Shown here: piece after piece, positions 1-64,000 of the stretch
How the letters are laid out: every line of letters starts with the position of its first letter
How positions within the stretch are numbered: position 1 is the first letter of the stretch
From: Selenomonas ruminantium subsp. lactilytica TAM6421
GTDB lineage: Bacteria; Bacillota; Negativicutes; Selenomonadales; Selenomonadaceae
Length of the DNA: 64,000 bases
Direction: 5' to 3'
Assembly (NCBI RefSeq): GCF_000284095.1
Contig: NC_017068.1
Coordinates: 1,178,001 to 1,242,000 of the forward strand
The notes under the pieces: generated by a model
What the model saw: only the letters and a program-made list of their open reading frames with translations
Told to the model about the DNA's origin: nothing
Databases searched by the model: none
Program-made: the position numbers and the translations under genes

Positions 1-169
1 TGATCATCTGGGCGATGGGGAGGTTGTAGGTACCGGTGGGATAGGCCACATAATTCACTTCATGGCCCAGTTCGCTGTCTGCCACCATGGTAGCTTGCAG
101 CGGCTTGGGCTGCTGGCTGAAGATGATCATACCGGCTATGGCGGCCATGAATACAATTGCTAAATCCAT
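1..169 (-). CDS. Partial exported or membrane-anchored hypothetical protein (N-terminus only)
   Basis: Reading the minus strand from an ATG at 169-167 gives 56 codons that run off the left edge without a stop. The first ~16 residues are hydrophobic (MDLAIVFMAAIAGMII), as in a signal anchor or short export signal. A polar stretch rich in small residues follows. No family is recognised. No good Shine-Dalgarno precedes this ATG and the frame stays open upstream to about 236, so the start is uncertain. It is divergent from the peptidase gene that starts at 299. Confidence 0.45.
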   Translation of the reverse strand, partial: MDLAIVFMAAIAGMIIFSQQPKPLQATMVADSELGHEVNYVAYPTGTYNLPIAQMI

Positions 170-220
170 GCTGTTAGAAAAAAATGGCCGATTTTTTCTG
201 TCGGGCCGCTGGGAGGCTGA

Positions 221-249
221 TTGACCGCACCGGTTTATCGCAATATACT
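221..249 (+). promoter_or_regulatory. Sigma-70 type promoter for the P1 peptidase gene
   Basis: TTGACC (221-226), a 17-base spacer and TATACT (244-249) form a near-consensus promoter about 50 bases upstream of the ATG at 299. Confidence 0.6.
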
Positions 250-298
250 AGGAGCAGATGATTTTGGTTGGTTTTAGTGCAGGGAACGGAGGTAAATC

Positions 299-1267
299 AT
301 GCAGGAAATACCTTTTTCGGAAATCGAGGGCGTTCAGGTGGGCAATGCTCAGAATGATACGGCCAAGACCGGTGTTACGGTGCTTTTCTTTCCCGCGGGA
401 GCAAAAACTGGTGTGGATATCAGTGGTGGCGGTCCGGCATCAAGAGAAACACCGGTTTTAGATCCCACGCGGGAGGATTTGGGCATTCATGCCATTGTCA
501 TGGCCGGTGGCAGTGCTTATGGACTGGCGGCGGCAGATGGCGTCATGCGCTGCCTGGAGGAAAATGGCATTGGCTTTGATACAGGCTTTGCACGGGTTCC
601 GCTGGTCGTGCAGTCGGATATCTATGATTTGTCCTATGGCAGTGCATCGGTTCGCCCGGATAGCGATATGGGCTATGCTGCCTGCCAGAATGCGCTCCGT
701 CAAAACAGCCCCCTAAGTGGTTCGGTCGGTGCGGGAACAGGCGCAACGGTAGGCAAGTTTTGTGGCATGAAGCAGTCGCAAAAAAGCGGGATTGGCTATT
801 ATGCCGTTCAGGTCGGAGATTTGAAGATGGGGGCCGTGGTCGTGGTAAATGCACTGGGAGATGTCTATGCCCGGGGAAAGAAGATTGCCGGTCTTACCAA
901 TGCGCAGCGTACAGATTTCCTGGATAGCGTACAGGAGCTTTATCGCCTGGCAGCACCCAAGGATTTACTGTCGCGCACGAATACAACCATCGGGGCCGTG
1001 GTTACTAACGGTGCTTTTGATAAAGCCCAGCTTACCCGTATTGCCCAGCAGACGAGAAATGCCTACGCACGTTCCATCAAGCCCGTAGGGACGCTGGCCG
1101 ATGGCGATACCATCTATGCTTCCGCCTGCGGCAAATTGATGCAGGCCGATGTGAATATGGCAGGAACTTTGGCCGCAGAAGTTATGGAACGAGCGATAGA
1201 GAATGCCGTATTGTCGGCAAAAATGGCCGATGCGGAATATTTGGCAAATTGTTTGACTTATCAATGA
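299..1267 (+). CDS. P1 family (S58) peptidase, L-aminopeptidase/D-esterase type
   Basis: 322 residues, a normal length for the P1/DmpA-NylC family of N-terminal-nucleophile hydrolases. These cut themselves in two and use the new N-terminal Thr or Ser as nucleophile to release N-terminal amino acids or open amides. Visible landmarks are the early glycine-rich turn (SGGGPASRET), MAGGSAYGLAAADGV, and SVGAGTGATVGK. The segment NTTIGAVVTNGAF matches the autocleavage site of the NylC-like branch, putting the cut at Asn228-Thr229 (family knowledge applied here). No signal peptide, so cytoplasmic. The start has a good RBS (ggaggtaaatc). Substrate unknown. Confidence 0.85.
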   Translation: MQEIPFSEIEGVQVGNAQNDTAKTGVTVLFFPAGAKTGVDISGGGPASRETPVLDPTREDLGIHAIVMAGGSAYGLAAADGVMRCLEENGIGFDTGFARVPLVVQSDIYDLSYGSASVRPDSDMGYAACQNALRQNSPLSGSVGAGTGATVGKFCGMKQSQKSGIGYYAVQVGDLKMGAVVVVNALGDVYARGKKIAGLTNAQRTDFLDSVQELYRLAAPKDLLSRTNTTIGAVVTNGAFDKAQLTRIAQQTRNAYARSIKPVGTLADGDTIYASACGKLMQADVNMAGTLAAEVMERAIENAVLSAKMADAEYLANCLTYQ

Positions 1268-1350
1268 AACGAATAGAGGGGAAAAAATATCCTTTGTAGA
1301 ATAGCCTATCATAGCAAATGTTTAGGCAGTTAGCGAAAGGATGGATACTG

Positions 1351-2274
1351 ATGAAATATGGCAAGGTGGCAGCGACGGCAGTTTTGGCAGCATGTGTTGG
1401 GTTGGGCGTATGGGGAAACTGTGTAGCGGCGGATAGTGGGGAAAAGGTACAGCAGATGCAAAAACAGACGGATTGTGCTTATGAAAGTGCAGGCTATCGT
1501 CTGCGTATCCCTAAAGCCTATGACAACTTGCTGCTGACGGAAACAAAATTCAAAGATGGCGGCAGACTCTTTTCTGTATCGGAAAAAGCTTCTGTGGAAG
1601 CGGCGAAAAAAGAATATGCAGAATATTCCGGGGCCGGCTGGATTTTTGGCATAAGCAGGGTGGATGAGGCAGAACTTCGGCAGATGCTTTGCGAAGATAT
1701 GTCCGGTAGGACGCTTTTTGCGCGGGATGATAAGGGCGGCTATTACATATTTGAGCATCCTACGGATGTGCGTTATATGCGGGAGTCTCCAGAGGCTATG
1801 CAGCGGGATCAGGAAGAGTGGAGCCGTTTGTGTTCCTGGGCGTGGTCGTCCGTGCAGGAAAATTTCATTGCAGACAATCCCACGCTGATGCCGATGCAGG
1901 CGGATAACAGCAATATCGGCATCTATCTGGCCAATATCAGCTATCGGCCAGAGATGAAGTGTTCTTTGAGCAGGAAAGGGAAGACTGCATATTCGGTAGA
2001 TGGTATCCGTGCAAGATCTTTTGCGGAAAAGCTTTTTTATGGCAATAGCTTTGAGATGGTAAAAGAGAGCAGGAACCTCGGGGATTATATCAAACTGAGC
2101 CTGCCCGGGGAGAATACCGACCTGTATTTCTTCCGGGACGAAGGAGAAAACTATGTTCTGGAGAAGCGGGCGGGATTGGAAAACAATCTTTACAAGGCTA
2201 TTCCCGTAGAAGAACATGCGGATGCACTGATTGTAATGCAGGAATGGTATGAGGCCATGGCAGAGGGAAAGTGA
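1351..2274 (+). CDS. Secreted hypothetical protein
   Basis: 307 residues from the ATG at 1351, preceded by AAAGGA at proper spacing. An upstream in-frame ATG at 1318 lacks an RBS and would bury the signal peptide. Residues 1-27 form a classical signal sequence (basic MKYGK, hydrophobic core, likely cut after Cys-Val-Ala-Ala at 27), so the product should be exported. The mature part is mixed alpha/beta with many charged residues and no recognised domain. It stands alone between the peptidase and a strong hairpin terminator at 2363. Confidence 0.6.
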   Translation: MKYGKVAATAVLAACVGLGVWGNCVAADSGEKVQQMQKQTDCAYESAGYRLRIPKAYDNLLLTETKFKDGGRLFSVSEKASVEAAKKEYAEYSGAGWIFGISRVDEAELRQMLCEDMSGRTLFARDDKGGYYIFEHPTDVRYMRESPEAMQRDQEEWSRLCSWAWSSVQENFIADNPTLMPMQADNSNIGIYLANISYRPEMKCSLSRKGKTAYSVDGIRARSFAEKLFYGNSFEMVKESRNLGDYIKLSLPGENTDLYFFRDEGENYVLEKRAGLENNLYKAIPVEEHADALIVMQEWYEAMAEGK

Positions 2275-2346
2275 GAGACTATGGTGGCTGCTATTGATTT
2301 TCAATTTTGAAATGATGGTGGTGGTGCGGCAGGGACTGGCTAGTCA

Positions 2347-2364
2347 TTTTTGACCGGTCAAAAA
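2347..2364. repeat. Perfect 18-bp palindrome TTTTTGACCGGTCAAAAA
   Basis: A fully self-complementary 18-mer centred on TGACCGGTCA, immediately before a hairpin terminator. The TGAC-NN-GTCA core recurs four times at 15955-16012, at the opposite edge of the accessory island. It could be a dimeric regulator operator or part of the terminator. Confidence 0.5.
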
Positions 2365-2395
2365 AATGGTGGAGTCACGATGGCTCCACCATTTT
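2363..2395 (+). terminator. Rho-independent terminator after the secreted protein gene
   Basis: A 12-bp perfect stem (AAAATGGTGGAG at 2363-2374 with CTCCACCATTTT at 2384-2395) with a nine-base loop and a T-rich 3' flank. It can work on both strands. Confidence 0.75.
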
Positions 2396-2516
2396 CGTAT
2401 GCAGTATTGCGTGGAAATATGATAAAATAGTAGGAAGGATGAAAGACAGAGGAAGGGGAGGATGAATATTATAGATTAATTGGAGAAATGTGTTCGGTAG
2501 GCTACAACTCATGTAG

Positions 2517-2867
2517 TTTAGAGACAGTGGCTTCAAGAAAATACTGGAAGACTATGATTTCCAAGAACATACGACAGTAGCATTGATGCCAAAATTTATG
2601 GCAGAGCATAGGGATTTCCTGCTGACGTTGTATAATTTGAATTATGTTGAGGAAAAGAATGTCGCCCAAGATGTCGCCCAAGAAAAAACGAGTAAATATG
2701 AGGCACAGATACTGGCACTCGTGAAGTCGAATGATAAGGTAACACGCCAAGAAATGGCGCAAAAACTTGGTGTGAGCAAAAAAACCATTGAGCGTGAGAT
2801 TAAGAAGATTACTGAGTTGTCGTATGTAGGACGCGGATATAGTGGTCATTGGAAAATAATAAATTGA
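2517..2867 (+). pseudogene. Remnant of an AlbA_2/RecG-like ATP-binding regulator (C-terminal winged helix)
   Basis: The open frame has no convincing RBS-start pair near its 5' end. The first usable starts are TTG 2583 and ATG 2586, in mid-domain. The translation resembles the C-terminal tail of putative ATP-dependent helicase/transcriptional regulator proteins with a Schlafen-AlbA_2 domain. It has a short beta region (PKFMAEHRDF), a linker, then a winged helix (VTRQEMAQKLGVSKKTIEREIKKI) and a closing GHWKI strand. Everything N-terminal is missing upstream. I read this as a decayed fragment at the left edge of the island. A small free-standing HTH protein of 94 residues is the alternative. Confidence 0.5.
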
Positions 2868-2889
2868 GATGATGGGGTGAAAAATAGAA

Positions 2890-3387
2890 GTGGAATGGAA
2901 AGATATTTTAAATATTATAGCGATTGTTATTGCACCCATAGCGGCTTCAGTGATTGCTGTATGGCTTCAAAATCGTTCGGAAAAGCGAAAAGATAAGATG
3001 TATATTTTTAAAGTGTTGATGACATCGAGAATATATGGATGGACTCCTGAAAAAGTCAATGTATTAAATATTATCGATATAGTTTTTTCAGATGATAAAA
3101 AGGTTCGAGTCGCATGGAAGGATTTAAGTGATAAATACAATGTTGAGAATCCAGACCAGTTACATTTGAAAAAAATAGAGCAGGCACAGTATAAACTGAT
3201 AGAAGCGATAGCTAATTCGCTTGGCTATAAGAATACAATAACCTGGGAAGAAATACAAAATCCATATATACCACGAGGAATGGTAGAACAAATTGAAAAT
3301 CAAAAGAATATGCAACAAATGTATATGGAAGCTATATCTGGGGTTAGTAGAATTGTAAACCGACAGGAACAACGAGAAAATAAGTAG
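2890..3387 (+). CDS. DUF6680-like small membrane protein
   Basis: 165 residues from a GTG start. One N-terminal transmembrane helix (about residues 6-25, IIAIVIAPIAASVIAVWLQ) is followed by a basic stop-transfer RSEKRKDK and a cytoplasmic domain with a predicted helical tail. The pattern is like proteins labelled DUF6680 in databases, which often sit in accessory regions. I recall this rather than proved it. Function unknown. It is AT-rich like its neighbours and lies between the regulator remnant and the HEPN gene. Confidence 0.55.
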   Translation: MEWKDILNIIAIVIAPIAASVIAVWLQNRSEKRKDKMYIFKVLMTSRIYGWTPEKVNVLNIIDIVFSDDKKVRVAWKDLSDKYNVENPDQLHLKKIEQAQYKLIEAIANSLGYKNTITWEEIQNPYIPRGMVEQIENQKNMQQMYMEAISGVSRIVNRQEQRENK

Positions 3388-3490
3388 AATATAAGTTTGA
3401 CTTACTATTTGTAGTACGATGAATGTTGGATTTATTGTCTAGGATAAAAGCATAGTGGGTTGTGTGTAAATATATAATGGGGGAGAAATA

Positions 3491-4711
3491 TTGGAGCAAG
3501 TATTTGGGAAAATTAAAAATGGCAAACTCATTGTTGCACCTAAAATAGTGATTAGAGATGGTGATATAAGTTTTGATAATAAATCTTTATATAAAGAGAA
3601 GGGATATAAGAAAATATTGTATACAAAACCGTTAGAAAATAAGGCCGGTTATGATTTGGTAGCTAGTTGGGAAGAAAAAGAAGATGTTGTTGTTCAAAAA
3701 TGGGAGTACAAGGAATTTAATGGTGACTATTCTGACGATTTGCTAGTAGCGGTCAGAAATTTTGCTTATGATATCGAGCACTTAAAAGATGAGTTAAGAG
3801 AGAATTATGATAAAAACAAAAATTATATAGATAAAATATTAAAAAAAAACTATCTCATCAAATGCATATATGATTATAAAGATGATGATGTCACAACAAA
3901 ACAATTATTAGAAAAGTTGCATGAATATGGGTTAAATCTAATAAAATTTTTTGAATGGCTAAAAATGAATAATTTCTTTGAAAAGAAAAATATTCTAGTG
4001 AAAGAGAGTTTCTTGATTGATAAAGCAAAAGTTAGTAATGGGATGACGGTTGAAGATATTTTGAATATAGATATCAAGAAAATGTCGGATATAGAAAGAA
4101 AAGGGATACAAAAATGTATAATCTTTCCTATGTACTTTAAATCTAATTTATCATCTTTATATATGCTTGAGAAAAATAAAACGGCAGCTAACAAGGTTGT
4201 TTATAATATGACGTTTATATATTTGTTTACATTATTTGACGAAGTACTCCTAAAAATTATCCGAATAGTGTGTATGCATGAAAAAAGGTGGTTGTTTGGT
4301 TCGGAAAAAATATGTCCTGATGAAATAATCAACTGTGATACAGTAGAAGAATTTCAAGAATTACTTGTAGATAAAAAGGTAAATCAATTAGCGTGGGGGA
4401 GCTATGAAGATAAAATTAAATTTTTAAAGGAAAGAGGTGTTAAGATAGATAAAAAATATATTTCATTATTTGATGAAAAAATATTGTTCTTATCCTTGAA
4501 AAGAAATGTTTTGGTTCATAATGGTGGCGTTTGGAATAAAAATGCTATTGATATGTTAAAGGGAACACGATATTGTGACACTGTTTCTATTGGAGATGAT
4601 ATTGACCGTACGTATGAGAGCTTTGAAAATGCAAGTAAATATATAACACTTGCGATTAAATACTTATACGAACAAATATGTGATAAATTCAATCTTTTAG
4701 ATAAATATTAA
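3491..4711 (+). CDS. HEPN-domain protein with a phage-tail-like N-terminal domain
   Basis: 406 residues from TTG 3491 (RBS GGGGGAG seven bases upstream). The C-terminal quarter carries KRNVLVHN, with Arg338 and His343 spaced as RX4H, the signature of HEPN ribonuclease domains, in a helical context that suits the fold. The first ~80 residues (FGKIKNGKLIVAPK ... GYKKILYTKP ... SWEEKEDVVVQKWE) resemble a small domain common in Firmicutes phage tail-region proteins (recollection, not proven). The middle is helical and AT-rich. Many HEPN proteins are RNases in defence or toxin systems, and the position beside a restriction locus fits. The exact family is unknown. Confidence 0.6.
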   Translation: MEQVFGKIKNGKLIVAPKIVIRDGDISFDNKSLYKEKGYKKILYTKPLENKAGYDLVASWEEKEDVVVQKWEYKEFNGDYSDDLLVAVRNFAYDIEHLKDELRENYDKNKNYIDKILKKNYLIKCIYDYKDDDVTTKQLLEKLHEYGLNLIKFFEWLKMNNFFEKKNILVKESFLIDKAKVSNGMTVEDILNIDIKKMSDIERKGIQKCIIFPMYFKSNLSSLYMLEKNKTAANKVVYNMTFIYLFTLFDEVLLKIIRIVCMHEKRWLFGSEKICPDEIINCDTVEEFQELLVDKKVNQLAWGSYEDKIKFLKERGVKIDKKYISLFDEKILFLSLKRNVLVHNGGVWNKNAIDMLKGTRYCDTVSIGDDIDRTYESFENASKYITLAIKYLYEQICDKFNLLDKY

Positions 4712-4839
4712 TATTTGAAAATGATATAGTACAGAGCATTAGAATGATTATTTATAAATACAATTGAGTATCATTTAGCATGTAAGGAAGCAACTCGCCA
4801 GGGGAGTGGATAACGTTGTTTCTGTTATGCAGAACTTTT

Positions 4840-4868
4840 TTGAAAACGAAGATTAAATTTAGTATAAT
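4840..4868 (+). promoter_or_regulatory. Promoter of the type I restriction-modification operon
   Basis: TTGAAA (4840-4845), 17 bases, TATAAT (4863-4868), ending 53 bases before hsdM. The intergenic 4712-4839 shows no other clear signal. Confidence 0.7.
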
Positions 4869-4921
4869 AGATACCGATGGTACAAGATTTTGATTAATTT
4901 AAGGCAAGGGATGATAGAGAT

Positions 4922-6535
4922 ATGGCATCACAGGAATTGAATCAGGCGCTTTGGAACGCCGCTAATGTTATGCGCAGCACGATGAGCGCGGACGAATACA
5001 AGGATTATCTTCTCGGCATGATTTTCTACAAGTATCTGTCTGACCGTCAGCTTTATGCGGTGGTTGACCTTTTGGAAGACCGTCAGCCGGAAAGCCTTGA
5101 TGAAGCGCAACAGATGTATGAGGAAGCTCGTCAGAGTGAGGATTGGGAAGACCTGAAAGCCGAGCTGGAGGAAAATTACAGTTTTGCTATTGAGCCGCAG
5201 TATACTTTTACGGCGCTGTACAATGAAATCAACAACAAGACCTTTACCACCGACCATCTGCGTCAGGCCATGCGGGATATTGAGCAGGGGGGCGAGGCAA
5301 TCCGTGGGCAGAAGCTCTATGAAGGCCTGTTCGAGGATTTTGATATTGATTCCAAAAGCCTTGGCACCACTCCGGCAAAGCGCAATGCCATGCTTTCTGA
5401 TGTGATGAAGGAGCTGGCTCATATCGACTTCACTCAGTATGGCGCGGATGCCCTGGGGGATGCTTACGAATATCTGATTGGCCAGTTTGCCGCCGGCTCC
5501 GGGAAAAAGGCCGGGGAGTTCTATACTCCGCAGGCGGTTTCGGAGCTTATTACCCGTATCGTGACCAAAGGCAAAGAAGGGGAGCCTGCCTTTTCCATCT
5601 ATGACCCTTGCATGGGTTCGGGTTCCCTGCTTTTGCATGCCCGCAGCTATATCAATGAGGACTGCCGCAATGGCATTCAGTTCTTCGGGCAGGAAATCTC
5701 TCATACCACCTACAACTTGGCCCGCATGAATATGATTCTGCATAATGTGCCTTTCCAGTATCAACATTTCCGCAATGGCGATACCCTGGGGGCTGACTGG
5801 CCTACGGAGGAGCCGACAAACTATGATGCTACCGTGATGAATCCTCCATATAGCCAGCATTGGAGTGCGGCGGCAGGCTTCTTGACTGACCCGCGATTCC
5901 AGCGCTATGAAAAGCTGGCGCCGAAGTCAAAGGCGGATTTTGCCTTCCTGCTCCATGGTTTTTACCATCTGAAGGAAAACGGCACCATGGGCATTGTCCT
6001 GCCTCATGGCGTCCTGTTCCGCGGGGCGGCGGAGGGGACAATCCGCAAGCACCTGCTGGAAGATGGCAATATCTATGCCGTTATCGGCCTGCCGGCGGGG
6101 ATTTTCTTCAATACGAGCATACCAACCTGCATTATCGTGCTGAAAAAAGACCATGTGAACCGTGATGTGCTCTTTATTGACGCGTCAAAGGAGTTCCGCA
6201 AGGAAAAGGCCCAAAACTTCATGGATACGGAGCATATTGACAAGATTATGGCGGCTTATGATGAGCGCAAGGATGTGGACAAGTTCGCCCATCTGGCTAC
6301 CTTTGAAGAAATCAAGGAAAATGATTACAACCTCAATATTCCCCGCTATGTGGATACCAGCGAACCCGAGCCGGAGGTTGACCTGAAAGAAGTCTGCGCC
6401 AATTTGCAGGGAATTGATGCCGAAATCAAAGCGGCTAATAATGAACTGTTGGCCATGCTGGATGATTTGACCAGTGATGATGCGGAAGCAAAAGCGGCAT
6501 TGGCAGAACTGGGCAAAATCATACAGGGGGTGTGA
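4922..6535 (+). CDS. hsdM: Type I restriction-modification system, methyltransferase (M) subunit
   Basis: 537 residues, normal for HsdM. It transfers a methyl group from S-adenosylmethionine to N6 of adenine in the site chosen by HsdS. The N-terminal helical HsdM_N domain spans about residues 8-140. The SAM-binding motif I is DPCMGSG starting at Asp228. The catalytic motif IV is NPPY starting at Asn307. Its stop lies two bases before the hsdS start, so the two are coupled. GC-rich codon use contrasts with the AT-rich genes on either side of the operon. Confidence 0.95.
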   Translation: MASQELNQALWNAANVMRSTMSADEYKDYLLGMIFYKYLSDRQLYAVVDLLEDRQPESLDEAQQMYEEARQSEDWEDLKAELEENYSFAIEPQYTFTALYNEINNKTFTTDHLRQAMRDIEQGGEAIRGQKLYEGLFEDFDIDSKSLGTTPAKRNAMLSDVMKELAHIDFTQYGADALGDAYEYLIGQFAAGSGKKAGEFYTPQAVSELITRIVTKGKEGEPAFSIYDPCMGSGSLLLHARSYINEDCRNGIQFFGQEISHTTYNLARMNMILHNVPFQYQHFRNGDTLGADWPTEEPTNYDATVMNPPYSQHWSAAAGFLTDPRFQRYEKLAPKSKADFAFLLHGFYHLKENGTMGIVLPHGVLFRGAAEGTIRKHLLEDGNIYAVIGLPAGIFFNTSIPTCIIVLKKDHVNRDVLFIDASKEFRKEKAQNFMDTEHIDKIMAAYDERKDVDKFAHLATFEEIKENDYNLNIPRYVDTSEPEPEVDLKEVCANLQGIDAEIKAANNELLAMLDDLTSDDAEAKAALAELGKIIQGV

Positions 6536-6537
6536 AG

Positions 6538-7770
6538 ATGAACACACCTAAAATTAGATTTAAGGGATTTACGGATGATTGGGAGCAATGGAAGCTAAAA
6601 GAGCTTGTTGAAGATTTATCTACTGGGAAAAGCGTAAATTCAACTGATGAATTGGTTGGAGAAAACGATATAGGTGTATTAAAGACTAGTTGCGTATCGT
6701 ACGATTTTTTTGATGCAAATGAATGTAAAAAAGTCGTTACTGAAGAAATAGGATATGTAAAATGTCCAGTTGAGAAAAATTGTATCATAGTCAGTAGAAT
6801 GAATACACCAGAACGGGTTGGTGCCTGTGGTTTTGTCGACAAAGATTATCCAAATCTTTATCTACCAGATAGACTTTGGAAACTTAAGTTTTTGGATAAA
6901 TATGATGTACGAATGATACATTGTATGCTTATTTCTCCATATTATAAGGCAGATATTTTAAGTTTGGCATCTGGAACAAGTGGCTCGATGTATAATATTT
7001 CGAAAGAAGACTTTGAAAACATTGAGTTAAAAGTTCCATCTAAAGATGAACAATTAGTTATATCAAAGTTGTTTAATAACCTTGATAGCCTTATTACCTT
7101 GCACCAGCGAAAGTGTGATGAGCTGCAAAAAGTAAAGAAGTATATGCTTCAAAAAATGTTTCCTAAAAAAGGAGAAAAAGTTCCAGAGATTCGCTTTGCT
7201 GGTTTTACTGGCGATTGGGAACAGCGGGAATTTGGAAGTCTCTTAAATGAAAAAAGAGAAAAGACATCTGTTGAGGATGAAGATACATTACTTTCATGTG
7301 CAATTAATGGCATGTATCTCAATTCAGAATTATTTAGTCATTTTAGAGGTCAGTCCAATATTGGATACTTAAAAGTAAAGAAAAACGATTTAATACTGTC
7401 AGCACAAAATTTACATTTAGGAAATTGTAATGTAAATTTACGATTTGAGCATGGTATAATATCGCCGGCTTATAAAGTTTATGAACTTGTTGATTGTAAT
7501 CCGTTGTTTGTGCAGGCATGGGTTAAAATGGACAAGACAAAGGAGTTTTTCCTAAAGGCTTCAACTGAAGGCGCAAGTGTATGTAGGAAAAATATAGTTT
7601 GGGAGGAACTATACAAGCAGGAATTACCAGTTCCTTCATTTGAGGAACAGACTAAAATTGGAGAATACTTCGCTAACCTCGATAATCTTATCGCCCTTCA
7701 TCAACGCAAGTGTGATGCCCTTAAAGAAATCAAGAAATATATGTTGCAAAATATGTTTCCAAAGAAATAA
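6538..7770 (+). CDS. hsdS: Type I restriction-modification system, specificity (S) subunit
   Basis: 410 residues. ATG 6538 is preferred over the in-frame GTG 6532 because the AGGGGG run sits seven bases upstream. The protein is built as two homologous halves. Each begins with a P-x-I-R-F-x-G-F-T-x-D-W-E-Q segment, continues with a target recognition domain, and ends in a long conserved helix (LITLHQRKCDELQKVKKY and LIALHQRKCDALKEIKKY) that spaces the two half-sites. Both TRDs are AT-rich relative to hsdM and hsdR, as expected for exchangeable specificity domains. The target sequence cannot be read from the protein. Confidence 0.93.
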   Translation: MNTPKIRFKGFTDDWEQWKLKELVEDLSTGKSVNSTDELVGENDIGVLKTSCVSYDFFDANECKKVVTEEIGYVKCPVEKNCIIVSRMNTPERVGACGFVDKDYPNLYLPDRLWKLKFLDKYDVRMIHCMLISPYYKADILSLASGTSGSMYNISKEDFENIELKVPSKDEQLVISKLFNNLDSLITLHQRKCDELQKVKKYMLQKMFPKKGEKVPEIRFAGFTGDWEQREFGSLLNEKREKTSVEDEDTLLSCAINGMYLNSELFSHFRGQSNIGYLKVKKNDLILSAQNLHLGNCNVNLRFEHGIISPAYKVYELVDCNPLFVQAWVKMDKTKEFFLKASTEGASVCRKNIVWEELYKQELPVPSFEEQTKIGEYFANLDNLIALHQRKCDALKEIKKYMLQNMFPKK

Positions 7771-7791
7771 GGGCATTGGGGGTGAATCGGT

Positions 7792-8805
7792 ATGAATGAA
7801 ATCGAGAAGGTATCACAGGATATTTACGGCGAAATCAGACAAAGCATAATTCATGTACAGCATAAGGTACAGCAGACTGTAAATGCTGGCATGGTGCAGA
7901 TATACTGGGAAATTGGTCAGCAACTTGATAAGGCCTGTGATGGCAAGCAGGCAGAGTACGGAAAAGGAGTTCTGCAACAAGTTTCCGCTAAGCTGACGGC
8001 TGAATTTTGCAAAGGTTATTCTTATGCCAATTTGCGGAATATGCGGCAGTTTTATCGGTGCTTTCCAAATTGCTACGCACTGCGTAGCGATTTGAGCTGG
8101 ACGCATTACCGTATGCTGATGCGGGTGGCGGATTCCAAGGCTAGGGAGTTTTATGCCGAGGAATGTGCTGCGGCGGGGTGGAGCAGTCGGGAACTGGAAC
8201 GGCAGATTACGACCTTTGCTTATCAGCGCACTATTTCCCAGCAAAAGACCGGCGAAAGACTGCCACAGACGGCAACGGATAAGGGGATGGCACCTTATCG
8301 GGATTTTATCCGTGACCCTTATGTGTTGGAATTTCTGGAGGTGAAGCCTTCGCCGGAGCTCTACGAGCGGGATATTGAGCAGGGCATTATTGAGCATTTG
8401 CAACAGTTCCTGCTGGAGCTGGGACGCGGCTTTTCCTTTGTGGCCAGACAGAAACATATTGACATTGATGGAGACCATTTTTATATTGACCTGGTGTTTT
8501 ACAACTATATCCTCAAATGCTTTGTCCTGATCGACTTGAAGCTGGGCAAGGTCAAACATCAGGACATTGGGCAGATGCAGATGTATGTAAACTATTACAA
8601 GGCCAATATGCGCAATGAAGGGGACAATGAGCCCATTGGTATCGTCCTTTGCGCGGAGAAGAATGAAGCCGTGGTGAAGTATACGATGGGGAGCGACAAC
8701 AGCACCCATATTTATGCGTCCAAGTATATGCCCTATATGCCGACCGAGGAAGAACTGAAAAAGGAACTGCGTTTGCAGGAGCTTCCCATGGCGGAAGAAG
8801 AATAA
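7792..8805 (+). CDS. YhcG-like PDDEXK nuclease domain protein (DUF1016)
   Basis: 337 residues. The N-terminal ~160 residues match the DUF1016 helical domain (VNAGMVQIYWEIGQQL, YSYANLRNMRQFYRCFP, LSWTHYRMLMRV). The C-terminal part is a PD-(D/E)XK nuclease fold with Asp233 in IDLVFYN and Asp248-x-Lys250 in IDLKLGK. It sits between hsdS and hsdR with its own RBS, so it is probably co-transcribed. Such genes are known passengers of type I loci. Their role there is not settled, and a nuclease accessory function is an inference. Confidence 0.85.
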   Translation: MNEIEKVSQDIYGEIRQSIIHVQHKVQQTVNAGMVQIYWEIGQQLDKACDGKQAEYGKGVLQQVSAKLTAEFCKGYSYANLRNMRQFYRCFPNCYALRSDLSWTHYRMLMRVADSKAREFYAEECAAAGWSSRELERQITTFAYQRTISQQKTGERLPQTATDKGMAPYRDFIRDPYVLEFLEVKPSPELYERDIEQGIIEHLQQFLLELGRGFSFVARQKHIDIDGDHFYIDLVFYNYILKCFVLIDLKLGKVKHQDIGQMQMYVNYYKANMRNEGDNEPIGIVLCAEKNEAVVKYTMGSDNSTHIYASKYMPYMPTEEELKKELRLQELPMAEEE

Positions 8806-8825
8806 CGTAGCAGGAGGAATTGAGC

Positions 8826-11800
8826 ATGGCACAAAGCGAAGTGTCGATGGAATGGGCGCTGATTAAGCAGCTCACGGGAGATGTTTCCCAATGGACTTAT
8901 CGCAAGGATATTGTAGACGAGGAATCCCTTTGGGCAAATTTCCGGGCGAAACTGAATCAGAACAATATTGCTGTGCTCGATGGGGAGCCTGTAACCGATG
9001 CCGAATTTCACCAGATTCGGGAGTATATGCTGGATGTGGCCACGAGCCCTTACAAGGCGGCATTGTGGCTGGCAGGGGAGAACGGCGAGGCAGTTATCCC
9101 TTTGACTCGTGAGGATGCGGCCAAAGGCACAATCCATCTGATGGCCGTCAGCAATCGGGAAATCGCCGGGGGACGGTCTTCCTATGAGGTCATCAATCAG
9201 TTTGTTTCCGACAAACTGGACGAGGATGACCGTGAGCGCCGTTTTGATGTGACCTTGCTGATTAACGGCCTGCCCATGATTCACATCGAACTCAAGAACC
9301 AGGACCATCCCTATATGGATGCCTTCCGTCAGATAAAGAAATACAGTCTGGAAGGGAAGTTCCGGGGGCTTTTTGGCATGGTGCAGATGTTTGTCATCAG
9401 TAATGGCAGCAACACCCGCTACATTGCCGCCGATACGGGCTCGAACCTCAATGAGCGGTTTTTGACTTCGTGGGTCAACAGGAACAACGAGCCTGTGGAA
9501 AACTATCTGGAATTTGCCAAGGAAGTCCTGCGGATTCCCGAAGCCCATGAGATGGTGGGCCATTACAGCGTGGTGGATGCGGAGCGCCATAAGCTGATTT
9601 TGTTGCGGCCTTATCAGGTACATGCCATCGAGGCCGTCAAGCAGGCCTCCCAGCGTCAGGAGTCGGGCTTTGTCTGGCATACCACAGGTTCCGGCAAGAC
9701 TTTGACCTCCTATACCGTGGCCAAGAATCTCATTTTGATTCCGGGCATTGACAAGACCATTTTCCTCATTGACCGCAAAGACCTGGACCAGCAGACCTCC
9801 ATTTCCTTCAAGGCTTATGCGGAAAATGACATCATCGATGTGGACGAAACCGATAATGTCCATGACCTGTTGCAAAAGCTCAAGAACAAAGACCGGGTGG
9901 TGATTGTCACCACCATTCAAAAGATGCAGATTATCATGAAGCGCTACAATGGCGAGGCGAAGAAGGATTCCGCCACGGCCAAGCGGCTCCATGGCATGTG
10001 TATTGCCTTTGTGGTGGATGAATGCCACCGCACGGTCACGCCGGAAACCCAGCGGGAGCTGCAGAAGTTCTTTAGCAATTCCCTGTGGTACGGCTTTACC
10101 GGCACGCCGATTTTTGACGAGAACAAGCGCCAGCGCAAAGGGGATTTGGCCCGCACCACGGAAGCCCTCTATGGCCCCTGCCTGCACAATTACACCATCA
10201 AGGAGGCTTTGCATAACAATGCCGTCCTGGGATTCCAGATTGATTACAAGGATTCCGTGTCCCATGACCAGCTGCTGGAGCTGGGCGAGAGATTGCAGGT
10301 GGCAAGCGCTGACGAACTGGCCAATATGGAGCCGGACAAGCTGGAAGAAAAGGTTTTGGCCGCCTACTACAAGAACACCGGAACCGATATTTACGACAAT
10401 GACGACCATCGCCGCAGCGTGGTGAAGTACATCGTCAACAAGGCGGCGGGCAAGTTCCGTCTGAATGCACCCCAGGGGGAGGCCTATGAGGCCATTCTCA
10501 CTGTGCCCTCCATTGAGATTGCCCAACAGTATTACCGTCTGTTCAAGGAATTCATTGCAGGGGGCAATGTGTCGGCCTCCATTCGGGAAAAGTGCGTGGA
10601 TTTCCCCAAGATTGCCATTACCTACACGGTGACGGAGAACGATGAGGATTCGCTGGCCAATCAGCAGGCCATGAAGGAATCCTTGGCCGATTACAACGCC
10701 ATGTTTGGCACGAAATTCGCGCTGGACAGTTTGCAGGCCTACAATACCAATCTCAATGATCGTTTGGCCCGGAAGAAGGGGCGTTATAAACAGCGGAAGG
10801 AACAACTGGATATTGTCATCGTGGTTGACCGCCTGCTGACCGGTTTTGATGCGCCGCCCTGCGCCATTCTCTTTGTAGACCGTCCGCCCATGGCGCCGCA
10901 GAATATCATTCAGGCCTTTAGCCGTACCAACCGCATTTTCGATAAGAGCAAACGCTATGGCATGGTGGTGATTTTCCAGCGGTCGGCACAGTTTCAGACT
11001 GCCGTGGATGGGGCTTTGCTCCTGTACAGCAACGGCGGCACGAAGGAAGTCAGCGCCCCGGCATTTGCGGAAATCGAAAAGGATTTCAAGGCCGCACTGG
11101 CAGAACTTAGAAGCATTGCTTCAACTCCTGAAGCTGTGGAAGCCATTATGGGCGACCGCAGTGCCATGCAGAAATTTGCCAAGGCCTTTCAGAAAGTTGA
11201 CCGCCTTAGCGGTGAGATTCAGGTTTATCAGGAATGGGAGGACAAGGAGTTCAGCGATTACGGCATTGTGAAGGAGAGCCTGACGGAATACGGCGGCAAG
11301 TATCACAACGTCATCGAGGAATTGAAAACGCCCACCAGCGACGAGGAACCCGTGGTGGTGGATATCGGCTACGAGATTGAGAATATCCGCAGCGTGACCA
11401 TTGACTACCGTTACATCGTGTCGCTGATTCAGAACTATATGCCTGGGGAAGATGAGCTCATCGTGGAGCCCATCGAAGATACCGCCATCGACACCCATAT
11501 CGACAAACTTCGCGAAACGAATCCAGCGCTGGCCGATGTCATTGGCGATTTCTGGGAAGATATGAAAAAAGACCCGCTGAAGTACAAAGGCCTTGATGCC
11601 ATGACGGTAATTGAAAACCGTATCGAAGAAATCATTGCCCACCAGATTAATACCTTTACCCAAGAATGGTGCGCACAGAAAAAAGATGTGCTGGCTATAT
11701 TGAATACATTTAGGAAGGGGGACAAAATCTCCCTCGTCACGGACTACGAAGCATATAAACAAAACCATGAGGGGGTCAGCAAGCTGAAATATAATCGCAA

Positions 11801-11858
11801 GGCAAAAGACGCGGTTATCGAGCTGATTGAAAAGATTCGGCCATTGAGGGATAAATAA
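8826..11858 (+). CDS. hsdR: Type I restriction-modification system, endonuclease/translocase (R) subunit
   Basis: 1010 residues from ATG 8826 (AGGAGGA eight bases upstream; TTG 8820 is possible but worse placed). The N-terminal nuclease has Asp141, Glu155 and Lys157 (IELKNQ), the D-x13-E-x-K pattern. The SF2 helicase motor follows, with Walker A HTTGSGKT (Lys291), the DECH box at 398-401 and FTGTP shortly after. The C-terminal helical domain binds the M-S core. HsdR cuts unmodified DNA after ATP-driven translocation. All key residues are present, so the system looks functional. Confidence 0.95.
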   Translation: MAQSEVSMEWALIKQLTGDVSQWTYRKDIVDEESLWANFRAKLNQNNIAVLDGEPVTDAEFHQIREYMLDVATSPYKAALWLAGENGEAVIPLTREDAAKGTIHLMAVSNREIAGGRSSYEVINQFVSDKLDEDDRERRFDVTLLINGLPMIHIELKNQDHPYMDAFRQIKKYSLEGKFRGLFGMVQMFVISNGSNTRYIAADTGSNLNERFLTSWVNRNNEPVENYLEFAKEVLRIPEAHEMVGHYSVVDAERHKLILLRPYQVHAIEAVKQASQRQESGFVWHTTGSGKTLTSYTVAKNLILIPGIDKTIFLIDRKDLDQQTSISFKAYAENDIIDVDETDNVHDLLQKLKNKDRVVIVTTIQKMQIIMKRYNGEAKKDSATAKRLHGMCIAFVVDECHRTVTPETQRELQKFFSNSLWYGFTGTPIFDENKRQRKGDLARTTEALYGPCLHNYTIKEALHNNAVLGFQIDYKDSVSHDQLLELGERLQVASADELANMEPDKLEEKVLAAYYKNTGTDIYDNDDHRRSVVKYIVNKAAGKFRLNAPQGEAYEAILTVPSIEIAQQYYRLFKEFIAGGNVSASIREKCVDFPKIAITYTVTENDEDSLANQQAMKESLADYNAMFGTKFALDSLQAYNTNLNDRLARKKGRYKQRKEQLDIVIVVDRLLTGFDAPPCAILFVDRPPMAPQNIIQAFSRTNRIFDKSKRYGMVVIFQRSAQFQTAVDGALLLYSNGGTKEVSAPAFAEIEKDFKAALAELRSIASTPEAVEAIMGDRSAMQKFAKAFQKVDRLSGEIQVYQEWEDKEFSDYGIVKESLTEYGGKYHNVIEELKTPTSDEEPVVVDIGYEIENIRSVTIDYRYIVSLIQNYMPGEDELIVEPIEDTAIDTHIDKLRETNPALADVIGDFWEDMKKDPLKYKGLDAMTVIENRIEEIIAHQINTFTQEWCAQKKDVLAILNTFRKGDKISLVTDYEAYKQNHEGVSKLKYNRKAKDAVIELIEKIRPLRDK

Positions 11859-11893
11859 GGATGTCGTGTAAAAATATATTGTGATTTGAGTAG

Positions 11894-11923
11894 TGCCCTT
11901 CACCCTAAGTGAGGGCATTTTTA
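11894..11923 (+). terminator. Terminator of the hsd operon
   Basis: TGCCCTTCAC (11894-11903) pairs with GTGAGGGCA (11909-11917) with one bulged T, followed by TTTTTATT. Confidence 0.75.
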
Positions 11924-12077
11924 TTGATAAGATATAAATTAAAAAGTATTAGGAAAATAATTTATGCAATTATGAATGCAGAATGGAGAAAATAGAATAG
12001 ATGACAATGGTATTGTGTTTACGAAGTTGTTCTGCTAATATAAGAGTGATGAATGGAATACAAGGAGGCAGGTAATA

Positions 12078-15000
12078 ATGACATATGAATATCAAAAATT
12101 AACTCCTACAACAAATGCGGATATTAAAGGGTATGAAGAAGCATTGGATTATATATTTAGGGAAGATGAATTAAAAAATATAGCTATTTCTGGCTCTTAT
12201 GGTGCAGGGAAGAGTAGTGCCTTAGAAACCTACAAGAATAAACGTAATAATATAAAATTTATACATATATCTTTATCTCAATTTGGAAGTATGGAAAGAC
12301 AAGATGATAATAGTGGTGAGAAAAGTAATTCAATTACTGAAAAAAGATTAGAAGGTAAAATTTTAAATCAGCTGATACATCAAGTTGGGGCAGATAATAT
12401 TCCTTTAACAAAATTTCAAGTAAAGCGGGAAGAGAAGATTTTGCCGATAATAGGTAATGTTTCGGTTGTAGCTGTATGGGGAATATTGATTGGATATATT
12501 GTTAAATATGACTTGTGGAAACAGTATTTAACAAGTGTGGGTGGGATGCTTGAGGATTGGCTGTGGTTTACTCTGTATCCGTGTATGTTGTTTGTGGTTG
12601 GAGTTATTATTGTTATTATATCTGTGTTTTTGATTGGTAAGGTGGTGCTATATCAGAAAAGTCAAGGATGCTTTAAGAAAATAAAGATAGCTGATAGTGA
12701 GATTGAATTATTTGACAAGAAAGAAGAATCTTTATTTGACAGATATCTTGATGAAGTGCTGTATATTTTTAATCAATCAAAAGTAAATGCGATTGTGTTT
12801 GAAGATATTGATAGATATAATTCGGTATACATATTTCAACAACTTAAGGAAGTTAATCGTTTGGTTAACATTAAAAGAATGAGAGATAAAGATAAGCCAC
12901 TGAAATTTATATATTTGCTTAAGGATGACATGTTTATGTCAAAGGATAGAACGAAGTTTTTTGATTTTATTCTTCCGATTATTCCTGTGATGGATGGGTC
13001 GAATTCGTATGAAAAGATTATTGAAATTTTTAAATCAATGCAAGTGTGGCCATCATTTGATTCGCAATTTTTACAAGAAGTATCTTTTTATATAGATGAT
13101 ATGAGATTGTTGAAAAATATAGCTAATGAATTTAATATTTATAGCAATAATGTGATGACGACAGGACAAGATGTTAATAAAATGCTGGCGATGATGATAT
13201 ATAAAAATATATTTCCTAAGGATTATGGAGATTTGCAATTGAGTCGAGGCTATGTATATAATATTTTTGCATATAAAAGTGAAATCGCAAATATCGAAAA
13301 ACAAAATATTAGTCGCAAAATAAAAGTATTGGAAAAAGAAAATGAAGAAATGAAAAAATTGTGGCAAACATCAAGAAATGAGATTAATGAGTTTTATGAT
13401 TACAAGATAGAACAAGCAAGATGGAATCAACAAGTAAAAAATAAGTTAATTCTTGAAAAAGAAAAACGCATTGAATTGTTTGACGCGCGAAATAATGATA
13501 AAATAAGTGAAAATTTGAAAGAGATTAGCAGACTGAAAATATTGATGGATGAATTACCATCTTGGCACTTAAGAGAGATGATTACTCGTGAAAATATTGA
13601 TGATATTTTTAATGAAAAAAATATAAATGTATTAAGCGAAAATGAGGTTTTTTCGGAAATTAAAGAGAGTCAATATTTTTCGTTAATAAAATATTTAATT
13701 CGTAATGGTTATATTGATGAAACCTATGCTGACTATATGACATATTTTTATGGGGAAAGTATTTGTCATGGAGATAAAGTTTTTTTACGAGGTATAACTG
13801 ACCAAAAGGCAAAGGAATATACATACAAATTAAGGGAACCTAGTAAAGTTGTTTCAATAATGAATTCTAGGAATTATAAACAAGTGGAAGCATTGAATTA
13901 TGACTTGCTTGATTATCTGTTAGAAAACAATGATGAAGAGAGTGTTCAACAATATATACACGATATATTGCAGCAAATAATTAATGCTCAGAATAAGGAG
14001 TTCATTTTTCAATATTTAAGAAGGTGTAAAAATGAGAAATTATTTGTGCACCTATTAAATATGCAATGGGAAAATATTATGAATTATATGTGCGAATCTG
14101 AGAATGTCACGGATGAGGAAAGAGAAAAATATATTTGGGAAACACTTTGTTTGTCAACAGATGGAGACTTATCTGTGATAAATGTTGATGGAGTGCTAAC
14201 AAAATATATTTCTCAAAACACGAACTTTTTATGTATGAAAGATAGAAGAGCTAAAATTGCCATAAGTAATATGGAAAAGATTGATGTAAAATTTCAAATA
14301 ATAAATTTTGAATGCGCAAATGATGATTTGTTAAAAGATGTATATGAGAAAAATCTGTATACGTTGACGTTTTCAAATGTTTGCATGATGCTAAAAAGAT
14401 TCTACGATATTTCAGATGATGAAAAAATGATACATTGCAATTTGTCGTGTATAGTAAGCCGGAATGGTGAACCATTGTATAACTATGTTGTCGATAACAT
14501 AGAAAGTTATATTGATGTTGTTTTAAAGAATTGCCAAGGATGTATTTTAGATAAGTTAGATGTTATATATTTTGTACTAGATAATAAGAATATTGAAACG
14601 GATATAAAAGCGAAATATGTTTCATACTTAAAAACAAGAATTAATCAAATTGAAAAAGTAGAAGATAAAGAATTGTGGAGGGCGTTGCTTCAGTATGATG
14701 TTGTGAAGTACTCGTTGGGGAATATTTTTTCTTTCTTTGTAGAAATGCCTAGTGAAAGCAGAATTGATTTATATGGGTATTTGAATGAGCATTCAAATGA
14801 GGTGTTGTCTGGGGGGTGGAATGATGAATTTAAAACTTTGAATGAAGAGCGTCAATCGGATATGTTTGATGCTGTTGTTATTGCTAATCAACTAGACAAT
14901 AATGTCTATAGGTTCATTTTGCAAAATATGGGGGACTCATATGAAGAATTTGATGTAAAGGATATTGAAGAAGAAAAGGTGAATATTTTAATAGAATTGA

Positions 15001-15731
15001 ATATTATACCTATGACAGATGAAACTTTAAAATTTATGCGTCAAGAGTATCCGTCAACTGTTATAAACTTAATCTGCAATAATGTAAGACGATATTGTGA
15101 GTATATATCTAAAAACATTATCTGTGTAAAAGAGATATTAGACGTGATAGAGGAAAATGTAACAGTTGAAGATAAGTTAGAGTTACTATCGTTGGTTCCG
15201 AATGAGAAGATTTCTATACGAGATAAGGGGTATGAAGATGAAATCATAAAATATATAGTAAAAAATAATTTTGATGAAAATGATATTGAGCAATTGATAA
15301 GAGATTATAAAAAAGCATCTTCTGATTTCAAGAGAATAATAATTGATAAGTTTGCAGAGTGTACAGAATATTTGTTGGAAAATGAAATTAAGGTTCCATA
15401 TGATGTTTGCTCGCAATTATTATCACGAATTAATGGGGAAGCTAAATGGAAAATATTTATTAACTCGTTGCCAATTATTTCGCCTTATAACTGTATTAAG
15501 TGTTTGGATTTATTCGAGAGTAATGATGATGTGGAAAATTTGAAAAGAATTTTTATAGGAAAACGACCTAGGTTTGAGAATAAAAAATATATTAAAGATA
15601 TTTTAACAGTCTTTGATAAAAAAGGATGGGTTTCATCTATTAGTGAATCTGATGAATATCTCATTGCATATGGGAGAAAAAATGAAACAATTATGAAAAT
15701 GGTGGAAGATAATATTTTGACGATTCTTTAA
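12078..15731 (+). CDS. Large membrane-associated P-loop NTPase (YobI/KAP type)
   Basis: 1217 residues with RBS AGGAGG 10 bases upstream. Residues 39-47 are a Walker A (GSYGAGKSS, Lys45). Walker B is VFEDIDRY (Glu242-Asp245). Between them lie two hydrophobic segments (about 120-142 and 164-190), the membrane-inserted hairpin typical of KAP-like NTPases. The remaining ~900 residues are helical, AT-rich and without recognised domains, perhaps a sensor or effector region. The overall form matches YobI-family P-loop NTPases of Bacillus (recollection). Placed directly after a type I R-M operon, an anti-phage role is plausible but not shown. Confidence 0.75.
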   Translation: MTYEYQKLTPTTNADIKGYEEALDYIFREDELKNIAISGSYGAGKSSALETYKNKRNNIKFIHISLSQFGSMERQDDNSGEKSNSITEKRLEGKILNQLIHQVGADNIPLTKFQVKREEKILPIIGNVSVVAVWGILIGYIVKYDLWKQYLTSVGGMLEDWLWFTLYPCMLFVVGVIIVIISVFLIGKVVLYQKSQGCFKKIKIADSEIELFDKKEESLFDRYLDEVLYIFNQSKVNAIVFEDIDRYNSVYIFQQLKEVNRLVNIKRMRDKDKPLKFIYLLKDDMFMSKDRTKFFDFILPIIPVMDGSNSYEKIIEIFKSMQVWPSFDSQFLQEVSFYIDDMRLLKNIANEFNIYSNNVMTTGQDVNKMLAMMIYKNIFPKDYGDLQLSRGYVYNIFAYKSEIANIEKQNISRKIKVLEKENEEMKKLWQTSRNEINEFYDYKIEQARWNQQVKNKLILEKEKRIELFDARNNDKISENLKEISRLKILMDELPSWHLREMITRENIDDIFNEKNINVLSENEVFSEIKESQYFSLIKYLIRNGYIDETYADYMTYFYGESICHGDKVFLRGITDQKAKEYTYKLREPSKVVSIMNSRNYKQVEALNYDLLDYLLENNDEESVQQYIHDILQQIINAQNKEFIFQYLRRCKNEKLFVHLLNMQWENIMNYMCESENVTDEEREKYIWETLCLSTDGDLSVINVDGVLTKYISQNTNFLCMKDRRAKIAISNMEKIDVKFQIINFECANDDLLKDVYEKNLYTLTFSNVCMMLKRFYDISDDEKMIHCNLSCIVSRNGEPLYNYVVDNIESYIDVVLKNCQGCILDKLDVIYFVLDNKNIETDIKAKYVSYLKTRINQIEKVEDKELWRALLQYDVVKYSLGNIFSFFVEMPSESRIDLYGYLNEHSNEVLSGGWNDEFKTLNEERQSDMFDAVVIANQLDNNVYRFILQNMGDSYEEFDVKDIEEEKVNILIELNIIPMTDETLKFMRQEYPSTVINLICNNVRRYCEYISKNIICVKEILDVIEENVTVEDKLELLSLVPNEKISIRDKGYEDEIIKYIVKNNFDENDIEQLIRDYKKASSDFKRIIIDKFAECTEYLLENEIKVPYDVCSQLLSRINGEAKWKIFINSLPIISPYNCIKCLDLFESNDDVENLKRIFIGKRPRFENKKYIKDILTVFDKKGWVSSISESDEYLIAYGRKNETIMKMVEDNILTIL

Positions 15732-15954
15732 ATATCATGGTTAACGTAGGTCTGTCGGTTATTTTAAGAGATGTATGTATTTTAGCAGTTTGGGGGAATG
15801 ATAGGATTTGGTACGTCAATATTATTTATCAAGTTTTGGTATTTTTGCAGTTTTACAATGAGTCACTAATCTTGGACGCTTGTTCGTTTATTAAGGATAA
15901 ATATGCAGCGTTATTATTGGCATGGGATGCGGAAGTTCAGCGACGTTTGGAATC

Positions 15955-16012
15955 TGACATGTCAATTTGACGTGTCAAGTGTGGGGCTGACTGGTCAAAT
16001 TTTGACTGGTCA
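15955..16012. repeat. Cluster of four TGAC-NN-GTCA palindromes upstream of ruvA
   Basis: TGACATGTCA (15955-15964), TGACGTGTCA (15968-15977), TGACTGGTCA (15988-15997) and TGACTGGTCA (16003-16012). The rest of 15732-16077 has no convincing gene. A 77-codon frame at 15737 lacks an RBS and runs into this cluster. The array ends next to the candidate ruvA -10 box TATACT (16031-16036), so a repressor bound here would block ruvAB transcription. The last pair also forms the stem described in the next entry. Confidence 0.5.
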
Positions 16013-16017
16013 GCCCC
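15983..16017. terminator. Hairpin closing the accessory island
   Basis: GGGGCTGAC (15983-15991) pairs with GTCAGCCCC (16009-16017). The inner bases continue pairing through two G-U wobbles and GTCAAA/TTTGAC. There is no T-run, so it is either a weak terminator or an operator whose symmetry makes a hairpin. Confidence 0.4.
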
Positions 16018-16077
16018 ATGTCCTTCGTGGTATACTTATAAGGTTACAAGTTTCTTTTGACTATTGGAGTGCTTTCG

Positions 16078-16680
16078 ATGATTGGATTTTTGCGGGGGCA
16101 GGTGGCGGCGCTGAAGACCGACTACTGCCTGCTGGATGTGAATGGTGTAGGGTATCGGGTGTTTGTGGCCGGTTCCACCCGGAACAAGCTGCGGCTGAAG
16201 GAAGAGGCCCGGCTTTTTACCTATATGAATGTCTATCAGGATGGCATTACGCTTTATGGTTTTGCCAGTGAAGAGGAATATGATGTTTTCCAGCTGCTGA
16301 TTGGCGTGTCGGGGATTGGGCCCAAGGTGGCGCTGGGAATCCTGTCGGCCATCACGGTGGAGAGTCTTTGCAAGGCCATTCAGAACAAACAGGCCACGGT
16401 GCTCACGAAATTGCCGGGCATTGGCAAGAAGTCGGCGGAGCGGTTGATTCTGGAGCTCAAGGACAAAGTAGGCTTTGCTGCTGGCGATGATGTGGAGGAA
16501 GTTCTGACGCTGGATATGGAAGGCCCGTTGGGGGACGATATCGTCAGCGAGGCACAGGCGGCACTTGTGGCCCTTGGTTACAGCCAGGCAGAGATTGCAC
16601 CGGTGCTCAAGAAAGCTACCAAGTGCAAGACTACGGAAGAGATCATCAAGCTGGCCTTGAAGCAGCTGAATAAATTTTAA
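16078..16680 (+). CDS. ruvA: Holliday junction branch migration protein RuvA
   Basis: 200 residues from ATG 16078 (GGAG eight bases upstream). The family's canonical MIGFLRG start decides against the longer in-frame ATG 16057. RuvA tetramers hold the four-way junction so that RuvB motors can drive it. The N-terminal OB fold is followed by two helix-hairpin-helix motifs (GVSGIGPKVALGIL and LPGIGKKSAERLILEL). The C-terminal domain III binds RuvB. It is followed 15 bases later by ruvB. ruvC is not nearby. Confidence 0.96.
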   Translation: MIGFLRGQVAALKTDYCLLDVNGVGYRVFVAGSTRNKLRLKEEARLFTYMNVYQDGITLYGFASEEEYDVFQLLIGVSGIGPKVALGILSAITVESLCKAIQNKQATVLTKLPGIGKKSAERLILELKDKVGFAAGDDVEEVLTLDMEGPLGDDIVSEAQAALVALGYSQAEIAPVLKKATKCKTTEEIIKLALKQLNKF

Positions 16681-16695
16681 CAGGAGGGCTGAGGC

Positions 16696-17724
16696 TTGGC
16701 TGAAGAAGATTTTTACGACATGGATATTGATGATGGCCGTATCGTGGCCATGGATGAGCAGCGGATGGACGATTGGCAGTACAGCCTGCGCCCCCGCAAG
16801 TTAAATGAATACATTGGTCAGGACAAGGCCAAGAAAAATCTGGAGATTTTCATCCAGGCGGCCATGAACCGCGGGGATGCTCTGGATCATGTTTTGCTCT
16901 ATGGGCCGCCGGGGCTGGGCAAGACTACGCTGGCGGGTATCATTGCCAATGAAATGGGCGTGAATTTCCGTCAGACCTCGGGGCCGGCCATCGAACGGCA
17001 GGGGGATTTGGCGGCACTTTTGACCAATCTGCAGGAGCATGATGTGCTCTTTATCGACGAAATCCATCGCTTGTCCCGCAGTGTGGAGGAAGTGCTCTAT
17101 TCTGCCATGGAAGATTTTGCCCTGGATATCATCATCGGCAAAGGGCCCAGTGCCCGTTCCATCCGTCTGGATATTGCGCCGTTTACGCTGATTGGGGCCA
17201 CGACGAAGGCCGGTTCCCTGGCGGCACCGCTGCGTGACCGCTTTGGCATCATCTCCCGTCTGGAGTATTACACGCCGGAGGCTTTGGTGACCATTGTGAA
17301 GCGGGCTGCGGAAATCTTGGAGATTCCCATCGAGGATAAAGGGGCTATGGAAATTGCCCGCCGCTCCCGGGGAACCCCCCGGATTGCCAATCGCCTGCTG
17401 AAGCGGGTGCGGGATGTGGCGCAATATGAGGGCAAGGATGTCATTACCGACGAAATTGCCGACAAGGCACTGTCCTTGCTGGAAGTGGACAAGGCTGGCC
17501 TGGACCATACGGACCGGCGGATGCTTCTGACCATGATCAAGAAGTTTGGTGGCGGACCGGTGGGGCTCGATACGTTGGCGGCGGCCATCAGCGAAAGCAC
17601 GGATACGGTGGAGGATGTGTTTGAGCCGTTCCTCATACAGTTGGGCTTCATCAACCGCACGCCCCGGGGCCGGGTGGTGACTAAGGCCGGCTATGAACAT
17701 TTGGGCATTGCTTATCCGGAATAG
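16696..17724 (+). CDS. ruvB: Holliday junction branch migration helicase RuvB
   Basis: 342 residues from TTG 16696, chosen because AGGAGGG lies eight bases upstream. ATG 16720 would be the alternative. It is the hexameric AAA+ motor of RuvAB. Walker A is GPPGLGKTT (Lys76), Walker B starts at Asp121 (DEIHRL), the sensor region is [10 protein letters not shown], and the C-terminal winged helix ends with [12 protein letters not shown]. Full length and intact. Confidence 0.97.
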
Positions 17725-17732
17725 GAGATATC

Positions 17733-18362
17733 ATGAAATTACTGTTACATATGTGCTGCGGGCCTTGTTCCTGTTATCCCGTGAAAAAACTGCGGGAGGA
17801 CGGCATTGAGCCGGTGGGCTATTTTTTCAATCCCAATATCCATCCTTATAAGGAATGGGAGATGCGGCTGAATACTGCCCGGGAGTTTGCGGAAAAAGTC
17901 GGCATGGAGTTTTTCGCGGATGAAAATTACCGACTGCGGGAATTTTTGAAGCGGGCGCTGCCTGCCGAAGCCATGCCCAATGGCCGCTGCACCATGTGCT
18001 ATACCTGGCGGCTGGAGGAGGCGGCGCGGTTTGCGGCGGAGCATGGCTTTGATGCCTTTACGTCCACGCTTTTTTACAGCATCTACCAGCAGCATGATTT
18101 GATGAAGCGCACGGCGGAGCGTTTTGCGCAGCAGTATGGCGTGCAGTTCTATTATGAGGACTTCCGCCCGGGCTGGCAGGAGGGCATCGACATCAGTCAC
18201 GAATTGGAGCTTTACCGTCAGCCTTACTGCGGCTGCATCTTCAGCGAGGAGGAGCGGTACAGCAAGGCCATCCGCAAGCAGCGCAAGAAGGACAACAAGG
18301 CGAAGAAGCGGGCCCGTTTGGAGGCAGAAGCCAAGGCCCGGGAACTGGAGGCGCAGGGATGA
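17733..18362 (+). CDS. queH: Epoxyqueuosine reductase QueH
   Basis: 209 residues. QueH makes the last step of queuosine synthesis, reducing epoxyqueuosine in tRNA, and is the non-orthologous replacement for QueG. The diagnostic cysteines are all there: Cys8-Cys9-x2-Cys12-x-Cys14 at the start, Cys86-x2-Cys89, and Cys166-x-Cys168 near the end. These bind an iron-sulfur cluster and a second metal site. The tail is Lys/Arg/Ala-rich. It sits nine bases after ruvB, overlaps the next gene, and queA lies two genes on. Confidence 0.92.
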   Translation: MKLLLHMCCGPCSCYPVKKLREDGIEPVGYFFNPNIHPYKEWEMRLNTAREFAEKVGMEFFADENYRLREFLKRALPAEAMPNGRCTMCYTWRLEEAARFAAEHGFDAFTSTLFYSIYQQHDLMKRTAERFAQQYGVQFYYEDFRPGWQEGIDISHELELYRQPYCGCIFSEEERYSKAIRKQRKKDNKAKKRARLEAEAKARELEAQG

Positions 18363-19534
18363 TGAAGCGGTTGTTGGCAATCTGCATGATGTGTCTCGTC
18401 CTGCTGGGGGCGGCGGGATTTGCCGAAGCGGCCTGGCAACCGGAGCTGTTGGTTTCCCTGGGCACAAAGGGGACAACCCTGCGCCTGTCGTCGGGCAATA
18501 CTCCCGTGGTTTTGAAGCGGCTGGATAATAAGAAGATTGTCTGGCAGGGCAAGGCCGGGGAATTTGCGACGCTGACTTTTGCCGGGACAGGCTGGGAACT
18601 CAATGGCAGAAAGCTCAAGTATGCGGATGCGGCCACTTTGGAACTTACGGTGGCAGATGAGCGCAATCTGGCCAAGCTTATCAGCACCTACGATAATAAG
18701 TCCTATCGTGGGGCCTTGCGGCTGGTGCCGCGCAGGGATGGACTGCACCTCATCAACCGGGTGACGGTGGAGGAATATCTGCAGGGCGTGGTGCCGGAGG
18801 AGATGCCGGCGGAATGGAATGCCGAAGCGGTGAAGGCGCAGGCTGTGGCGGCCCGTACCTATGCCCTGCGTCAGCGCAAGCGTCATGCCAAGGAGGGCTT
18901 TGATGTGTGCGCCACCACCCATTGTCAGCAGTATGGCGGCGTGGCAGTGGAGCGGTCGGCGTCCAACCAGGCCATCAAGGCGACGCATGGTCAGGTGCTG
19001 CAAAGTCATGGGGCGTTGGTGGATGCTCTGTTCCATACCGATTCCGGTGGCATGACGGAAAACAGCGAGGATGTCTGGGGCAGCCGTATCGAATATCTGC
19101 GGGCTGCTAAGGAACTGCGCACGGAGACGTATCCCTGGGAAAAGAATATCACGGCGCAGCAGCTTAGCGGACTTCTGGCGAAACGGGGCAGGAATATCGG
19201 CGAGCTGAAGAAGATCGAGCTTTCGCCCATCCGGATCGGCAAGGCTGAAAAAGACCGTACCGTTTCCGGTCGTGTCAGGACGGTGACCTTTATTGGGAAA
19301 AGTGGCAGGGCCAGTGTGACGGGCAATGACTTGCGGAGCATGCTGGGGCTCAAGAGCACGCTTTTTTCCATGAGCCTGAACCGCAATGTGGTCTTTGTCA
19401 AGGGCTACGGCTGGGGACATGGCCTGGGCATGTCACAGTATGGTGCCAAGGCCTATGCGGACAGTGAGCATTGGGATTATAAGAGGATTCTGCAGCATTA
19501 TTATCATGGTGTGGAATTGAAGAAACTTTATTGA
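18359..19534 (+). CDS. SpoIID/LytB domain protein
   Basis: 391 residues, starting with ATGA overlap on the queH stop, so translationally coupled. A signal peptide spans residues 1-24. The body is a SpoIID/LytB domain ([65 protein letters not shown]). In SpoIID this domain is a lytic transglycosylase acting on peptidoglycan strands without stem peptides. In non-spore-forming Negativicutes a general envelope role is likely (inference). Confidence 0.88.
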
Positions 19535-19550
19535 TAGAAGGATTGTATTT

Positions 19551-20645
19551 ATGTTATTACTTTCAGATTTTGATTATGAACTGCCTGAGGAGCGCATTGC
19601 CCAGGTTCCTATCGAACCACGCAACGCCTCCCGGCTGATGGTGCTGGATCCGGTGGAAAAGACCATGGAGCACCGTCATTTCTATGACCTCAAGGAATAT
19701 GTGGAGCCGGGGGATACCCTGATCTTCAACGATACCCGCGTAATGCCGGCCCGTCTGATCGGGCATCGCGACCAGACCGGCGGCAAGGTGGAAGTTTTCC
19801 TGCTGCGTCGCATTGATGCCACCCATTGGGAAACACTGGTCAAGCCGGGCAAGAAAGCCAAGCCGGGCTATAAGATCAACTTCAGCGACGAGCTGAGCTG
19901 TGTGGTCACGGATCATACGGATTTTGGCGGCCGCGTGGTGGAGTTCCAATATGAAGGCATTTTTGAGGAAATTCTGGACCGTCTGGGTGAGACGCCTCTG
20001 CCGCCTTATATCCATGAAAAGTTGGAGGACAAGGAACGGTATCAGACGGTTTATAACCGCGAGGAAGGTTCGGCGGCTGCGCCGACAGCCGGCCTGCATT
20101 TCACCAAGGAGCAGATGCAGGAACTCAAGGATATGGGCGTGAACCTGGGCTTTGTGACCTTGCATGTGGGGCTGGGCACCTTCCGTCCCGTCAATGTGGA
20201 AGATATCCAGAAGCATGATATGCACAAGGAGTTTTACCATGTGCCGGAAGAAACGGCCAAGCTTATCATGGAAACCAAGGCTGCAGGCCATCGAGTGATC
20301 GCCGTGGGTACCACCAGCATCCGCACTTTGGAGTCCGCAGCGGACGGCGTGGGGGAAATCTCCGCCAAGAGCGGCTGGACGCAGATTTTCATCTATCCGG
20401 GTTATGATTTCAAGATCGTGGATGCCATCATCACCAACTTCCATCTGCCCAAGTCCACGTTGATCATGCTGATCAGTGCCTTTGCGGGCCGGGAGTTCGT
20501 TCTCGATGCCTATAAGACGGCGGTGGAGATGGAGTATCGTTTCTTCAGTTTTGGCGACGCTATGTATCTCTCAGTACAACAGCCAAAAGAAGAACGCGAC
20601 AAAGAGCTGGCGGCCCTTGAAGCGTCTCATCAGCAAGCTGAATAA
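19551..20645 (+). CDS. queA: tRNA preQ1 ribosyltransferase-isomerase QueA, with a phage-supplied C-terminus
   Basis: 364 residues. QueA moves the ribosyl part of S-adenosylmethionine to preQ1 in tRNA, forming epoxyqueuosine, which QueH then reduces. Family landmarks: [87 protein letters not shown]. The last 28 codons (from 20558) come from the integrated phage. The displaced host version lies at 54754-54843 and is the same length, with 18 of 28 residues identical. The protein therefore stays full length in the lysogen. The tgt gene often found next to queA is not here. Confidence 0.95.
20551..20577 (+). other. attL, serine-recombinase attachment site inside queA
   Basis: Host half TTGGC, core GA (20556-20557), then CGC and the phage arm TATGTATCTCTCAGTAC (20561-20577). 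That arm is an imperfect inverted copy (13 of 17) of the attR arm GTACTTAGCAGTACATA. The crossover falls inside the Asp codon of FGDAM. Confidence 0.75.
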
Positions 20646-20652
20646 ATGACAG

Positions 20653-20694
20653 GAAGCACCGGAAAGTCGTAGGATTGCCGGTGCTTCTTTTTTT
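20653..20694 (+). terminator. Terminator between queA and the integrase gene
   Basis: GAAGCACCGG (20653-20662) and CCGGTGCTTC (20678-20687) form a 10-bp perfect stem followed by a T-run. It is phage DNA and ends the rebuilt queA transcript. Pairing also permits use by the convergent integrase gene. Confidence 0.85.
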
Positions 20695-22393
20695 ACAACT
20701 CATATTCAAATCTATGCGTTTGCCCGTTGGTAAATTCGAGCTCGATGATTCTGCCATTGCGTACCGTGATGCGGGACACAATGGTGTTTACGAACTCCTT
20801 CAGCATGGCGGCATCGGTATTAGTGGCAAGCTGTTCAAAATCAATCCTGCCTTTTTGCAGGGAGGTGCTCATGAAGAAATGGGCAGCCTTTTGGACGAAT
20901 ATTTCCTCGGATAGATTGGTGGCAAAGATGGAATCCTTGCGGATGGCTTCGAGTTCCCTTTTGATGCGCGCAATATTATCTTCCAGGGCTTTCTTTTGCT
21001 GCAGGAATTCGGCCTGCCCCATGGCATCATCTGCATACAGAAACAGTTGCTTCAACCGGTCAAGGGCGCGGGTGTTCTTATCCAACTCCGCTTGCAGGTT
21101 TTCATCTTTGCGTTTAGCCGCTTCCGGGCCATGTCCATTTTTCATCGGCTGGTATTCAGTGGTACTGGCGAGGTTATCTATCAGCGTGGTACGGATGCTG
21201 GCAAGTGTAGCAGGGGAGATGGCTTTTATTTCGCGGAAGGTATCACCACGCAGTAAGGTGCTGCGGATTCGGCGCGTCTGCCAGCGTGGCGAAAACTCCT
21301 TTTTCAGCCGGATCATGTTGCTGATGTAGTTGAAGACAAAGTTGCCAACGGTTATATCGGTGACATACTTATTATCGCAAAGTGCCTTTTGCCGCCGGCC
21401 ACTGCATTGGTACATCGAAGGCCGGTATCCGGAAGCCAGCGTCCGGCTGAGGGAAGCGAAGTAGTTGTCCCCGCAGTTGCCGCATTTTATCAGTCCGGCG
21501 AAGATATGAATGTTCTTTCGCTGGGAGTGGGTGGCTTTTCCCTGCAGGCGGCGGTTCTTGGTCAGCCAGTAGTCGATGGTGGCATATTCTTCCTGTGTGA
21601 ATAAAGCATCATGGTGCTTACTGCACATGACCCAGTCTTTTTTGTCCTTGAAGGTGAAAGTGCCCTTCGCCTCATTTCGGTAATTATAGCGGTAAGTGCC
21701 GCGATAAAAGGGACTGCGCAGGATAATCGCTACGGTCTGCGGCGTCCAGCCAAAACCACGCCGGGTGCGTCGGCCAATGGCATTGAGTTCATGAGCCGTA
21801 CCGGTGATGGAGTGAAGGCGCAGATAGATGTTTTTCAGCTCAAGGACCACTTTGGCCTCATCTTCGCGGATCGAGAATGAATCCGTCTCCTTGTCATAGC
21901 TGTATCCAAAAGGCACGCGGCCGCCGTTCCATTTTCCTTCGGCGGCCCGGGCGTTCATCGTGGACATGACGCGCTCGCTGGTCATATTGCGTTCCAACTC
22001 GGCAAAGACCAGGATAATCTTCAGCATGGCTTCGCCCATGGCCGTGGACGTGTCAAACTGTTCGTTTTTCGAAACGAAGGTTACGCCCAGTTTCTTGCAC
22101 TCCGCATACATGGACGCAAAATCCAGCAGGTTGCGGCTGACGCGGTCAATTTTCCAGACCAGCACATGGGAAAATTCCCCTTCCTTGATACGCTCCATCA
22201 TCTCCTGGAACGCTGGCCGGTCTGTATTCTTCCCGGAATATCCGGCATCCTCAAAAACTTCGTAATCCTCAATGTTGAGGGCATACTTTGCATAGTTAAT
22301 CATATCGCTCCGCTGCATCGGCAGGGAGTCCTTGTCTACCTGATGGATGGTAGACACACGGCAGTATATCGCCGCCTTCTTCGCTCCTGGCAT
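20693..22393 (-). CDS. Large serine recombinase (phage integrase)
   Basis: 566 residues. The N-terminal resolvase domain (about 6-150) starts AAIYCRVST with the catalytic Ser14, then EDAGYSGKNTDRPAF, VWKIDRVSRN and AELERNMTSERV. The recombinase domain follows (WNGGRVPFGYSYD). A zinc ribbon with Cys304-x2-Cys307 and later Cys pairs comes next, then a coiled-coil region near 430-510 and a C-terminal tail. Large serine integrases join attP and attB through a 2-bp core, matching the GA core found in queA. The gene lies against attL and reads toward it, the usual position. Confidence 0.95.
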   Translation of the reverse strand: MPGAKKAAIYCRVSTIHQVDKDSLPMQRSDMINYAKYALNIEDYEVFEDAGYSGKNTDRPAFQEMMERIKEGEFSHVLVWKIDRVSRNLLDFASMYAECKKLGVTFVSKNEQFDTSTAMGEAMLKIILVFAELERNMTSERVMSTMNARAAEGKWNGGRVPFGYSYDKETDSFSIREDEAKVVLELKNIYLRLHSITGTAHELNAIGRRTRRGFGWTPQTVAIILRSPFYRGTYRYNYRNEAKGTFTFKDKKDWVMCSKHHDALFTQEEYATIDYWLTKNRRLQGKATHSQRKNIHIFAGLIKCGNCGDNYFASLSRTLASGYRPSMYQCSGRRQKALCDNKYVTDITVGNFVFNYISNMIRLKKEFSPRWQTRRIRSTLLRGDTFREIKAISPATLASIRTTLIDNLASTTEYQPMKNGHGPEAAKRKDENLQAELDKNTRALDRLKQLFLYADDAMGQAEFLQQKKALEDNIARIKRELEAIRKDSIFATNLSEEIFVQKAAHFFMSTSLQKGRIDFEQLATNTDAAMLKEFVNTIVSRITVRNGRIIELEFTNGQTHRFEYEL

Positions 22394-22456
22394 AGAGCCA
22401 GCCTCCTTTCGGAGACCGTCAGATGTTCTATTCTCATTGTAGCGAATAAAAAATTC

Positions 22457-22484
22457 CCCAACGCACGCGGATATGTGTGTTGGG
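22457..22484. promoter_or_regulatory. Hairpin in the integrase upstream region
   Basis: CCCAACGCAC (22457-22466) pairs with GTGTGTTGGG (22475-22484) through one G-U. It lies in the 187-base gap between the integrase start and hicA. The role is unknown; it could damp read-through into int or be an operator. Confidence 0.35.
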
Positions 22485-22514
22485 ATTATGCAATGCCTTT
22501 TCTTTTTGGTTCGA

Positions 22515-22557
22515 ATACGTGTAAATACTTGCGATACGTGTAAATATGTGCTATAGT
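22515..22557 (+). promoter_or_regulatory. hicAB promoter with two direct-repeat operator candidates
   Basis: TTGCGA (22529-22534), 17 bases, TATAGT (22552-22557). ATACGTGTAAATA occurs twice, at 22515-22527 and 22534-22546, 19 bp apart, just upstream of and inside the promoter. HicB-type antitoxins repress their own operons, so these are good candidate HicB sites (inference). Confidence 0.6.
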
Positions 22558-22580
22558 ATAATCATAGAAAGGGGGATAAC

Positions 22581-22763
22581 ATGAAGCCAAAGGACTTACT
22601 AAAAATCCTTGAAGCGGATGGGTGGCAGGTTGAACGGATACGAGGCTCACATCATATCCTAAAGCACCCGACAAAGCCGGGACGGCCCGTTATCCCAATG
22701 CATAACAAGGACATGAAGCCGGGAACATTCAACAGTATTTTGAAGCAGGCAGGGATCAAATAA
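22581..22763 (+). CDS. hicA: HicA toxin, mRNA interferase
   Basis: 60 residues, typical for HicA. The dsRBD-like fold is recognisable: KPKDLLKILEADGWQ, then RGSHHILKHP with the catalytic His24, and VIPMHNKDMKPGT. HicA cleaves mRNAs until bound by HicB, here encoded 30 bases downstream. The toxin-first order is usual for hicAB. As part of the prophage it could stabilise the element or act against other phages. Confidence 0.93.
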   Translation: MKPKDLLKILEADGWQVERIRGSHHILKHPTKPGRPVIPMHNKDMKPGTFNSILKQAGIK

Positions 22764-22793
22764 AATCCCTGCCCCTCTAAGGGGGCATATATT

Positions 22794-23192
22794 ATGGGAA
22801 AAATTTTTTATCCAGCAGTATTTCATCCGGAAGATGATGGTGGCTATTCTGTCGACTTCCCAGATTTGTTGGGGTGCGTGACGGAAGGAGACACGCTGGA
22901 GGAAGCCATGGCCATGGCAGAGGACGCTTTGGGCATCTATCTTTATACGCTCAAAGAGGACAAGGAAGAAGCTTCGGCTCCTTCTAGCCCAGCAGACATC
23001 AAGGTAGGCGGCCGCGATTTCGTGACGCTCATAGAATATGATGAGGTTGCCTATCTGAAGCGTACAGACAGTCATGCCGTGAAAAAGACTTTGACCATAC
23101 CAGCATGGATGGATGTGTTGGCCAAAGAGCATAATTTGAACTTTTCAAATGTCTTGCAGAACGCCATTCGTAGAGAATTAAATTTAGCTTGA
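22794..23192 (+). CDS. hicB: HicB antitoxin
   Basis: 132 residues. The N-terminal HicB RNase-H-like partial fold (YPAVFHPEDDGGYSVDFPDLLGCVTEGDTLEEAM) masks HicA. The C-terminal ~45 residues (KKTLTIPAWMDVLAKEHNLNFSNVLQNAIRREL) form a ribbon-helix-helix DNA-binding domain for autoregulation. The stop codon is next to a strong hairpin shared with an antisense RNA. Confidence 0.93.
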   Translation: MGKIFYPAVFHPEDDGGYSVDFPDLLGCVTEGDTLEEAMAMAEDALGIYLYTLKEDKEEASAPSSPADIKVGGRDFVTLIEYDEVAYLKRTDSHAVKKTLTIPAWMDVLAKEHNLNFSNVLQNAIRRELNLA

Positions 23193-23300
23193 CACAAAAA
23201 GCCCCTTAGCAACGACCACGAATCGTATGCTAAGGGGCTTTTGTGTGTAAATAGATCTGCGGCAAATAGCTGCATATATTTACGATCGGTACTTTAAGCA
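23191..23300 (-). ncRNA. Predicted minus-strand RNA, orphan antitoxin-like copy
   Basis: A minus-strand promoter TTGATA (23334-23329), 17 bases, TATACT (23311-23306) would start an RNA near 23300. It would end at the hairpin formed by 23193-23211 and 23228-23245. Promoter, spacer and hairpin sequence (AGCCCCTTAGCA) are close copies of those of the antisense RNA at 23925-24020, but no toxin peptide lies opposite. It may be a remnant or a decoy. Confidence 0.45.
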
Positions 23301-23366
23301 ATGTCAGTATAGCATACGTTTACAGGGATATCAATATATGTGGTTTTAAGCAAATGGATTTTGTGC

Positions 23367-23372
23367 TATAAT
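23367..23372 (+). promoter_or_regulatory. Extended -10 promoter of toxin peptide 1
   Basis: TGC-TATAAT (TATAAT at 23367-23372) with a weak TTTTAA 17 bases upstream. It would give a leader of about 45 bases before the GTG at 23426. Confidence 0.45.
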
Positions 23373-23425
23373 AGCCATTGTCGCGCCCTGAACCGGCAAT
23401 TTGACGGGGAGGGAGGTGGAAACCA

Positions 23426-23521
23426 GTGATAGACATCATGTTCACATTCTTAGTTGGTGTAGCCGCTGGAATAACGGCGAACTACATCTATGAGCGGTTT
23501 TTAAGTCGCGACAAACGGTAA
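23426..23521 (+). CDS. Type I toxin-like membrane peptide 1 (31 aa)
   Basis: GTG start with GGGAGGTGG just upstream. The 31-residue product has one hydrophobic helix (MFTFLVGVAAGITANYIYE) and a charged end (RFLSRDKR). Size, single membrane span and basic tail are those of type I toxins such as the TxpA/Fst/holin-like groups. The 3' region carries a strong hairpin (23565-23579 with 23593-23607), and a minus-strand promoter at 23686-23657 would make an RNA overlapping the toxin transcript's 3' end. Toxicity is inferred only. Peptide 2 downstream is related (the same G-x-x-A-x-Y-I-Y pattern). Confidence 0.55.
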   Translation: MIDIMFTFLVGVAAGITANYIYERFLSRDKR

Positions 23522-23559
23522 TACCCGCAGGCGGTTGATTCTCTACTAGACCGCAGGCA

Positions 23560-23650
23560 AACAGAAAAGCCCTTAAGCAGGTCTCTACTCCATGCTTAAG
23601 GGCTTTTTCTGTCGGTGTCAACCTAATGACAGACATTGTTCACTTCTTGT
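23560..23650 (-). ncRNA. Predicted antisense RNA antitoxin for peptide 1
   Basis: Minus-strand promoter TTGCTA (23686-23681), 18 bases, TATAAT (23662-23657). The RNA would end in the bidirectional hairpin AAAAGCCCTTAAGCA/TGCTTAAGGGCTTTT and overlap the toxin transcript tail to tail. Confidence 0.5.
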
Positions 23651-23720
23651 GAGTCCATTATAACACAGGTGCAGGAGTAATAGCAATATACAGTTGTGGG
23701 GCGGGCGGGCTGTTTTAGTG

Positions 23721-23750
23721 TTGTGCCAGCTGCAGCAGATGTGATATACT
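23721..23750 (+). promoter_or_regulatory. Promoter of toxin peptide 2
   Basis: TTGTGC (23721-23726), 18 bases, TATACT (23745-23750), 47 bases before the ATG at 23797. Confidence 0.5.
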
Positions 23751-23796
23751 ACTCATGCTGCTGTGAGCAGACACCTCTATGAAGGGAGGTGAGCAT

Positions 23797-23886
23797 ATGA
23801 TTCCAGAAACTATAATCTTTTCCATCGTTGTGAATGTTACCTGCGGTATTATCGCAGCGTATATTTACGACAGGTACGTTAAGTAA
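23797..23886 (+). CDS. Type I toxin-like membrane peptide 2 (29 aa)
   Basis: ATG 23797 with RBS GGGAGGTGAGC. The 29 residues are mostly one membrane helix (IIFSIVVNVTCGIIAAYIY) ending DRYVK. It is a diverged paralogue of peptide 1 in the same arrangement: own promoter, peptide, hairpin (23934-23948 with 23965-23981), and an opposing minus-strand promoter at 24055-24027. The expected function is membrane depolarisation when the antisense RNA is lost (family inference). Confidence 0.55.
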   Translation: MIPETIIFSIVVNVTCGIIAAYIYDRYVK

Positions 23887-23924
23887 CAGCAGCACTCGTC
23901 CAAAGGTAACCGCTAATTGCCGAA

Positions 23925-24020
23925 GGACAACACAAAAAGCCCCTAGCAACGACCGCTAATCGTATGCTAGGGGTTATTTTTGTCGGTGAGCACATGACTC
24001 TCAACCATAATCTTTCCATT
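23925..24020 (-). ncRNA. Predicted antisense RNA antitoxin for peptide 2
   Basis: Minus-strand promoter TTGATA (24055-24050), 17 bases, TATACT (24032-24027). The RNA of about 95 bases ends at the AAAAAGCCCCTAGCA hairpin, whose minus-strand copy is followed by TTTTT. Confidence 0.5.
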
Positions 24021-24126
24021 GCCCTAAGTATAGCATACGTTTGCGGGAATATCAATATGTGTCGTCCAGGCGGGCGGGGGTGTGGTAAAATATTAGTGAT
24101 GGGTGTTGCAGAAAGTGAGGGGAACT

Positions 24127-24282
24127 ATGGATAAATATTACAAAAGAATGCGTATTCTAAGAAAAATAGTATTGTGGCTAATAGTGATAATGTTCTTTTT
24201 TTCTGAGAGTGTAAATGAAAAAATGAATCAGATTATGATGTTTCTTCTTTTTTCTGAGATTTGCAGTATTTCAGATAAATAA
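24127..24282 (+). CDS. Small membrane peptide (51 aa), convergent with the gene below
   Basis: ATG 24127 follows GTGAGGGGAAC. The 51-residue product has a basic N-terminus (KYYKRMRILRK) and a hydrophobic stretch (IVLWLIVIMFFF). Its last 50 bases overlap, tail to tail, the end of the minus-strand gene 24233-25069. No family recognised. It could be a toxin-like peptide or an accessory to the opposing protein. Confidence 0.4.
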   Translation: MDKYYKRMRILRKIVLWLIVIMFFFSESVNEKMNQIMMFLLFSEICSISDK

Positions 24283-25069
24283 CTAAGTCGGTAAAAAGTA
24301 CAGCCAAGCAAGCGATGGCTTTCACAAACTCTGAAGAATCAGCTATGTTGTAAAGTGTGGTTAGTTCAACACTGATTTGCTCGCATAATGCAATATATGC
24401 ATCGAGATTGTCGATGCATTCATCTTTCTCAGCGACATGTACCAAAGCAGCGTCTACTTGCTGACAAAGCTCCGGCTGATTTTCCTCCATGTACGCAAAG
24501 GCCGGTAATGTTACACTAGCCTGAGGGATATCTGCGTGTACTGCAGGAAATAAATGGTCAATGCTTTGTAAGGTTTCCTCCAGAGCGGTGATTCTCGAGA
24601 GTCTGGTCATCTGTGTGAAGGCCCTTTGATGTGCAGCAAAAGATGCGGTCACCTCAACAAGCGGCTGCCGGAGCATGGCCATTACATCGACAGATGGCTT
24701 CAATGCAGGCTGACGTATCTTAGTGAATTGCTTCTGGTGCTTTATGATTTGTTGAAAGTGCTGTGTGGCGGTGGCTGCAGAAGATTCAGCGAGAGTCTGG
24801 TGCCATGTTGCCATAGCTTCCATGACAGGTTTTGCGGTCAGCCCTGTAGTGGCATATGGCTTAGCTGCCTGAAGCATGCTTGGGGACATGATCTTTTGAA
24901 TTAGTTCCTGATGCAGGCGAGCTTTGTCCAGTGTTGGGTGGGCGGCACGGCTTATTTTCTGTTGCTGTTCGCTTAAATGTCTAAAAACACTAGATTGCAA
25001 TAATTCTGCTATTGATGCCAAGGCAGGGGATTGCCATTCTGATTGCTTGAAAGAACCTGTTTTGTTCAT
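24233..25069 (-). CDS. C-terminally membrane-anchored hypothetical protein
   Basis: 278 residues from ATG 25069 (AAAGGATG upstream); an earlier in-frame ATG at 25099 has no RBS. Long amphipathic helices fill residues 1-200, with an internal near-repeat (AKPVMEAMATWHQ...HQKQFTKIRQ and KPSVDVMAMLRQ...HQRAFTQMTR). Near the C-terminus a hydrophobic segment (AIACLAVLFTDLVIYL) is followed by a Lys/Glu-rich cytosolic tail. No family recognised. Next to the repressor gene and on the lysogenic strand, it may be expressed in the lysogen, so superinfection exclusion is one possibility (inference). Confidence 0.55.
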   Translation of the reverse strand: MNKTGSFKQSEWQSPALASIAELLQSSVFRHLSEQQQKISRAAHPTLDKARLHQELIQKIMSPSMLQAAKPYATTGLTAKPVMEAMATWHQTLAESSAATATQHFQQIIKHQKQFTKIRQPALKPSVDVMAMLRQPLVEVTASFAAHQRAFTQMTRLSRITALEETLQSIDHLFPAVHADIPQASVTLPAFAYMEENQPELCQQVDAALVHVAEKDECIDNLDAYIALCEQISVELTTLYNIADSSEFVKAIACLAVLFTDLVIYLKYCKSQKKEETS

Positions 25070-25097
25070 ATTTATCACATCCTTTCCAAGCCGCCTC

Positions 25098-25125
25098 ATC
25101 TACGGGGCGGCTTTTTGTTGTGCTT
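25098..25125. terminator. Bidirectional hairpin below the repressor gene
   Basis: AAGCCGCC and GGCGGCTT (25098-25105 and 25118-25125, approximately) close an eight-bp stem. The plus-strand side is followed by TTTTTGTTG. It lies between the repressor stop and the anchored-protein start. Confidence 0.5.
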
Positions 25126-25165
25126 GGGCGGGGGGAGTCTTCTGTGGGATGCTTTTTCCAAATCT

Positions 25166-25576
25166 TTATCCAATACGTTCGGCGGTGCTCATCGGCGTTT
25201 CTTCCACGGCTTCGCCCTGAGCACGCACTTCCGGCTTTAGGATGGTATCGACGATGGATTTGTCTCGGTCGTTGGCGTTGCGATAGGCTTCAACGAGGGC
25301 AGCTTCTTCAGGGGTGAGGGTATCGGGCTGGATTTGTGGCTGCTGGCGGGCGGCTGCAGGGGAGTCTGCCTGGTGGCCCTGAGGCTGGTCGGACAGGCCA
25401 AGGAGATAGTCGGTGGTGACGTTGAAGTAGGCGGCAATTCTTGAAAGAGTGGCGTAATCAGGTTGCCGCCGTCCTTGCTCGTACATACCGATAGCACTGG
25501 CTGAAATTTGTAGCGCTTTGCTTAATTCTGCTTGGGTTATTTGTTTATCTAGACGAAGTTCTTTCAGTTTAAGCAT
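25166..25576 (-). CDS. Phage repressor, XRE-family (cI-like)
   Basis: 136 residues. The helix-turn-helix occupies about residues 5-60 (ITQAELSKALQISASAIGMYEQGRR, then YATLSRIAAYFNVTTDYLLG). A Gln/Ala/Pro linker follows, then a short helical C-terminus (LTPEEAALVEAYRNANDRDK). It has no LexA-like peptidase domain, so induction would need an antirepressor or another signal. It is divergent from a cro-like gene across 143 bases holding four operator candidates. Confidence 0.85.
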   Translation of the reverse strand: MLKLKELRLDKQITQAELSKALQISASAIGMYEQGRRQPDYATLSRIAAYFNVTTDYLLGLSDQPQGHQADSPAAARQQPQIQPDTLTPEEAALVEAYRNANDRDKSIVDTILKPEVRAQGEAVEETPMSTAERIG

Positions 25577-25606
25577 ATTCAGGACCTCACTTTCACTGTT
25601 ATATTA

Positions 25607-25706
25607 ACACATATTGTGTGTATAACGAAATTGTCTCACACGAAATGTGTTGACAATACACAAAACGTGTGATATGCTTTGTGTGTAGTGATTACACGAA
25701 TTGTGT
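25607..25706. promoter_or_regulatory. Lysogeny control region with four ACAC-N5-GTGT operators
   Basis: 13-bp operator candidates at 25607-25619 (ACACATATTGTGT), 25638-25650 (ACACGAAATGTGT), 25658-25670 (ACACAAAACGTGT) and 25694-25706 (ACACGAATTGTGT). The rightward promoter TTGACA (25650-25655), 17 bases, TATGCT (25673-25678) has operator 2 at its -35 and operator 3 in its spacer. Operator 1 lies closest to the repressor gene start. Confidence 0.75.
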
Positions 25707-25719
25707 AGGGGGTGATTGT

Positions 25720-25929
25720 ATGGAATGTCTAATTTCCTTCCGTAAGATGCAGGGATTGACACGCGCAGAAGTAGCTTTAAAGCTAGGTGTATCACATAGT
25801 CTATATGAAAAAATTGAATTAGGAGACAGAAAGCCCAGTCGAAGTTTCATGGAAAAGTTTAAACGCACATTTCCTTCGTTTGATATGAATATTTTTTTTG
25901 ATGAAGGACTACACGAAGAGTGTAGTTAA
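25720..25929 (+). CDS. Cro-like HTH regulator
   Basis: 69 residues from ATG 25720 (RBS GGGGGTGA). Almost all of it is an XRE-type helix-turn-helix (LTRAEVALKLGVSHSLYEKIELGDRKPS). It is the first rightward gene opposite the repressor, the classical cro position, and would be expressed when the repressor leaves operators 2 and 3. Confidence 0.75.
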   Translation: MECLISFRKMQGLTRAEVALKLGVSHSLYEKIELGDRKPSRSFMEKFKRTFPSFDMNIFFDEGLHEECS

Positions 25930-25941
25930 AAGGTTACGAAC

Positions 25942-26076
25942 ATGGTTGCTGTATTTGATTGGAAAATTTTTGTGAACATATCAAAATATTATGATACATG
26001 GCTAGATGGGGGGAATAACGGCATAGAGGCGCAGTTAAACATTGTTTTGGAACATCAATATATAACAGAATGTTAA
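25942..26076 (+). CDS. Short hypothetical ORF (44 aa)
   Basis: ATG 25942 with a weak AAAGG upstream, 12 bases after the cro-like gene. It is not notably hydrophobic. It ends four bases inside the minus-strand exonuclease gene (tail to tail). It may be a real early gene or chance. Confidence 0.3.
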   Translation: MVAVFDWKIFVNISKYYDTWLDGGNNGIEAQLNIVLEHQYITEC

Positions 26077-27050
26077 ATATTTTCAATCATATTATAGAAA
26101 TCATTTTCTGGTATGATTTGCAGGTCTTGGCCTTTTAGTATTAACTGTTCTGCTTTTTTTAGTTTTGTACTTTTTCCATCTTTTATATTAGAAACGTAGT
26201 CAAAATCTCCTACAATTAGAAAATTTGTTCTTTTGTTTATGTTGTTTTCACAATATCCGCCAAGGTTTACTACAATTTGAGCTGCATCTTTTCGGATAAA
26301 ACGTTCCAATTTTCCTGTGAAAACACAATGTTTGTTATATAAAGGATGGCCAATATCAAAACTGGATTGTGATGCTGTTAGTGTACGTAAGTCAACTGGT
26401 TTATGTGGCGTTAGATTAATGGCATTGTTGGTAACTAACTTTGCAAGTTCTTGTAAAACAATAGTTGTTGTTTGGCAGTCACTTTCTGCACGATGATGTT
26501 GGCTTTGGATGTCAAAATAGTCATCTAGATCAATTAAACGGTGATGTTCTAGGTCTGGTAAAGCTAGGCGAGCTATACGCATCGTGTCAACAAAATCATT
26601 ATTAAGTATATATGATTGATTGTGGTCAAATAAGTTGTCGTACAAAAAATTTAAATCAAAATGAATATTATGGCCTACTAGAATTTCGTTATGCAAGAAA
26701 TTCCATAAAGCATCTGCAATATCTTCGAATTTAGGTGCTCCTGATAGCATTTCACTGGTAATACCTGTGAAACAGGAAATAAAACAGTTAACATAAGCGA
26801 CTAAACCATGATAATTCGCATTATCTAATTTGTCTTGTTCACTTTTGGCTACATGAAATGGTGGTGGTTGGACAAGTGAGGAAAAAAAATCCACTTCTAT
26901 GTTGTTACGGTATTTAATACAACTTATTTCTATGATTGAATCATAATTGGGTGATAATCCTGTCGTTTCAATGTCGATAACAGTGTAGTCGTTTGGGAAC
27001 TGCAGTAGAGAAGTGCCTTTTCTTCTTTTGGTTGGGTTCATTTTTGACAT
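26073..27050 (-). CDS. DEDDh 3'-5' exonuclease fused to a BRCT domain
   Basis: 325 residues from ATG 27050 (GGAGGATTAAC upstream); the open frame extends further, but its earlier ATG lacks an RBS. The exonuclease is of the DnaQ type: ExoI VIDIETTGLS (Asp26, Glu28), ExoII GHNIHFDLNFLYD, ExoIII HHRAESDCQT. The last ~85 residues form a BRCT domain (YNKHCVFTGKLERFIRKDAA, VNLGGYCENNINKRTNFLIVG), like those of DNA ligase or RFC. It should degrade or proofread DNA and bind DNA ends. AT-rich relative to flanking genes, so probably a cargo gene. Confidence 0.85.
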   Translation of the reverse strand: MSKMNPTKRRKGTSLLQFPNDYTVIDIETTGLSPNYDSIIEISCIKYRNNIEVDFFSSLVQPPPFHVAKSEQDKLDNANYHGLVAYVNCFISCFTGITSEMLSGAPKFEDIADALWNFLHNEILVGHNIHFDLNFLYDNLFDHNQSYILNNDFVDTMRIARLALPDLEHHRLIDLDDYFDIQSQHHRAESDCQTTTIVLQELAKLVTNNAINLTPHKPVDLRTLTASQSSFDIGHPLYNKHCVFTGKLERFIRKDAAQIVVNLGGYCENNINKRTNFLIVGDFDYVSNIKDGKSTKLKKAEQLILKGQDLQIIPENDFYNMIENI

Positions 27051-27208
27051 GTTAATCCTCCATTTCTTTATAGCAGTTAACAATAGTCTTTTATGATCAT
27101 AGGGGACTGTTAAGAAAGGGATATGGTCTTTGTTTATAGAGTAGCACGCGTATATCAAGAAATCAAATATATTTACCTAATTTATCAAAGCATATACAGG
27201 AGGGGGAA

Positions 27209-27445
27209 ATGTTGGATTTTTCAGAGTTTATGAGAAAGGCACGGGGAGATATGAGCCTTTATGAGCTTTCTAGACGTACAGGTATTACCTCTCAGCAGCT
27301 TTCCAACTATGAACGTGGGCGGAGTCGAGCAACTATTGATAAGGCTTCATTAATTTGCAAGGCTTTGAATGTGACTTTTGTACTGGGAGTATACCCAAGC
27401 CCCAAAGGAGCTGAAAATGGACAAGAGCACCCTGACATACAGTGA
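27209..27445 (+). CDS. Small XRE-family HTH protein
   Basis: 78 residues, ATG 27209 with AGGAGGGGG upstream. A helix-turn-helix fills residues 5-65 (MSLYELSRRTGITSQQLSNYERGRSRATI). It overlaps the next gene by 29 bases. Likely an early phage regulator; target unknown. Confidence 0.7.
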   Translation: MLDFSEFMRKARGDMSLYELSRRTGITSQQLSNYERGRSRATIDKASLICKALNVTFVLGVYPSPKGAENGQEHPDIQ

Positions 27446-27599
27446 AGCTAAAATGCTGGTAAAACTGCGTGATGAGTTTATGACAACCGTCAAGGAGCTG
27501 GATGGCGTTTCGTTCAGAAATTGGCACGCAGATTTCTTGTTTGACCAGCTTATGCGGGCATATAAGGAGGGAAAAAAGAAAGCGAAGCCCAAACGATAA
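27417..27599 (+). CDS. Small hypothetical phage protein (60 aa)
   Basis: ATG 27417 with AAAGGAG eight bases upstream, inside the end of the preceding HTH gene in another frame. It is charged and helical (LTYSEAKMLVKLRDEFMTTVKELDG) with a basic tail. An inverted repeat (27581-27589 with 27604-27612, AGCGAAGCC/GGCTTCGCT) surrounds its stop codon. Confidence 0.5.
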   Translation: MDKSTLTYSEAKMLVKLRDEFMTTVKELDGVSFRNWHADFLFDQLMRAYKEGKKKAKPKR

Positions 27600-27730
27600 A
27601 CGCGGCTTCGCTCAATGTAGAGTAGACAATAGAAAATTTGTTGTTGGTTCTAGTGGTACTTGATGGGTTATTTAGATTTTAGCAGAAAAAAATATACCAA
27701 AAGCATGTATTTGCGTATGTTGGAGAAGGG

Positions 27731-28033
27731 GTGAGCACTTTGGTGTTTAGGTGTCAGGAGACTGTGGCAAATCCATATTATCAGGCTCGGCTCCATGCAG
27801 CGGAACGTGACACGGCGTTTGAGTCGCGGGTGTCTGCTGGGGCAATGGTGGGCATCAGCTCTACGCGGCTTTACCAGATTGAACGGGGGCTGCAGGAGCC
27901 GCATCGGGACGAACTGCTGATTATGGCAGAGGTCTATGAGGCTCCAGAACTGCTTCGCTACTATTGCGATATGATGTGCCCAGTAGGGCGGCGGCTCCGT
28001 GAGCTGGAGGAAAAGCGACCATTGAGAGAGTAG
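27731..28033 (+). CDS. HTH-type phage regulator
   Basis: 100 residues from GTG 27731; TTG 27740 or GTG 27743 are alternatives given GAAGGGG upstream. The helix-turn-helix is VSAGAMVGISSTRLYQIERGLQEPHRDEL in two pieces, and the C-terminus (CDMMCPVGRRLRELEE) has two cysteines. It resembles small XRE proteins of Firmicutes phages. Confidence 0.6.
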   Translation: MSTLVFRCQETVANPYYQARLHAAERDTAFESRVSAGAMVGISSTRLYQIERGLQEPHRDELLIMAEVYEAPELLRYYCDMMCPVGRRLRELEEKRPLRE

Positions 28034-28047
28034 AGTGAGGGATACGA

Positions 28048-28164
28048 ATGAAAGAGATACGTGACTTCATAAAAAGAGGGCGAGCATATTACGCTGCTCA
28101 CCCTTCGGACAAATGGGCTTTGATTATCTCGATTATTGCGCTTATCGTAGCATTTGCAAAATAG
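28048..28164 (+). CDS. Small membrane peptide (38 aa), convergent pair B
   Basis: ATG 28048 follows GTGAGGGATACGA. A basic, aromatic N-terminus (DFIKRGRAYYAAHPSDK) leads to a C-terminal membrane helix (WALIISIIALIVAFAK). It overlaps by 23 bases the end of the minus-strand gene 28142-28495, whose product also has a C-terminal hydrophobic helix. No family recognised. Confidence 0.45.
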   Translation: MKEIRDFIKRGRAYYAAHPSDKWALIISIIALIVAFAK

Positions 28165-28495
28165 CTGTGATTTCAGGCCAGAAGGATTTCACGAGAGAGA
28201 TAAGTGAAATGACGATGGGAGCAAACTTCCAGAAACGGCTCTCCCACAGTGTTTCTCTTTTGTTTATAAGCTGGGAAAGGGCATGGGGCTGTGGATGCAG
28301 TGCATAGAGTTCATCATCTGCATATAATGTGGTGATGAAATTTTGTTTGCTCAAATCGGCAATCACGGAATCAATTTCTGCCTGAGATAGTTTTAGGCGC
28401 GACTTAATGACAGTGATCAGTTCCTGAACAGGCATATCCTGATTTTCAAGGATTATGGCCATGACTTTATCTGAGGTGCTGGAGAAAGCAAACAT
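28142..28495 (-). CDS. Winged-helix-like protein with C-terminal membrane anchor, pair B
   Basis: 117 residues from ATG 28495 (AAGGAGACTTATC upstream). Residues 1-75 look like a small winged helix (VMAIILENQDMPVQELITVI, LSQAEIDSVIADLSKQNFI). The C-terminus has a hydrophobic helix (FAPIVISLISLVKSFW) and ends ILQMLR. Same plan as 28583-28963. Membrane-tethered DNA-binding or sensor protein is an inference. Confidence 0.5.
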   Translation of the reverse strand: MFAFSSTSDKVMAIILENQDMPVQELITVIKSRLKLSQAEIDSVIADLSKQNFITTLYADDELYALHPQPHALSQLINKRETLWESRFWKFAPIVISLISLVKSFWPEITAILQMLR

Positions 28496-28527
28496 GATAA
28501 GTCTCCTTTCTGGAAAGAGGTGAGAGA

Positions 28528-28623
28528 ATGTCAAAAAAAGAAATCGGGCTGACTATAGCGGTGGCTGCGGTCACGACATTGCTTATCGAAATATTGACTG
28601 GATGGCCGATAGCAGCTCCCTGA
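28528..28623 (+). CDS. Small membrane peptide (31 aa), convergent pair C
   Basis: ATG 28528 with AAAGAGGTGAGAG upstream. Product: short polar start (MSKKEIG) then a hydrophobic helix (LTIAVAAVTTLLIEILTG). It overlaps by 41 bases the end of the minus-strand gene 28583-28963. Its start also faces the start of pair B's minus gene, so B and C are back-to-back units. Confidence 0.45.
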   Translation: MSKKEIGLTIAVAAVTTLLIEILTGWPIAAP

Positions 28624-28963
28624 ACCATGGAGAAACGCTGGCAGCAATGAATGTGGCTGCCATGGTGGCCAGTGTTGTGAAAAATGAGACAATGGCAGGT
28701 GTTATAAAGCGGTCAACGAGGTAAATGCGTCTTAGTCGTTGGTATTGGAGTCCTGATTCGGTTGGGATCATCATTTGCGTATCGCTGACATAATGGAGGC
28801 GTACAAGGGTGGAGGCATATTCTTCGGCTGCAAGGCCGTATTCCATAATGGCAGGGCCAATCTTGTTATGATAGACCTCGATATCACCGTCGGAACTTTC
28901 ATAGGCATTGGCCAGCATGAAGAGAAAACTGCGTGTTTTAGGCAATAAATACTCAAATTTCAT
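28583..28963 (-). CDS. Hypothetical protein with C-terminal membrane anchor, pair C
   Basis: 126 residues from ATG 28963 (AAGGAGCGTGA upstream). The N-terminal ~85 residues are soluble and helical with a wing-like strand pair (LHYVSDTQMMIPTESG). A hydrophobic segment (ITPAIVSFFTTLATMAATFI) and an amphipathic tail follow. No family recognised. It repeats the architecture and gene arrangement of pair B. Confidence 0.5.
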   Translation of the reverse strand: MKFEYLLPKTRSFLFMLANAYESSDGDIEVYHNKIGPAIMEYGLAAEEYASTLVRLHYVSDTQMMIPTESGLQYQRLRRIYLVDRFITPAIVSFFTTLATMAATFIAASVSPWFRELLSAIQSIFR

Positions 28964-29080
28964 AAAAATCACGCTCCTTGAGCATATTATAGCATAGGCC
29001 AGGGGAGCGAAAAGGAAGAAAAATGAGACTGTCAGATGTTCATGCAGGCGGCAACCTGCAATATTAAGGAGGCAGTAAGT

Positions 29081-29233
29081 ATGAATACCCATGAGAAAGC
29101 AGAAATGCTGAAAAAGAAGCTGGTGGCGATGGGAATTACCACCGAAGAAGAGCTGGATAAACGCATACGGGAGTCCAGCATAGATATCTCTATGTTTGTT
29201 CCCATGCCAAAGGAAGGCAAGAAGTCAGCATGA
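29081..29233 (+). CDS. Small hypothetical phage protein (50 aa)
   Basis: ATG 29081 with AAGGAGGCAGTAAGT. Charged helical N-terminus (EKAEMLKKKLVAMGITTEEELDK) then a short tail. No membrane segment. First of a run of tiny plus-strand genes. A stem of ATAGCCGCC with GGCGGCTAT brackets the gap to the next gene. Confidence 0.5.
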   Translation: MNTHEKAEMLKKKLVAMGITTEEELDKRIRESSIDISMFVPMPKEGKKSA

Positions 29234-29317
29234 TGAGGACAGCAATATAGCCGCCGGCGTAAGTCTGATGACGGCAGCGGGCGGCTATTTATGCGAAAGT
29301 TTGGGAGGGTGAGAAGA

Positions 29318-29578
29318 TTGAGAACGATTCATAAGGCGATTTTTTTCAAAACCGAAGAGGATATCAAGATGCGCCGTGCTTTTATCCTGCGCTGGTTTGC
29401 AGATGACCGGCTGAATCGCGCCGGTTTTAGCATTGAACCTCCAGAGGCACATGAAGATGTCAAGACTGTCAGCACGGAATATACCTGCACCATAGATGAG
29501 GATTTCAGGGACATGGTACATATGATGAAGCTGATGATTGACCCTGTGGCAGTAGTCGTAGATGGAGTCAGAGAGTAG
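29318..29578 (+). CDS. Small hypothetical phage protein (86 aa)
   Basis: TTG 29318 is chosen because GGGAGGG lies eight bases upstream; ATG 29291 in the same frame has no RBS. Basic N-terminus, then FKTEEDIKMRRAFILRWF and an acidic C-terminal half ending DPVAVVVDGVRE. No family recognised. Confidence 0.5.
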   Translation: MRTIHKAIFFKTEEDIKMRRAFILRWFADDRLNRAGFSIEPPEAHEDVKTVSTEYTCTIDEDFRDMVHMMKLMIDPVAVVVDGVRE

Positions 29579-29591
29579 GGAGGTGGTAAAT

Positions 29592-29711
29592 TTGCATCAT
29601 ATTGCTCAAAAAATCTGTTTTTTGCGAACACCATATTTTTCCCCATGGGGCTGGTGTGTGATTATTGTGCTGGTGGCCATCATCAGCATAATAGCTGACC
29701 TGCTGCTGTGA
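29592..29711 (+). CDS. Membrane peptide (39 aa), possible type I toxin
   Basis: TTG 29592 with GGGAGGTGG seven bases upstream. The N-terminal half is basic and aromatic, and the C-terminal half is a membrane helix (WCVIIVLVAIISIIADLLL). A minus-strand promoter (29957-29929) aimed at this region suggests an antisense partner as in the loci at 23.4-24.0 kb, but here a second small ORF lies between, so the pairing is less certain. Confidence 0.4.
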   Translation: MHHIAQKICFLRTPYFSPWGWCVIIVLVAIISIIADLLL

Positions 29712-29741
29712 GGGCAGGCCAGTACGAAAGGAGGTGATGGC

Positions 29742-29903
29742 ATGTCATTTAAGGAGCAGAGGATAGTCCGGCTGTTTGGAAGGAGTAATGGCCATGAGTC
29801 AATCGTCAAGATTCAGTATGCAGACAAGAGCATCAAGGTGCTGGTCAGCAAAACAAAAAAGCCCCTCCTGATTGGGGCATCAGGAAAGGGCCTGCGAGCA
29901 TGA
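29742..29903 (+). CDS. Small basic hypothetical protein (53 aa)
   Basis: ATG 29742 with a very good AGGAGGTGATGGC. Basic product (RIVRLFGRSNGHE, KVLVSKTKKPLLIG). Its 3' third overlaps the predicted antisense RNA. It may be translated together with the 39-residue membrane peptide just upstream. Confidence 0.4.
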   Translation: MSFKEQRIVRLFGRSNGHESIVKIQYADKSIKVLVSKTKKPLLIGASGKGLRA

Positions 29904-29922
29904 TATACACGCGATTAAACCT
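29850..29922 (-). ncRNA. Predicted antisense RNA opposite the 29.6-29.9 kb small ORFs
   Basis: Minus-strand promoter TTGCTT (29957-29952), 17 bases, TATACT (29934-29929). The RNA would end at GCCCC/GGGGC (29878-29861) followed by TTTTTT on the minus strand, giving about 70 bases. Confidence 0.5.
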
Positions 29923-29981
29923 GCGTTTAGTATATCATTCCCACAGGCGAAAAGCAATATGGCATGGTCAAAAAAGTCTTT

Positions 29982-30045
29982 TGCCGCCGCGGGGCGGCAT
30001 GGGGCTTGTATGCGGTATTAACATTTCGTTGAAATACAATTGTAT
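29982..30045. repeat. Hairpin and palindrome upstream of rep
   Basis: TGCCGCC/GGCGGCA (29982-29988, 29993-29999) forms a GC-rich stem-loop. ATACAATTGTAT (30034-30045) is a perfect 12-bp palindrome 46 bases before rep. Positions suit a Rep nick site, an operator or a parS-like site. None is demonstrated. Confidence 0.35.
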
Positions 30046-30090
30046 ACCCTAAAAAGATATGAACCATAGTTAGAGACAAGGAAATGAGTT

Positions 30091-30957
30091 ATGAGTGGGA
30101 ATCGAAAAAGAACCAGACACTGCGGAAGGTATGGAGCCAGAGCAGAATATATTCAGGTAAGTTATTTCAAATACACAGAGAGAGGGACCAGGCAGGGGAG
30201 AGGCAGGCAGCGGAAGTTTGAAGCCAGCACCCCAAAGCAGAGGAATCTCAATGAGAAAAGAAGCAAGCGATATTTTGAAGCACTGGTTTTGTCCAATTTC
30301 CACAAAGATGACCTGCATGTGACTGTGACCTATGATGATGAGAACCGGCCCGCTGACTTGAAGATGGCCATGAAGGCGGTGGAAAACTACATCAGGAGAC
30401 TGAATTATACCCGGAGCAAGGCAGGGCTGTCCTCTGTCCGGTATGTATGTGTCACAGAGGAAGGAGCTACCAATGGCCGGATTCACCATCATTTCATCAT
30501 GGACGGGGATTTGGACCGGGACACGGTAGAAAAGCGGTGGGGGCTGGGCTATTGCAATGCAGACCGTATCCAGCCAAACCGGAAGAATGACATTGCTCCC
30601 TTGATTGGCTATTTGTCCAAAGACCCCAAGGGACGCAAGCGGTGGTCATCTTCCCACAACCTTGTCCGTCCCTGGGACAGTATCAATGATGACCCGCGGA
30701 TGATGAGCAGCAAGAAAATGGCTTTGATGAAGGATTTGCCAGAGGACAGTGAACTCATGAAGCAAATCATCGAGGCGGATAATCCCAGCTATGTGCTGGA
30801 TAATGTGGAAAAGGAGTACCGGGAAGATAACTCCCAATGGTATTTCTTCTGTCGTATGAAAAGGAGAAAACAAAGTGAGAACCATCAATATTTGCAACCT
30901 GAAGGGCGGGGTGGCCAAGACCACCACCAGCATCAACCTTGCCTGCAATCTGGCTGA
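30091..30957 (+). CDS. HUH-type rolling-circle replication initiator (Rep)
   Basis: 288 residues. The HUH signature is RIHHHFIMDG (His132-134). An upstream motif 1 (LHVTVTYDDENRP) and motif 3 (GYLSKD, with Tyr174 the likely nicking tyrosine and Lys177) are in correct order. Such enzymes nick one strand at the origin and stay covalently attached through the tyrosine. The last 28 codons overlap parA in another frame, so the tail (QPEGRGGQDHHQHQP) is constrained by that gene. Such Reps are common in plasmids, satellite elements and some Firmicutes prophages. Confidence 0.75.
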   Translation: MSGNRKRTRHCGRYGARAEYIQVSYFKYTERGTRQGRGRQRKFEASTPKQRNLNEKRSKRYFEALVLSNFHKDDLHVTVTYDDENRPADLKMAMKAVENYIRRLNYTRSKAGLSSVRYVCVTEEGATNGRIHHHFIMDGDLDRDTVEKRWGLGYCNADRIQPNRKNDIAPLIGYLSKDPKGRKRWSSSHNLVRPWDSINDDPRMMSSKKMALMKDLPEDSELMKQIIEADNPSYVLDNVEKEYREDNSQWYFFCRMKRRKQSENHQYLQPEGRGGQDHHQHQPCLQSG

Positions 30958-31642
30958 TATGGGGAGGAGAGTGCTGCTGGTGGATAACGATAAGCAGGCC
31001 AATTCTTCGCAGTTCTTTGACCGCCATAGCTATGAGGCTCCCGGCATTGCCGAGGTGTTGACTGGGAAAGTGCCAATACAGGAAGCTATCCAGCAGACGG
31101 ATTATCCGCGGCTGGATATTCTGCCGGCCAACATGAACCTGCTGGCGGCGGACAAGGAGATACTCATGGATGAGGAAGTCCCCCAGCATGAGCATTTGAA
31201 ACGGGCACTGACCATTGTCGATGGCCAGTATGATTTCGCCATCATCGATAATGCCCCAGATGTGTCCATGAGTGTTATCAATGCGCTGACTGCCGGCGAC
31301 GACTATATCATTCCCGTCAAGATTGACCGGTTTACCTTCGATGGGGTGGATATCATGGTGGATACGGCCAATCAGGTCAGGGATAACTATAACCCGAAGC
31401 TGAATTTTTGTGGCTGCATCATCACCAGCTTCCGCTTCAATGACGTGAACCGCATAGGGGCAGCATATCTGGCCAGCAGTCAGTATAAGCTGTTCCAGAC
31501 AAAGATTCACTGGACACCAAAGGTGGATGAGGCCAGTTTTGAGGGCAAGCCATTACGGGAATACAGTCCCCGCTCCTGGGCGGCAAAGAACTACCGGGAA
31601 ATGGCTGCAGAATATCTGGAAATGGTAGAGGGAGAGAAGTGA
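30875..31642 (+). CDS. parA: ParA-family partition ATPase
   Basis: 255 residues from GTG 30875 (AAAAGGAG upstream, inside the end of rep). Deviant Walker A KGGVAKTTTS near the N-terminus, Walker A' VLLVDNDKQAN, Walker B FAIIDNAP. No N-terminal HTH, so a small (type Ib-like or chromosomal-size) ParA. With ParB next door it should move or anchor an episome on the nucleoid. It overlaps the parB region (AAGTGACAATG). Confidence 0.9.
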   Translation: MRTINICNLKGGVAKTTTSINLACNLADMGRRVLLVDNDKQANSSQFFDRHSYEAPGIAEVLTGKVPIQEAIQQTDYPRLDILPANMNLLAADKEILMDEEVPQHEHLKRALTIVDGQYDFAIIDNAPDVSMSVINALTAGDDYIIPVKIDRFTFDGVDIMVDTANQVRDNYNPKLNFCGCIITSFRFNDVNRIGAAYLASSQYKLFQTKIHWTPKVDEASFEGKPLREYSPRSWAAKNYREMAAEYLEMVEGEK

Positions 31643-31644
31643 CA

Positions 31645-33063
31645 ATGGCATTTGACATGATGACCTTGATGAACAACAAGAGCAAGGCACAGGCGGCAGG
31701 AAAAGGCAAATATGAGCTCCAGAACATACCACTGGAGAAGATGATTCCCAATCCTGCCAATGAGCTGATTTACGAGACCGGGGAGATTGAAGAACTAGCC
31801 CGCTCCATCCTGCTGACGGGGAAGGTGCTGCAGAATGCGGTGGTGGCTGCCGCCGATGAGAATGGCAACCATGTCATCATTGCAGGGCACCGCCGCAGGC
31901 TGGCCTGCATGAAGTTGGTCGAGGAAGGGCATACCGAATTTGCACAGATGCCCTGTATGGTCATGACGGAACCAGATGACCTGCTGCAGGAGCTGTTCCT
32001 GATCCAGACCAACAGTACGGCCCGTGTCCTGTCTGAAGCTGAAAAGATGCGGCAGGCAGGGCGGGCAACGTTCATTCTCAATCAGCTAAAGGAGCGTAAG
32101 CAAATCAGCGGGCGGGTGCGGGATATTGCTGCGAAGATGTTAGGGACGACCACAGGGCAGCTGGGGCGTTACAATGTCATTTCCAAGGGGCTGAACAATG
32201 AAGTATTGCGGGCGGCTTTTGAAAATAGCGAAATCGGTATCAGCGTAGCCTATGAAGCCGCCAGGTTGTCTGCAGAGGAACAGGCGGCATTGGCTGAAAA
32301 ATTAAGCCAGGGACAGACAATCACCATAAGGGATATTGTGGTGCGGCAGAAACAGGCTGAGGTGCGGAAGGCAGCGGAAGAGTCTGAAATGGCACTGCCC
32401 ATGCAGATGGAGTATATGCTGCATATCAAACCACGATTCAATATGACACTGACCATTCAGTATGTGGAAAAAGATGGTAAATACTATGCCGGCTATCAAT
32501 ACAAATCCAATAATGCCGGGGCAGTTTCGGATATAAACTATAATTTCCCCTATGATTCCAGCCAGAAAGCCATAGAAGGGATTATGGTCGAATTGTCCCA
32601 TTATTATCCCACCCTGCATGAAGCTTTATGGGAGAGCGGCTATAGTGTCGTAGGCTGCCCGGTAGCAAAAGAAAAGCCTGCCGAACCGAAGCCGGCAGAA
32701 CCTCAGGCAGAATCACAAGCAGAACCATCAACAGACGAAAATGCCCACGACAAAGAGGAAACGGCGACGGAACCGCCCGCCGAGGATATTGGTGGTGAGG
32801 AACTGGAGATAGAGGATATGCGGGCCATGTGGCTGCGCAAACGGGCTTTGCGGGAAGTGGTCAAGAGTCTGAACTGCCAGGTGGAATATGAAGTCATGCA
32901 GGTGAAGATGAATCTGGAGTCACCGATAAGAATAAGCACACATAGCGTAATGGCCGGTATTTTCAATGAGTATATCATCATGGCCAAACAGGAAATTGCG
33001 GACATTACGGCCCGTTTGGGAGACTGGGAAGAGCTTTTTGACCAGGAAGCGGGCGGCAAATAA
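31645..33063 (+). CDS. parB: ParB-family partition protein
   Basis: 472 residues from ATG 31645; GTG 31639 in frame is possible. N-terminal ParB/Srx CTPase-type domain with IPNPANELIYETGEIEELA in parts and the hallmark GHRRRLA. A helical DNA-binding middle follows (VRDIAAKMLGTTTGQLGRY). A Pro/Glu/Ala-rich linker (PAEPKPAEPQAESQAEP) leads to a C-terminal helical domain, probably for dimerisation. Longer than a simple ParB. The parS site is not identified. Confidence 0.85.
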   Translation: MAFDMMTLMNNKSKAQAAGKGKYELQNIPLEKMIPNPANELIYETGEIEELARSILLTGKVLQNAVVAAADENGNHVIIAGHRRRLACMKLVEEGHTEFAQMPCMVMTEPDDLLQELFLIQTNSTARVLSEAEKMRQAGRATFILNQLKERKQISGRVRDIAAKMLGTTTGQLGRYNVISKGLNNEVLRAAFENSEIGISVAYEAARLSAEEQAALAEKLSQGQTITIRDIVVRQKQAEVRKAAEESEMALPMQMEYMLHIKPRFNMTLTIQYVEKDGKYYAGYQYKSNNAGAVSDINYNFPYDSSQKAIEGIMVELSHYYPTLHEALWESGYSVVGCPVAKEKPAEPKPAEPQAESQAEPSTDENAHDKEETATEPPAEDIGGEELEIEDMRAMWLRKRALREVVKSLNCQVEYEVMQVKMNLESPIRISTHSVMAGIFNEYIIMAKQEIADITARLGDWEELFDQEAGGK

Positions 33064-33101
33064 TTTTCAGGTTGAACCCTCCGGGGAAGGGGGTGATAAA
33101 A

Positions 33102-33398
33102 ATGGTTTCTGTGTACAAAATCTTTGACGTGCATGTGGAGATCTATGATATTCCCGATATGGACGAAACCGAAGCCGCCAGCTATATAGAATTCGTTGAG
33201 AAGGAGAAGGGAATGAAGCTGACAAAGCTGGAAATTGCTCCTGCTGGTTCTGATGAGATAACGCTGACTTACACCTGCAAGGGCGAAAAATTCGAGCGTA
33301 TACGCCGGATAACCGGGTATCTGGTGGGAACGATTGACCGCTGGAACAATGCCAAACAGGCGGAGGAACATGACCGGGTGAAACATATTCGGGTATAG
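33102..33398 (+). CDS. Hypothetical phage protein (98 aa)
   Basis: ATG 33102 with AAGGGGGTGATAA. Alpha/beta composition (VSVYKIFDVHVEIYDIPDM, ITLTYTCKGEKFERIRRI). No membrane segment, no recognised family. Lies between parB and the late regulator, in the same direction with short gaps. Confidence 0.55.
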   Translation: MVSVYKIFDVHVEIYDIPDMDETEAASYIEFVEKEKGMKLTKLEIAPAGSDEITLTYTCKGEKFERIRRITGYLVGTIDRWNNAKQAEEHDRVKHIRV

Positions 33399-33419
33399 CC
33401 CGGAAAGAAGGGGATTATC

Positions 33420-33995
33420 ATGCAGAATGAAAAAAATGTGTCCAATTCGGACACAAAACAGGAAAAAACTGAATTACAGGGGCTTATCGAAGAAGCTGTA
33501 GAGCATAAGATGGAGGAAGTGGGCCGCAGGCTGATTCTGGCGGGCAAAAAGACGCAAAAGAATTGGACGAAAATGACCATGAAGCGGCTTTATAGCTATC
33601 CAATTTTGAAGGCCAACATTGAACGCTACAGGAAGGATATTGACGATATCCGGAAGGAGGACATGGGCAAGTCCAAAAGCATCGTGGAGTTCCATGGGGA
33701 TATCAGGGAATGGGAAAAGCCTGATGTGGAGGATTTGCGGGCGGCTAAAATTCATACTGTGGAAATGAAGATTGACCGGGATACACGCGAAGTCAGGGAA
33801 ATTGAGGTGGCGTTGGATAGTGTCCGGGCTGACCAATATTATCCCATTATCGAGATGAAATTTTTCCAGCACATGACCCATGAGGAAATCGCAGATAAAA
33901 TCCCATGTGGAGTGACCACGGTTTCCAGACAGCTGGGGCGATTGCTGGATATCATAAATGTAACGCTCTATGGAGCAGATGCGCTGGCTCGCTGA
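33420..33995 (+). CDS. ArpU/sigma-like late transcription regulator
   Basis: 191 residues. The C-terminal part resembles a sigma-factor region 4 helix-turn-helix (MKFFQHMTHEEIADKIPCGVTTVSRQLGRLLDI), as in ArpU/RinA-type regulators that switch on late phage genes. The N-terminal part is charged and helical. It sits just before the packaging module, as expected. A promoter with an immediate terminator at 35950-36037 is a candidate target (inference). Confidence 0.65.
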   Translation: MQNEKNVSNSDTKQEKTELQGLIEEAVEHKMEEVGRRLILAGKKTQKNWTKMTMKRLYSYPILKANIERYRKDIDDIRKEDMGKSKSIVEFHGDIREWEKPDVEDLRAAKIHTVEMKIDRDTREVREIEVALDSVRADQYYPIIEMKFFQHMTHEEIADKIPCGVTTVSRQLGRLLDIINVTLYGADALAR

Positions 33996-34015
33996 GATGG
34001 ATTGGGGATGATCCT

Positions 34016-34240
34016 GTGGCGAACTTATCCGAAGAAGAACTGGCCGGCATAAAGTTGGGGCCTTGCCCTTCCTGTAAGGCGGGAAACACCAGCATAAGGC
34101 CACAGAAGGACGGCTGATATTATGTTGGCTGCATAGAGTGCTTCAACAAGATTCTGTGTGACAGAGCCAATCTGGAGTATGCGATAGAATTATGGAACAG
34201 GAGGGCAGGACTTTGCACTATAGCCAAAAACGAACCATGA
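34016..34240 (+). pseudogene. Lar-like zinc-ribbon protein interrupted by an in-frame TGA
   Basis: GTG 34016 (GGGGAT upstream) opens a 74-codon frame with a single in-frame TGA at 34115-34117. The translation on both sides makes one zinc-ribbon of the restriction-alleviation (Lar) type: LGPCPSCKAGN before the stop and YYVGCIECFNKI, then AIELWNRRAG, after it. The two Cys pairs lie on opposite sides of the TGA, so the protein works only with read-through or if the stop is a recent mutation. Confidence 0.55.
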
Positions 34241-34500
34241 AGAAAGGCGTACACATCTCGCGGGCGGCAGAGCAGGGGATTCGACAGAACCATGATGTGT
34301 CCTGTGAAATGTTTTTCCATGAACGCAAAAAGCCCAATGTGGCATTGCCGCGCAACAAGAAAAAGACTCGCTGGAGTCCGGGAATATGCCTCATCTGTGG
34401 CGAATACATGGATATCATCACAAATTATCATGCCCGAACCCACGGTTACAAGAACGCCGAAGAAATGATTGCAGCAGGGAAGGTGAGATGGGAGAAGTGA
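34213..34500 (+). CDS. Small zinc-finger protein, MucR/Ros-like
   Basis: 95 residues from TTG 34213 (AGGAGGG seven bases upstream); ATG 34192 or 34237 are alternatives. The C-terminal half has GICLICGEYMDIITNYHARTHG, a C2-H2 finger like that in MucR/Ros proteins, followed by YKNAEEMI. Likely DNA-binding. It overlaps the end of the broken Lar-like gene and the start of the next. Confidence 0.55.
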   Translation: MHYSQKRTMKKGVHISRAAEQGIRQNHDVSCEMFFHERKKPNVALPRNKKKTRWSPGICLICGEYMDIITNYHARTHGYKNAEEMIAAGKVRWEK

Positions 34501-34667
34501 GTGAGGAACATTATCTAATAGGGCTTATTATGAGTTGGATGATTATTGCGATACTCTTTTGGGCATTAATAAAACAGGAAATAATGATTCGCAGCATCGA
34601 AGCCGAGCGGGCGGAAAGACTGGCAGAGTTGGAGAAGGAGCGTGGAAAAGATGGGCTTGATGTATGA
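34488..34667 (+). CDS. Small single-span membrane protein with coiled coil (59 aa)
   Basis: ATG 34488 with GGGAAGGTGAG. Transmembrane helix about residues 10-29 (IGLIMSWMIIAILFWALIK) followed by a charged coiled coil (SIEAERAERLAELEKERGK). Shape recalls Rz-like spanins or small phage membrane proteins, but no family is recognised. Overlaps its neighbours. Confidence 0.5.
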   Translation: MGEVSEEHYLIGLIMSWMIIAILFWALIKQEIMIRSIEAERAERLAELEKERGKDGLDV

Positions 34668-34851
34668 GGATTCCCGAGGCTGGAGATATAAGGTCATGGC
34701 GGGACTGGGGACACGGTTCAAGGCCAGGTATCTCAAACCAAAAGCAGGTGGCTGGCATTGCGTGAAGGTTTTACCATGGCGGGATAGTATTGAGGAAGCC
34801 GAAAATGACTTGATTGAATATGCGAAAAAGAAGCAGATGAAGGAAGTATAA
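34651..34851 (+). CDS. Small hypothetical phage protein (66 aa)
   Basis: ATG 34651 with AAGGAG 10 bases upstream. Beta-rich (WRYKVMAGLGTRFKARYLKP, GWHCVKVLPWRDS) with a helical, lysine-rich end. Resembles short unassigned phage proteins that begin with an N-terminal RGWRY-type segment. Ends at the terminator below. Confidence 0.5.
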   Translation: MGLMYEDSRGWRYKVMAGLGTRFKARYLKPKAGGWHCVKVLPWRDSIEEAENDLIEYAKKKQMKEV

Positions 34852-34854
34852 AAA

Positions 34855-34895
34855 TACCCGCAAGCCTTGAAAAATAAGGGCTTGCGGGTAAAAAT
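34855..34895 (+). terminator. Terminator ending the early-right operon
   Basis: TACCCGCAAGCC (34855-34866) and GGCTTGCGGGTA (34879-34890), a 12-bp perfect stem followed by AAAAATATT. T-runs lie on the minus-strand side (TTTTTAT), so it can serve both directions. Confidence 0.7.
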
Positions 34896-34920
34896 ATTAT
34901 AGAATTATCTTGAAAAAGTA

Positions 34921-34949
34921 TTGACAAATCAAGTAAGAAATGATATAAT
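34921..34949 (+). promoter_or_regulatory. Consensus promoter of toxin peptide 3
   Basis: TTGACA (34921-34926), 17 bases, TATAAT (34944-34949): a perfect sigma-70 consensus, 33 bases before TTG 34982. Its strength suggests high constitutive transcription, common for type I toxin mRNAs. Confidence 0.8.
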
Positions 34950-34981
34950 TAAATTAAGCTAAAGGAAAGGAGGGAAGAAAC

Positions 34982-35071
34982 TTGGAATACCTTGAGGTAG
35001 CAGAAAAGGCCACCAACATCATCGTAAACCTTCTCACGGTGATTGCCTTAATAAAGGCAATCAAAGGATGA
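34982..35071 (+). CDS. Type I toxin-like membrane peptide 3 (29 aa)
   Basis: TTG 34982 after AAAGGAGGGAAGAAAC. The 29 residues are a charged start (EYLEVAEKATN), a hydrophobic helix (IIVNLLTVIALI) and a basic end (KAIKG). It differs from peptides 1 and 2. Downstream are a GCAA-tetraloop hairpin (35099-35118) and an opposing extended -10 promoter (TATAAT at 35133-35128, minus), the same convergent layout as the other modules. Confidence 0.55.
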   Translation: MEYLEVAEKATNIIVNLLTVIALIKAIKG

Positions 35072-35121
35072 TGGGTAGCCAGTTCTAAACAAAGCAGGGA
35101 GCCTCGCAAGAGGTTCCTTGC
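35040..35121 (-). ncRNA. Predicted antisense RNA for toxin peptide 3
   Basis: Minus-strand TGG-TATAAT (35136-35128) with a weak -35 would start an RNA near 35121. It crosses the hairpin GGAGCCTC-GCAA-GAGGTTCC (35099-35118). The 3' end is not clear, so the left bound is a guess. Confidence 0.35.
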
Positions 35122-35148
35122 ACCTCAATTATACCATGTTTCGGAGAC

Positions 35149-35313
35149 ATGAAAAAGATAAATCTTTTCGTATTAATCTGTACGCTGGGGAGTATCGGCG
35201 TATTACATGGCAAGTCAGTAGCAACTTTCGACATTTTAGACTGGGGGATATTGATTTCCCTGATTGCCGTGTGGAGCTTATTCGGGTATGCGAAATGGAG
35301 GGGTAAGGTATGA
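35149..35313 (+). CDS. Small two-span membrane protein (54 aa)
   Basis: ATG 35149 gives two hydrophobic helices (INLFVLICTLGSIGVLHG and ILISLIAVWSLFGYAKW) and a basic end, with ATGA overlap on the next gene. The RBS (CGGAGAC) is very close to the start. The competing frame over the same bases (about 35118-35306) is Arg-rich and not hydrophobic. I prefer the membrane reading because of the coupling and composition, but am not certain. Confidence 0.4.
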   Translation: MKKINLFVLICTLGSIGVLHGKSVATFDILDWGILISLIAVWSLFGYAKWRGKV

Positions 35314-35501
35314 GTGAGAATAAAAATGGATGGGGTGGCGCTCGCGAGGGAGCTGGCCGTAGACCTGCTGCAGCTGATGGAACTGAGAGACGCATGCGTT
35401 CATTGCGGGCATCTGATGGAGAATGGGAAGTCATTAAGGCATTTGCCAAAATCCTCAAAGATAATCCGGAGCGGGCGGCAAGGATGATGGCAATCCAATA
35501 A
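35310..35501 (+). CDS. Small phage protein with a glycine-rich GGAREGAGRRP motif (63 aa)
   Basis: ATG 35310, RBS GGAGGGGTAAGGT. The N-terminal NGWGGAREGAGRRPAA segment is common in small Firmicutes phage proteins near the terminase genes. A helical C-terminus (EWEVIKAFAKILKDN) follows. A nucleic-acid-binding role is suggested only by the basic Gly-rich stretch. Confidence 0.6.
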   Translation: MSENKNGWGGAREGAGRRPAAADGTERRMRSLRASDGEWEVIKAFAKILKDNPERAARMMAIQ

Positions 35502-35534
35502 AAATGATAGGGGGGTGGTTGGAAATACTGCCCC

Positions 35535-35563
35535 TTGAATTTGTATTACATATAAGATATAAT
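35535..35563 (+). promoter_or_regulatory. Promoter of the plus-strand antisense RNA of module 4
   Basis: TTGAAT (35535-35540), 17 bases, TATAAT (35558-35563). Confidence 0.65.
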
Positions 35564-35569
35564 GAACAT

Positions 35570-35662
35570 AGAAAAAGTACCATCACACGGGAACAGTTAG
35601 CCCGAACCATAATTTGATCGAATGACCGCTTAGTTTCTCAGGCTAAGAGCGGTCATTTCTGT
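35570..35662 (+). ncRNA. Predicted antisense RNA antitoxin for toxin peptide 4
   Basis: Starts near 35570 and ends at the hairpin ATGACCGCT/AGCGGTCAT (35622-35630, 35648-35656) followed by TTTCTGTTT. The terminator stem includes the stop codon of the minus-strand toxin gene, so the RNAs overlap at their 3' ends. Confidence 0.55.
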
Positions 35663-35748
35663 TTGTTGGCATTGTAGCCAAGCATATATCCAATGCTAAA
35701 TATCGTTGCTGTATAGCCGAGGACGGCCATCAGATCCAATACTGACAT
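35653..35748 (-). CDS. Holin-like type I toxin peptide 4 (31 aa)
   Basis: Minus-strand ATG at 35748-35746, RBS GGGGAGGAGCTG. The 31-residue product (MSVLDLMAVLGYTATIFSI then GYMLGYNANKQK) matches the 'putative holin-like toxin' pattern of Firmicutes: an MSV/MSL start, one helix and a basic tail. A minus-strand promoter (TTGCCC, 18 bases, TATACT) lies near 35850-35885 and gives a long leader. It is the only one of the four toxin-like genes on the minus strand. Confidence 0.65.
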   Translation of the reverse strand: MSVLDLMAVLGYTATIFSIGYMLGYNANKQK

Positions 35749-35949
35749 GGCATCAGCTCCTCCCCTCATAAATTCCCTTGCGGGTTTCTATGTCATCGGA
35801 GAGTCACAGTCCCTCCGTAGAGGGCTAACCGCTTCCTATGTGATAGTACGAGTAAGAGTATACCACAAAGATATATGCTGGGGCAAATTATGCCAATTTT
35901 GGTCCTGAAAGAATATATTTTGATACGTTTCAGGCTAAAAAAGGTGATA

Positions 35950-36037
35950 TTTACGGCGTGATTTTTCCATGATATACTAAAAATACGGAAAAATTGTGAC
36001 CAAAATCAAGGCACTGTCGATTAAGGCAGTGCCTTTT
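35950..36037 (+). promoter_or_regulatory. Late promoter with an immediate terminator
   Basis: TTTACG (35950-35955), 17 bases, TATACT (35973-35978), then only 30 bases on a perfect terminator: AAGGCACTG (36008-36016), CAGTGCCTT (36027-36035) and T-run. The HNH-terminase operon begins 33 bases later. This arrangement suggests late transcription needs antitermination or an activator such as the ArpU-like protein. Confidence 0.5.
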
Positions 36038-36069
36038 TGATGTGCTGAGAGATTGGGGATGGTGAATCG

Positions 36070-36393
36070 GTGGCAAGGGATTTTGCTGATGCGTTTTATC
36101 ATAGTGCTGCTTGGAAAAAAGCACAAAGATTAGCGATGCAGCTCCATTATGGAGTCTGCGAGAAGTGCGGGCGGCCGGCCAAGATTATCCACCACAAAAT
36201 CTGGCTGACACCAGAGAACATCAATAATCAGGACATTGCCCTGGGACAGGATAACCTCATGGCTCTCTGCATTGACTGTCACAATCGTATCCATGCGAAA
36301 GCAGCAAGCGTCAGAGAAGGTTTGGAGTTTGACGGTTCGGGGCAGCTGGTCAGAATGCAATCCCCCCCGTTCAAAAATGTGGAGCGTTTTTGA
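36070..36393 (+). CDS. HNH endonuclease of the packaging module
   Basis: 107 residues from GTG 36070. HNH motif: CEKCGRPAKIIHHKIW, then NLMALCIDCHNRIH, with two Cys pairs for structural zinc. In HK97-like phages the HNH protein acts with the terminase in cutting cos ends. Its place directly before terS fits that (established for the family). Confidence 0.88.
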   Translation: MARDFADAFYHSAAWKKAQRLAMQLHYGVCEKCGRPAKIIHHKIWLTPENINNQDIALGQDNLMALCIDCHNRIHAKAASVREGLEFDGSGQLVRMQSPPFKNVERF

Positions 36394-36455
36394 AGCTCCA
36401 CCGCGCCCAGAGCTTCAAAAAACGCACAGCATAACTTTGAAGGGGGGTGTGGTGC

Positions 36456-36848
36456 ATGGCAGAAGGAAAGAAATCCAAGAAGAAAGCGGCATCATCGGAT
36501 AAGTTACCCAAAGAAGAACGAATCCGGAAAGAATTCCTGACTCTTCGGCGGAGCTTGTCAACGATGCAGCCGAAGGTGAAGAAATTCAATGAGCCGCTAA
36601 TGCATCGGGCCGCCTTTATGCGCATCACACTGGAAGACTTGGAGGAGGCCATCAATCAGAATGGCCCGGTATGTGAATATCAGAATGGTGAGAACCAGTG
36701 GGGAACCAAGAAAAGCCCGGAGGTGGATATCTATAACACCATGGCCAAGAACTATGCTGCAGTCATGAAGCAGTTATTGAGTTCTATCCCCGAGGAGGAG
36801 GATACGTCCAAGGTGGATGAGTTTGATAAATTCGTGATGGACAGGTGA
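36456..36848 (+). CDS. Terminase small subunit (P27 family)
   Basis: 130 residues from ATG 36456 (AAGGGGGG upstream). A basic start (GKKSKKKAASSDK) is followed by a helical DNA-binding part and the family's EVDIYNTMAKNYAAVMKQLL segment. It recognises the packaging site and recruits the large subunit encoded eight bases later. Confidence 0.8.
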   Translation: MAEGKKSKKKAASSDKLPKEERIRKEFLTLRRSLSTMQPKVKKFNEPLMHRAAFMRITLEDLEEAINQNGPVCEYQNGENQWGTKKSPEVDIYNTMAKNYAAVMKQLLSSIPEEEDTSKVDEFDKFVMDR

Positions 36849-36855
36849 TGCGCAG

Positions 36856-38544
36856 ATGAATTATGTGAGAGCATACCTGGGACAGATTGTTTCTGGCGAG
36901 GTGGTGGTATCCAAAAAGGTTGAGCGGGTTTATCGAAAGCTGGTCGCCGATATGAGCGATATGGAATGCCCATGGGAATTCGATGAGCGCCGGGCAGACC
37001 ATGCCGTAATTTTTATCGAACGGTTCTGCAAGCATAGCAAAGGCCCCGCGGGCGGCAACCCTTTCATATTGGAGCTGTGGCAGAAAGCGCTGGTGGCGGC
37101 TATGTTTGGCTTCATTCACAAGATTGACGGCACACGTCGTTTCCGGGAAGTGGCGTTGATTGTGGCCCGTAAGAATGGCAAGTCTACTTTGGCGGCCGCC
37201 ATCGGCATTTATCTGATGATAGCCGATCAGGAACCAGGGGCAGAAGTTTATGCAGCGGCCACCAAGAAAGACCAGGCGAAAATTATCTGGCTGGAAGCCA
37301 AACGTATGGTCAATAAATCGCCGGTTCTGCGTGCCAAGATAAAACCCTTGGTGGCAGAACTCAATTCGGATTATAACGACAGTACCTTCAAGCCATTGGG
37401 CAGTGATTCCGATACATTGGACGGGTTGAACGTACACGGTGCATTGCTGGATGAAATCCATGCCTGGAAAAGCCGGGGACTCTATGATGTCATCGTAGAC
37501 GGCACCAGCGCCCGTGAACAACCCATGATTTTCATTACGTCTACGGCGGGCACTATCCGGGAAGCAGTATATGACCAAAAGTATGATGAGTATGCGAACA
37601 TCATCAAAGGCTATGATGATCCGAACCTCCCGCAGGATGATCGCGTCTTACCGATTGTGTACGAATTGGACACAAGGGGCGAATGGACACAGCCGGAATG
37701 TTGGCCAAAGGCTAATCCCGGACTGGGAACAATCAAAAAGCTTGACCAGTTGGAAGATAAAGTCCGAAAAGCTCAGGCTGATATCAAGCTGGTCAAGAAT
37801 CTGTTGACCAAGGATTTTGATGTGAGGGAAACCTCCAGCGAAGCTTGGCTGGAATTTGAGGAACTCAATAATGAGGCGGTATTTGATATCGAGGAGCAGG
37901 CTCCCTGCTATGCTATCGGCGGAGCTGACCTGTCTGCTACCACTGACCTTACGGCGGCGGTTATCATCTATCGGCTCAAGCATGACAATCATTTGTATGT
38001 GCTGCAGATGTACTGGATGCCGGAAGAGCTTATCGAAAAGCGGGTGGCTGAGGATAAGATTCCCTATGACCTTTGGCGGGAACAAGGAATTCTCAGAGCA
38101 TGTCCCGGCAATCGTGTTGAGTATAAGGATGTGACTGCCTGGTTCGCTGAGATGCAGGCAGAACATGGCCTTTATATCACATGGGTTGGATATGATCCGT
38201 GGGGCGCTCCTTACTGGAAAAGTGACATGGAAGCAACCTTCGGGGAAATCATGGAGGAAGTCCGGCAGGGAAAAGTTACTTTGTCCAATCCGATGAAGGA
38301 ACTGGCGGCAGAACTCCGGGCCAACCATATTGTCTACAACAACAATCCGATTCTCAAATGGTGCATGTCCAATGTGGCCATTGACGTGGATAAGAACCTG
38401 AATATCCAGCCGTGCAAGAACAACAACCAGCGGCGACGTATTGATGGCTTTGCGGCCCTCTTGGACGCTTATGTGGTCTACACCCGGCATTTGGAAGAAT
38501 ATATCAGCATGGTAGATGACCATGTGGAAGAAGGAGGTGAGTGA
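36856..38544 (+). CDS. terL: Terminase large subunit
   Basis: 562 residues. N-terminal packaging ATPase with ARKNGKST (Lys109) as Walker A and LLDEIH (Asp199, Glu200) as Walker B. The C-terminal RNase-H-like nuclease has GGADLSATTDLTA and later WVGYDPWGAPYW. It cuts concatemers and drives DNA into the head. Its stop overlaps the portal gene's RBS. Confidence 0.95.
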   Translation: MNYVRAYLGQIVSGEVVVSKKVERVYRKLVADMSDMECPWEFDERRADHAVIFIERFCKHSKGPAGGNPFILELWQKALVAAMFGFIHKIDGTRRFREVALIVARKNGKSTLAAAIGIYLMIADQEPGAEVYAAATKKDQAKIIWLEAKRMVNKSPVLRAKIKPLVAELNSDYNDSTFKPLGSDSDTLDGLNVHGALLDEIHAWKSRGLYDVIVDGTSAREQPMIFITSTAGTIREAVYDQKYDEYANIIKGYDDPNLPQDDRVLPIVYELDTRGEWTQPECWPKANPGLGTIKKLDQLEDKVRKAQADIKLVKNLLTKDFDVRETSSEAWLEFEELNNEAVFDIEEQAPCYAIGGADLSATTDLTAAVIIYRLKHDNHLYVLQMYWMPEELIEKRVAEDKIPYDLWREQGILRACPGNRVEYKDVTAWFAEMQAEHGLYITWVGYDPWGAPYWKSDMEATFGEIMEEVRQGKVTLSNPMKELAAELRANHIVYNNNPILKWCMSNVAIDVDKNLNIQPCKNNNQRRRIDGFAALLDAYVVYTRHLEEYISMVDDHVEEGGE

Positions 38545-38547
38545 TGC

Positions 38548-39729
38548 GTGTGGATTTTCGATAAAATCAAGACATGGTTGGGCGGCCCGGAAGAAACCCG
38601 GCTGGCCATGGTCAGTTCGACAGGTAATGGGTTCTATTCCTGGAATGGTGACCTTTACCGCAGCGATATTATCCGCGCCTGCCTGCGGCCGTTTTATAAG
38701 TCGGCGGGAAAGCTGGTGCCGAAGCAGGTCAGGGAAAATAGTAAAGGCGAGACGCTTATCAATCCGGATTCTTATGTGCGGGTTTTGCTGGAAGAACCTA
38801 ATCCATATATGACCGGGCAGATGATGCAGGAGCGGCTGGCTATCCAGTTCAAGCTGAACAATAATGCTTTTGCGTTCATTCTGCGGGATGCGGGCGGTTA
38901 TGCCCGGGAAATCTATCCCATCAATGCGGTAGGCGTACAGGCCAAGTATGACAAGAACGGTGTACTGTTTCTGGAATTCACCATGAAGAACGGGCATGTC
39001 CTGACTTTCTACTATTCGGACGTGATTCACCTGCGTCAGGATTATGGCGAGAATGATGTGTTCGGCAGTTCCAATATGGAGATGCTCAAACCGTTGATGG
39101 AAGTCATCAATGCCACAGACCAGGGCATGGTTTCCAGCATCAAGAACAGCGCTACTATCCGTTGGCTGCTGAAGTTCAAATCTCCTCTGGCTGAGCCGGA
39201 TAAGAAGAGACAGGTGGAAATGTTCGCCAAAGCCTTCCTTGACCAGTCAGAGAACAGCACTGGCGTGGCCGCTGTCGATACCAAGGCTGATGCCGAGCAG
39301 ATTCACCCTGATGATAAACTGCCGAATGCGGCGCAGATGGACAGGGCGTTGAACCGCATCTATAACATCTTCGGCACCAATGAGGCCATTGTTCAATCGA
39401 AATATGATGAAGACCAATGGAACGCCTATTACGAGTCGGAGATTGAGCCTTTTGCTACGCAGTTTTCTCATGAACTGACCCGCAAGATTTTCTCCCGGCG
39501 AGAACGCGCTCATGGGAACCGTATTGTTTTTGAAACTTCCAGCCTGCAATATGCCAGCATGGCCAACAAGCTGAATCTGGTGCAGATGGTGGACCGTGGC
39601 AGTATGACACCGAACGAGTGGCGAAAGGTATTGAACCTTGGGCCCATCGAGGACGGCGATACACCTATCCGGCGATTGGATACGGCTCAGGTTACAGATG
39701 GCAAAACTGCGGAAGGGGGTGACGAATAA
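38548..39729 (+). CDS. Portal protein (HK97 family)
   Basis: 393 residues from GTG 38548 (AAGGAGGTGAG upstream; the ATG at 38544 opens a short dead frame). Typical HK97 portal features: IIRACLRPFYKSAGKLVP, LLEEPNPYMTGQMMQERLA, and a long wing/stem. Forms the dodecameric ring for DNA passage and overlaps the protease gene by one base. Confidence 0.93.
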   Translation: MWIFDKIKTWLGGPEETRLAMVSSTGNGFYSWNGDLYRSDIIRACLRPFYKSAGKLVPKQVRENSKGETLINPDSYVRVLLEEPNPYMTGQMMQERLAIQFKLNNNAFAFILRDAGGYAREIYPINAVGVQAKYDKNGVLFLEFTMKNGHVLTFYYSDVIHLRQDYGENDVFGSSNMEMLKPLMEVINATDQGMVSSIKNSATIRWLLKFKSPLAEPDKKRQVEMFAKAFLDQSENSTGVAAVDTKADAEQIHPDDKLPNAAQMDRALNRIYNIFGTNEAIVQSKYDEDQWNAYYESEIEPFATQFSHELTRKIFSRRERAHGNRIVFETSSLQYASMANKLNLVQMVDRGSMTPNEWRKVLNLGPIEDGDTPIRRLDTAQVTDGKTAEGGDE

Positions 39730-40439
39730 TGCAGACGACAATAGAACAGGCCACAACCATCACCAAGCAAGGGAATAGAGGGAAACTCTATTTCTATGGT
39801 GATATCGTCAGTAGCTGGTGGGGGGCTTGGGATAATACAGACCAATACCCGGAACGCATCAGGGATTTCCTGTCCGGCCAGACAGGCCCGCTGGATATCT
39901 ACATCAATTCTGCGGGCGGCAGCGTATGCGCCTGCATGGCCATCTACAATATGCTTTCCCGTTATCAGGGAGAGAAGGTTGTCTATGTAGATGGTTTGGC
40001 GGCATCGGCGGCTTCCGTCATAGCACTGGCCGGGGATAAGGTAATCATTCCGGAAAATGCGTTCTTCATGATTCATCATGCCTGGACAAGTGCCGTGGGC
40101 AATGTCAATGAGCTGGAGAATGTGGTGGGAATGCTCCGCTCTATGGACGATGCGATGCTGTCTGTTTACGAAGCGGCTGCAGCTATCAGCCGGGATCAAA
40201 TCATTGAGTACATGGATATGGAAAAATGGTTCACCGGGGCTGAGGCGGCGGAAGCATTCCATAAGATTTCTACCATGCCGGCGGCTGAAATTGCGGCAAA
40301 GGCTGACGATGACGCCATGGCACGGTTCAAGAATATCCCACCGGGATTGTGGTTGGCTGAGCAGAAAGCAAAAGCTGCCGTAGAAGTGGAACGGGAGCGG
40401 CTGGCGCTCCTGGATATGAAAGGAGGTTGTCGGTCATGA
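39729..40439 (+). CDS. ClpP-like prohead maturation protease
   Basis: 236 residues, S14 family. Catalytic Ser93 in GLAASAAS and His116 in MIHHAW, with YINSAGGSVCACMAIYN upstream. It cuts the capsid scaffold (delta) domain during head maturation. Followed by a small lysine-rich ORF and the capsid gene. Confidence 0.93.
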   Translation: MQTTIEQATTITKQGNRGKLYFYGDIVSSWWGAWDNTDQYPERIRDFLSGQTGPLDIYINSAGGSVCACMAIYNMLSRYQGEKVVYVDGLAASAASVIALAGDKVIIPENAFFMIHHAWTSAVGNVNELENVVGMLRSMDDAMLSVYEAAAAISRDQIIEYMDMEKWFTGAEAAEAFHKISTMPAAEIAAKADDDAMARFKNIPPGLWLAEQKAKAAVEVERERLALLDMKGGCRS

Positions 40440-40576
40440 CGCCGGAAGAACTTAAACGGTATCGGGAAGGTGCTCAGGTAAATCCTGAGGTCAAAGCCGA
40501 TACTGGCAAGAAGGAGAAGAAGGGTGCTGACAAGAGTGCCGATAAGAGCACAGAGAAGGGAGACAAAGAAAAATGA
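40436..40576 (+). CDS. Small lysine-rich protein between protease and capsid (46 aa)
   Basis: ATG 40436 overlaps the protease stop (ATGA) and its own stop overlaps the capsid start. AGGAGGTTG is seven bases upstream. The sequence is nearly all charged (TGKKEKKGADKSADKSTEKG), so disordered. A scaffold, decoration or linker role is possible. Not recognised. Confidence 0.55.
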   Translation: MTPEELKRYREGAQVNPEVKADTGKKEKKGADKSADKSTEKGDKEK

Positions 40577-41829
40577 ACTACGAAGATTACAAAGCCCAGA
40601 GAGATGAACTGATGGCTCAGGCCAAAGCAGCGCTTGACGCTGGCAAGGTGGACGAAGCCAAAAAGGCTCGTGCCTCCATTGAAGAATTGGACACTGCCTA
40701 TGAGGCAGCGCAGGCAGAAGCTGCCAACTTGGCGGCATTGGAAACTGGCGTGGCTAAACCTGCTGCCCCGGTAGCGCCACAGGCTATTAAGGCTGCAGTG
40801 GCCGGTCCTGTGGTGGCTGTTGCTCCTGCTGTCGATGAGGGCAAAGCTCGTGAGGAGATGTATCGCACGGCTTTTGCCAAAACGCTGATGAAGCGGACTT
40901 TGACTGCTGATGAAAGTGATATTTTCGCCCAGGTCAATCATGGTGCTTTTGCTACGGTGGCTAATAAGGCATCTGGCAATCAGGTGGTTATCCCGACCAC
41001 CATGAAGCAGGAGATTTGGCAGGAAATGGCCGAGCTTCACCCCATCATTGGCGAAGTAGATTTCACCGATGTACCGGGCAATCTGGAAATCCCCAAAGAA
41101 ACCGGCAACAGCGGCGATGCGGCATGGGTGGATGAAGACACTGCAGCTACCAGCGGAACGTTGAGCCTCAGTAATATAACGCTGGCTGGCCATGAACTGG
41201 TCAAGGCCATCACGGTGTCCTGGAAGCTCAAGACCATGAGCATTGACGCTTTCCTGACCTACATCACGACCAAGATTGCGGAACGCATGGGCGCTGCCAT
41301 CGCCAACGCCATTGTCAGCGGTAAGGGCATTCCGGGCGTGGGTGACACCTTCAAGGCACAGCCTTATGGCATCATCACCCGCCTGAAGGGTGAAACCAAC
41401 ACCCCGCAGGTAGTGACCTATACGCATGGTGGCAGTGTGGCTTATGCCAATATCACGGCGGCTCTGGGCAAAATCAAGTCCGGCTATATGGACGGTGTGA
41501 AGATTTACGCCAAGAACTCCGATATCTGGAATCAGCTGGCCAACATCACCACCACGCAGAAACAGCCCATCTTTATTCCTGACCCCACGGGACAGACCAT
41601 TGGCCGTCTCTTTGGCCGGGAAGTTGTGGAAGAAGATGCAATTCCGACAGGCTCCTTCCTGATCGGCAACGTGCGTCGCGCCTATGTGATGAACCGCAAT
41701 CAGGATGTGTCCATCTACACCGAAGAACATACGCTGGCCCGCAGCACGGATTATATGGGCTATGCTATTCTTGACGGCGATTTGCTCACCACCAAGGCTT
41801 TTGTTCTCATTAAAGAAGCAGCATCTTAA
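40573..41829 (+). CDS. Major capsid protein (HK97 fold)
   Basis: 418 residues. The N-terminal ~100 residues are an alanine-rich helical delta domain (AQAKAALDAGKVDEAKKARAS), the usual target of the ClpP-like protease. The HK97-fold body begins near VNHGAFATVANKASGN and ends DGDLLTTKAFVLI. GC-rich compared with the tail-tip genes. Confidence 0.94.
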   Translation: MNYEDYKAQRDELMAQAKAALDAGKVDEAKKARASIEELDTAYEAAQAEAANLAALETGVAKPAAPVAPQAIKAAVAGPVVAVAPAVDEGKAREEMYRTAFAKTLMKRTLTADESDIFAQVNHGAFATVANKASGNQVVIPTTMKQEIWQEMAELHPIIGEVDFTDVPGNLEIPKETGNSGDAAWVDEDTAATSGTLSLSNITLAGHELVKAITVSWKLKTMSIDAFLTYITTKIAERMGAAIANAIVSGKGIPGVGDTFKAQPYGIITRLKGETNTPQVVTYTHGGSVAYANITAALGKIKSGYMDGVKIYAKNSDIWNQLANITTTQKQPIFIPDPTGQTIGRLFGREVVEEDAIPTGSFLIGNVRRAYVMNRNQDVSIYTEEHTLARSTDYMGYAILDGDLLTTKAFVLIKEAAS

Positions 41830-41847
41830 GGAAAGGAGGCGGCAGTG

Positions 41848-42186
41848 ATGGATATGACCTTGTTAAAGCAGCATCTGCGCATTGACGGGAATGAGGAGGA
41901 TGAACTGCTTCAAAGTTACATCGATGCCGCCGAACTCCTGATTCGCCGGGAGACGGGCAAGAATTATGTGCTGGATGCTGGTGAATATGTGGATATTGCT
42001 GGGGATATGCTCTTCCAGCAGGCGGTGAAGATGCTGGTGGCTCATTGGTATGAGTGCAGGCAGCCACTTGCTACGGCGGTGGTCGAGGTGCCTTTTGCCG
42101 TAACGCAGTTGACCAGCCAGATAGCTATGGGTGGTGCTTATTATGCGGAAGATGAATCCGCTGAGGAAACGGAGGGAGATCCATGA
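41848..42186 (+). CDS. Head-tail connector protein (gp6-like)
   Basis: 112 residues from ATG 41848 (AGGAGG eight bases upstream). It opens LLKQHLRIDGNEEDELLQSYIDAAE in parts, the helical pattern of gp6/gp15-type connectors that sit under the portal. Overlaps the head-closure gene by four bases. Confidence 0.8.
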   Translation: MDMTLLKQHLRIDGNEEDELLQSYIDAAELLIRRETGKNYVLDAGEYVDIAGDMLFQQAVKMLVAHWYECRQPLATAVVEVPFAVTQLTSQIAMGGAYYAEDESAEETEGDP

Positions 42187-42569
42187 GAATGAAAGGTACT
42201 CTGATGAGAATGAAAGGTACTCTGATGAGAACGACCATGGATGACCTCACGGAACGAATCAGCATTGTCTATCATGCCAGGACGCGGGATTCCTGCGGCA
42301 ACATTGTAGACGGTGAAGATGAAGTCCGCTGCATGGTATGGGCCAAGGTTTATCCTTATGGGGCACGTATTCAGGAGGGCGTGGAGCGAATGAACCAGGT
42401 GGACTACCGGGTGGTGGTTCGCTACCGTACCGATATCCTGCCGGATGATGAAGTGCTCTGGCGGGGAAAGCGGCTGCGCATGATAAAACCTGCCTATGAT
42501 GCAGAATCTGCCCGTACATGGACGGTGCTGGAGTGTCAGGAGGTGTTGGCTGATGGGGCGGCAACGTAA
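42183..42569 (+). CDS. Head closure (head-tail adaptor) protein with a duplicated start
   Basis: 128 residues if read from ATG 42183. A perfect 21-bp tandem duplication (42183-42203 and 42204-42224) repeats MRMKGTL in frame, giving several possible starts. The core begins about ATG 42237 (MDDLTERISIVYHA). The body matches SPP1 gp16-like closure proteins (DEVRCMVWAKVYPYGARIQEG ... KRLRMIKPAYD in parts). It seals the head after packaging. Confidence 0.75.
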   Translation: MRMKGTLMRMKGTLMRTTMDDLTERISIVYHARTRDSCGNIVDGEDEVRCMVWAKVYPYGARIQEGVERMNQVDYRVVVRYRTDILPDDEVLWRGKRLRMIKPAYDAESARTWTVLECQEVLADGAAT

Positions 42570-43011
42570 AAATCATTATCGTGATAAAAGCTTTTCCCGT
42601 GGGCATGTGAGCACCGCCAAGACCGAGCAAGTGCTTAAGGAACTGGGGAATCATGTTCTTGATGCGGCAAAGACGGCTTTAGGCCAGGCGGCTGAGGCTG
42701 TTGTCCGGGATGCCAAAAGTCGGTGCCCTGTTTATGCGGGACACAAGAAAAATGGCAGGACCTATATGGCAGCCGGAGTGAATCCGGGAGCATTGCGCGA
42801 CTCCATCAAGGCAGAACCGAACAGCAAGGGAACAGTCTACAAAATCAGCGCTGATGCAAAATCTAAAGATGGTTTCCTCTATGGCCAGATTGTGGAATTC
42901 TCCCCGCGGGTGAATCGGCCGTTCTTGTATCCGGCGTTGGAGGCAAATAGGGAAATGGTGATAAGAAGCGTATCGGATGCTATTCGGCAGGCAATAGCAA
43001 GGGGGAGGTAA
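42553..43011 (+). CDS. HK97 gp10-family tail component
   Basis: 152 residues from ATG 42553 (AGGAGGTGTT upstream). Family features: a helical VLKELGNHVLDAAKTALGQ region, AKSRCPVYAG, GALRDSIK, YGQIVEFSPRVNRPFLYPAL. Part of the head-tail joining set. Confidence 0.8.
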   Translation: MGRQRKNHYRDKSFSRGHVSTAKTEQVLKELGNHVLDAAKTALGQAAEAVVRDAKSRCPVYAGHKKNGRTYMAAGVNPGALRDSIKAEPNSKGTVYKISADAKSKDGFLYGQIVEFSPRVNRPFLYPALEANREMVIRSVSDAIRQAIARGR

Positions 43012-43012
43012 C

Positions 43013-43399
43013 GTGGAGACTATTGAACTTGAAGCACAAGTTTATACGGCGTTGACCAATGATTCAGCCTTGGTTGCATTGCTGGCTAAGGGAGCGAAAT
43101 CCGTATACCATTTACAGGCCCCAGGGGATAAAGAAGACCGTTGCCCATTTCTGGTTTATACCCCCATTTCCGATGTTCCGGCATTAGCTGGAGATGATGG
43201 GGAAATCAGTCATCGAGTGACAGTCAGAATTCATATCACCACGCTGGATGGTCAGTATGGTGGTATCTATCGGCAAGTTCATCGGATTATGGAGGGACTG
43301 GGCTTTTTTAGAGTTCAGGCCATTCCTTATATGGAAAATGGTGAAAAAACATTAATTGTAGATTACAGGATAGGAGTTGATTCAACGTGGCAACAGTAG
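43013..43399 (+). CDS. Tail completion protein (DUF3168-like)
   Basis: 128 residues from GTG 43013. The pattern VYTALTNDSALVALLA ... YVYP-like ..., ISHRVTVRIHITTLDG resembles tail terminator/completion proteins encoded just before the major tail protein. It overlaps the major tail gene by 13 bases. Confidence 0.7.
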   Translation: METIELEAQVYTALTNDSALVALLAKGAKSVYHLQAPGDKEDRCPFLVYTPISDVPALAGDDGEISHRVTVRIHITTLDGQYGGIYRQVHRIMEGLGFFRVQAIPYMENGEKTLIVDYRIGVDSTWQQ

Positions 43400-43944
43400 G
43401 TCTCAAAAATTTGTATTATGCGACTCTGTCCAGCGATACTTCCAGTGGTGTCACATATGGCACGCCTGTGAAGATTGCAGGGGCTGTCAGTGTGGATATG
43501 AATCCGAGCGTGAATTTCGCCACGCTCTACGGCGATGATGCGCCTTTCGCTGCAGATTCTTCCATGTCTGAAATCACTGTGACGGTGGAATCCTGCGACT
43601 TGAAGCTGGAGGATCAGGCGGCTCTGCTGGGCCATACTGTGAATTCCACCACCAAGCAGCTGGAGGCCAAGGCTTCTGATACGGCACCTTATGTGGCGCT
43701 CATGTTTGAAGCCAAGAAACATAACGGGAATACCCGCTATGTGAAGCTCCTGAAAGGCAAGTTTGCTCCCACACAGGAGACCATGCAAACCAAGGGCGAG
43801 TCGGTCACTTATACCACGCCCAAGCTGGAAGGTCGCTTCGTGGCCAGAGAGTACGATGGTGCCTGGAAGCGTGTCGCAGATAGCGACAACACGGAAAGCG
43901 CGACTTTGATTGCAGGATGGTATTCGGCAGTAGAGCCGTCTTGA
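43387..43944 (+). CDS. Major tail protein
   Basis: 185 residues from GTG 43387 (AGGAGTTGATTC upstream). Beta-rich, starting VGLKNLYYATLSSDTSSGV, with ADSSMSEITVTVES and a conserved LEGRFVAREYDG region, as in phi13-type major tail proteins. It forms the tail tube. Position before the chaperone and tape measure supports it. Confidence 0.85.
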   Translation: MATVGLKNLYYATLSSDTSSGVTYGTPVKIAGAVSVDMNPSVNFATLYGDDAPFAADSSMSEITVTVESCDLKLEDQAALLGHTVNSTTKQLEAKASDTAPYVALMFEAKKHNGNTRYVKLLKGKFAPTQETMQTKGESVTYTTPKLEGRFVAREYDGAWKRVADSDNTESATLIAGWYSAVEPS

Positions 43945-43998
43945 TGATGTTGGGCGGCAGGATGAATACCTGCCGCTGTTTTCTTTGAGGTGAATGGT

Positions 43999-44313
43999 AT
44001 GGCAATGAAGAAAGAAATGGTAATTCCCAGTATGACACTGATCGATGGTAGAGAAGTAACTCTGCCCAGGCCAAATATGAAAATGTGGCGCCGGGTGGCG
44101 GAATATGATGAGCTGGACAAAACTGACTGGACTATATCCAAGCTCATGACAGAGCACGCTGCAGTGATTGCAGAGATGTTCGGTCTGGAATCTGCTGATG
44201 ATATGGACCCTGCCGATGTGCTGCCCATGTATATGGAGGCGGCGGGCTATGTTATCGGCGTGGCAAATGAGAAATTGAAGAAGCTCCCAAACGCCGAAGC
44301 GGAGGAAGGGTAA
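43999..44313 (+). CDS. Tail assembly chaperone, short form (gpG-like)
   Basis: 104 residues from ATG 43999 (TGAGGTGAATGGT upstream). Helical protein (MKMWRRVAEYDELDKTDWTI in parts) located between the major tail and tape-measure genes, the fixed position of gpG in tailed phages. A slippery site near its end makes a longer G-T form. Confidence 0.8.
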   Translation: MAMKKEMVIPSMTLIDGREVTLPRPNMKMWRRVAEYDELDKTDWTISKLMTEHAAVIAEMFGLESADDMDPADVLPMYMEAAGYVIGVANEKLKKLPNAEAEEG

Positions 44314-44489
44314 TAGACCTTTCTCCGTATGAGCAAATGCTCCGGCTCTATGCCAGGTATCAGGAAGCATACGGCTGGACAGTACGGGAGATAGATGAAA
44401 CCGATATGGGCTTCCTGCTGGATCAGCTGTGTGTCCTTGAGCGCATAGAGGCTGGCAAAGATGAAGCGTATATAGACGATATTCTGTGA
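43999..44489 (+). CDS. Tail assembly chaperone, frameshifted long form (gpGT-like)
   Basis: A -1 slip on CCCAAAC (44286-44292) leaves the zero frame and enters a frame that stays open through SPYEQMLRLYARYQEAYGW and ends at TGA 44487-44489. The product would be about 163 residues. The downstream frame has no start codon with an RBS of its own. Conserved tail-chaperone frameshifting is established in long-tailed phages; here it is predicted from sequence. Confidence 0.75.
44286..44292 (+). other. Slippery heptamer for programmed -1 frameshift
   Basis: CCCAAAC is X XXY YYZ in the correct phase (zero frame CTC CCA AAC). It lies seven codons before the zero-frame stop. Confidence 0.75.
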
Positions 44490-44498
44490 GGTGAGGGC

Positions 44499-47243
44499 AT
44501 GGCTAAGAAGGACGCGATGGGGCAGGAGGTGGATTCCCTCTACCTGTCCTTGGGGCTCAATGTTGCAGACTTGGAGATGGGCTTTCAGACGGCCGGGCAG
44601 ACTGTCCGGCAGGCTATGTCCAGGCTTAATAGTGAAGCTAATCAGATAAGACTCAAGGCGGATATTGATGTGACCCGCTTGGAAGCAGCAGGAAAGTCCG
44701 TGGAGGCATTGAAGGCTCGTGAAAAAGCACTCAATGATGAATTGGCGGTGCAGCAGAAAAAGCTGGAAATATTGAATCGGGCTTACCAAGCCAATGCCAA
44801 AACTTATGGGACAGACCATTCGCTGACCAGAGGAGTGGATACCAAACGCCTTTATCAGTTGAGGGATATAGAACGGCTCAAAGCACAGATTGCACAGGTC
44901 AATGGGGAACTCGCGAAAACGGCAACGGCATCGACTTCGGCGCTGGGAACGCTTGCAAATGGCTTTAACACCGTTACAGGCAAGGTCACTGGTACTGTCG
45001 GTGCTATCGGAAAGCTCAATACTGCTATCACTGGTGTTGTCGCAGGGATAACGGCAGGCGCTGGCATATTCGCTTTGACAGACAAGGCGATGAAAGCTGG
45101 CAATGACTTATATAAGTTATCGACCAGACTTCATACAACGACGGCAGAGGCTTCGCAGCTATCGAAAGTATTTCAGCTATCCGGAACGGATATTAACTCG
45201 GTTATTCCGTTGTTTGCGAGACTTGATAAGCAGGCTCTGGCTGCGGCAAAAACTCAAAACTCGTTGTCACAAGCAATGGCTGAGTTTGGATTTACGCTCA
45301 CAGATGATAAAGGTAACCTGCTGGGCTATCAACAGCAATTAGCGCAGCTGGCCAAAGGTTACCAAAATGCAGTCAAGGCTGGCAGAGAAACTGAATTTGT
45401 GACTCAAGCATTAGGAGCGAAGGGGGCGGCATTAGTCCCACTATTACAAGACTATGCGACTAACATGGAGATTATCTCGCGGATCAAAACCACAGGTCTT
45501 TTGAATCCGAAAGAGGCGCATGAACTGTATATTGAATGGCAAGCTATGCAGATGCAGGCCGCCCAACTTACAGGTGCGATAGGCCAGGCGATGATGCCAA
45601 TTGCGAAAGAGATGATGCCAGAGATAACACAGGGATTTGCTGACTGTGCAAAACTGATTGCAGAGAATAAAGAAGGTATCAAGGAATTTGGCACGGCGGC
45701 AGGGGATGTTATTGGTGGCCTTGCTAAGGCAGTTGTTTCGTTGACTGGGGCATTGGGTGATTTGAAAAAAGCCTGGAATGATATTTCCGGACTAGGTGAG
45801 GACGAAAAAATCATCCGTGCAAATGGCGGCGGAGCTGGGCTTGATAAATCAAAAATCCCTGCCATTATTTCTGGCGTTATTGGCGGCGGGATGCTTGCTG
45901 GAATCCCTGGAGCTATTGTTGGTGGTATAGGCATGTCCTTCCTTGGGGAAGATGCTGCAATTCTTGGCGCGAAAGCTGGCATCAGGGGTAAAGATTGGGA
46001 GAATTACGAATACCTTGCTCAGAAAAAAGAACTGGAACGGCAAGAGCTGGAATCTAAAAAAGCTCTGGAAAAACAGAAGCAGGAATTGACACGGCAGACA
46101 GTTGGTGAATCTGTAAAACTTGAAGAGGATGCTGCCAAAGTTCGGGAAGAATTGGAAACCAATCTTGCTAAAGCAACCAGCGAAAAGCTAAAAGAACAGC
46201 TCGAAGCTATCAAGGATAAAGTCGAAGCATCTGTTGCAGAAGGTAAAACTGAGGCCGCTGCATGGGTATCTGTTGCCGACGATATCAAGAAAGCCATGAA
46301 AGCGGCCGCTAAAGAGGCTCAGGAGGCAAATAAGGCGCTGACACGCAGCATTGCTGGTCTGTCTATGAGCGATTTGGGTAAATCCCTGTATGGTGTAGAT
46401 ACGGCCGCAGAGGATACCTTGAAAAAAGGAGCGGACCCCGGTCTCGTTGCGCAGGAAGCGGCTCTCAAGAAGGGCAAAATCATGCAGCAGTTTGAAAAAG
46501 AAACTGCCGAATACCTTGATGGCATCTATGCGGATTCGCTTACCAAGAGGCTGAACCAGATTGAGCGAGAGAAGAAGGCGTGGATCCAGAAGGGCATGGA
46601 TGAGGTCACGGCGACCAGAGCAGCAGAAGCGCAAAAGCAGCAGGCTGTTAATGACTCCATTAAAAACATGTTCACGTCGCAGAAAAAGTATCTGGACATC
46701 TATCGGCAGGCAATGCGTGGACAGACGATGGGAAATAACGGCATGTATGATTTCACCCAGTCACAGGGGAATCGTCAGCAGAACGCGATAAGAGCGTTGC
46801 GGGCGGCTATGATGCAAGAGGCTGGTGTGAATCCGTGGGAACGAACAACGATGGCCGAGGTGCAAGGGTTTCAGCAGGCCATGAAATCGGCTAACGAGTG
46901 GGGTTCATCACTGCTCAAAGACGGTGGTGGAATGGCGAATGTCGCAAATGCGATTACACAGTCAAATTCTGAGGTGACGAATATATTAGGTCAGATTAGT
47001 CCGGAGGTGTCGCAGGCTAATTCTAATCTATCCAGTATTTTGACAGCAGTACAGAGCCGTCAGAATGCGACTCCCCAGATTACCGTGAGTCCGTCTATCA
47101 ATGTGAATTTGGGTGGGGCTTATGTCTTCGACAACACCATGAAAAAACAGCTGACGGACGATATCACGAACCAAGTATCTAATGCTGTTACGGATGCTGT
47201 TCGCGATGCGACGAATCGTGTGAACACGAGTTTTAGCAATTAA
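44499..47243 (+). CDS. Tape measure protein
   Basis: 914 residues. Long helical N-terminal and C-terminal parts (LEAAGKSVEALKAREKALND ...) surround hydrophobic, glycine/alanine-rich stretches (TAITGVVAGITAGAGIFAL and AIISGVIGGGMLAGIPGA, in parts), as in siphovirus tape measures. Length sets tail length. By the usual 0.15 nm per residue, about 135 nm (rule applied here). No lysozyme domain seen in it. Confidence 0.93.
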   Translation: MAKKDAMGQEVDSLYLSLGLNVADLEMGFQTAGQTVRQAMSRLNSEANQIRLKADIDVTRLEAAGKSVEALKAREKALNDELAVQQKKLEILNRAYQANAKTYGTDHSLTRGVDTKRLYQLRDIERLKAQIAQVNGELAKTATASTSALGTLANGFNTVTGKVTGTVGAIGKLNTAITGVVAGITAGAGIFALTDKAMKAGNDLYKLSTRLHTTTAEASQLSKVFQLSGTDINSVIPLFARLDKQALAAAKTQNSLSQAMAEFGFTLTDDKGNLLGYQQQLAQLAKGYQNAVKAGRETEFVTQALGAKGAALVPLLQDYATNMEIISRIKTTGLLNPKEAHELYIEWQAMQMQAAQLTGAIGQAMMPIAKEMMPEITQGFADCAKLIAENKEGIKEFGTAAGDVIGGLAKAVVSLTGALGDLKKAWNDISGLGEDEKIIRANGGGAGLDKSKIPAIISGVIGGGMLAGIPGAIVGGIGMSFLGEDAAILGAKAGIRGKDWENYEYLAQKKELERQELESKKALEKQKQELTRQTVGESVKLEEDAAKVREELETNLAKATSEKLKEQLEAIKDKVEASVAEGKTEAAAWVSVADDIKKAMKAAAKEAQEANKALTRSIAGLSMSDLGKSLYGVDTAAEDTLKKGADPGLVAQEAALKKGKIMQQFEKETAEYLDGIYADSLTKRLNQIEREKKAWIQKGMDEVTATRAAEAQKQQAVNDSIKNMFTSQKKYLDIYRQAMRGQTMGNNGMYDFTQSQGNRQQNAIRALRAAMMQEAGVNPWERTTMAEVQGFQQAMKSANEWGSSLLKDGGGMANVANAITQSNSEVTNILGQISPEVSQANSNLSSILTAVQSRQNATPQITVSPSINVNLGGAYVFDNTMKKQLTDDITNQVSNAVTDAVRDATNRVNTSFSN

Positions 47244-47255
47244 GGGGGTGCTGAT

Positions 47256-47591
47256 GTGAAAATCAAAATAAACAATATCGAAAGTTATCGCTCCCCCGAG
47301 TCCTGTACTGTACACGTAGATGACCGAATAGAACGGATACAGCTGATAAACGGAAACACAGTACAGGATTATGGGCATATTGATAGCGGCGATTATTTTT
47401 CCCTGTCCTGTCTTTTCTCGAAAGCGGCATATGATTTAATTGCGGCATTATGGCAGGCTCGAACGCTAGTGACGTTTACAGATGAGTCTGGTGCTGTATG
47501 GAGTAATTGCAGAATTGTCATTAAGTCGTGGAGTTATCAGCCGCGATTCCCAGGTTATATTTTACTTGAGTTTGAAGTTTGGAGGGTATAA
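47256..47591 (+). CDS. Small tail-tip protein
   Basis: 111 residues from GTG 47256 (AAGGGGGTGCTGAT upstream). Beta-rich (IKINNIESYRSPESCTVHVD ... FTDESGAVWSNCRIVIKSW). It comes directly after the tape measure, where distal tail proteins lie, but is short for a Dit. First gene of the AT-richer tail-tip block. Confidence 0.6.
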   Translation: MKIKINNIESYRSPESCTVHVDDRIERIQLINGNTVQDYGHIDSGDYFSLSCLFSKAAYDLIAALWQARTLVTFTDESGAVWSNCRIVIKSWSYQPRFPGYILLEFEVWRV

Positions 47592-47592
47592 A

Positions 47593-47988
47593 ATGTCTGG
47601 CGAATATATCAACATTTACAAAAACAATCCTACGGCCGGTGGAACGGATGGAACTGTTGTTAGTACAGACGGAGACTACACTTCACCCATTAATGTAACA
47701 CTGGACGCATCGATAAGCGAAAGTAAGAAAATAAAACTGGCTGTCCGCTGTGAGTCCGGATACGAGACATCTGGGAATACTGTTATCTCGGATAACGGCG
47801 ATGTAGACGACCGGTGGAAATTGAGCCTAACAGAAAACGGCACGTATGCGGATAGTATTACAATATCTACGACGATCGACGATACAAATACTGTTTTTTG
47901 GGCGCAGGCATCCAGTGACAGTACAGAGACTCCGACAACAGACCGTAGCGTTAGCCTGAGAGTAGCTACGGTTATCGCGGCAGTATAA
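47593..47988 (+). CDS. Beta-rich tail-associated protein
   Basis: 131 residues from ATG 47593 (GGAGGGTATAAA upstream). Ser/Thr/Asp-rich Ig-like strands (AGGTDGTVVSTDGDYTSPIN, LSLTENGTYADSITISTTID). No family recognised. Likely virion surface or baseplate decoration. Confidence 0.55.
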   Translation: MSGEYINIYKNNPTAGGTDGTVVSTDGDYTSPINVTLDASISESKKIKLAVRCESGYETSGNTVISDNGDVDDRWKLSLTENGTYADSITISTTIDDTNTVFWAQASSDSTETPTTDRSVSLRVATVIAAV

Positions 47989-48001
47989 AGGGGTGGCTCC
48001 A

Positions 48002-50953
48002 ATGGAAATTGGACTTCGCTTTAACGGCACAGATTCATTTTGTACGATTCCTGTTTCTGTCACAAATACGTCTTCATGGGAAATGACAATTGATTTAGTG
48101 ACAGACGATTCTAGCAGCTCTAGTAATTATATATACCATCAATCTTGTATTTTCGGGTATGACAGCGGCGGATATAAATCACGAGATTTTCATGTCGATA
48201 TCAAATCAGGAAAACTGTTTATTTTCAGCGGCTTATTAGGCAGTAATAATCCATCTCAGGTAGTTTCCGGAACAATCACGAATGGTAATGGTGATTTTGG
48301 TTGGGATACTGACAGGTTTATTGCGGATGGCGCTATCCATACTATCCGCGTTACGTATGAAAATAGCACTATTTCTGTTTATTTGGATAATGAGTACCTT
48401 GGTTATCTAAATACGACCAGAACAATAAATTCCTCAGAACTGTACATAGGATCATCATATACAGGCGAAAAAGTTTACGCTCGATTCGATCTGTATAATT
48501 TCAAGCTGAAAATTGATAATGCTGTATCTGTTCAGTACCAGCCAACGTTGAACACTGTCTCTAATATGATATTAGAGGACGGTTCTGGTAATAATAATGA
48601 CGGTACGTTAAGTGGCACATTTTCAACTGTTGAATCAAATTTCGTTGTCGTTTACGCAGACACAGAACGAATCATAGATGTAGCGGCGATAACAGTTGAC
48701 GCAGATACTGCTCGGAAAGTACGAAATGCACAGTATGAATGGAGATACGAAAACCCAGGTTCAGCAGAACTGTTGACTATTACCGGTGGTACTACAGTTA
48801 CGGATGTGGCTGAGTCTGTGTCCTTGACTGGCGAGGCGTTTTATCAGCCAACTAGAAGTGCTTGCTTTGATATACCGGCGACAAAGGAAATTTGGATTCG
48901 CTGTGATATTTTTTTCAGTAATATTTACGCCAATAATAACCGTATCCGAATATACAATGACAATTCTACTTACAGTGTTAATGGCTTCTCTACAGATCCA
49001 ACAACAACTAACAATTATGGGCTTTGGCACAATAACACGAGGCAGTTAGGCAATTATTGTTACGCTAAAAGCAATAGATACCAATTTTTGATGCACATGC
49101 TCAGTGACAGTACGGATGGTCTTATTGAGATTTGGACAGGAAAAGAACATCTGTCTTATACGGGTAACGTAAATGGTGGTCTTGATTTTGACAACGTCTA
49201 TATCCAGATGGACGGTGCCAATATCTACGTTAGTAATTTGATTATTTCTAACGTAGAACTTAGTATCGGTGAGGGTGCACATGTTGAGTATTTTGATACG
49301 GAACGAGAAATCACCATCCCTGGGCTTGATATCACTGTCGATGTAGATATAGAACGAACGCTGAAAAATGCAGTAATAGTTAATGCTGATACGAGCAGAA
49401 TAGTTGGCATTAATGTTATTGTAGACGTGGATACAGTTGTGGATGTATCGCGCTCAGCGGCTATTGTTGTTGACGTAGAACGACAGATAGTACAGACAGT
49501 AAATATGCTGTGCGACGTGCTGCGAAAAATCCCGCACACTATAACAGACAACAGCTCTGTATTACAGAGTGTATCAATATCACTGGCAGAACAGCAGTTA
49601 GTTGATGATGTATCGTTTACAGCGACTATTGACGCAGCAGTATTGGATAATGTATCAGTAACACATCTGGACTATGTGGCAAATGTGTGTATCGAGGAAA
49701 CCAGTCAGCGCGGTATATTGATGTCGTGTAAATGTACAGCAGATATTGAGGAAATCCTTTATCAACAATTGGCCTATGAAATCCCCCAGACAGAATACGA
49801 ATGGTCAGGGGAGTATCTCGACGAACTGGCGAAGGTAAGAGCAAAATATCCGGATTATCAGATACAGGCCGTCGCATCGGCAGCCGCTAGTACACATATA
49901 GAATCTATCGCAGAAAATCTAGGATTGTCATTACATGCGCGTTTTGATGATTGGATTTCTACGTTAGAGACGAAATCTGTATCCGGGACAAACTATGCCG
50001 GACTTATCAGCGAGCTGTTCGGGTGGACGGCCCGCATTCCTACGTTGATGATTAACTGTTACATGCGCGACGGGGTGCTCTATGTTATCCAGCGAGGTCA
50101 TGAGGATAATACTGTTACATTGGACGGTCAGCATCTTACTGTACATACGACCAGTCAGAAATTGGTGCGCATGATGTGGGGTAGTGATCCATGGAGTAAG
50201 ACCGAAGTCACGACGTATAAAGGCGTGAAGTATTGGGACGAATATCAGGACATGACTCCTGTTAATCCAGAGGAAGACGCGGACACCAGTAAAACATTCA
50301 ACGATGACGGCCTTGTCCAAACTACTACGGTAGTGCATGGGAATCAAATGGTGACAACGTATTATACATATACGGAACAGGAAGATGGAAAAAAATTTCT
50401 ATCCCAGGAAACGGCGGTCACTACGGAAAACGGCGTAGAGGTTGACCGGGTTACAACGTATCATGATCCTGTACGAAATACACAGAGTCACGTTTATTCT
50501 GTTGACGAAAGCGGAGTGCTGGGGGGAGTTGTTACATCCTCAAACAACGACGACCGGGTGACACCATACGCGAAAGGAAACTATACCGGATATAGTGACG
50601 GTTTTTTGTTCCGAAGCGGCGGTCAGGTATATTGGGCATCAGGGTTGACACATTACGGTGAGGAATATGAGCAAGGACAGCTCAATACGACTCTGCACGG
50701 TATATCCCTCATTGATACGTCATTTCCTATCGACGGAGAGTCGAAACTGGAGGAAATTACTAATGCGATAAAAGCATTAGACCGCAAAACGGAAGAGGTT
50801 ATCACAGTAGAACTGTATGACTATCCGCATCTTATTGATTTCAACGATAAGATTATTTTCCATGGGCATACATATTATCTGCGTTCAAATTCCGCGATAG
50901 CCAATGAGCATATTGTAAATCGGCAGACGTTACAATTCGTGAGGTGGTATTGA
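48002..50953 (+). CDS. Large tail-tip/hub protein with LamG-like domain and D-x-R repeats
   Basis: 983 residues from ATG 48002 (AAAGGGG upstream; GTG 47993 possible). Residues ~1-190 look like a concanavalin/LamG fold (ETWEMTIDL-like strands, FDLYNFKLKIDN), suited to carbohydrate binding. Around 218-243 and 430-516 are 14-17 residue repeats of the form D-x-D-T-x-R-x5-V (VDADTARKV, VNADTSRIV, VDVERQIVQ). The C-terminal half (SIAENLGLSLHARFDDW, IPTLMINCYMRDGVLYV, LYDYPHLIDFNDKIIFHG) resembles tail hub or endopeptidase-type tail proteins. It overlaps the next start (ATGA). Confidence 0.65.
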   Translation: MEIGLRFNGTDSFCTIPVSVTNTSSWEMTIDLVTDDSSSSSNYIYHQSCIFGYDSGGYKSRDFHVDIKSGKLFIFSGLLGSNNPSQVVSGTITNGNGDFGWDTDRFIADGAIHTIRVTYENSTISVYLDNEYLGYLNTTRTINSSELYIGSSYTGEKVYARFDLYNFKLKIDNAVSVQYQPTLNTVSNMILEDGSGNNNDGTLSGTFSTVESNFVVVYADTERIIDVAAITVDADTARKVRNAQYEWRYENPGSAELLTITGGTTVTDVAESVSLTGEAFYQPTRSACFDIPATKEIWIRCDIFFSNIYANNNRIRIYNDNSTYSVNGFSTDPTTTNNYGLWHNNTRQLGNYCYAKSNRYQFLMHMLSDSTDGLIEIWTGKEHLSYTGNVNGGLDFDNVYIQMDGANIYVSNLIISNVELSIGEGAHVEYFDTEREITIPGLDITVDVDIERTLKNAVIVNADTSRIVGINVIVDVDTVVDVSRSAAIVVDVERQIVQTVNMLCDVLRKIPHTITDNSSVLQSVSISLAEQQLVDDVSFTATIDAAVLDNVSVTHLDYVANVCIEETSQRGILMSCKCTADIEEILYQQLAYEIPQTEYEWSGEYLDELAKVRAKYPDYQIQAVASAAASTHIESIAENLGLSLHARFDDWISTLETKSVSGTNYAGLISELFGWTARIPTLMINCYMRDGVLYVIQRGHEDNTVTLDGQHLTVHTTSQKLVRMMWGSDPWSKTEVTTYKGVKYWDEYQDMTPVNPEEDADTSKTFNDDGLVQTTTVVHGNQMVTTYYTYTEQEDGKKFLSQETAVTTENGVEVDRVTTYHDPVRNTQSHVYSVDESGVLGGVVTSSNNDDRVTPYAKGNYTGYSDGFLFRSGGQVYWASGLTHYGEEYEQGQLNTTLHGISLIDTSFPIDGESKLEEITNAIKALDRKTEEVITVELYDYPHLIDFNDKIIFHGHTYYLRSNSAIANEHIVNRQTLQFVRWY

Positions 50954-51183
50954 TGAGTATTAGCAGTATGAAATCAGCAGTATCAAATTACGTCACACAG
51001 ACAATCCTTGCACAAACGGAACGGATGAAGGCTAAGCGAGGTGTTGTACATGGCGGGCGTGTTGTGATCGGTGATTCGGTATATCCATACACTACGGCAG
51101 TCGATATATATTTTAAGGATGGCGATGCGGTCTGGTGCATATTGGCCGACAATAAACGAACGGCGGTGGTGGTAGGTGTCTGA
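50953..51183 (+). CDS. Small tail-module protein (76 aa)
   Basis: ATG 50953 overlaps the preceding stop; GAGGTGG lies six bases upstream. Short helix (SSMKSAVSNYVTQTILAQTER) then a beta-rich tail (VYPYTTAVDIYFKDGDAVWC). Possibly an OB-like or chaperone protein of the tail tip. Overlaps the next gene. Confidence 0.55.
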   Translation: MSISSMKSAVSNYVTQTILAQTERMKAKRGVVHGGRVVIGDSVYPYTTAVDIYFKDGDAVWCILADNKRTAVVVGV

Positions 51184-52951
51184 ATATATGAGACCTGTCC
51201 GGGTACGCTCTGTGAGCCTCGGCGCTGTTGTTGATGAAAAAGGACGTTCTCTGCGGATGATCGGCCGTCTCCCAGTTAACGAGGGAGACACGGTATGGAC
51301 AGATGGCCGGATAGTGTACGGACATGTACCTGTTCGGCCATCTATAAAACCGATGTTTTATACGGGGGAAATTCCTGTCAAATCACAAAGCGGGCTGAAT
51401 GGATATGTGCTGGAGCGTAATGGTGTATACCACGATTATGATTTAAATATGGAAAATGACTTACGACAAAGCTTTATTCTCAACAACGACAAAAAAATAT
51501 TTGAGTGCCCACTAGAAGCAACATCTATTTACTATCTGAATTTAGATGCAGAAATATGTCAGGACGATGAAAACTCATGGTTTATCGGAGGCGTCGATTC
51601 AAAACAACCGCAAGTTATATGGAATTATGTCAGTTTTGACGGTACAAATTTTACCAGTAGTTTTATACCAACGAATGTACAGATATATGTAAATAAAATA
51701 ATAAATGAACGCATCCAAATCCATAAATGTAAAATTATTGATAATGCTAGTTTAGAATTAATTGCCTCAGAATTAAGAAATGTTTGTAATGCAGGTGAAT
51801 TTGACTACATAATTGCGCAAGTTTTAGACTTCCGGTTTGTTGACCGACAGGGAAACTGGGATGCAGTAGTAGCCTTCTCGTTAAAAGGGACATTGCTTCG
51901 GGAACCTTCACAAAAAACGTATATGTCCGAGGAAGCGAAAGGTGGGGATTATTATGGGGGATTAACTATAGGCGAACCTGTTTTTGTTGGAAAAAGAGGT
52001 ATAGCTGGTGGACTGGCATATTTTGTGTACGATCAAACTTGTACAACTACAGCTACAGTCGAAACTGTAGAAAAACAAAATGCTGATTTTGAAATTCCGT
52101 TAGAGAATGCATTATTTATCGTCAAAATAAAATCTAATGGAGGTACAACATTATTACAGAAACGAATAGAAATGGGTGCGAACGATGTTAGTTATAATAC
52201 AACCGGAACTATAGAATGGGTCAATATGGATTCGCCTATATACAATTATATTTTTGAGTATCCGACAAGAGGAACTGTAACGTATCAAGGTGGAATTGTT
52301 GCTCCCCAAAATGCAGACCCTGCGGACGTAGCAGAGGGGCTTTACGGCGCAGTGTTACATGGAGATATCGTAGAATCAAATATGTTGAGACCTGTAGAGG
52401 CTCTAACAACAGTCACGGAACATATTGACGCAGAAACAATAGGAAGTACCGTGCCTTTTGGAATATCGTTGAATGAAGGATATTCCGCAATTACTAATAT
52501 ATTTTCGCTATTCGATATTCAAAAAGATAACGAATCGATAATTATGAATCGTTTAGATGGGTTGTATGATGCATATTACGTAAAACCTGCTCCCCGTAGT
52601 AATTATATCAACTTACGAAATGGTGATGGCTGGGATGTTATAAGGGAATATAGTAATGGCACTACAGAAACAGCTCATACAAATGACTATCCAGGATATT
52701 ATGTATCCGGCTCTTTAAATGGTTTCACGATAACTGAGCCGAGATATCATTTTATTCCTCATATCTGTTTATGTAATTTGCGCCGTGGATATATTTATTC
52801 TCATAGAGGCGATATGTGGCATGACGGTGAGATTGCAGTAATACAAGGGAATAGAAAAAAAGTGTTGGGGACACATTCTCAAAACCTACGATTATCAGTA
52901 ATGAAAAAAGTAAAGCCTATTATAAGACGTGGTAGGAGGTGGTTAAATTGA
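51176..52951 (+). CDS. Putative tail fibre or receptor-binding protein
   Basis: 591 residues from GTG 51176 (ATG 51188 is an alternative). It opens with beta repeats (VRSVSLGAVVDEKGRSLRMIG in parts) like tail-spike base domains and is aromatic, Asn/Thr-rich and low in Lys until the basic C-terminus (KKVKPIIRRGRRWL). No catalytic motif seen. Among the most AT-rich genes of the phage, so probably exchanged to change host range. Confidence 0.55.
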   Translation: MSEYMRPVRVRSVSLGAVVDEKGRSLRMIGRLPVNEGDTVWTDGRIVYGHVPVRPSIKPMFYTGEIPVKSQSGLNGYVLERNGVYHDYDLNMENDLRQSFILNNDKKIFECPLEATSIYYLNLDAEICQDDENSWFIGGVDSKQPQVIWNYVSFDGTNFTSSFIPTNVQIYVNKIINERIQIHKCKIIDNASLELIASELRNVCNAGEFDYIIAQVLDFRFVDRQGNWDAVVAFSLKGTLLREPSQKTYMSEEAKGGDYYGGLTIGEPVFVGKRGIAGGLAYFVYDQTCTTTATVETVEKQNADFEIPLENALFIVKIKSNGGTTLLQKRIEMGANDVSYNTTGTIEWVNMDSPIYNYIFEYPTRGTVTYQGGIVAPQNADPADVAEGLYGAVLHGDIVESNMLRPVEALTTVTEHIDAETIGSTVPFGISLNEGYSAITNIFSLFDIQKDNESIIMNRLDGLYDAYYVKPAPRSNYINLRNGDGWDVIREYSNGTTETAHTNDYPGYYVSGSLNGFTITEPRYHFIPHICLCNLRRGYIYSHRGDMWHDGEIAVIQGNRKKVLGTHSQNLRLSVMKKVKPIIRRGRRWLN

Positions 52952-53415
52952 ATGAGCTAATATCTATTCTAAAATCTCTTATCCCAGTTCGTTTGGAATT
53001 GGAATGGGGGGCGTTGACAGGAGGCGCAGGAGCGTTGGCAGCATATCTTTTTGGAGAATGGACTCAATCATTGGAGGCGCTGGCGATATTCATTGCTATT
53101 GATTACCTGACAGGCGTGATGGCCGCATATATGCGGCCAGGGGCAGAAATATCAAGTGAGCGAGGCCTGCGCGGCATCATAAAAAAGCTGGCGCTGGTGA
53201 CATTTGTCGCTTTCGGTCATTGGCTTGATTATGCGCTGGGACAGACTGTATTTTGCCAGCTCATCACATTTTCGATGCTGGGAAACGAGGGCGTGTCTAT
53301 CGTAGAAAACCTTAGCATATGTGGTGTGCCGGTGCCGGATGCTATTAAGAATAAGTTGAAGAAGCTGGCTCAGGAGAAAAAAAGGAGGGGCAATATTAAA
53401 GGAAGGAAATTTTGA
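52948..53415 (+). CDS. Phage holin family protein
   Basis: 155 residues from TTG 52948 (AGGAGGTGG eight bases upstream; GTG 52939 overlaps that RBS). Hydrophobic segments GALTGGAGALAAYLFG, ALAIFIAIDYLTGVMAAYM and LALVTFVAFGHWLDYALG follow the Holin_4 (TcdE/toxin-secretion) pattern, with a basic tail KKRRGNIKGRKF. It should open the inner membrane for the endolysin encoded 29 bases on. Confidence 0.88.
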   Translation: MNELISILKSLIPVRLELEWGALTGGAGALAAYLFGEWTQSLEALAIFIAIDYLTGVMAAYMRPGAEISSERGLRGIIKKLALVTFVAFGHWLDYALGQTVFCQLITFSMLGNEGVSIVENLSICGVPVPDAIKNKLKKLAQEKKRRGNIKGRKF

Positions 53416-53444
53416 TAACAGCGGGATTGTAAAGGAGAAAGAGG

Positions 53445-54656
53445 ATGAACGTTGATATTGTAGAGACCAATCTTGACTTTTCAAGCTTGTCCAAGCGCAG
53501 CTGTACAGACATGATTGTAATCCATCATACAGGCTCACCGGATATGGATGCTTCGGCTGAGCAGATTCATGGATGGCATCTTAACAACGGCTGGGCGGGC
53601 ATTGGCTATCATTATGTTATCCGCAAAAATGGCACGATTGAGAGAGGGCGCCCGGAATGGGCAGTTGGCAGCCATGCTTATGGTGAAAACGATCATACCA
53701 TAGGTGTGCATTTATCGGGAGATTTTTTGCACGTTGCCCCAACAGATGAGCAGATTGAAAAGTGTGCGATGCTTATTGCCAGCCTGAGTGCTGCTTATGG
53801 CATTCCTATAGACCGGGAACACGTTGTTGGCCATGGGGAGCTCATGGCCACAGACTGCCCAGGTGTAAATCTGCAGGCATTGCTGGATGATGGCACAATA
53901 ACTGGCAAGGCCAACTGGTACAGGTATGGCAATGTGTCACAAGATAAGGCTGCGGACAAAACTTTGCCTGAGGAACGGATTTGGCAGTTTCTGAAGGGGA
54001 AAGGGCTTAGTGATTATGCAGCAGCTGGTATTATGGGAAATCTCTATGCGGAGAGTGGTCTCATCCCTACCAATCTGGAAGACTACTACGAGTGCAAACT
54101 GGGAATGTCGGACGATGAATATACGTGCGCTGTAGATGCCGGCGAATATCCGAATTTTGTGCATGATAGAGCAGGGTATGGGCTGGCTCAGTGGACATAC
54201 TATAGCCGGAAGGCGGGCTTGCTGAAATATGCCAGAGCTAAAGGAAAATCTATCGGTGATTTGGATATGCAGCTGGAATTCTTGTGGCAGGAATTACAAC
54301 TGAATCAATCGCTGATGGATAAACTTGCCGAGGCTGGCTCCGTTCAAGAGGCCAGCAATGCGGTTCTATTTGATTTTGAACGTCCTGCAGATCAGAGTGA
54401 AGCAGTACAGTCAATCCGGGCTGGGTACGGGCAGGACTATTATGATGATTTTGCCTTGACCAATAAGCTGGTGATGGAGGAGGAAGAATCCATGCGATAT
54501 AATAATGTAGCAGAGGTGCCGGAATGGGCGCAGCCGACAATCCAGAAAATGATTGATAAAGGTTTGCTGGGCGGAACCAGCGGTAAGGACAATCTGGATT
54601 TGACATTGGAAATGATACGTGTTTTTGTGGTCAATGATAGAGCTGGCCTGTACTGA
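53445..54656 (+). CDS. Two-domain endolysin: amidase plus tail-lysozyme-like domain
   Basis: 403 residues. The N-terminal amidase_2/PGRP fold (about 15-150) contains VIHHTG (His27-28), YHYVIRKNG and VVGHGELMATDCPG with its zinc ligands. It is an N-acetylmuramoyl-L-alanine amidase. Residues ~170-310 (FLKGKGLSDYAAAGIMGNLYAES in parts, HDRAGYGLAQWTYYSRK) match a phage tail lysozyme domain. The last ~60 residues (VPEWAQPTIQKMIDKGLLGG) look like an S-layer-like cell-wall-binding repeat. No signal peptide, so it needs the holin. Confidence 0.9.
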   Translation: MNVDIVETNLDFSSLSKRSCTDMIVIHHTGSPDMDASAEQIHGWHLNNGWAGIGYHYVIRKNGTIERGRPEWAVGSHAYGENDHTIGVHLSGDFLHVAPTDEQIEKCAMLIASLSAAYGIPIDREHVVGHGELMATDCPGVNLQALLDDGTITGKANWYRYGNVSQDKAADKTLPEERIWQFLKGKGLSDYAAAGIMGNLYAESGLIPTNLEDYYECKLGMSDDEYTCAVDAGEYPNFVHDRAGYGLAQWTYYSRKAGLLKYARAKGKSIGDLDMQLEFLWQELQLNQSLMDKLAEAGSVQEASNAVLFDFERPADQSEAVQSIRAGYGQDYYDDFALTNKLVMEEEESMRYNNVAEVPEWAQPTIQKMIDKGLLGGTSGKDNLDLTLEMIRVFVVNDRAGLY

Positions 54657-54679
54657 TGAAGGCTTATCAATCAAAGAAA

Positions 54680-54709
54680 GGCCCATACGGCATGATGTCG
54701 ATATGGGCC
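54680..54709. repeat. Inverted repeat after the lysis genes
   Basis: GGCCCATA (54680-54687) and TATGGGCC (54702-54709). There is no T-run. Probably the end of the lysis transcript. The rest of 54710-54733 shows nothing else. Confidence 0.45.
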
Positions 54710-54733
54710 AGTAGTAGAAGTAAACAATACTGT

Positions 54734-54762
54734 GTACTTAGCAGTACATAGGGGATGCCATG
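54734..54762 (+). other. attR, right attachment site
   Basis: Phage arm GTACTTAGCAGTACATA (54734-54750), GGG, core GA (54754-54755), then host queA sequence TGCCATG. Joined to the attL arm across GA it makes an attP with inverted arms TACATA/TATGTA separated by exactly eight bases with GA at the centre. Confidence 0.75.
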
Positions 54763-54843
54763 ATGCTGACGAGAAGGCAGCCGGTGACAGAGCGGGATAA
54801 GGAATTGCAGGCTTTGGAAGAGTCGCATATGAGCGCTGAATAA
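54754..54843 (+). pseudogene. queA: Displaced 3' end of host queA
   Basis: Reads on from GD as AMMLTRRQPVTERDKELQAL then EESHMSAE and a TAA at 54841-54843. That is 28 codons, the same length as the phage-supplied end of the intact queA, with 18 of 28 residues shared. No start codon of its own is in use. It is followed by queA's original terminator. Confidence 0.85.
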
Positions 54844-54851
54844 GGCAGCAG

Positions 54852-54879
54852 GAGGTCGCAGACAGCGGCCTCTTTTTAT
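54852..54879 (+). terminator. Original queA terminator
   Basis: GAGGTCGC (54852-54859) pairs with GCGGCCTC (54865-54872) through one G-U, loop AGACA, then TTTTTATT. Confidence 0.75.
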
Positions 54880-54900
54880 TAAGTATACTTCGTTTTAGTA

Positions 54901-54929
54901 TTGCGAAAATTGTCATTTTAGTGTAAAAT
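54901..54929 (+). promoter_or_regulatory. Promoter upstream of the 55.0-kb genes
   Basis: TTGCGA (54901-54906), 17 bases, TAAAAT (54924-54929). Confidence 0.55.
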
Positions 54930-54963
54930 AGGACTATAGAACTAAGGAGACGAGAGGATTGAA

Positions 54964-55047
54964 ATGAGAAGGTTTGAAGCCGTAATGACAACAGCGGTTT
55001 CAGGTGGATCTGGGATCGATAAGATGCACCCGACAGGTAGTCACTGA
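54964..55047 (+). CDS. Very short ORF (27 aa), possible leader peptide
   Basis: ATG 54964 with GAGAGGATTGAA upstream encodes 27 residues (RRFEAVMTTAVSGGSGIDKM in part) ending 17 bases before the next gene. It may be a leader peptide or chance. Confidence 0.3.
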   Translation: MRRFEAVMTTAVSGGSGIDKMHPTGSH

Positions 55048-55064
55048 GAAAGAGAGGGATTACT

Positions 55065-55517
55065 GTGGAAAATTTTTATCGATGGCTGTTGTCAACCTCC
55101 TGGGCTGAGCGTTTGAGAGCCTATGCATACATCGAGAAGGATTTACGGCATCAGAAGCGCTGGGTTATGAACGAGGACAAATGGGAGGACATGAAGATGC
55201 TTGTGGGGCAGATTCTGTCCATTCATTTCAAGAAGCACCCGGCTAAAGATGTCGCGGATTTTTCAGAGCGGATTGCCAGGCTATATCAGTTGTTATTGGC
55301 GCCTATGTCCGAGGAAAAAAGCCACCACCATGCAGTCAGCAAAGGCTTGCTGATGGATATCTATGATGAAGATGACATTGCTGCCCGTCAGGCAATACAT
55401 GCGTATTTTCATCAGAAACGCTGTCAGGAAAGTCATTCGGTACTGGACAATCTCTTCCGGTGCTATGAATATATGATGGAACAGGCCACGTCGCGTTATT
55501 TGGCTGTAATGGCATGA
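55065..55517 (+). CDS. Hypothetical helical protein (150 aa)
   Basis: GTG 55065 with GAGAGGGATTACT. Mostly alpha-helical, rich in His, Tyr and charged residues (YAYIEKDLRHQKRWVMNEDKW, SVLDNLFRCYEYMMEQATSR in parts). No signal peptide or membrane segment. No family recognised. A chromosomal gene just outside the prophage, ending at its own terminator. Confidence 0.55.
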   Translation: MENFYRWLLSTSWAERLRAYAYIEKDLRHQKRWVMNEDKWEDMKMLVGQILSIHFKKHPAKDVADFSERIARLYQLLLAPMSEEKSHHHAVSKGLLMDIYDEDDIAARQAIHAYFHQKRCQESHSVLDNLFRCYEYMMEQATSRYLAVMA

Positions 55518-55520
55518 AGG

Positions 55521-55558
55521 ATAGTTGCTTTGCAGGAATGCAGGGCAGCTATTTTTTT
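55521..55558 (+). terminator. Terminator before the pflB promoter
   Basis: ATAGTTGC (55521-55528) and GCAGCTAT (55545-55552) with one G-U, then seven T. Confidence 0.75.
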
Positions 55559-55602
55559 GGCGGAAACTATATCGATATAGGATTTTCCCATATTAAGCGA
55601 TA

Positions 55603-55631
55603 TTGACAGGATTGTCCATAGTGGATATAAT
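55603..55631 (+). promoter_or_regulatory. Perfect-consensus promoter of the pflB leader
   Basis: TTGACA (55603-55608), 17 bases, TATAAT (55626-55631). Transcripts would start near 55638, about 155 bases before the pflB ATG. Confidence 0.85.
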
Positions 55632-55637
55632 TAGTAG

Positions 55638-55758
55638 CAGGTAATAAAAAATAGAGGCGCAGGACTGGCTGCTCTTAAGCAGCCAAGGGGAACTGTGCCG
55701 ACGCTTTTTTAGATAGACGATCGCCTGAGCAGAGTGCGGATTGCGTTGCTCAGGCGAT
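55638..55758 (+). ncRNA. Structured leader RNA, or free small RNA, upstream of pflB
   Basis: Element 1: outer stem GGCGCAG (55656-55662) with CTGTGCC (55693-55699), internal loops GACT and AAGGGGAA, inner stem GGCTGC/GCAGCC (55667-55672, 55679-55684), then T6 at 55705-55710. Element 2: a 12-bp perfect stem ATCGCCTGAGCA/TGCTCAGGCGAT (55720-55731, 55747-55758) ending 24 bases before the pflB RBS. Could be an attenuated leader or a ~70-base small RNA followed by a stabilising hairpin. It does not match a riboswitch class I can name. Confidence 0.5.
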
Positions 55759-55792
55759 TCGTTTGTCTAAGCGGTAAAGCAGGAGGAAGATT

Positions 55793-58024
55793 ATGAACGA
55801 GAATTGGCAGGGATTCCGTCCCGGAAAATGGCAGACGAAGATTGATGTGCGTGATTTTATCCAGAAGAACTATACGCCTTATGAGGGGGAGGCAGATTTT
55901 CTGGCTGAAGCTACGGCTAACACCACGGCTGTCTGGGAGGAATGCAAGAAGCTGCTGGCGGAAGAACGCAAAAAAGGCGGCGTATTGGATGTAGATACCG
56001 AAACGGTTTCCACCACTATCTCCCATGCACCTGGTTATATCGATAAGGAACATGAAACCGTCGTCGGTTTGCAGCTGGATGCACCTTTGAAGCGCGGCCT
56101 GATCGTCAACGGCGGTCTGCGCATGGCCCAGCAGGCGGCAGATGCCTATGGCTACAAGGTCAGCGACAAGATCACGGAAATCTATTCCAAACATGTGAAA
56201 ACCCATAATGAAGCGGTGTTTGAGCTCTATACGCCGGAAATGCGCAAGGCCCGTCATTTAGGCCTGCTCACCGGTCTGCCCGATGCTTATGGCCGTGGCC
56301 GCATCATTGGCGACTATCGCCGGGTGGCGCTCTATGGTGTGGATCGTCTGATCGAGCAGAAGAAGCTGGATAAGGAAGAGATGTACGGCGGGGCCATGGA
56401 TGCGGAGAAGATGCGTGCCCGCAGCGAGATTGCCCAGCAGATCAAGGCCTTGAATGATCTTAAGACCATGGCTAAGAGCTATGGCTTTGACATCAGCGTG
56501 CCGGCAAAGAACGCCAAAGAAGCTGTGCAGTGGGTGTATTTCGGCTATCTGGCTTCCGTCAAGGAGCAGAATGGCGCGGCCATGTCCATCGGCCGTGTGA
56601 GCACCTTCCTGGATATCTATATGGAACGGGATCTGGCAAGTGGTGTCATTACGGAAGCGGAAGCCCAGGAGCTTATGGATCAGCTGGTCATCAAGCTGCG
56701 CATGGTGCGCATGCTGCGTACGCCGGAATATAATGAGCTCTTTGCCGGCGATCCCATCTGGGTGACGGAGTCCGTAGGCGGCATGGGGGAAGATGGCCGT
56801 ACCTTGGTCACGAAGAACTCCTTCCGTATCCTGCATACGCTGGAAAATCTCGGCCCCTCCCCGGAACCGAACCTTACGGTGCTCTGGTCCAAGCGTCTGC
56901 CGGCTGGCTTCAAGAAGTATGCGGCTGAGATCTCCATCAAGACCAGCGCCATCCAGTATGAAAATGATGAAGTGATGCGTCCGGCTTATGGCGATGACTA
57001 TGGCATCACCTGCTGCGTATCGGCCATGAAGCTGGGCAAGATGATGCAGTTCTTCGGTGCCCGGGCCAACCTGGCCAAATCCTTGCTGCTGGCCATCAAT
57101 GGTGGCAAGGATGAGAAGAGCAATGAGCAGCTGGCACCGGAAATCCCCCTGCCCACGGGTGAGGTGCTGGATTATGCGGAAGTCCGCCATAAATATTCCC
57201 AGGTGCTGGCATGGCTGGCCGAGCTCTATGTGGACACCATGAATGTGATCCACTATTCCCATGACCTGCATGCTTATGAAGCTGGCCAGATGGCCCTCCA
57301 TGACAGCAAGATCGAACGTCTGATGGCCTTCGGCGTGGCAGGTCTGTCCTGTGCGGTGGATTCCCTGTCGGCCATCAAGTATGCCAGGGTGACGTCCATC
57401 CGCAATGAATTCGGCGTAGCGACGGATTTCAAAGTGGAAGGTGACTTCCCGAAATTTGGCAACAACGATCCTCGCGTAGATGAACTGGCGCATGAATTGA
57501 CCCATGAGTTCATCACGGAGCTCCGCAAGCACAAGGCTTATCGCGGTGCAGAGCACACCCTGTCCATCCTGACCATCACGTCCAATGTCATGTACGGCAA
57601 GAAGACGGGCACGACGCCGGATGGCCGCAAGCTTGGCGAGCCGCTGGCTCCGGGGGCGAACCCCATGCATGGCCGGGATAAGAGCGGGGCACTGGCTGCC
57701 ATGAAGTCCATTGCCCATCTGGATTATGCGGACTGTCGGGATGGTATCTCCTATACTTTCTCTATGATTCCGTCGGCATTGGGCAAGACCGAGGAGATTC
57801 GGGTGCAGAATCTCACGGCGATGTTGGATGGTTACAGCGGCTACGAAGCCCATCATATCAATATCAATGTATTGGATCGGGCCGTGCTGGAAGATGCCAT
57901 GGAGCATCCGGAGAATTATCCGCAGCTGACCATCCGTGTTTCCGGTTATGCGGTGAACTTCATCAAGCTTGACCGTCCGCATCAGCTGGAAGTGATTCAG
58001 CGTACCTTCTACGAAACAATGTAA
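55793..58024 (+). CDS. pflB: Formate acetyltransferase (pyruvate formate-lyase)
   Basis: 743 residues. It converts pyruvate and CoA to acetyl-CoA and formate by a glycyl-radical mechanism. Active-site cysteines Cys407-Cys408 ([10 protein letters not shown]); radical glycine Gly718 in RVSGYAVNF near the C-terminus. Other PFL signatures: [22 protein letters not shown] in parts, [37 protein letters not shown] in parts. AGGAGGAAG gives a strong RBS. The activase gene follows at once. Central to mixed-acid fermentation in an anaerobe. Confidence 0.97.
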
Positions 58025-58025
58025 G

Positions 58026-58760
58026 ATGGTAAAGGGATTCTATCATTCTAAGCTCACCTTTGGCACGATGGACGGCCCGGGTATCCGCTATGTGCTGTTC
58101 CTGGCCGGCTGCCGGATGGGCTGTGCGTTCTGCCACAATCCCGACACTTGGGCCCAGGGACAGCAGCTGATCACGGCAGAGGAAGTATTGCAGGAGGCTG
58201 AGGACTATCGTCAGTTCTACGATTCCTCGGGGGGCGGTATCACCGTTTCCGGCGGGGAACCGCTGCTGCAGCCGGAGTTTGTGGCGGAGCTGCTGGCCAA
58301 GGCCAAAGCCCGGGGCTGGCATACAGTCATCGATACCTGCGGGCTGGCCGGCAAAGAGGCTGTCATGCAGGTGCTGCCCTATGTCGATCGGGTACTGTTT
58401 TCGCTGAAGGGCAGTACGGAGGGGAGCTATCATGATTTGACCAAGGCCAAGCGTAAAGATATCCTGGCGAATCTGCGGTTGATTGCGGCCCGCAAGCCGG
58501 TGACTTTGCGCTATGTACTGATTCCCGGCTACACGGATGGCAAGGATAGTCTGGCTGCCCTTATCGGCATTGTGCATGCTTTGCCGCAGACTGTGGAGGT
58601 GGAGGTCCTGCCCTATCATACCATGGGCATTGTCAAATGGGATGAACTCGGCTGGGACTATACGTTACGGGATGTACCGGAACCGTCCAAGGGCGAGGTG
58701 GATTCTTTCCGCCAGTCCCTGCGTCAGGCCGGGATCAGGCTGGCTGCGACGGAAAACTGA
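58026..58760 (+). CDS. pflA: Pyruvate formate-lyase activating enzyme
   Basis: 244 residues, radical SAM. The CxxxCxxC cluster motif is Cys29, Cys33, Cys36 (AGCRMGCAFCHNPD), followed by SGGGITVSGGEPLLQPEF and IDTCGL. It makes the glycyl radical at Gly718 of PflB. The start lies one base after the pflB stop with little RBS, so translational coupling is likely. Confidence 0.96.
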   Translation: MVKGFYHSKLTFGTMDGPGIRYVLFLAGCRMGCAFCHNPDTWAQGQQLITAEEVLQEAEDYRQFYDSSGGGITVSGGEPLLQPEFVAELLAKAKARGWHTVIDTCGLAGKEAVMQVLPYVDRVLFSLKGSTEGSYHDLTKAKRKDILANLRLIAARKPVTLRYVLIPGYTDGKDSLAALIGIVHALPQTVEVEVLPYHTMGIVKWDELGWDYTLRDVPEPSKGEVDSFRQSLRQAGIRLAATEN

Positions 58761-58776
58761 ATCGAATAAATGAAGC

Positions 58777-58810
58777 GAAGCTGTCTCATCAAGGGGCAGC
58801 TTTCTTTTAT
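58777..58810 (+). terminator. Terminator of pflBA
   Basis: AAGCTGTC (58778-58785) pairs with GGCAGCTT (58795-58802), then TTCTTTTAT. Confidence 0.75.
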
Positions 58811-58839
58811 TTGCGGTGACAAGGGCAGGTGTTTATAAT
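58811..58839 (+). promoter_or_regulatory. recG promoter
   Basis: TTGCGG (58811-58816), 17 bases, TATAAT (58834-58839), 41 bases before the TTG start. Confidence 0.7.
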
Positions 58840-58880
58840 AGAAGGAGATATTTTGGACAAAGAATTTTGGATGTGATGAT

Positions 58881-60947
58881 TTGCAACTGACGGATTCGAT
58901 ACAATATGTGAAGGGCGTGGGCCCGAAAAAAACGGCGGAGCTGAAGCGGCTGGGGCTGCGTACGGTTTATGATCTGCTGACGTATTTTCCCCGTACCTAT
59001 GAAGACCAGAGTGTGCTGACGAAAATATCAGAACTGCAGGCTGGAGAAACGGTGACGGTGGCAGGCACGATTATGAATGTTTCCGAGCGGCAGGGCGGCC
59101 GGCGGGGCATGACCATATTGATGGCGCTGATTGGTGATGGCACAGGGATGCTGCAGGTTACCTGGTTCAATCAGAAGTATCTGAAAAACAAGCTGAAGGT
59201 GGGCAAAAAAGTCTTTGTGACCGGCAAGGCTGCCTATGCCTATGGCGGGCGGGGACAGTTTGCCATGAGCCAATTGCACAGCTTCGAGATTCTGGATGAG
59301 GAGGCAGAACCGGAGAGCCGGACGGGCATTGTGCCGGTTTATCCCGCTACGGAAAAGCTCAATCAGAAATTCTTCCGCAAGGTCATTGCCGGCCTGTTCG
59401 CGGAAGAACTCGCCATCCATGATCTGATTCCCCCGCGGGTGATGAAGGCTTATGGTTTGCTGACGCGTCAACAGGCGTTGCGGGATATGCATTTCCCCGC
59501 AGATTTTTCGGTGTTACAGGCGGCGCGGAAGCATCTGGCGTTTGAAGAACTCTACCTGATCCAATGCGGGCTGTTGCTGCTCAAGCGGCAGGCGCGGGAG
59601 AACAGCAAGGGCATCCGGCATCTGCTCAGCAGTGAGCTGGTGGCCAAGGTTCAGGCGGCTTTGCCCTTCCGGCTGACGGATGACCAGGCCCGGACTTGGC
59701 AGGAAATCCAGCGGGATATGGAAAGTCCCCTGCCCATGCGGCGCTTGGTGCAGGGTGATGTGGGCTCCGGCAAGACCGTCATCGCCATGCTGGCGCTGGT
59801 GAAAACCGTGGAAAACGGCTATCAGGGGGCACTGATGGCGCCCACGGAAATCCTGGCCAGCCAGCATTATGAAGGCTTCCTCTGGCAATTGGAGCCCTTG
59901 GGGATTCGCATCGGTTTCCTGTCCGGGCGGCTGACGAAAAAGAAGCGGGAGGAAATGTACGCCAGGATTGCGGCGCAGGAAGTGGATATTGTGATTGGCA
60001 CCCATGCGCTGATTCAGGAAGGCGTGGATTTTGCCAAACTCGGTCTGGTGGTCACCGATGAGCAGCACCGCTTTGGCATCGCCCAGCGGGCGGAGCTGGA
60101 GAAGAAGGGACATCTTATGCCGGATGTATTGGTCATGACGGCAACGCCGATTCCCCGCACCATGACCTTGACCGTCTATGGGGATCTGGATGTGTCCCTG
60201 ATTCAGCAGCTGCCGCCGGGGCGTCAGCCCATCCGTACCTTTGTGCGCAAGCCGGATAGGCGGGATCTGATCTATGATTATGTGCATCAGCAATTGGCCG
60301 CCGGGCGGCAGGCCTATGTGGTCTGTCCCTTGATTGAGATGAACGAGGAAAGCGATCTGCCCTCTGCCGAAGAAGTCTATGACGAACTGTGCTATGGGAT
60401 TTTCCGGGATATGCCTTGCGGTCTTGTCCATGGCAGGATGAAGGCGGCGGAAAAAGAGCAGGTGATGCAGGATTTCTATGAAGATAAGATAAAACTTTTG
60501 GTATCCACTACGGTAATCGAGGTGGGGGTCAATGTGCCCAATGCCAGCATCATGGTGGTGGAGCATGCGGAACGCTTTGGCCTGGCTCAGCTGCATCAGC
60601 TGCGGGGACGCATTGGCCGCGGGCAGTATAAATCCTACTGCATTCTCGTGTCGGAGATGAAGACGGAAAATGCCCGGGAGCGCCTCAAGATCATGGCCGA
60701 GACCAGTGATGGATTCAAGCTGGCGGAAGAAGATCTGCGCCTGCGGGGCCCGGGGCAGTTCTTCGGTTCCATGCAGCATGGCCTGCCGGATCTGAAGGTG
60801 GCGGATGTGCTGGGGGATATGGACATCCTGCTACAAGCCCGGCAGGCGGCCCAGGAAACCGTGGCCAGCCGTGAGGAACGGCAGGACATCCTGCCGATTC
60901 TGGCGCTGCAGTATAAGGAGCAGTTCGAAAATATCACGGATATTTGA
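58881..60947 (+). CDS. recG: ATP-dependent DNA helicase RecG
   Basis: 688 residues from TTG 58881 (GGATGTG upstream). RecG remodels stalled forks and branched DNA. It has an N-terminal wedge/OB domain (IQYVKGVGPKKTAELKRLG, VAGTIMNVSERQGGRRGM), SF2 motor with Walker A GDVGSGKT (Lys298), DEQH box at Asp393 and MTATPIPRT, and a C-terminal TRG region (LRGPGQFFGSMQHGLPDL). Full length. Confidence 0.96.
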   Translation: MQLTDSIQYVKGVGPKKTAELKRLGLRTVYDLLTYFPRTYEDQSVLTKISELQAGETVTVAGTIMNVSERQGGRRGMTILMALIGDGTGMLQVTWFNQKYLKNKLKVGKKVFVTGKAAYAYGGRGQFAMSQLHSFEILDEEAEPESRTGIVPVYPATEKLNQKFFRKVIAGLFAEELAIHDLIPPRVMKAYGLLTRQQALRDMHFPADFSVLQAARKHLAFEELYLIQCGLLLLKRQARENSKGIRHLLSSELVAKVQAALPFRLTDDQARTWQEIQRDMESPLPMRRLVQGDVGSGKTVIAMLALVKTVENGYQGALMAPTEILASQHYEGFLWQLEPLGIRIGFLSGRLTKKKREEMYARIAAQEVDIVIGTHALIQEGVDFAKLGLVVTDEQHRFGIAQRAELEKKGHLMPDVLVMTATPIPRTMTLTVYGDLDVSLIQQLPPGRQPIRTFVRKPDRRDLIYDYVHQQLAAGRQAYVVCPLIEMNEESDLPSAEEVYDELCYGIFRDMPCGLVHGRMKAAEKEQVMQDFYEDKIKLLVSTTVIEVGVNVPNASIMVVEHAERFGLAQLHQLRGRIGRGQYKSYCILVSEMKTENARERLKIMAETSDGFKLAEEDLRLRGPGQFFGSMQHGLPDLKVADVLGDMDILLQARQAAQETVASREERQDILPILALQYKEQFENITDI

Positions 60948-60968
60948 TGTATTTTTGTCGAGAACATC

Positions 60969-60996
60969 TTGACATAACACATAGACATAGTATACA
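60969..60996 (+). promoter_or_regulatory. dapB promoter
   Basis: TTGACA (60969-60974), 16 bases, TATACA (60991-60996), 38 bases before the TTG start. Confidence 0.65.
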
Positions 60997-61033
60997 ATAT
61001 TTTCAGCTTAAACATGCATGGGAGGCGTGTATC

Positions 61034-61828
61034 TTGGTAACAGTATTGGTGAATGGTGCCTGTGGCCGCATGGGGCAGGCCGTGTTGAAGGCTGTGCAGG
61101 AAGCGGAGGATCTGCAGCTGGTCGGCGCTGTGGATATCCGTGGCGGTGCTGACTGCGGTGAACTGGTCGGCTTGCCGAAAAACAATGTGACGGTGGAAAC
61201 GGATCTCACCGCAGCTTTGGAACGGCTCAAGCCGGAAGTTATGATTGACTTCACCCGTCCGGATGTGGTCTTTGACAATGTGATGGCGGCACTCAAGGCC
61301 AAGGTCAGTCCGGTGGTGGGTACGACGGGGCTCAGCGAGGAGCAGAAGACAGAAATCCGCAAGCTGGCAGAAGAAAATGACACGCCAGCCTTTATCGCGC
61401 CGAATTTTGCCATCGGTGCGGTCCTGATGATGGTTATGGCCAAGCAGGCGGCAAAATACATGCCTGAGGTGGAGATCATTGAACTCCATCATGACAATAA
61501 ACTCGATGCTCCCTCGGGGACGGCGGTGCAGACGGCGGCGATGATTGCCGAGGTGCGGGCGGCACATAAGCAGGGCCATCCGGAGGAAAAGGAAAAGATT
61601 GCAGGTGCCCGTGGTGCCGATTACGAGGGCATGCATATCCATAGCGTACGCCTGCCGGGCTATGTGGCTCATCAGGAAGTCATCTTCGGCGGTCTGGGAC
61701 AGACCCTTACGATCCGTCATGATTCCCTGAACCGGGAATCCTTTATGCCCGGTGTCGTGCTGGCTGCGCAGAAGGTTCGCGGTCTCAAGGGCTTGACTGT
61801 CGGTTTGGATAAACTCCTGGAGTTTTAA
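61034..61828 (+). CDS. dapB: 4-hydroxy-tetrahydrodipicolinate reductase
   Basis: 264 residues from TTG 61034 (GGGAGGCG nine bases upstream), matching the usual DapB length and MVTVLVNGACGRMG start. It reduces hydroxytetrahydrodipicolinate in lysine and diaminopimelate synthesis. NAD(P)-binding GACGRMG at residues 8-14, catalytic region ELHHDNKLDAPSGTA, later GARGADYEGMHIHSVRLPG in parts. asd follows 41 bases later, so the aspartate pathway genes are grouped. Confidence 0.96.
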   Translation: MVTVLVNGACGRMGQAVLKAVQEAEDLQLVGAVDIRGGADCGELVGLPKNNVTVETDLTAALERLKPEVMIDFTRPDVVFDNVMAALKAKVSPVVGTTGLSEEQKTEIRKLAEENDTPAFIAPNFAIGAVLMMVMAKQAAKYMPEVEIIELHHDNKLDAPSGTAVQTAAMIAEVRAAHKQGHPEEKEKIAGARGADYEGMHIHSVRLPGYVAHQEVIFGGLGQTLTIRHDSLNRESFMPGVVLAAQKVRGLKGLTVGLDKLLEF

Positions 61829-61869
61829 ATAACACAAAAAAGGCATAAGCAGCGAAAGGATGAAGGTTA

Positions 61870-62901
61870 ATGAAAAAGTATAATGTGGCAATCTTGGGGG
61901 CAACGGGTGCCGTTGGTCAGGAATTCCTGAACCTTATCGAGGAACGTAATTTCCCCTTTGCCGATTTGAAGATGCTGGCTTCCAAGCGCAGCGCCGGTAA
62001 AAAAATCCAGTTCATGGGCAAGGAATACACGGTTGAGGAAGCTACGGTGGATTCCTTCAAAGGCGTGGACATCGCTCTGTTCGCTGGCGGCAGCGCCAGC
62101 AAGGAGTTCGCTCCGGCTGCTGTAAAGGCTGGTGCTGTGGTTATCGATAACTCCAGCACCTTCCGCATGGACCCGGAAGTTCCTCTGGTTGTGCCGGAAG
62201 TCAACCCGGAAGCCATTGCCCAGCATAAGGGCATCATTGCCAATCCGAACTGCTCCACGATCATCATGGTCATGGCCCTGAAGCCGCTCTATGATATTTC
62301 CAAGATCAAGCGCGTGGTTGTTTCCACCTATCAGGCCGTATCCGGTGGCGGCAAGGAAGCCATGGCAGAGCTTGAGCAGCAGGTGGCCGATATCGTAGCA
62401 GGCAAGCCTGTTACGGCCAATATCCTGCCGGGTGCTGCCCTCAAGAAACATTATCAGATTGCCTTCAACCTGCTGCCGCAGATCGATGTCTTCAAGGAAA
62501 ACCTCTACACCAAAGAGGAAATGAAGATGATCGACGAGACAAAGAAGATCATGAGCGATCAGGATATGCGCATTACGGCTACCACCATCCGCGTGCCGGT
62601 ATACCGCAGCCATGCGGAATCCGTCAACGTGGAATTTGCGGACGAAGTCAGCGTCGAAGCTGCCCGCAAGGCCCTCGCAGCTTTCCCGGGTGTTGAAGTG
62701 GTGGACAATCCGGATGAACAGCTCTATCCGCAGCCGCTGGAAACCTCTGGCAAGAATGATGTAGCGGTTGGCCGTCTGCGCAAGGACTATTCCATCGAGA
62801 ATGGCCTGAACATGTGGATCTGCGGTGACCAGATCCGCAAGGGCGCAGCTCTCAATGCTCTGCAGATTGCTGAATATATGATTGAACATGAAATGGTGTA
62901 A
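61870..62901 (+). CDS. asd: Aspartate-semialdehyde dehydrogenase
   Basis: 343 residues. It reduces aspartyl phosphate to aspartate semialdehyde, the branch point to lysine/DAP, methionine and threonine. NADP loop ILGATGAVGQ, catalytic Cys128 in NPNCSTI, and TYQAVSGGGKEA. RBS AAAGGATGAAGG. It shares direction with dapB, which uses the pathway downstream. Confidence 0.97.
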   Translation: MKKYNVAILGATGAVGQEFLNLIEERNFPFADLKMLASKRSAGKKIQFMGKEYTVEEATVDSFKGVDIALFAGGSASKEFAPAAVKAGAVVIDNSSTFRMDPEVPLVVPEVNPEAIAQHKGIIANPNCSTIIMVMALKPLYDISKIKRVVVSTYQAVSGGGKEAMAELEQQVADIVAGKPVTANILPGAALKKHYQIAFNLLPQIDVFKENLYTKEEMKMIDETKKIMSDQDMRITATTIRVPVYRSHAESVNVEFADEVSVEAARKALAAFPGVEVVDNPDEQLYPQPLETSGKNDVAVGRLRKDYSIENGLNMWICGDQIRKGAALNALQIAEYMIEHEMV

Positions 62902-62918
62902 GCGCCATTGATGATATG

Positions 62919-62950
62919 GGACTGGCAGTATGACTGTCGGTCCTTTTCTT
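62919..62950 (+). terminator. Terminator of dapB-asd
   Basis: GGACTGGCAG (62919-62928) pairs with CTGTCGGTCC (62934-62943) with two G-U, then TTTTCTT. Confidence 0.7.
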
Positions 62951-63012
62951 ATGCATATGAGAAGTTTATGGAGTTATAATAAAATCCTATTGGAAACTTG
63001 CCTCTGGTGACA

Positions 63013-63041
63013 TTGAGATTTTTCTTGATTTTCGCTATAAT
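63013..63041 (+). promoter_or_regulatory. tatA promoter
   Basis: TTGAGA (63013-63018), 17 bases, TATAAT (63036-63041), 41 bases before the ATG. Confidence 0.65.
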
Positions 63042-63082
63042 GGATAGGTGTAGAAAGATTAACGGTTTTAGGAGGAATTATC

Positions 63083-63301
63083 ATGATTAGTCCATATACT
63101 GCAGGTGCGCTGGTGCTCGTAGCATTGATCGTGTTTGGCCCGAGCAAGCTGCCGGAAATCGGCAAGGCACTGGGCAAGGGCATCAAGGAATTCAAGTCCG
63201 GTGTGGCTGAGGAAAGCAAGAAACCGGAAGAGCAGCAGATGTTGAACGTGACCGAGCAGCCGAAAGAACTGCCTAAGGCTGACCAGCAGACGAAGCAGTA
63301 A
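63083..63301 (+). CDS. tatA: Twin-arginine translocase subunit TatA
   Basis: 72 residues, RBS TAGGAGGAATTATC. Short N-terminal membrane helix ([19 protein letters not shown]) with the [14 protein letters not shown] hinge, then an amphipathic helix and a charged tail. It forms the pore for folded proteins together with TatC encoded next. Confidence 0.93.
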
Positions 63302-63314
63302 GCTGGTGGTGTAG

Positions 63315-64000
63315 ATGGCAGAAGAACAAAAATATGAAGAAATCGAGGCGCCAAAGCAGATTGGCGCCCCGGCAGATGCCGAAGTGGTGCTGGACGACGG
63401 CAGCATGTCCCTGATCGCCCATCTGACGGAGCTCAGGAGCCGGCTTATCAAGTGCCTGGTGGCGACGGCCATTGGCAGCTGCGTGGGCTACTTTTTCATT
63501 CAGGACATCATGCACTATATCACCCTGCCTGCAGGCAAGCTCTATTATATGCAGCCTGCGGAAGCCTTCTTCACCTATCTGAAGGTGGCCTGTGTGGCCG
63601 GGTTCCTCTTGGCACTGCCTATTATCTTTTGGCAGGTATGGCGGTTTTTCCTGCCGGCCCTGACCACCAGGGAACGCATGGTGCTTGGTATCGTGGTACC
63701 GACATCAGTCGTTCTTTTTTTCTGTGGGCTGGCTTTTTCCTTTTTCCTGGTATTGCCGGCGGGCATCAAGTTTTTCTTGGGCTTCGGCAATACGGAGCTG
63801 GAGGCATTATTATCCGTAAACAAATACTTTGACTTTGTCATCATGTTTGTGCTGCCCTTTGGCTTTATCTTTGAATTGCCGCTGGTCATGACCATCATGG
63901 GGAAACTGGGGCTGATCACTTCCGCCTTTCTCAAGAAGTATCAGCGGATCATCATCTTCCTATCCTTCGTGGTGGGGGCAATCATCACGCCGACGCCGGA
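63315..64000 (+). CDS. tatC: Twin-arginine translocase subunit TatC (partial, runs off the window)
   Basis: The first 228 codons from ATG 63315 are present, with no stop before the edge. An unusually long acidic N-terminal extension (~30 residues) precedes the TatC core SLIAHLTELRSRLIKCLV. Membrane helices follow, with the typical MQPAEAFFTYLKVACVAGF, PALTTRERM, and FVVGAIITPTPD at the edge. TatC recognises twin-arginine signals. Confidence 0.95.
   Translation, partial: MAEEQKYEEIEAPKQIGAPADAEVVLDDGSMSLIAHLTELRSRLIKCLVATAIGSCVGYFFIQDIMHYITLPAGKLYYMQPAEAFFTYLKVACVAGFLLALPIIFWQVWRFFLPALTTRERMVLGIVVPTSVVLFFCGLAFSFFLVLPAGIKFFLGFGNTELEALLSVNKYFDFVIMFVLPFGFIFELPLVMTIMGKLGLITSAFLKKYQRIIIFLSFVVGAIITPTP

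Follow-up and report, generated by a model that had tools for sequence, protein, structure and literature searches.

The window, a stretch of 64,000 nucleotides from the genome of Selenomonas ruminantium subsp. lactilytica TAM6421, carries a temperate siphovirus of 34.2 kb that normally resides at a site within the 3' end of the host gene queA (19551–20645, + strand). From the attL core GGCGACGC at 20553–20560 (+ strand) onwards, the last codons of queA are supplied by the phage and replace the original ones, so the gene is intact after integration; the displaced original 3' end follows the attR core GGGGATGC at 54751–54758 (+ strand). The attL core was located by comparison with the attP of a relative (contig G152:C71) and with the empty attB present in another, G147. 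The element encodes a large serine integrase (20693–22393, − strand; phrog_95, E 1.2e-121) that is 89–94% identical in the relatives G190, G191 and G152, and it combines a large serine recombinase with att sites that have a common short core, as serine-integrase prophages do. A CI-like repressor (HTH_3) is encoded at 25166–25576 (− strand). The genes of a tailed phage lie on the + strand, namely terminase large subunit (terL, 36856–38544), portal protein (38548–39729), head maturation protease (39729–40439), major head protein (40573–41829), tail tape measure protein (44499–47243) and endolysin (amidase, 53445–54656). A sequence-only reading of this DNA had placed a serine integrase and head and tail genes in one element, and each of these was found. 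The phage is integrated in the window and in G190 and G191, and the genome from which the window comes contains no copy besides the integrated one (a single Rep match over 3.63 Mb). A further element inserted in queA, on G145:C12, has part of a related integrase, with the contig end within 5.3 kb.

Three consecutive genes on the + strand make up a replication and partition module. The first, rep (30091–30957), encodes an HUH replication initiator (PF23343, E 1.2e-11; phrog_3584 'replication initiation protein', E 8e-62). It overlaps by 83 bases with parA (30875–31642, GTG start), which encodes a Soj-type deviant Walker ATPase (AAA_31, E 7e-46; Soj structures, E 3e-30) of the ParA type characteristic of ParABS systems. 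The parB gene (31645–33063) begins with the ATG at 31645, or with an alternative GTG at 31639, in which case it overlaps parA by 4 bases. Its product matches phrog_4715 ParB (E 4e-43) and, by profile, Noc/ParB structures (E 1e-15), gives no match above the cut-off in Pfam, and contains the motif GHRRRLA; a CTP-binding-type N domain is suggested by the sequence profile and a helix-turn-helix DNA-binding region by the predicted fold. The residues and motif that the sequence-only reading had named for these genes are as it described them, and its gene assignments are supported. Plasmid-type replication and partition genes thus accompany tailed-phage structural genes, the combination looked for in a phage-plasmid, though the Rep family is a phage family too. 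Downstream on the same strand lie genes for a 98-aa protein with the glycyl-radical C-terminus of anaerobic ribonucleotide reductase (33102–33398) and for a phage regulator-like protein (33420–33995; phrog_36 transcriptional regulator, E 5e-14).

The catalytic residues of Rep are HHH at 132–134 and Tyr at 174. H132, H134 and Y174 are invariant among 10 aligned homologues, as in HUH initiators; in a wider set of 20 Rep sequences the H132 position is Asn in one phage, TMW 1.1365 P2. A sequence search of Rep against solved structures gave no match, and by fold HUH nucleases rank highest, though at E values of 1.8e-3 or worse. Upstream of rep, a GC hairpin (29982–29999, + strand) is followed by a conserved motif, CTTGTATGCGGTATTAAC (30005–30022, + strand), the candidate nick region. 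The GC stem is kept in all close relatives, and by pattern match a hairpin with a CTTGTnnnnnGTATTAAC-like motif precedes rep in 14 of 20 sequences, the window counted, including L006 and G015, which lack Par genes. The six sequences without a match are G120, in which a CTAGT variant is visible by eye, two Latilactobacillus phages, the P. sordellii plasmid, Toutatis and Lelie. With 3 matches over the window's two strands, the origin pattern cannot be called rare, and the fold of the origin DNA is unremarkable (z −1.71). Conservation suggests that 29982–30022, GC stem included, is a candidate double-strand rolling-circle origin.

The GC stem and a 12-bp palindrome at 30034–30045 had both been put forward as origin or parS. 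Both are in the sequence. The stem stands as part of the candidate origin and is rejected as parS because a stem occurs at the same place before rep in the Par-less L006 and G015. The 12-bp palindrome fails in either role: the window, L002 and G152 have it, but it is missing from L003 (G190) and L004 (G191), which retain Rep, ParA and ParB. An inverted repeat, TCCTGAT-N6-ATCAGGA, situated 225 bp upstream of rep, was seen only in the window, G190, G191 and G152.

Relatives of Rep comprise 45 phage records (19 under tailed-phage or unplaced names, 26 small and microvirus-like) and 1 plasmid record that is itself phage-like. Because the same Rep family serves phages without ParAB, Rep alone is uninformative about a plasmid state. 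The rep, parA and parB genes are under purifying selection, with dN/dS of 0.06 for Rep, 0.03–0.07 for ParA and 0.08–0.24 for ParB. Recent capture of a plasmid backbone, as once proposed for this element, is unsupported because nearly all records of Rep relatives are phages and all three genes are constrained. It is likewise very improbable that a former phage-plasmid or plasmid acquired an integrase and now carries rep–par as decaying baggage. Phage-plasmids can integrate and then lose plasmid genes, according to the available text of a review (PMC11652158), but here the frames are open, their dN/dS values are low, the Rep family is common to ordinary phages, and ParAB lies beside rep in 7 of the 8 family genomes that have a close Rep and could be examined (G019 and G122, at contig ends, are outside this count).

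In the close relative G152, an S. ruminantium MAG, the 36,087-bp contig C71 is a circular permutation of the prophage in which int and lysin are joined, with an attP at the junction, and G152 queA, on a separate contig, is empty. Because G152 is a MAG, this circle could represent virion or lytic DNA or a binning error, and an excised circle is in any case expected of any temperate phage. A second apparent circular form, G151:C224, was ruled out, as it is attR with host genes. The genes, the att exchange, this permuted attP relative, a conserved origin element and a ParB-associated palindrome are what can be read from the DNA itself, and together they suggest that the prophage can probably also be copied and inherited for a while as a free plasmid-like circle. 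A stable plasmid prophage is possible. The fuller version of that idea, in which lysogens stably keep the phage in one of two forms, inserted in queA or as a low-copy plasmid that is partitioned, and cells change from one form to the other, seems unlikely to us. It would account for the constrained rep, parA and parB genes, the parS candidates and the one relative found circular with an empty attB, and G192 (42.7 kb), which has the rep–par module and no integrase match, would fit as a pure plasmid relative. However, the window, G190 and G191 are all integrated, the sole circle comes from a MAG, and G192 may be a fragment.

A 19-bp palindrome, TGTGTCCGAnTCGGACACA, absent from the earlier candidates, is the candidate parS. 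One copy, TGTGTCCAATTCGGACACA (33437–33455), lies in the 5' end of the regulator-like gene with 1 mismatch to the consensus; a degenerate copy, TGTGTACGAATTGGACACA (37656–37674), lies within terL with 2 mismatches. These are the only two candidate parS sites in the window, and at up to 2 mismatches they are the sole matches in the 3.6-Mb genome, with 0 for the reversed control pattern; at up to 3 mismatches the reversed control also has 2 places. In 14 ParAB elements there are 37 palindrome sites (up to 4 mismatches) versus 0–6 for 12 scrambled palindromes, a comparison that is partly circular because the consensus was derived from the same elements. IMG/VR provided an independent test, with the palindrome in at least 120 stretches versus 4 for one scrambled palindrome. 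Among the matches listed there, 36 of 120 loci encode ParA and 33 encode ParB of the window's family (23 and 20 in an initial subset of 80), the loci being non-independent because several share one record and some look near-identical. ParAB of this family occurs in 0 of 4 scrambled-palindrome and 0 of 20 queA control loci. The palindrome is within 120 bp of the parA–parB junction in 14 of the 33 listed loci having both genes (9 of 20 in the initial subset). It is therefore likely, from its distribution, that the 19-bp palindrome is the parS of this ParB.

Association with ParB is incomplete in the genomes compared: of 42 sites, 25 share their contig with a ParB match, and 7 of 15 site-bearing genomes have no ParB match. 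Clustering of near-palindromes in 20 ParB elements gave a GTGT-type site in 10, different sequences in 4 (G035, G158, G164 and a second ParAB locus in the window's own genome) and nothing repeated in 6 (the window, G190, G191, G152, G145 and G043). A single degenerate copy is present in G035 when as many as 5 mismatches are allowed. Other palindromes were seen in G043 and in the second own-genome locus, in copies too few to judge. The palindrome could instead be an intrinsic terminator or repressor operator that travels with phages, a role compatible with the other readings of the module. Scattered repressor sites are known from other phages, the window copy is listed as terminator-like, with a T run after it on the − strand, and some genomes in which ParB has no match contain a single site, as in the Par-less G015 element. 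We consider this improbable, as the copies in G166 and G123 are without T runs, the bases are conserved beyond mere pairing, palindrome variants track ParB type, and the IMG/VR scan found ParAB alongside the palindrome. No printed mention of the palindrome was found among open-licence PMC papers.

On balance, we lean towards a role for ParABS in segregating the excised, replicating circle, by analogy with the partition locus of ICE R391. Once the phage has been excised after induction, or has newly entered a cell, Rep would nick the origin that precedes rep, and replication of the circle would begin by a rolling-circle start. ParA and ParB would be expressed together with Rep; ParB may then load onto the candidate parS palindromes of the phage, and ParA may distribute the circles to both daughter cells. 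In this way the free form would be protected from loss until integration or lytic growth. Alternatively, ParAB could be a tool of the lytic phase that positions or spreads replicating phage genomes, or acts as a regulator by way of ParB sites, and plays no part in inheritance. The layout is consistent with this, since parAB is downstream of and overlapping rep on the structural-gene strand, no + strand promoter-like site is listed between 26816 and rep (one 9/12 site, by consensus only, is inside rep at 30308), and the palindrome at 33437 is in the start of a regulator gene. Even so, ParA and ParB resemble segregation proteins and the sites cluster at parA–parB junctions among the IMG/VR matches listed, and we regard a purely lytic role as quite unlikely.

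Segregation of the excised circle would have a precedent outside phages. In ICE R391 (SXT/R391, with srpMRC), an integrated element that replicates as an excised circle, loss is lowered by replication that a relaxase starts and by an active partition locus, according to the available text of PMC4489591; it differs in being conjugative and non-phage and in having a ParM-like partition system. Should segregation of the free circle hold true, the integrate-or-segregate flexibility of ICE R391 would extend to some temperate phages.

Partition genes serve as a marker of phage-plasmids, and the sequence-only reading held that they make sense only for an extrachromosomal replicon. As a diagnosis this is too strong, since they recur in chromosomal prophages or near integrases: ParAB has an integrase nearby in 10 of 14 related elements and in 14 of 16 IMG/VR records, the latter being the longer ones of the first 23 loci out of 36 with ParA or ParB. 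A ParB-profile scan of genome contigs returned 6 loci. The phage-plasmids P1 and N15 carry ParA/ParB or SopA/SopB and phage-borne centromeres, as proposed here, but are plasmid prophages by rule with different replication systems. The available portions of two papers on phage-plasmids (PMC9600943, PMC8026635) name no phage with both an integrase and ParAB. Cluster A mycobacteriophages with parABS, such as RedRock and Miko, resemble the window phage in being temperate and in encoding ParA and ParB; their parS is phage-borne, as is the candidate here, and some also have a RepA gene. In the portion of PMC7157519 available, about 20% of 621 phages have parABS in place of the integration cassette, and the RedRock parS loci consist of eight 8-bp direct repeats. 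In contrast, the window phage has integrase and ParAB together, and its candidate parS is a 19-bp palindrome. Some parABS actinophages carry both modules, as stated in part of a review (PMC11652158).

Among other phages, Latilactobacillus TMW phages and Terrisporobacter TPDSL_ph2 share the Rep family at 32–40% identity, and TPDSL_ph2 has an integrase, as the window phage does; ParA and ParB gave no match in 12.7–14.3-kb stretches of TMW 1.1365 P1, P2 and TPDSL_ph2. The Flavonifractor phage Cormatin (ON453905) is, similarly, a prophage with chromosomal coordinates, of about 35 kb. It has an annotated replication initiator and ParA, a ParB-like gene by tblastn, GTGTCCGAATCGGACAC near the start of that gene and three copies of GTGTCCAACTTGGACAC; unlike the window phage, it has no annotated integrase, and its Rep is absent from the window-Rep matches listed. 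The available text of PMC10197239 reports a circularization signal and virions for Cormatin and contains no discussion of partition.

We tentatively raise a broader possibility, which we hold to be rather doubtful, that phages of anaerobic Bacillota include a widespread class of temperate siphoviruses with an integrase and a complete ParABS, sharing the palindromic centromere GTGTCCGAnTCGGACAC or close variants. Such phages would have a two-state lysogeny, and the rule of integrase or partition drawn from mycobacteriophages would not hold generally. Were their free circles segregated, sorting by gene content into 'integrated' and 'plasmid' would mislabel many phages. The palindrome, as a centromere candidate, offers a handle for finding phages of this kind, and the range of the proposed class so far covers Selenomonadaceae, Flavonifractor and many unnamed viral contigs.

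The prophage is 34,198 bp long, bounded by att cores at 20553 and 54751 of the window, which spans bases 1178001-1242000 of contig C1 (3,003,680 bp) in a 3.63 Mb genome of 10 contigs. It is inserted at the 3' end of queA, which remains whole because the phage provides the final codons in a version of its own; the displaced original end was found beyond attR. In the compared genome G147, queA is unoccupied and the sequence downstream of it matches the window's attR flank. Two IMG/VR contigs (G190 and G191) carry phages integrated at the same place, with integrases 89–94% identical. Rep (30091-30957), ParA (30875-31642) and ParB (31645-33063) match what the sequence-only reading had described, and gene calls and family matches support all three; they share the element with a large serine integrase (20693-22393) and with terminase, portal, head protease, major head protein, tape measure and endolysin genes.

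That reading had also proposed that the element may alternate between integrated and plasmid states. In G152, a metagenome-assembled genome (MAG; UBA3715), the phage is a separate, circularly permuted contig of 36,087 bp in which integrase and lysin are joined via attP, and queA, located on a different contig, is empty. No terminal repeat was found in the phage contig. Its ends map to window positions 34851 and 34847 and are separated by about 2.3 kb of sequence that has no alignment. Integrated and circular forms of this phage lineage thus both exist in sequenced DNA. A lasting plasmid state of the phage is possible but the bolder reading; the G152 circle is no proof of a plasmid lysogen because DNA from virions or from lytic growth can end up in a MAG.

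As expected, Rep has HHH at residues 132-134 and a Tyr at residue 174. All of 10 homologues share H132, H134 and Y174; in a broader comparison of 20, a single phage has Asn at position 132. HUH nucleases are among the best matches to the predicted fold (mean pLDDT 76.5), with weak E-values. Relatives of Rep (E 1e-5) comprise 45 phage records, of which 26 are small and microvirus-like, and one plasmid record, itself phage-like and bearing a ParM-type gene. ParA/ParB had no match in the stretches read of five Rep-bearing phages, two of them closely related to each other. Upstream of rep, 14 of 20 sequences have a hairpin and then a CTTGTnnnnnGTATTAAC-like motif; these 14 include the close relatives, two loci without a ParA/ParB match (L006 and G015) and a Terrisporobacter phage. 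The motif resembles rolling-circle nick sites of the phiX174 and pC194 type. In ten genomes of the host family Rep has a match with an E-value below 1e-40; of the eight that were examinable, seven have ParAB next to rep, and 30 kb of the eighth yielded none.

ParA matches Soj structures (E 3e-30). A profile built from 14 ParB sequences aligns over the N domain with structures of Noc and ParB (E 1e-15), which the predicted ParB fold (mean pLDDT 77.5) also matches. Values of dN/dS of 0.03–0.24 for rep, parA and parB, where computable, indicate purifying selection and argue against the rep-par module being a leftover.

The suggested search for parS-like repeats turned up a candidate palindrome, TGTGTCCGAnTCGGACACA. 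An exact inverted-repeat search (arms 6-7, spacers 0-12) for sequences common to 14 ParAB elements gave GTGTCC-N5-GGACAC, with 24 copies in 10 of them. Allowing up to four mismatches, the 19-bp consensus has 37 sites in the 14 elements versus 0–6 for 12 scrambled palindromes, and nine loci without ParA/ParB hold one weak site. Across 189 family genomes, 42 sites were found in 15 genomes at two mismatches (control, 1); 35 of these fall in eight genomes with a ParB match and 25 on a contig with one, while seven genomes have a single site each and no ParB match. The exact 17-bp core is found in at least 120 IMG/VR stretches versus four for one scrambled palindrome. Among 120 listed loci (1.08 Mb), some of which share a record or are near-identical, a ParA of the family studied here is encoded in 36 and a ParB in 33, compared with none of four scrambled-palindrome loci and none of 20 queA loci. 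Where both genes are present (33 loci), 14 have a copy of the palindrome no more than 120 bp from the parA-parB junction. In elements whose ParBs are more distant, the palindromes are related but different: GTGTCCAAnTTGGACAC in G145 and G147 (near-match in G048), GTGTCAGAnTCTGACAC in G007 (near-match in G012) and GTGTTCGAnTCGAACAC in G038.

The window lineage itself is the weak case for this candidate centromere. At two mismatches the window's genome has two sites, 33437-33455 at the 5' end of a regulator-like gene (33420-33995) and the degenerate 37656-37674 inside terL, and the reversed control has no site; at three mismatches there are still two, and the reversed control then also has two. 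Shuffles of the window contained no sites, and repeat clustering found no such palindrome in the window lineage. A second ParA/ParB locus on the same chromosome (positions 9689-11553 of extracted locus L137, G000:C1:1327001-1347000) has the palindrome ATGTTAATTATTAACAT at two distances downstream of parB, 22 bp and 4.1 kb. A chromosomal ParAB locus in G038 (C1, about 1541-1587 kb; L134-L136) has 13 near-identical GTGTTCGAnTCGAACAC palindromes across 43 kb.

An integrase, as a putative member of the same element, lies nearby in 10 of the 14 ParAB elements, and a serine or tyrosine integrase match is present in 14 of 16 IMG/VR records with ParA and the palindrome (ParB was also found in the locus of 14 of the 16). 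These counts show co-occurrence and not linkage, since temperate phages commonly carry an integrase and the search covered no control set of viral records. The enzyme is a serine integrase in the window, G190, G191, G152 and G166, and a tyrosine integrase about 3–11 kb from rep or parA in G035, G145, G147, G048 and G007. The four elements without a match are contigs of 9.7–42.7 kb, and the two such IMG/VR records are 21.7 and 25.9 kb long. In about 20% of cluster A mycobacteriophages, parABS is described as taking the place of the integration cassette (PMC7157519), whereas here integrase and ParAB occur together; some such actinophages are stated in a review to have both modules (PMC11652158). 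Cormatin, a cultured Flavonifractor plautii prophage with chromosomal coordinates for which circularization and virions are reported (PMC10197239), has ParA and a ParB-like gene together with four palindromes of this kind but, unlike the window prophage, has no annotated integrase. The parts are each of a known kind, and their joint occurrence (integrase, HUH Rep, and ParABS with a TGTGTCCGAnTCGGACACA-type palindrome) looks like a recurrent variant.

The overlapping genes rep, parA and parB share a strand with the structural genes; a CI-like repressor is encoded on the other strand. A consensus scan listed no + strand promoter-like site between 26816 and rep, and one weak site inside rep. In the simplest model, all three proteins would be made upon prophage derepression or fresh entry into a cell, when the phage DNA would be a replicating circle. 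ParABS would then probably keep this circle in both daughter cells until integration or lysis, by analogy with ICE R391, whose excised replicating circle is described as retained by partition using other proteins (PMC4489591).

A small ORF after parB (33102-33398) contains RITGYLVG, and residues 58-96 of its 98 match the NrdD glycyl-radical C-terminus (8p23, E 2e-9); a relative also follows parB in G190, G191, G152, G192 and G120. Its product could serve NrdD as a replacement glycyl-radical part, the role described for YfiD with pyruvate formate-lyase (PMC8683613). On the - strand, a gene at 26073-27158 in a GC-poorer stretch between regulator genes encodes a protein with exonuclease and BRCT domains and looks like cargo. 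A 288-aa protein (24233-25099) without a significant family match is 99.7% identical in G191, where Rep is about 91% identical, which points to recent exchange. Upstream of the integrase gene, two 50-nt repeats (23197-23246 and 23934-23983) are 80% identical and contain an inverted repeat; close to them are further repeats of 39 nt and 36 nt.
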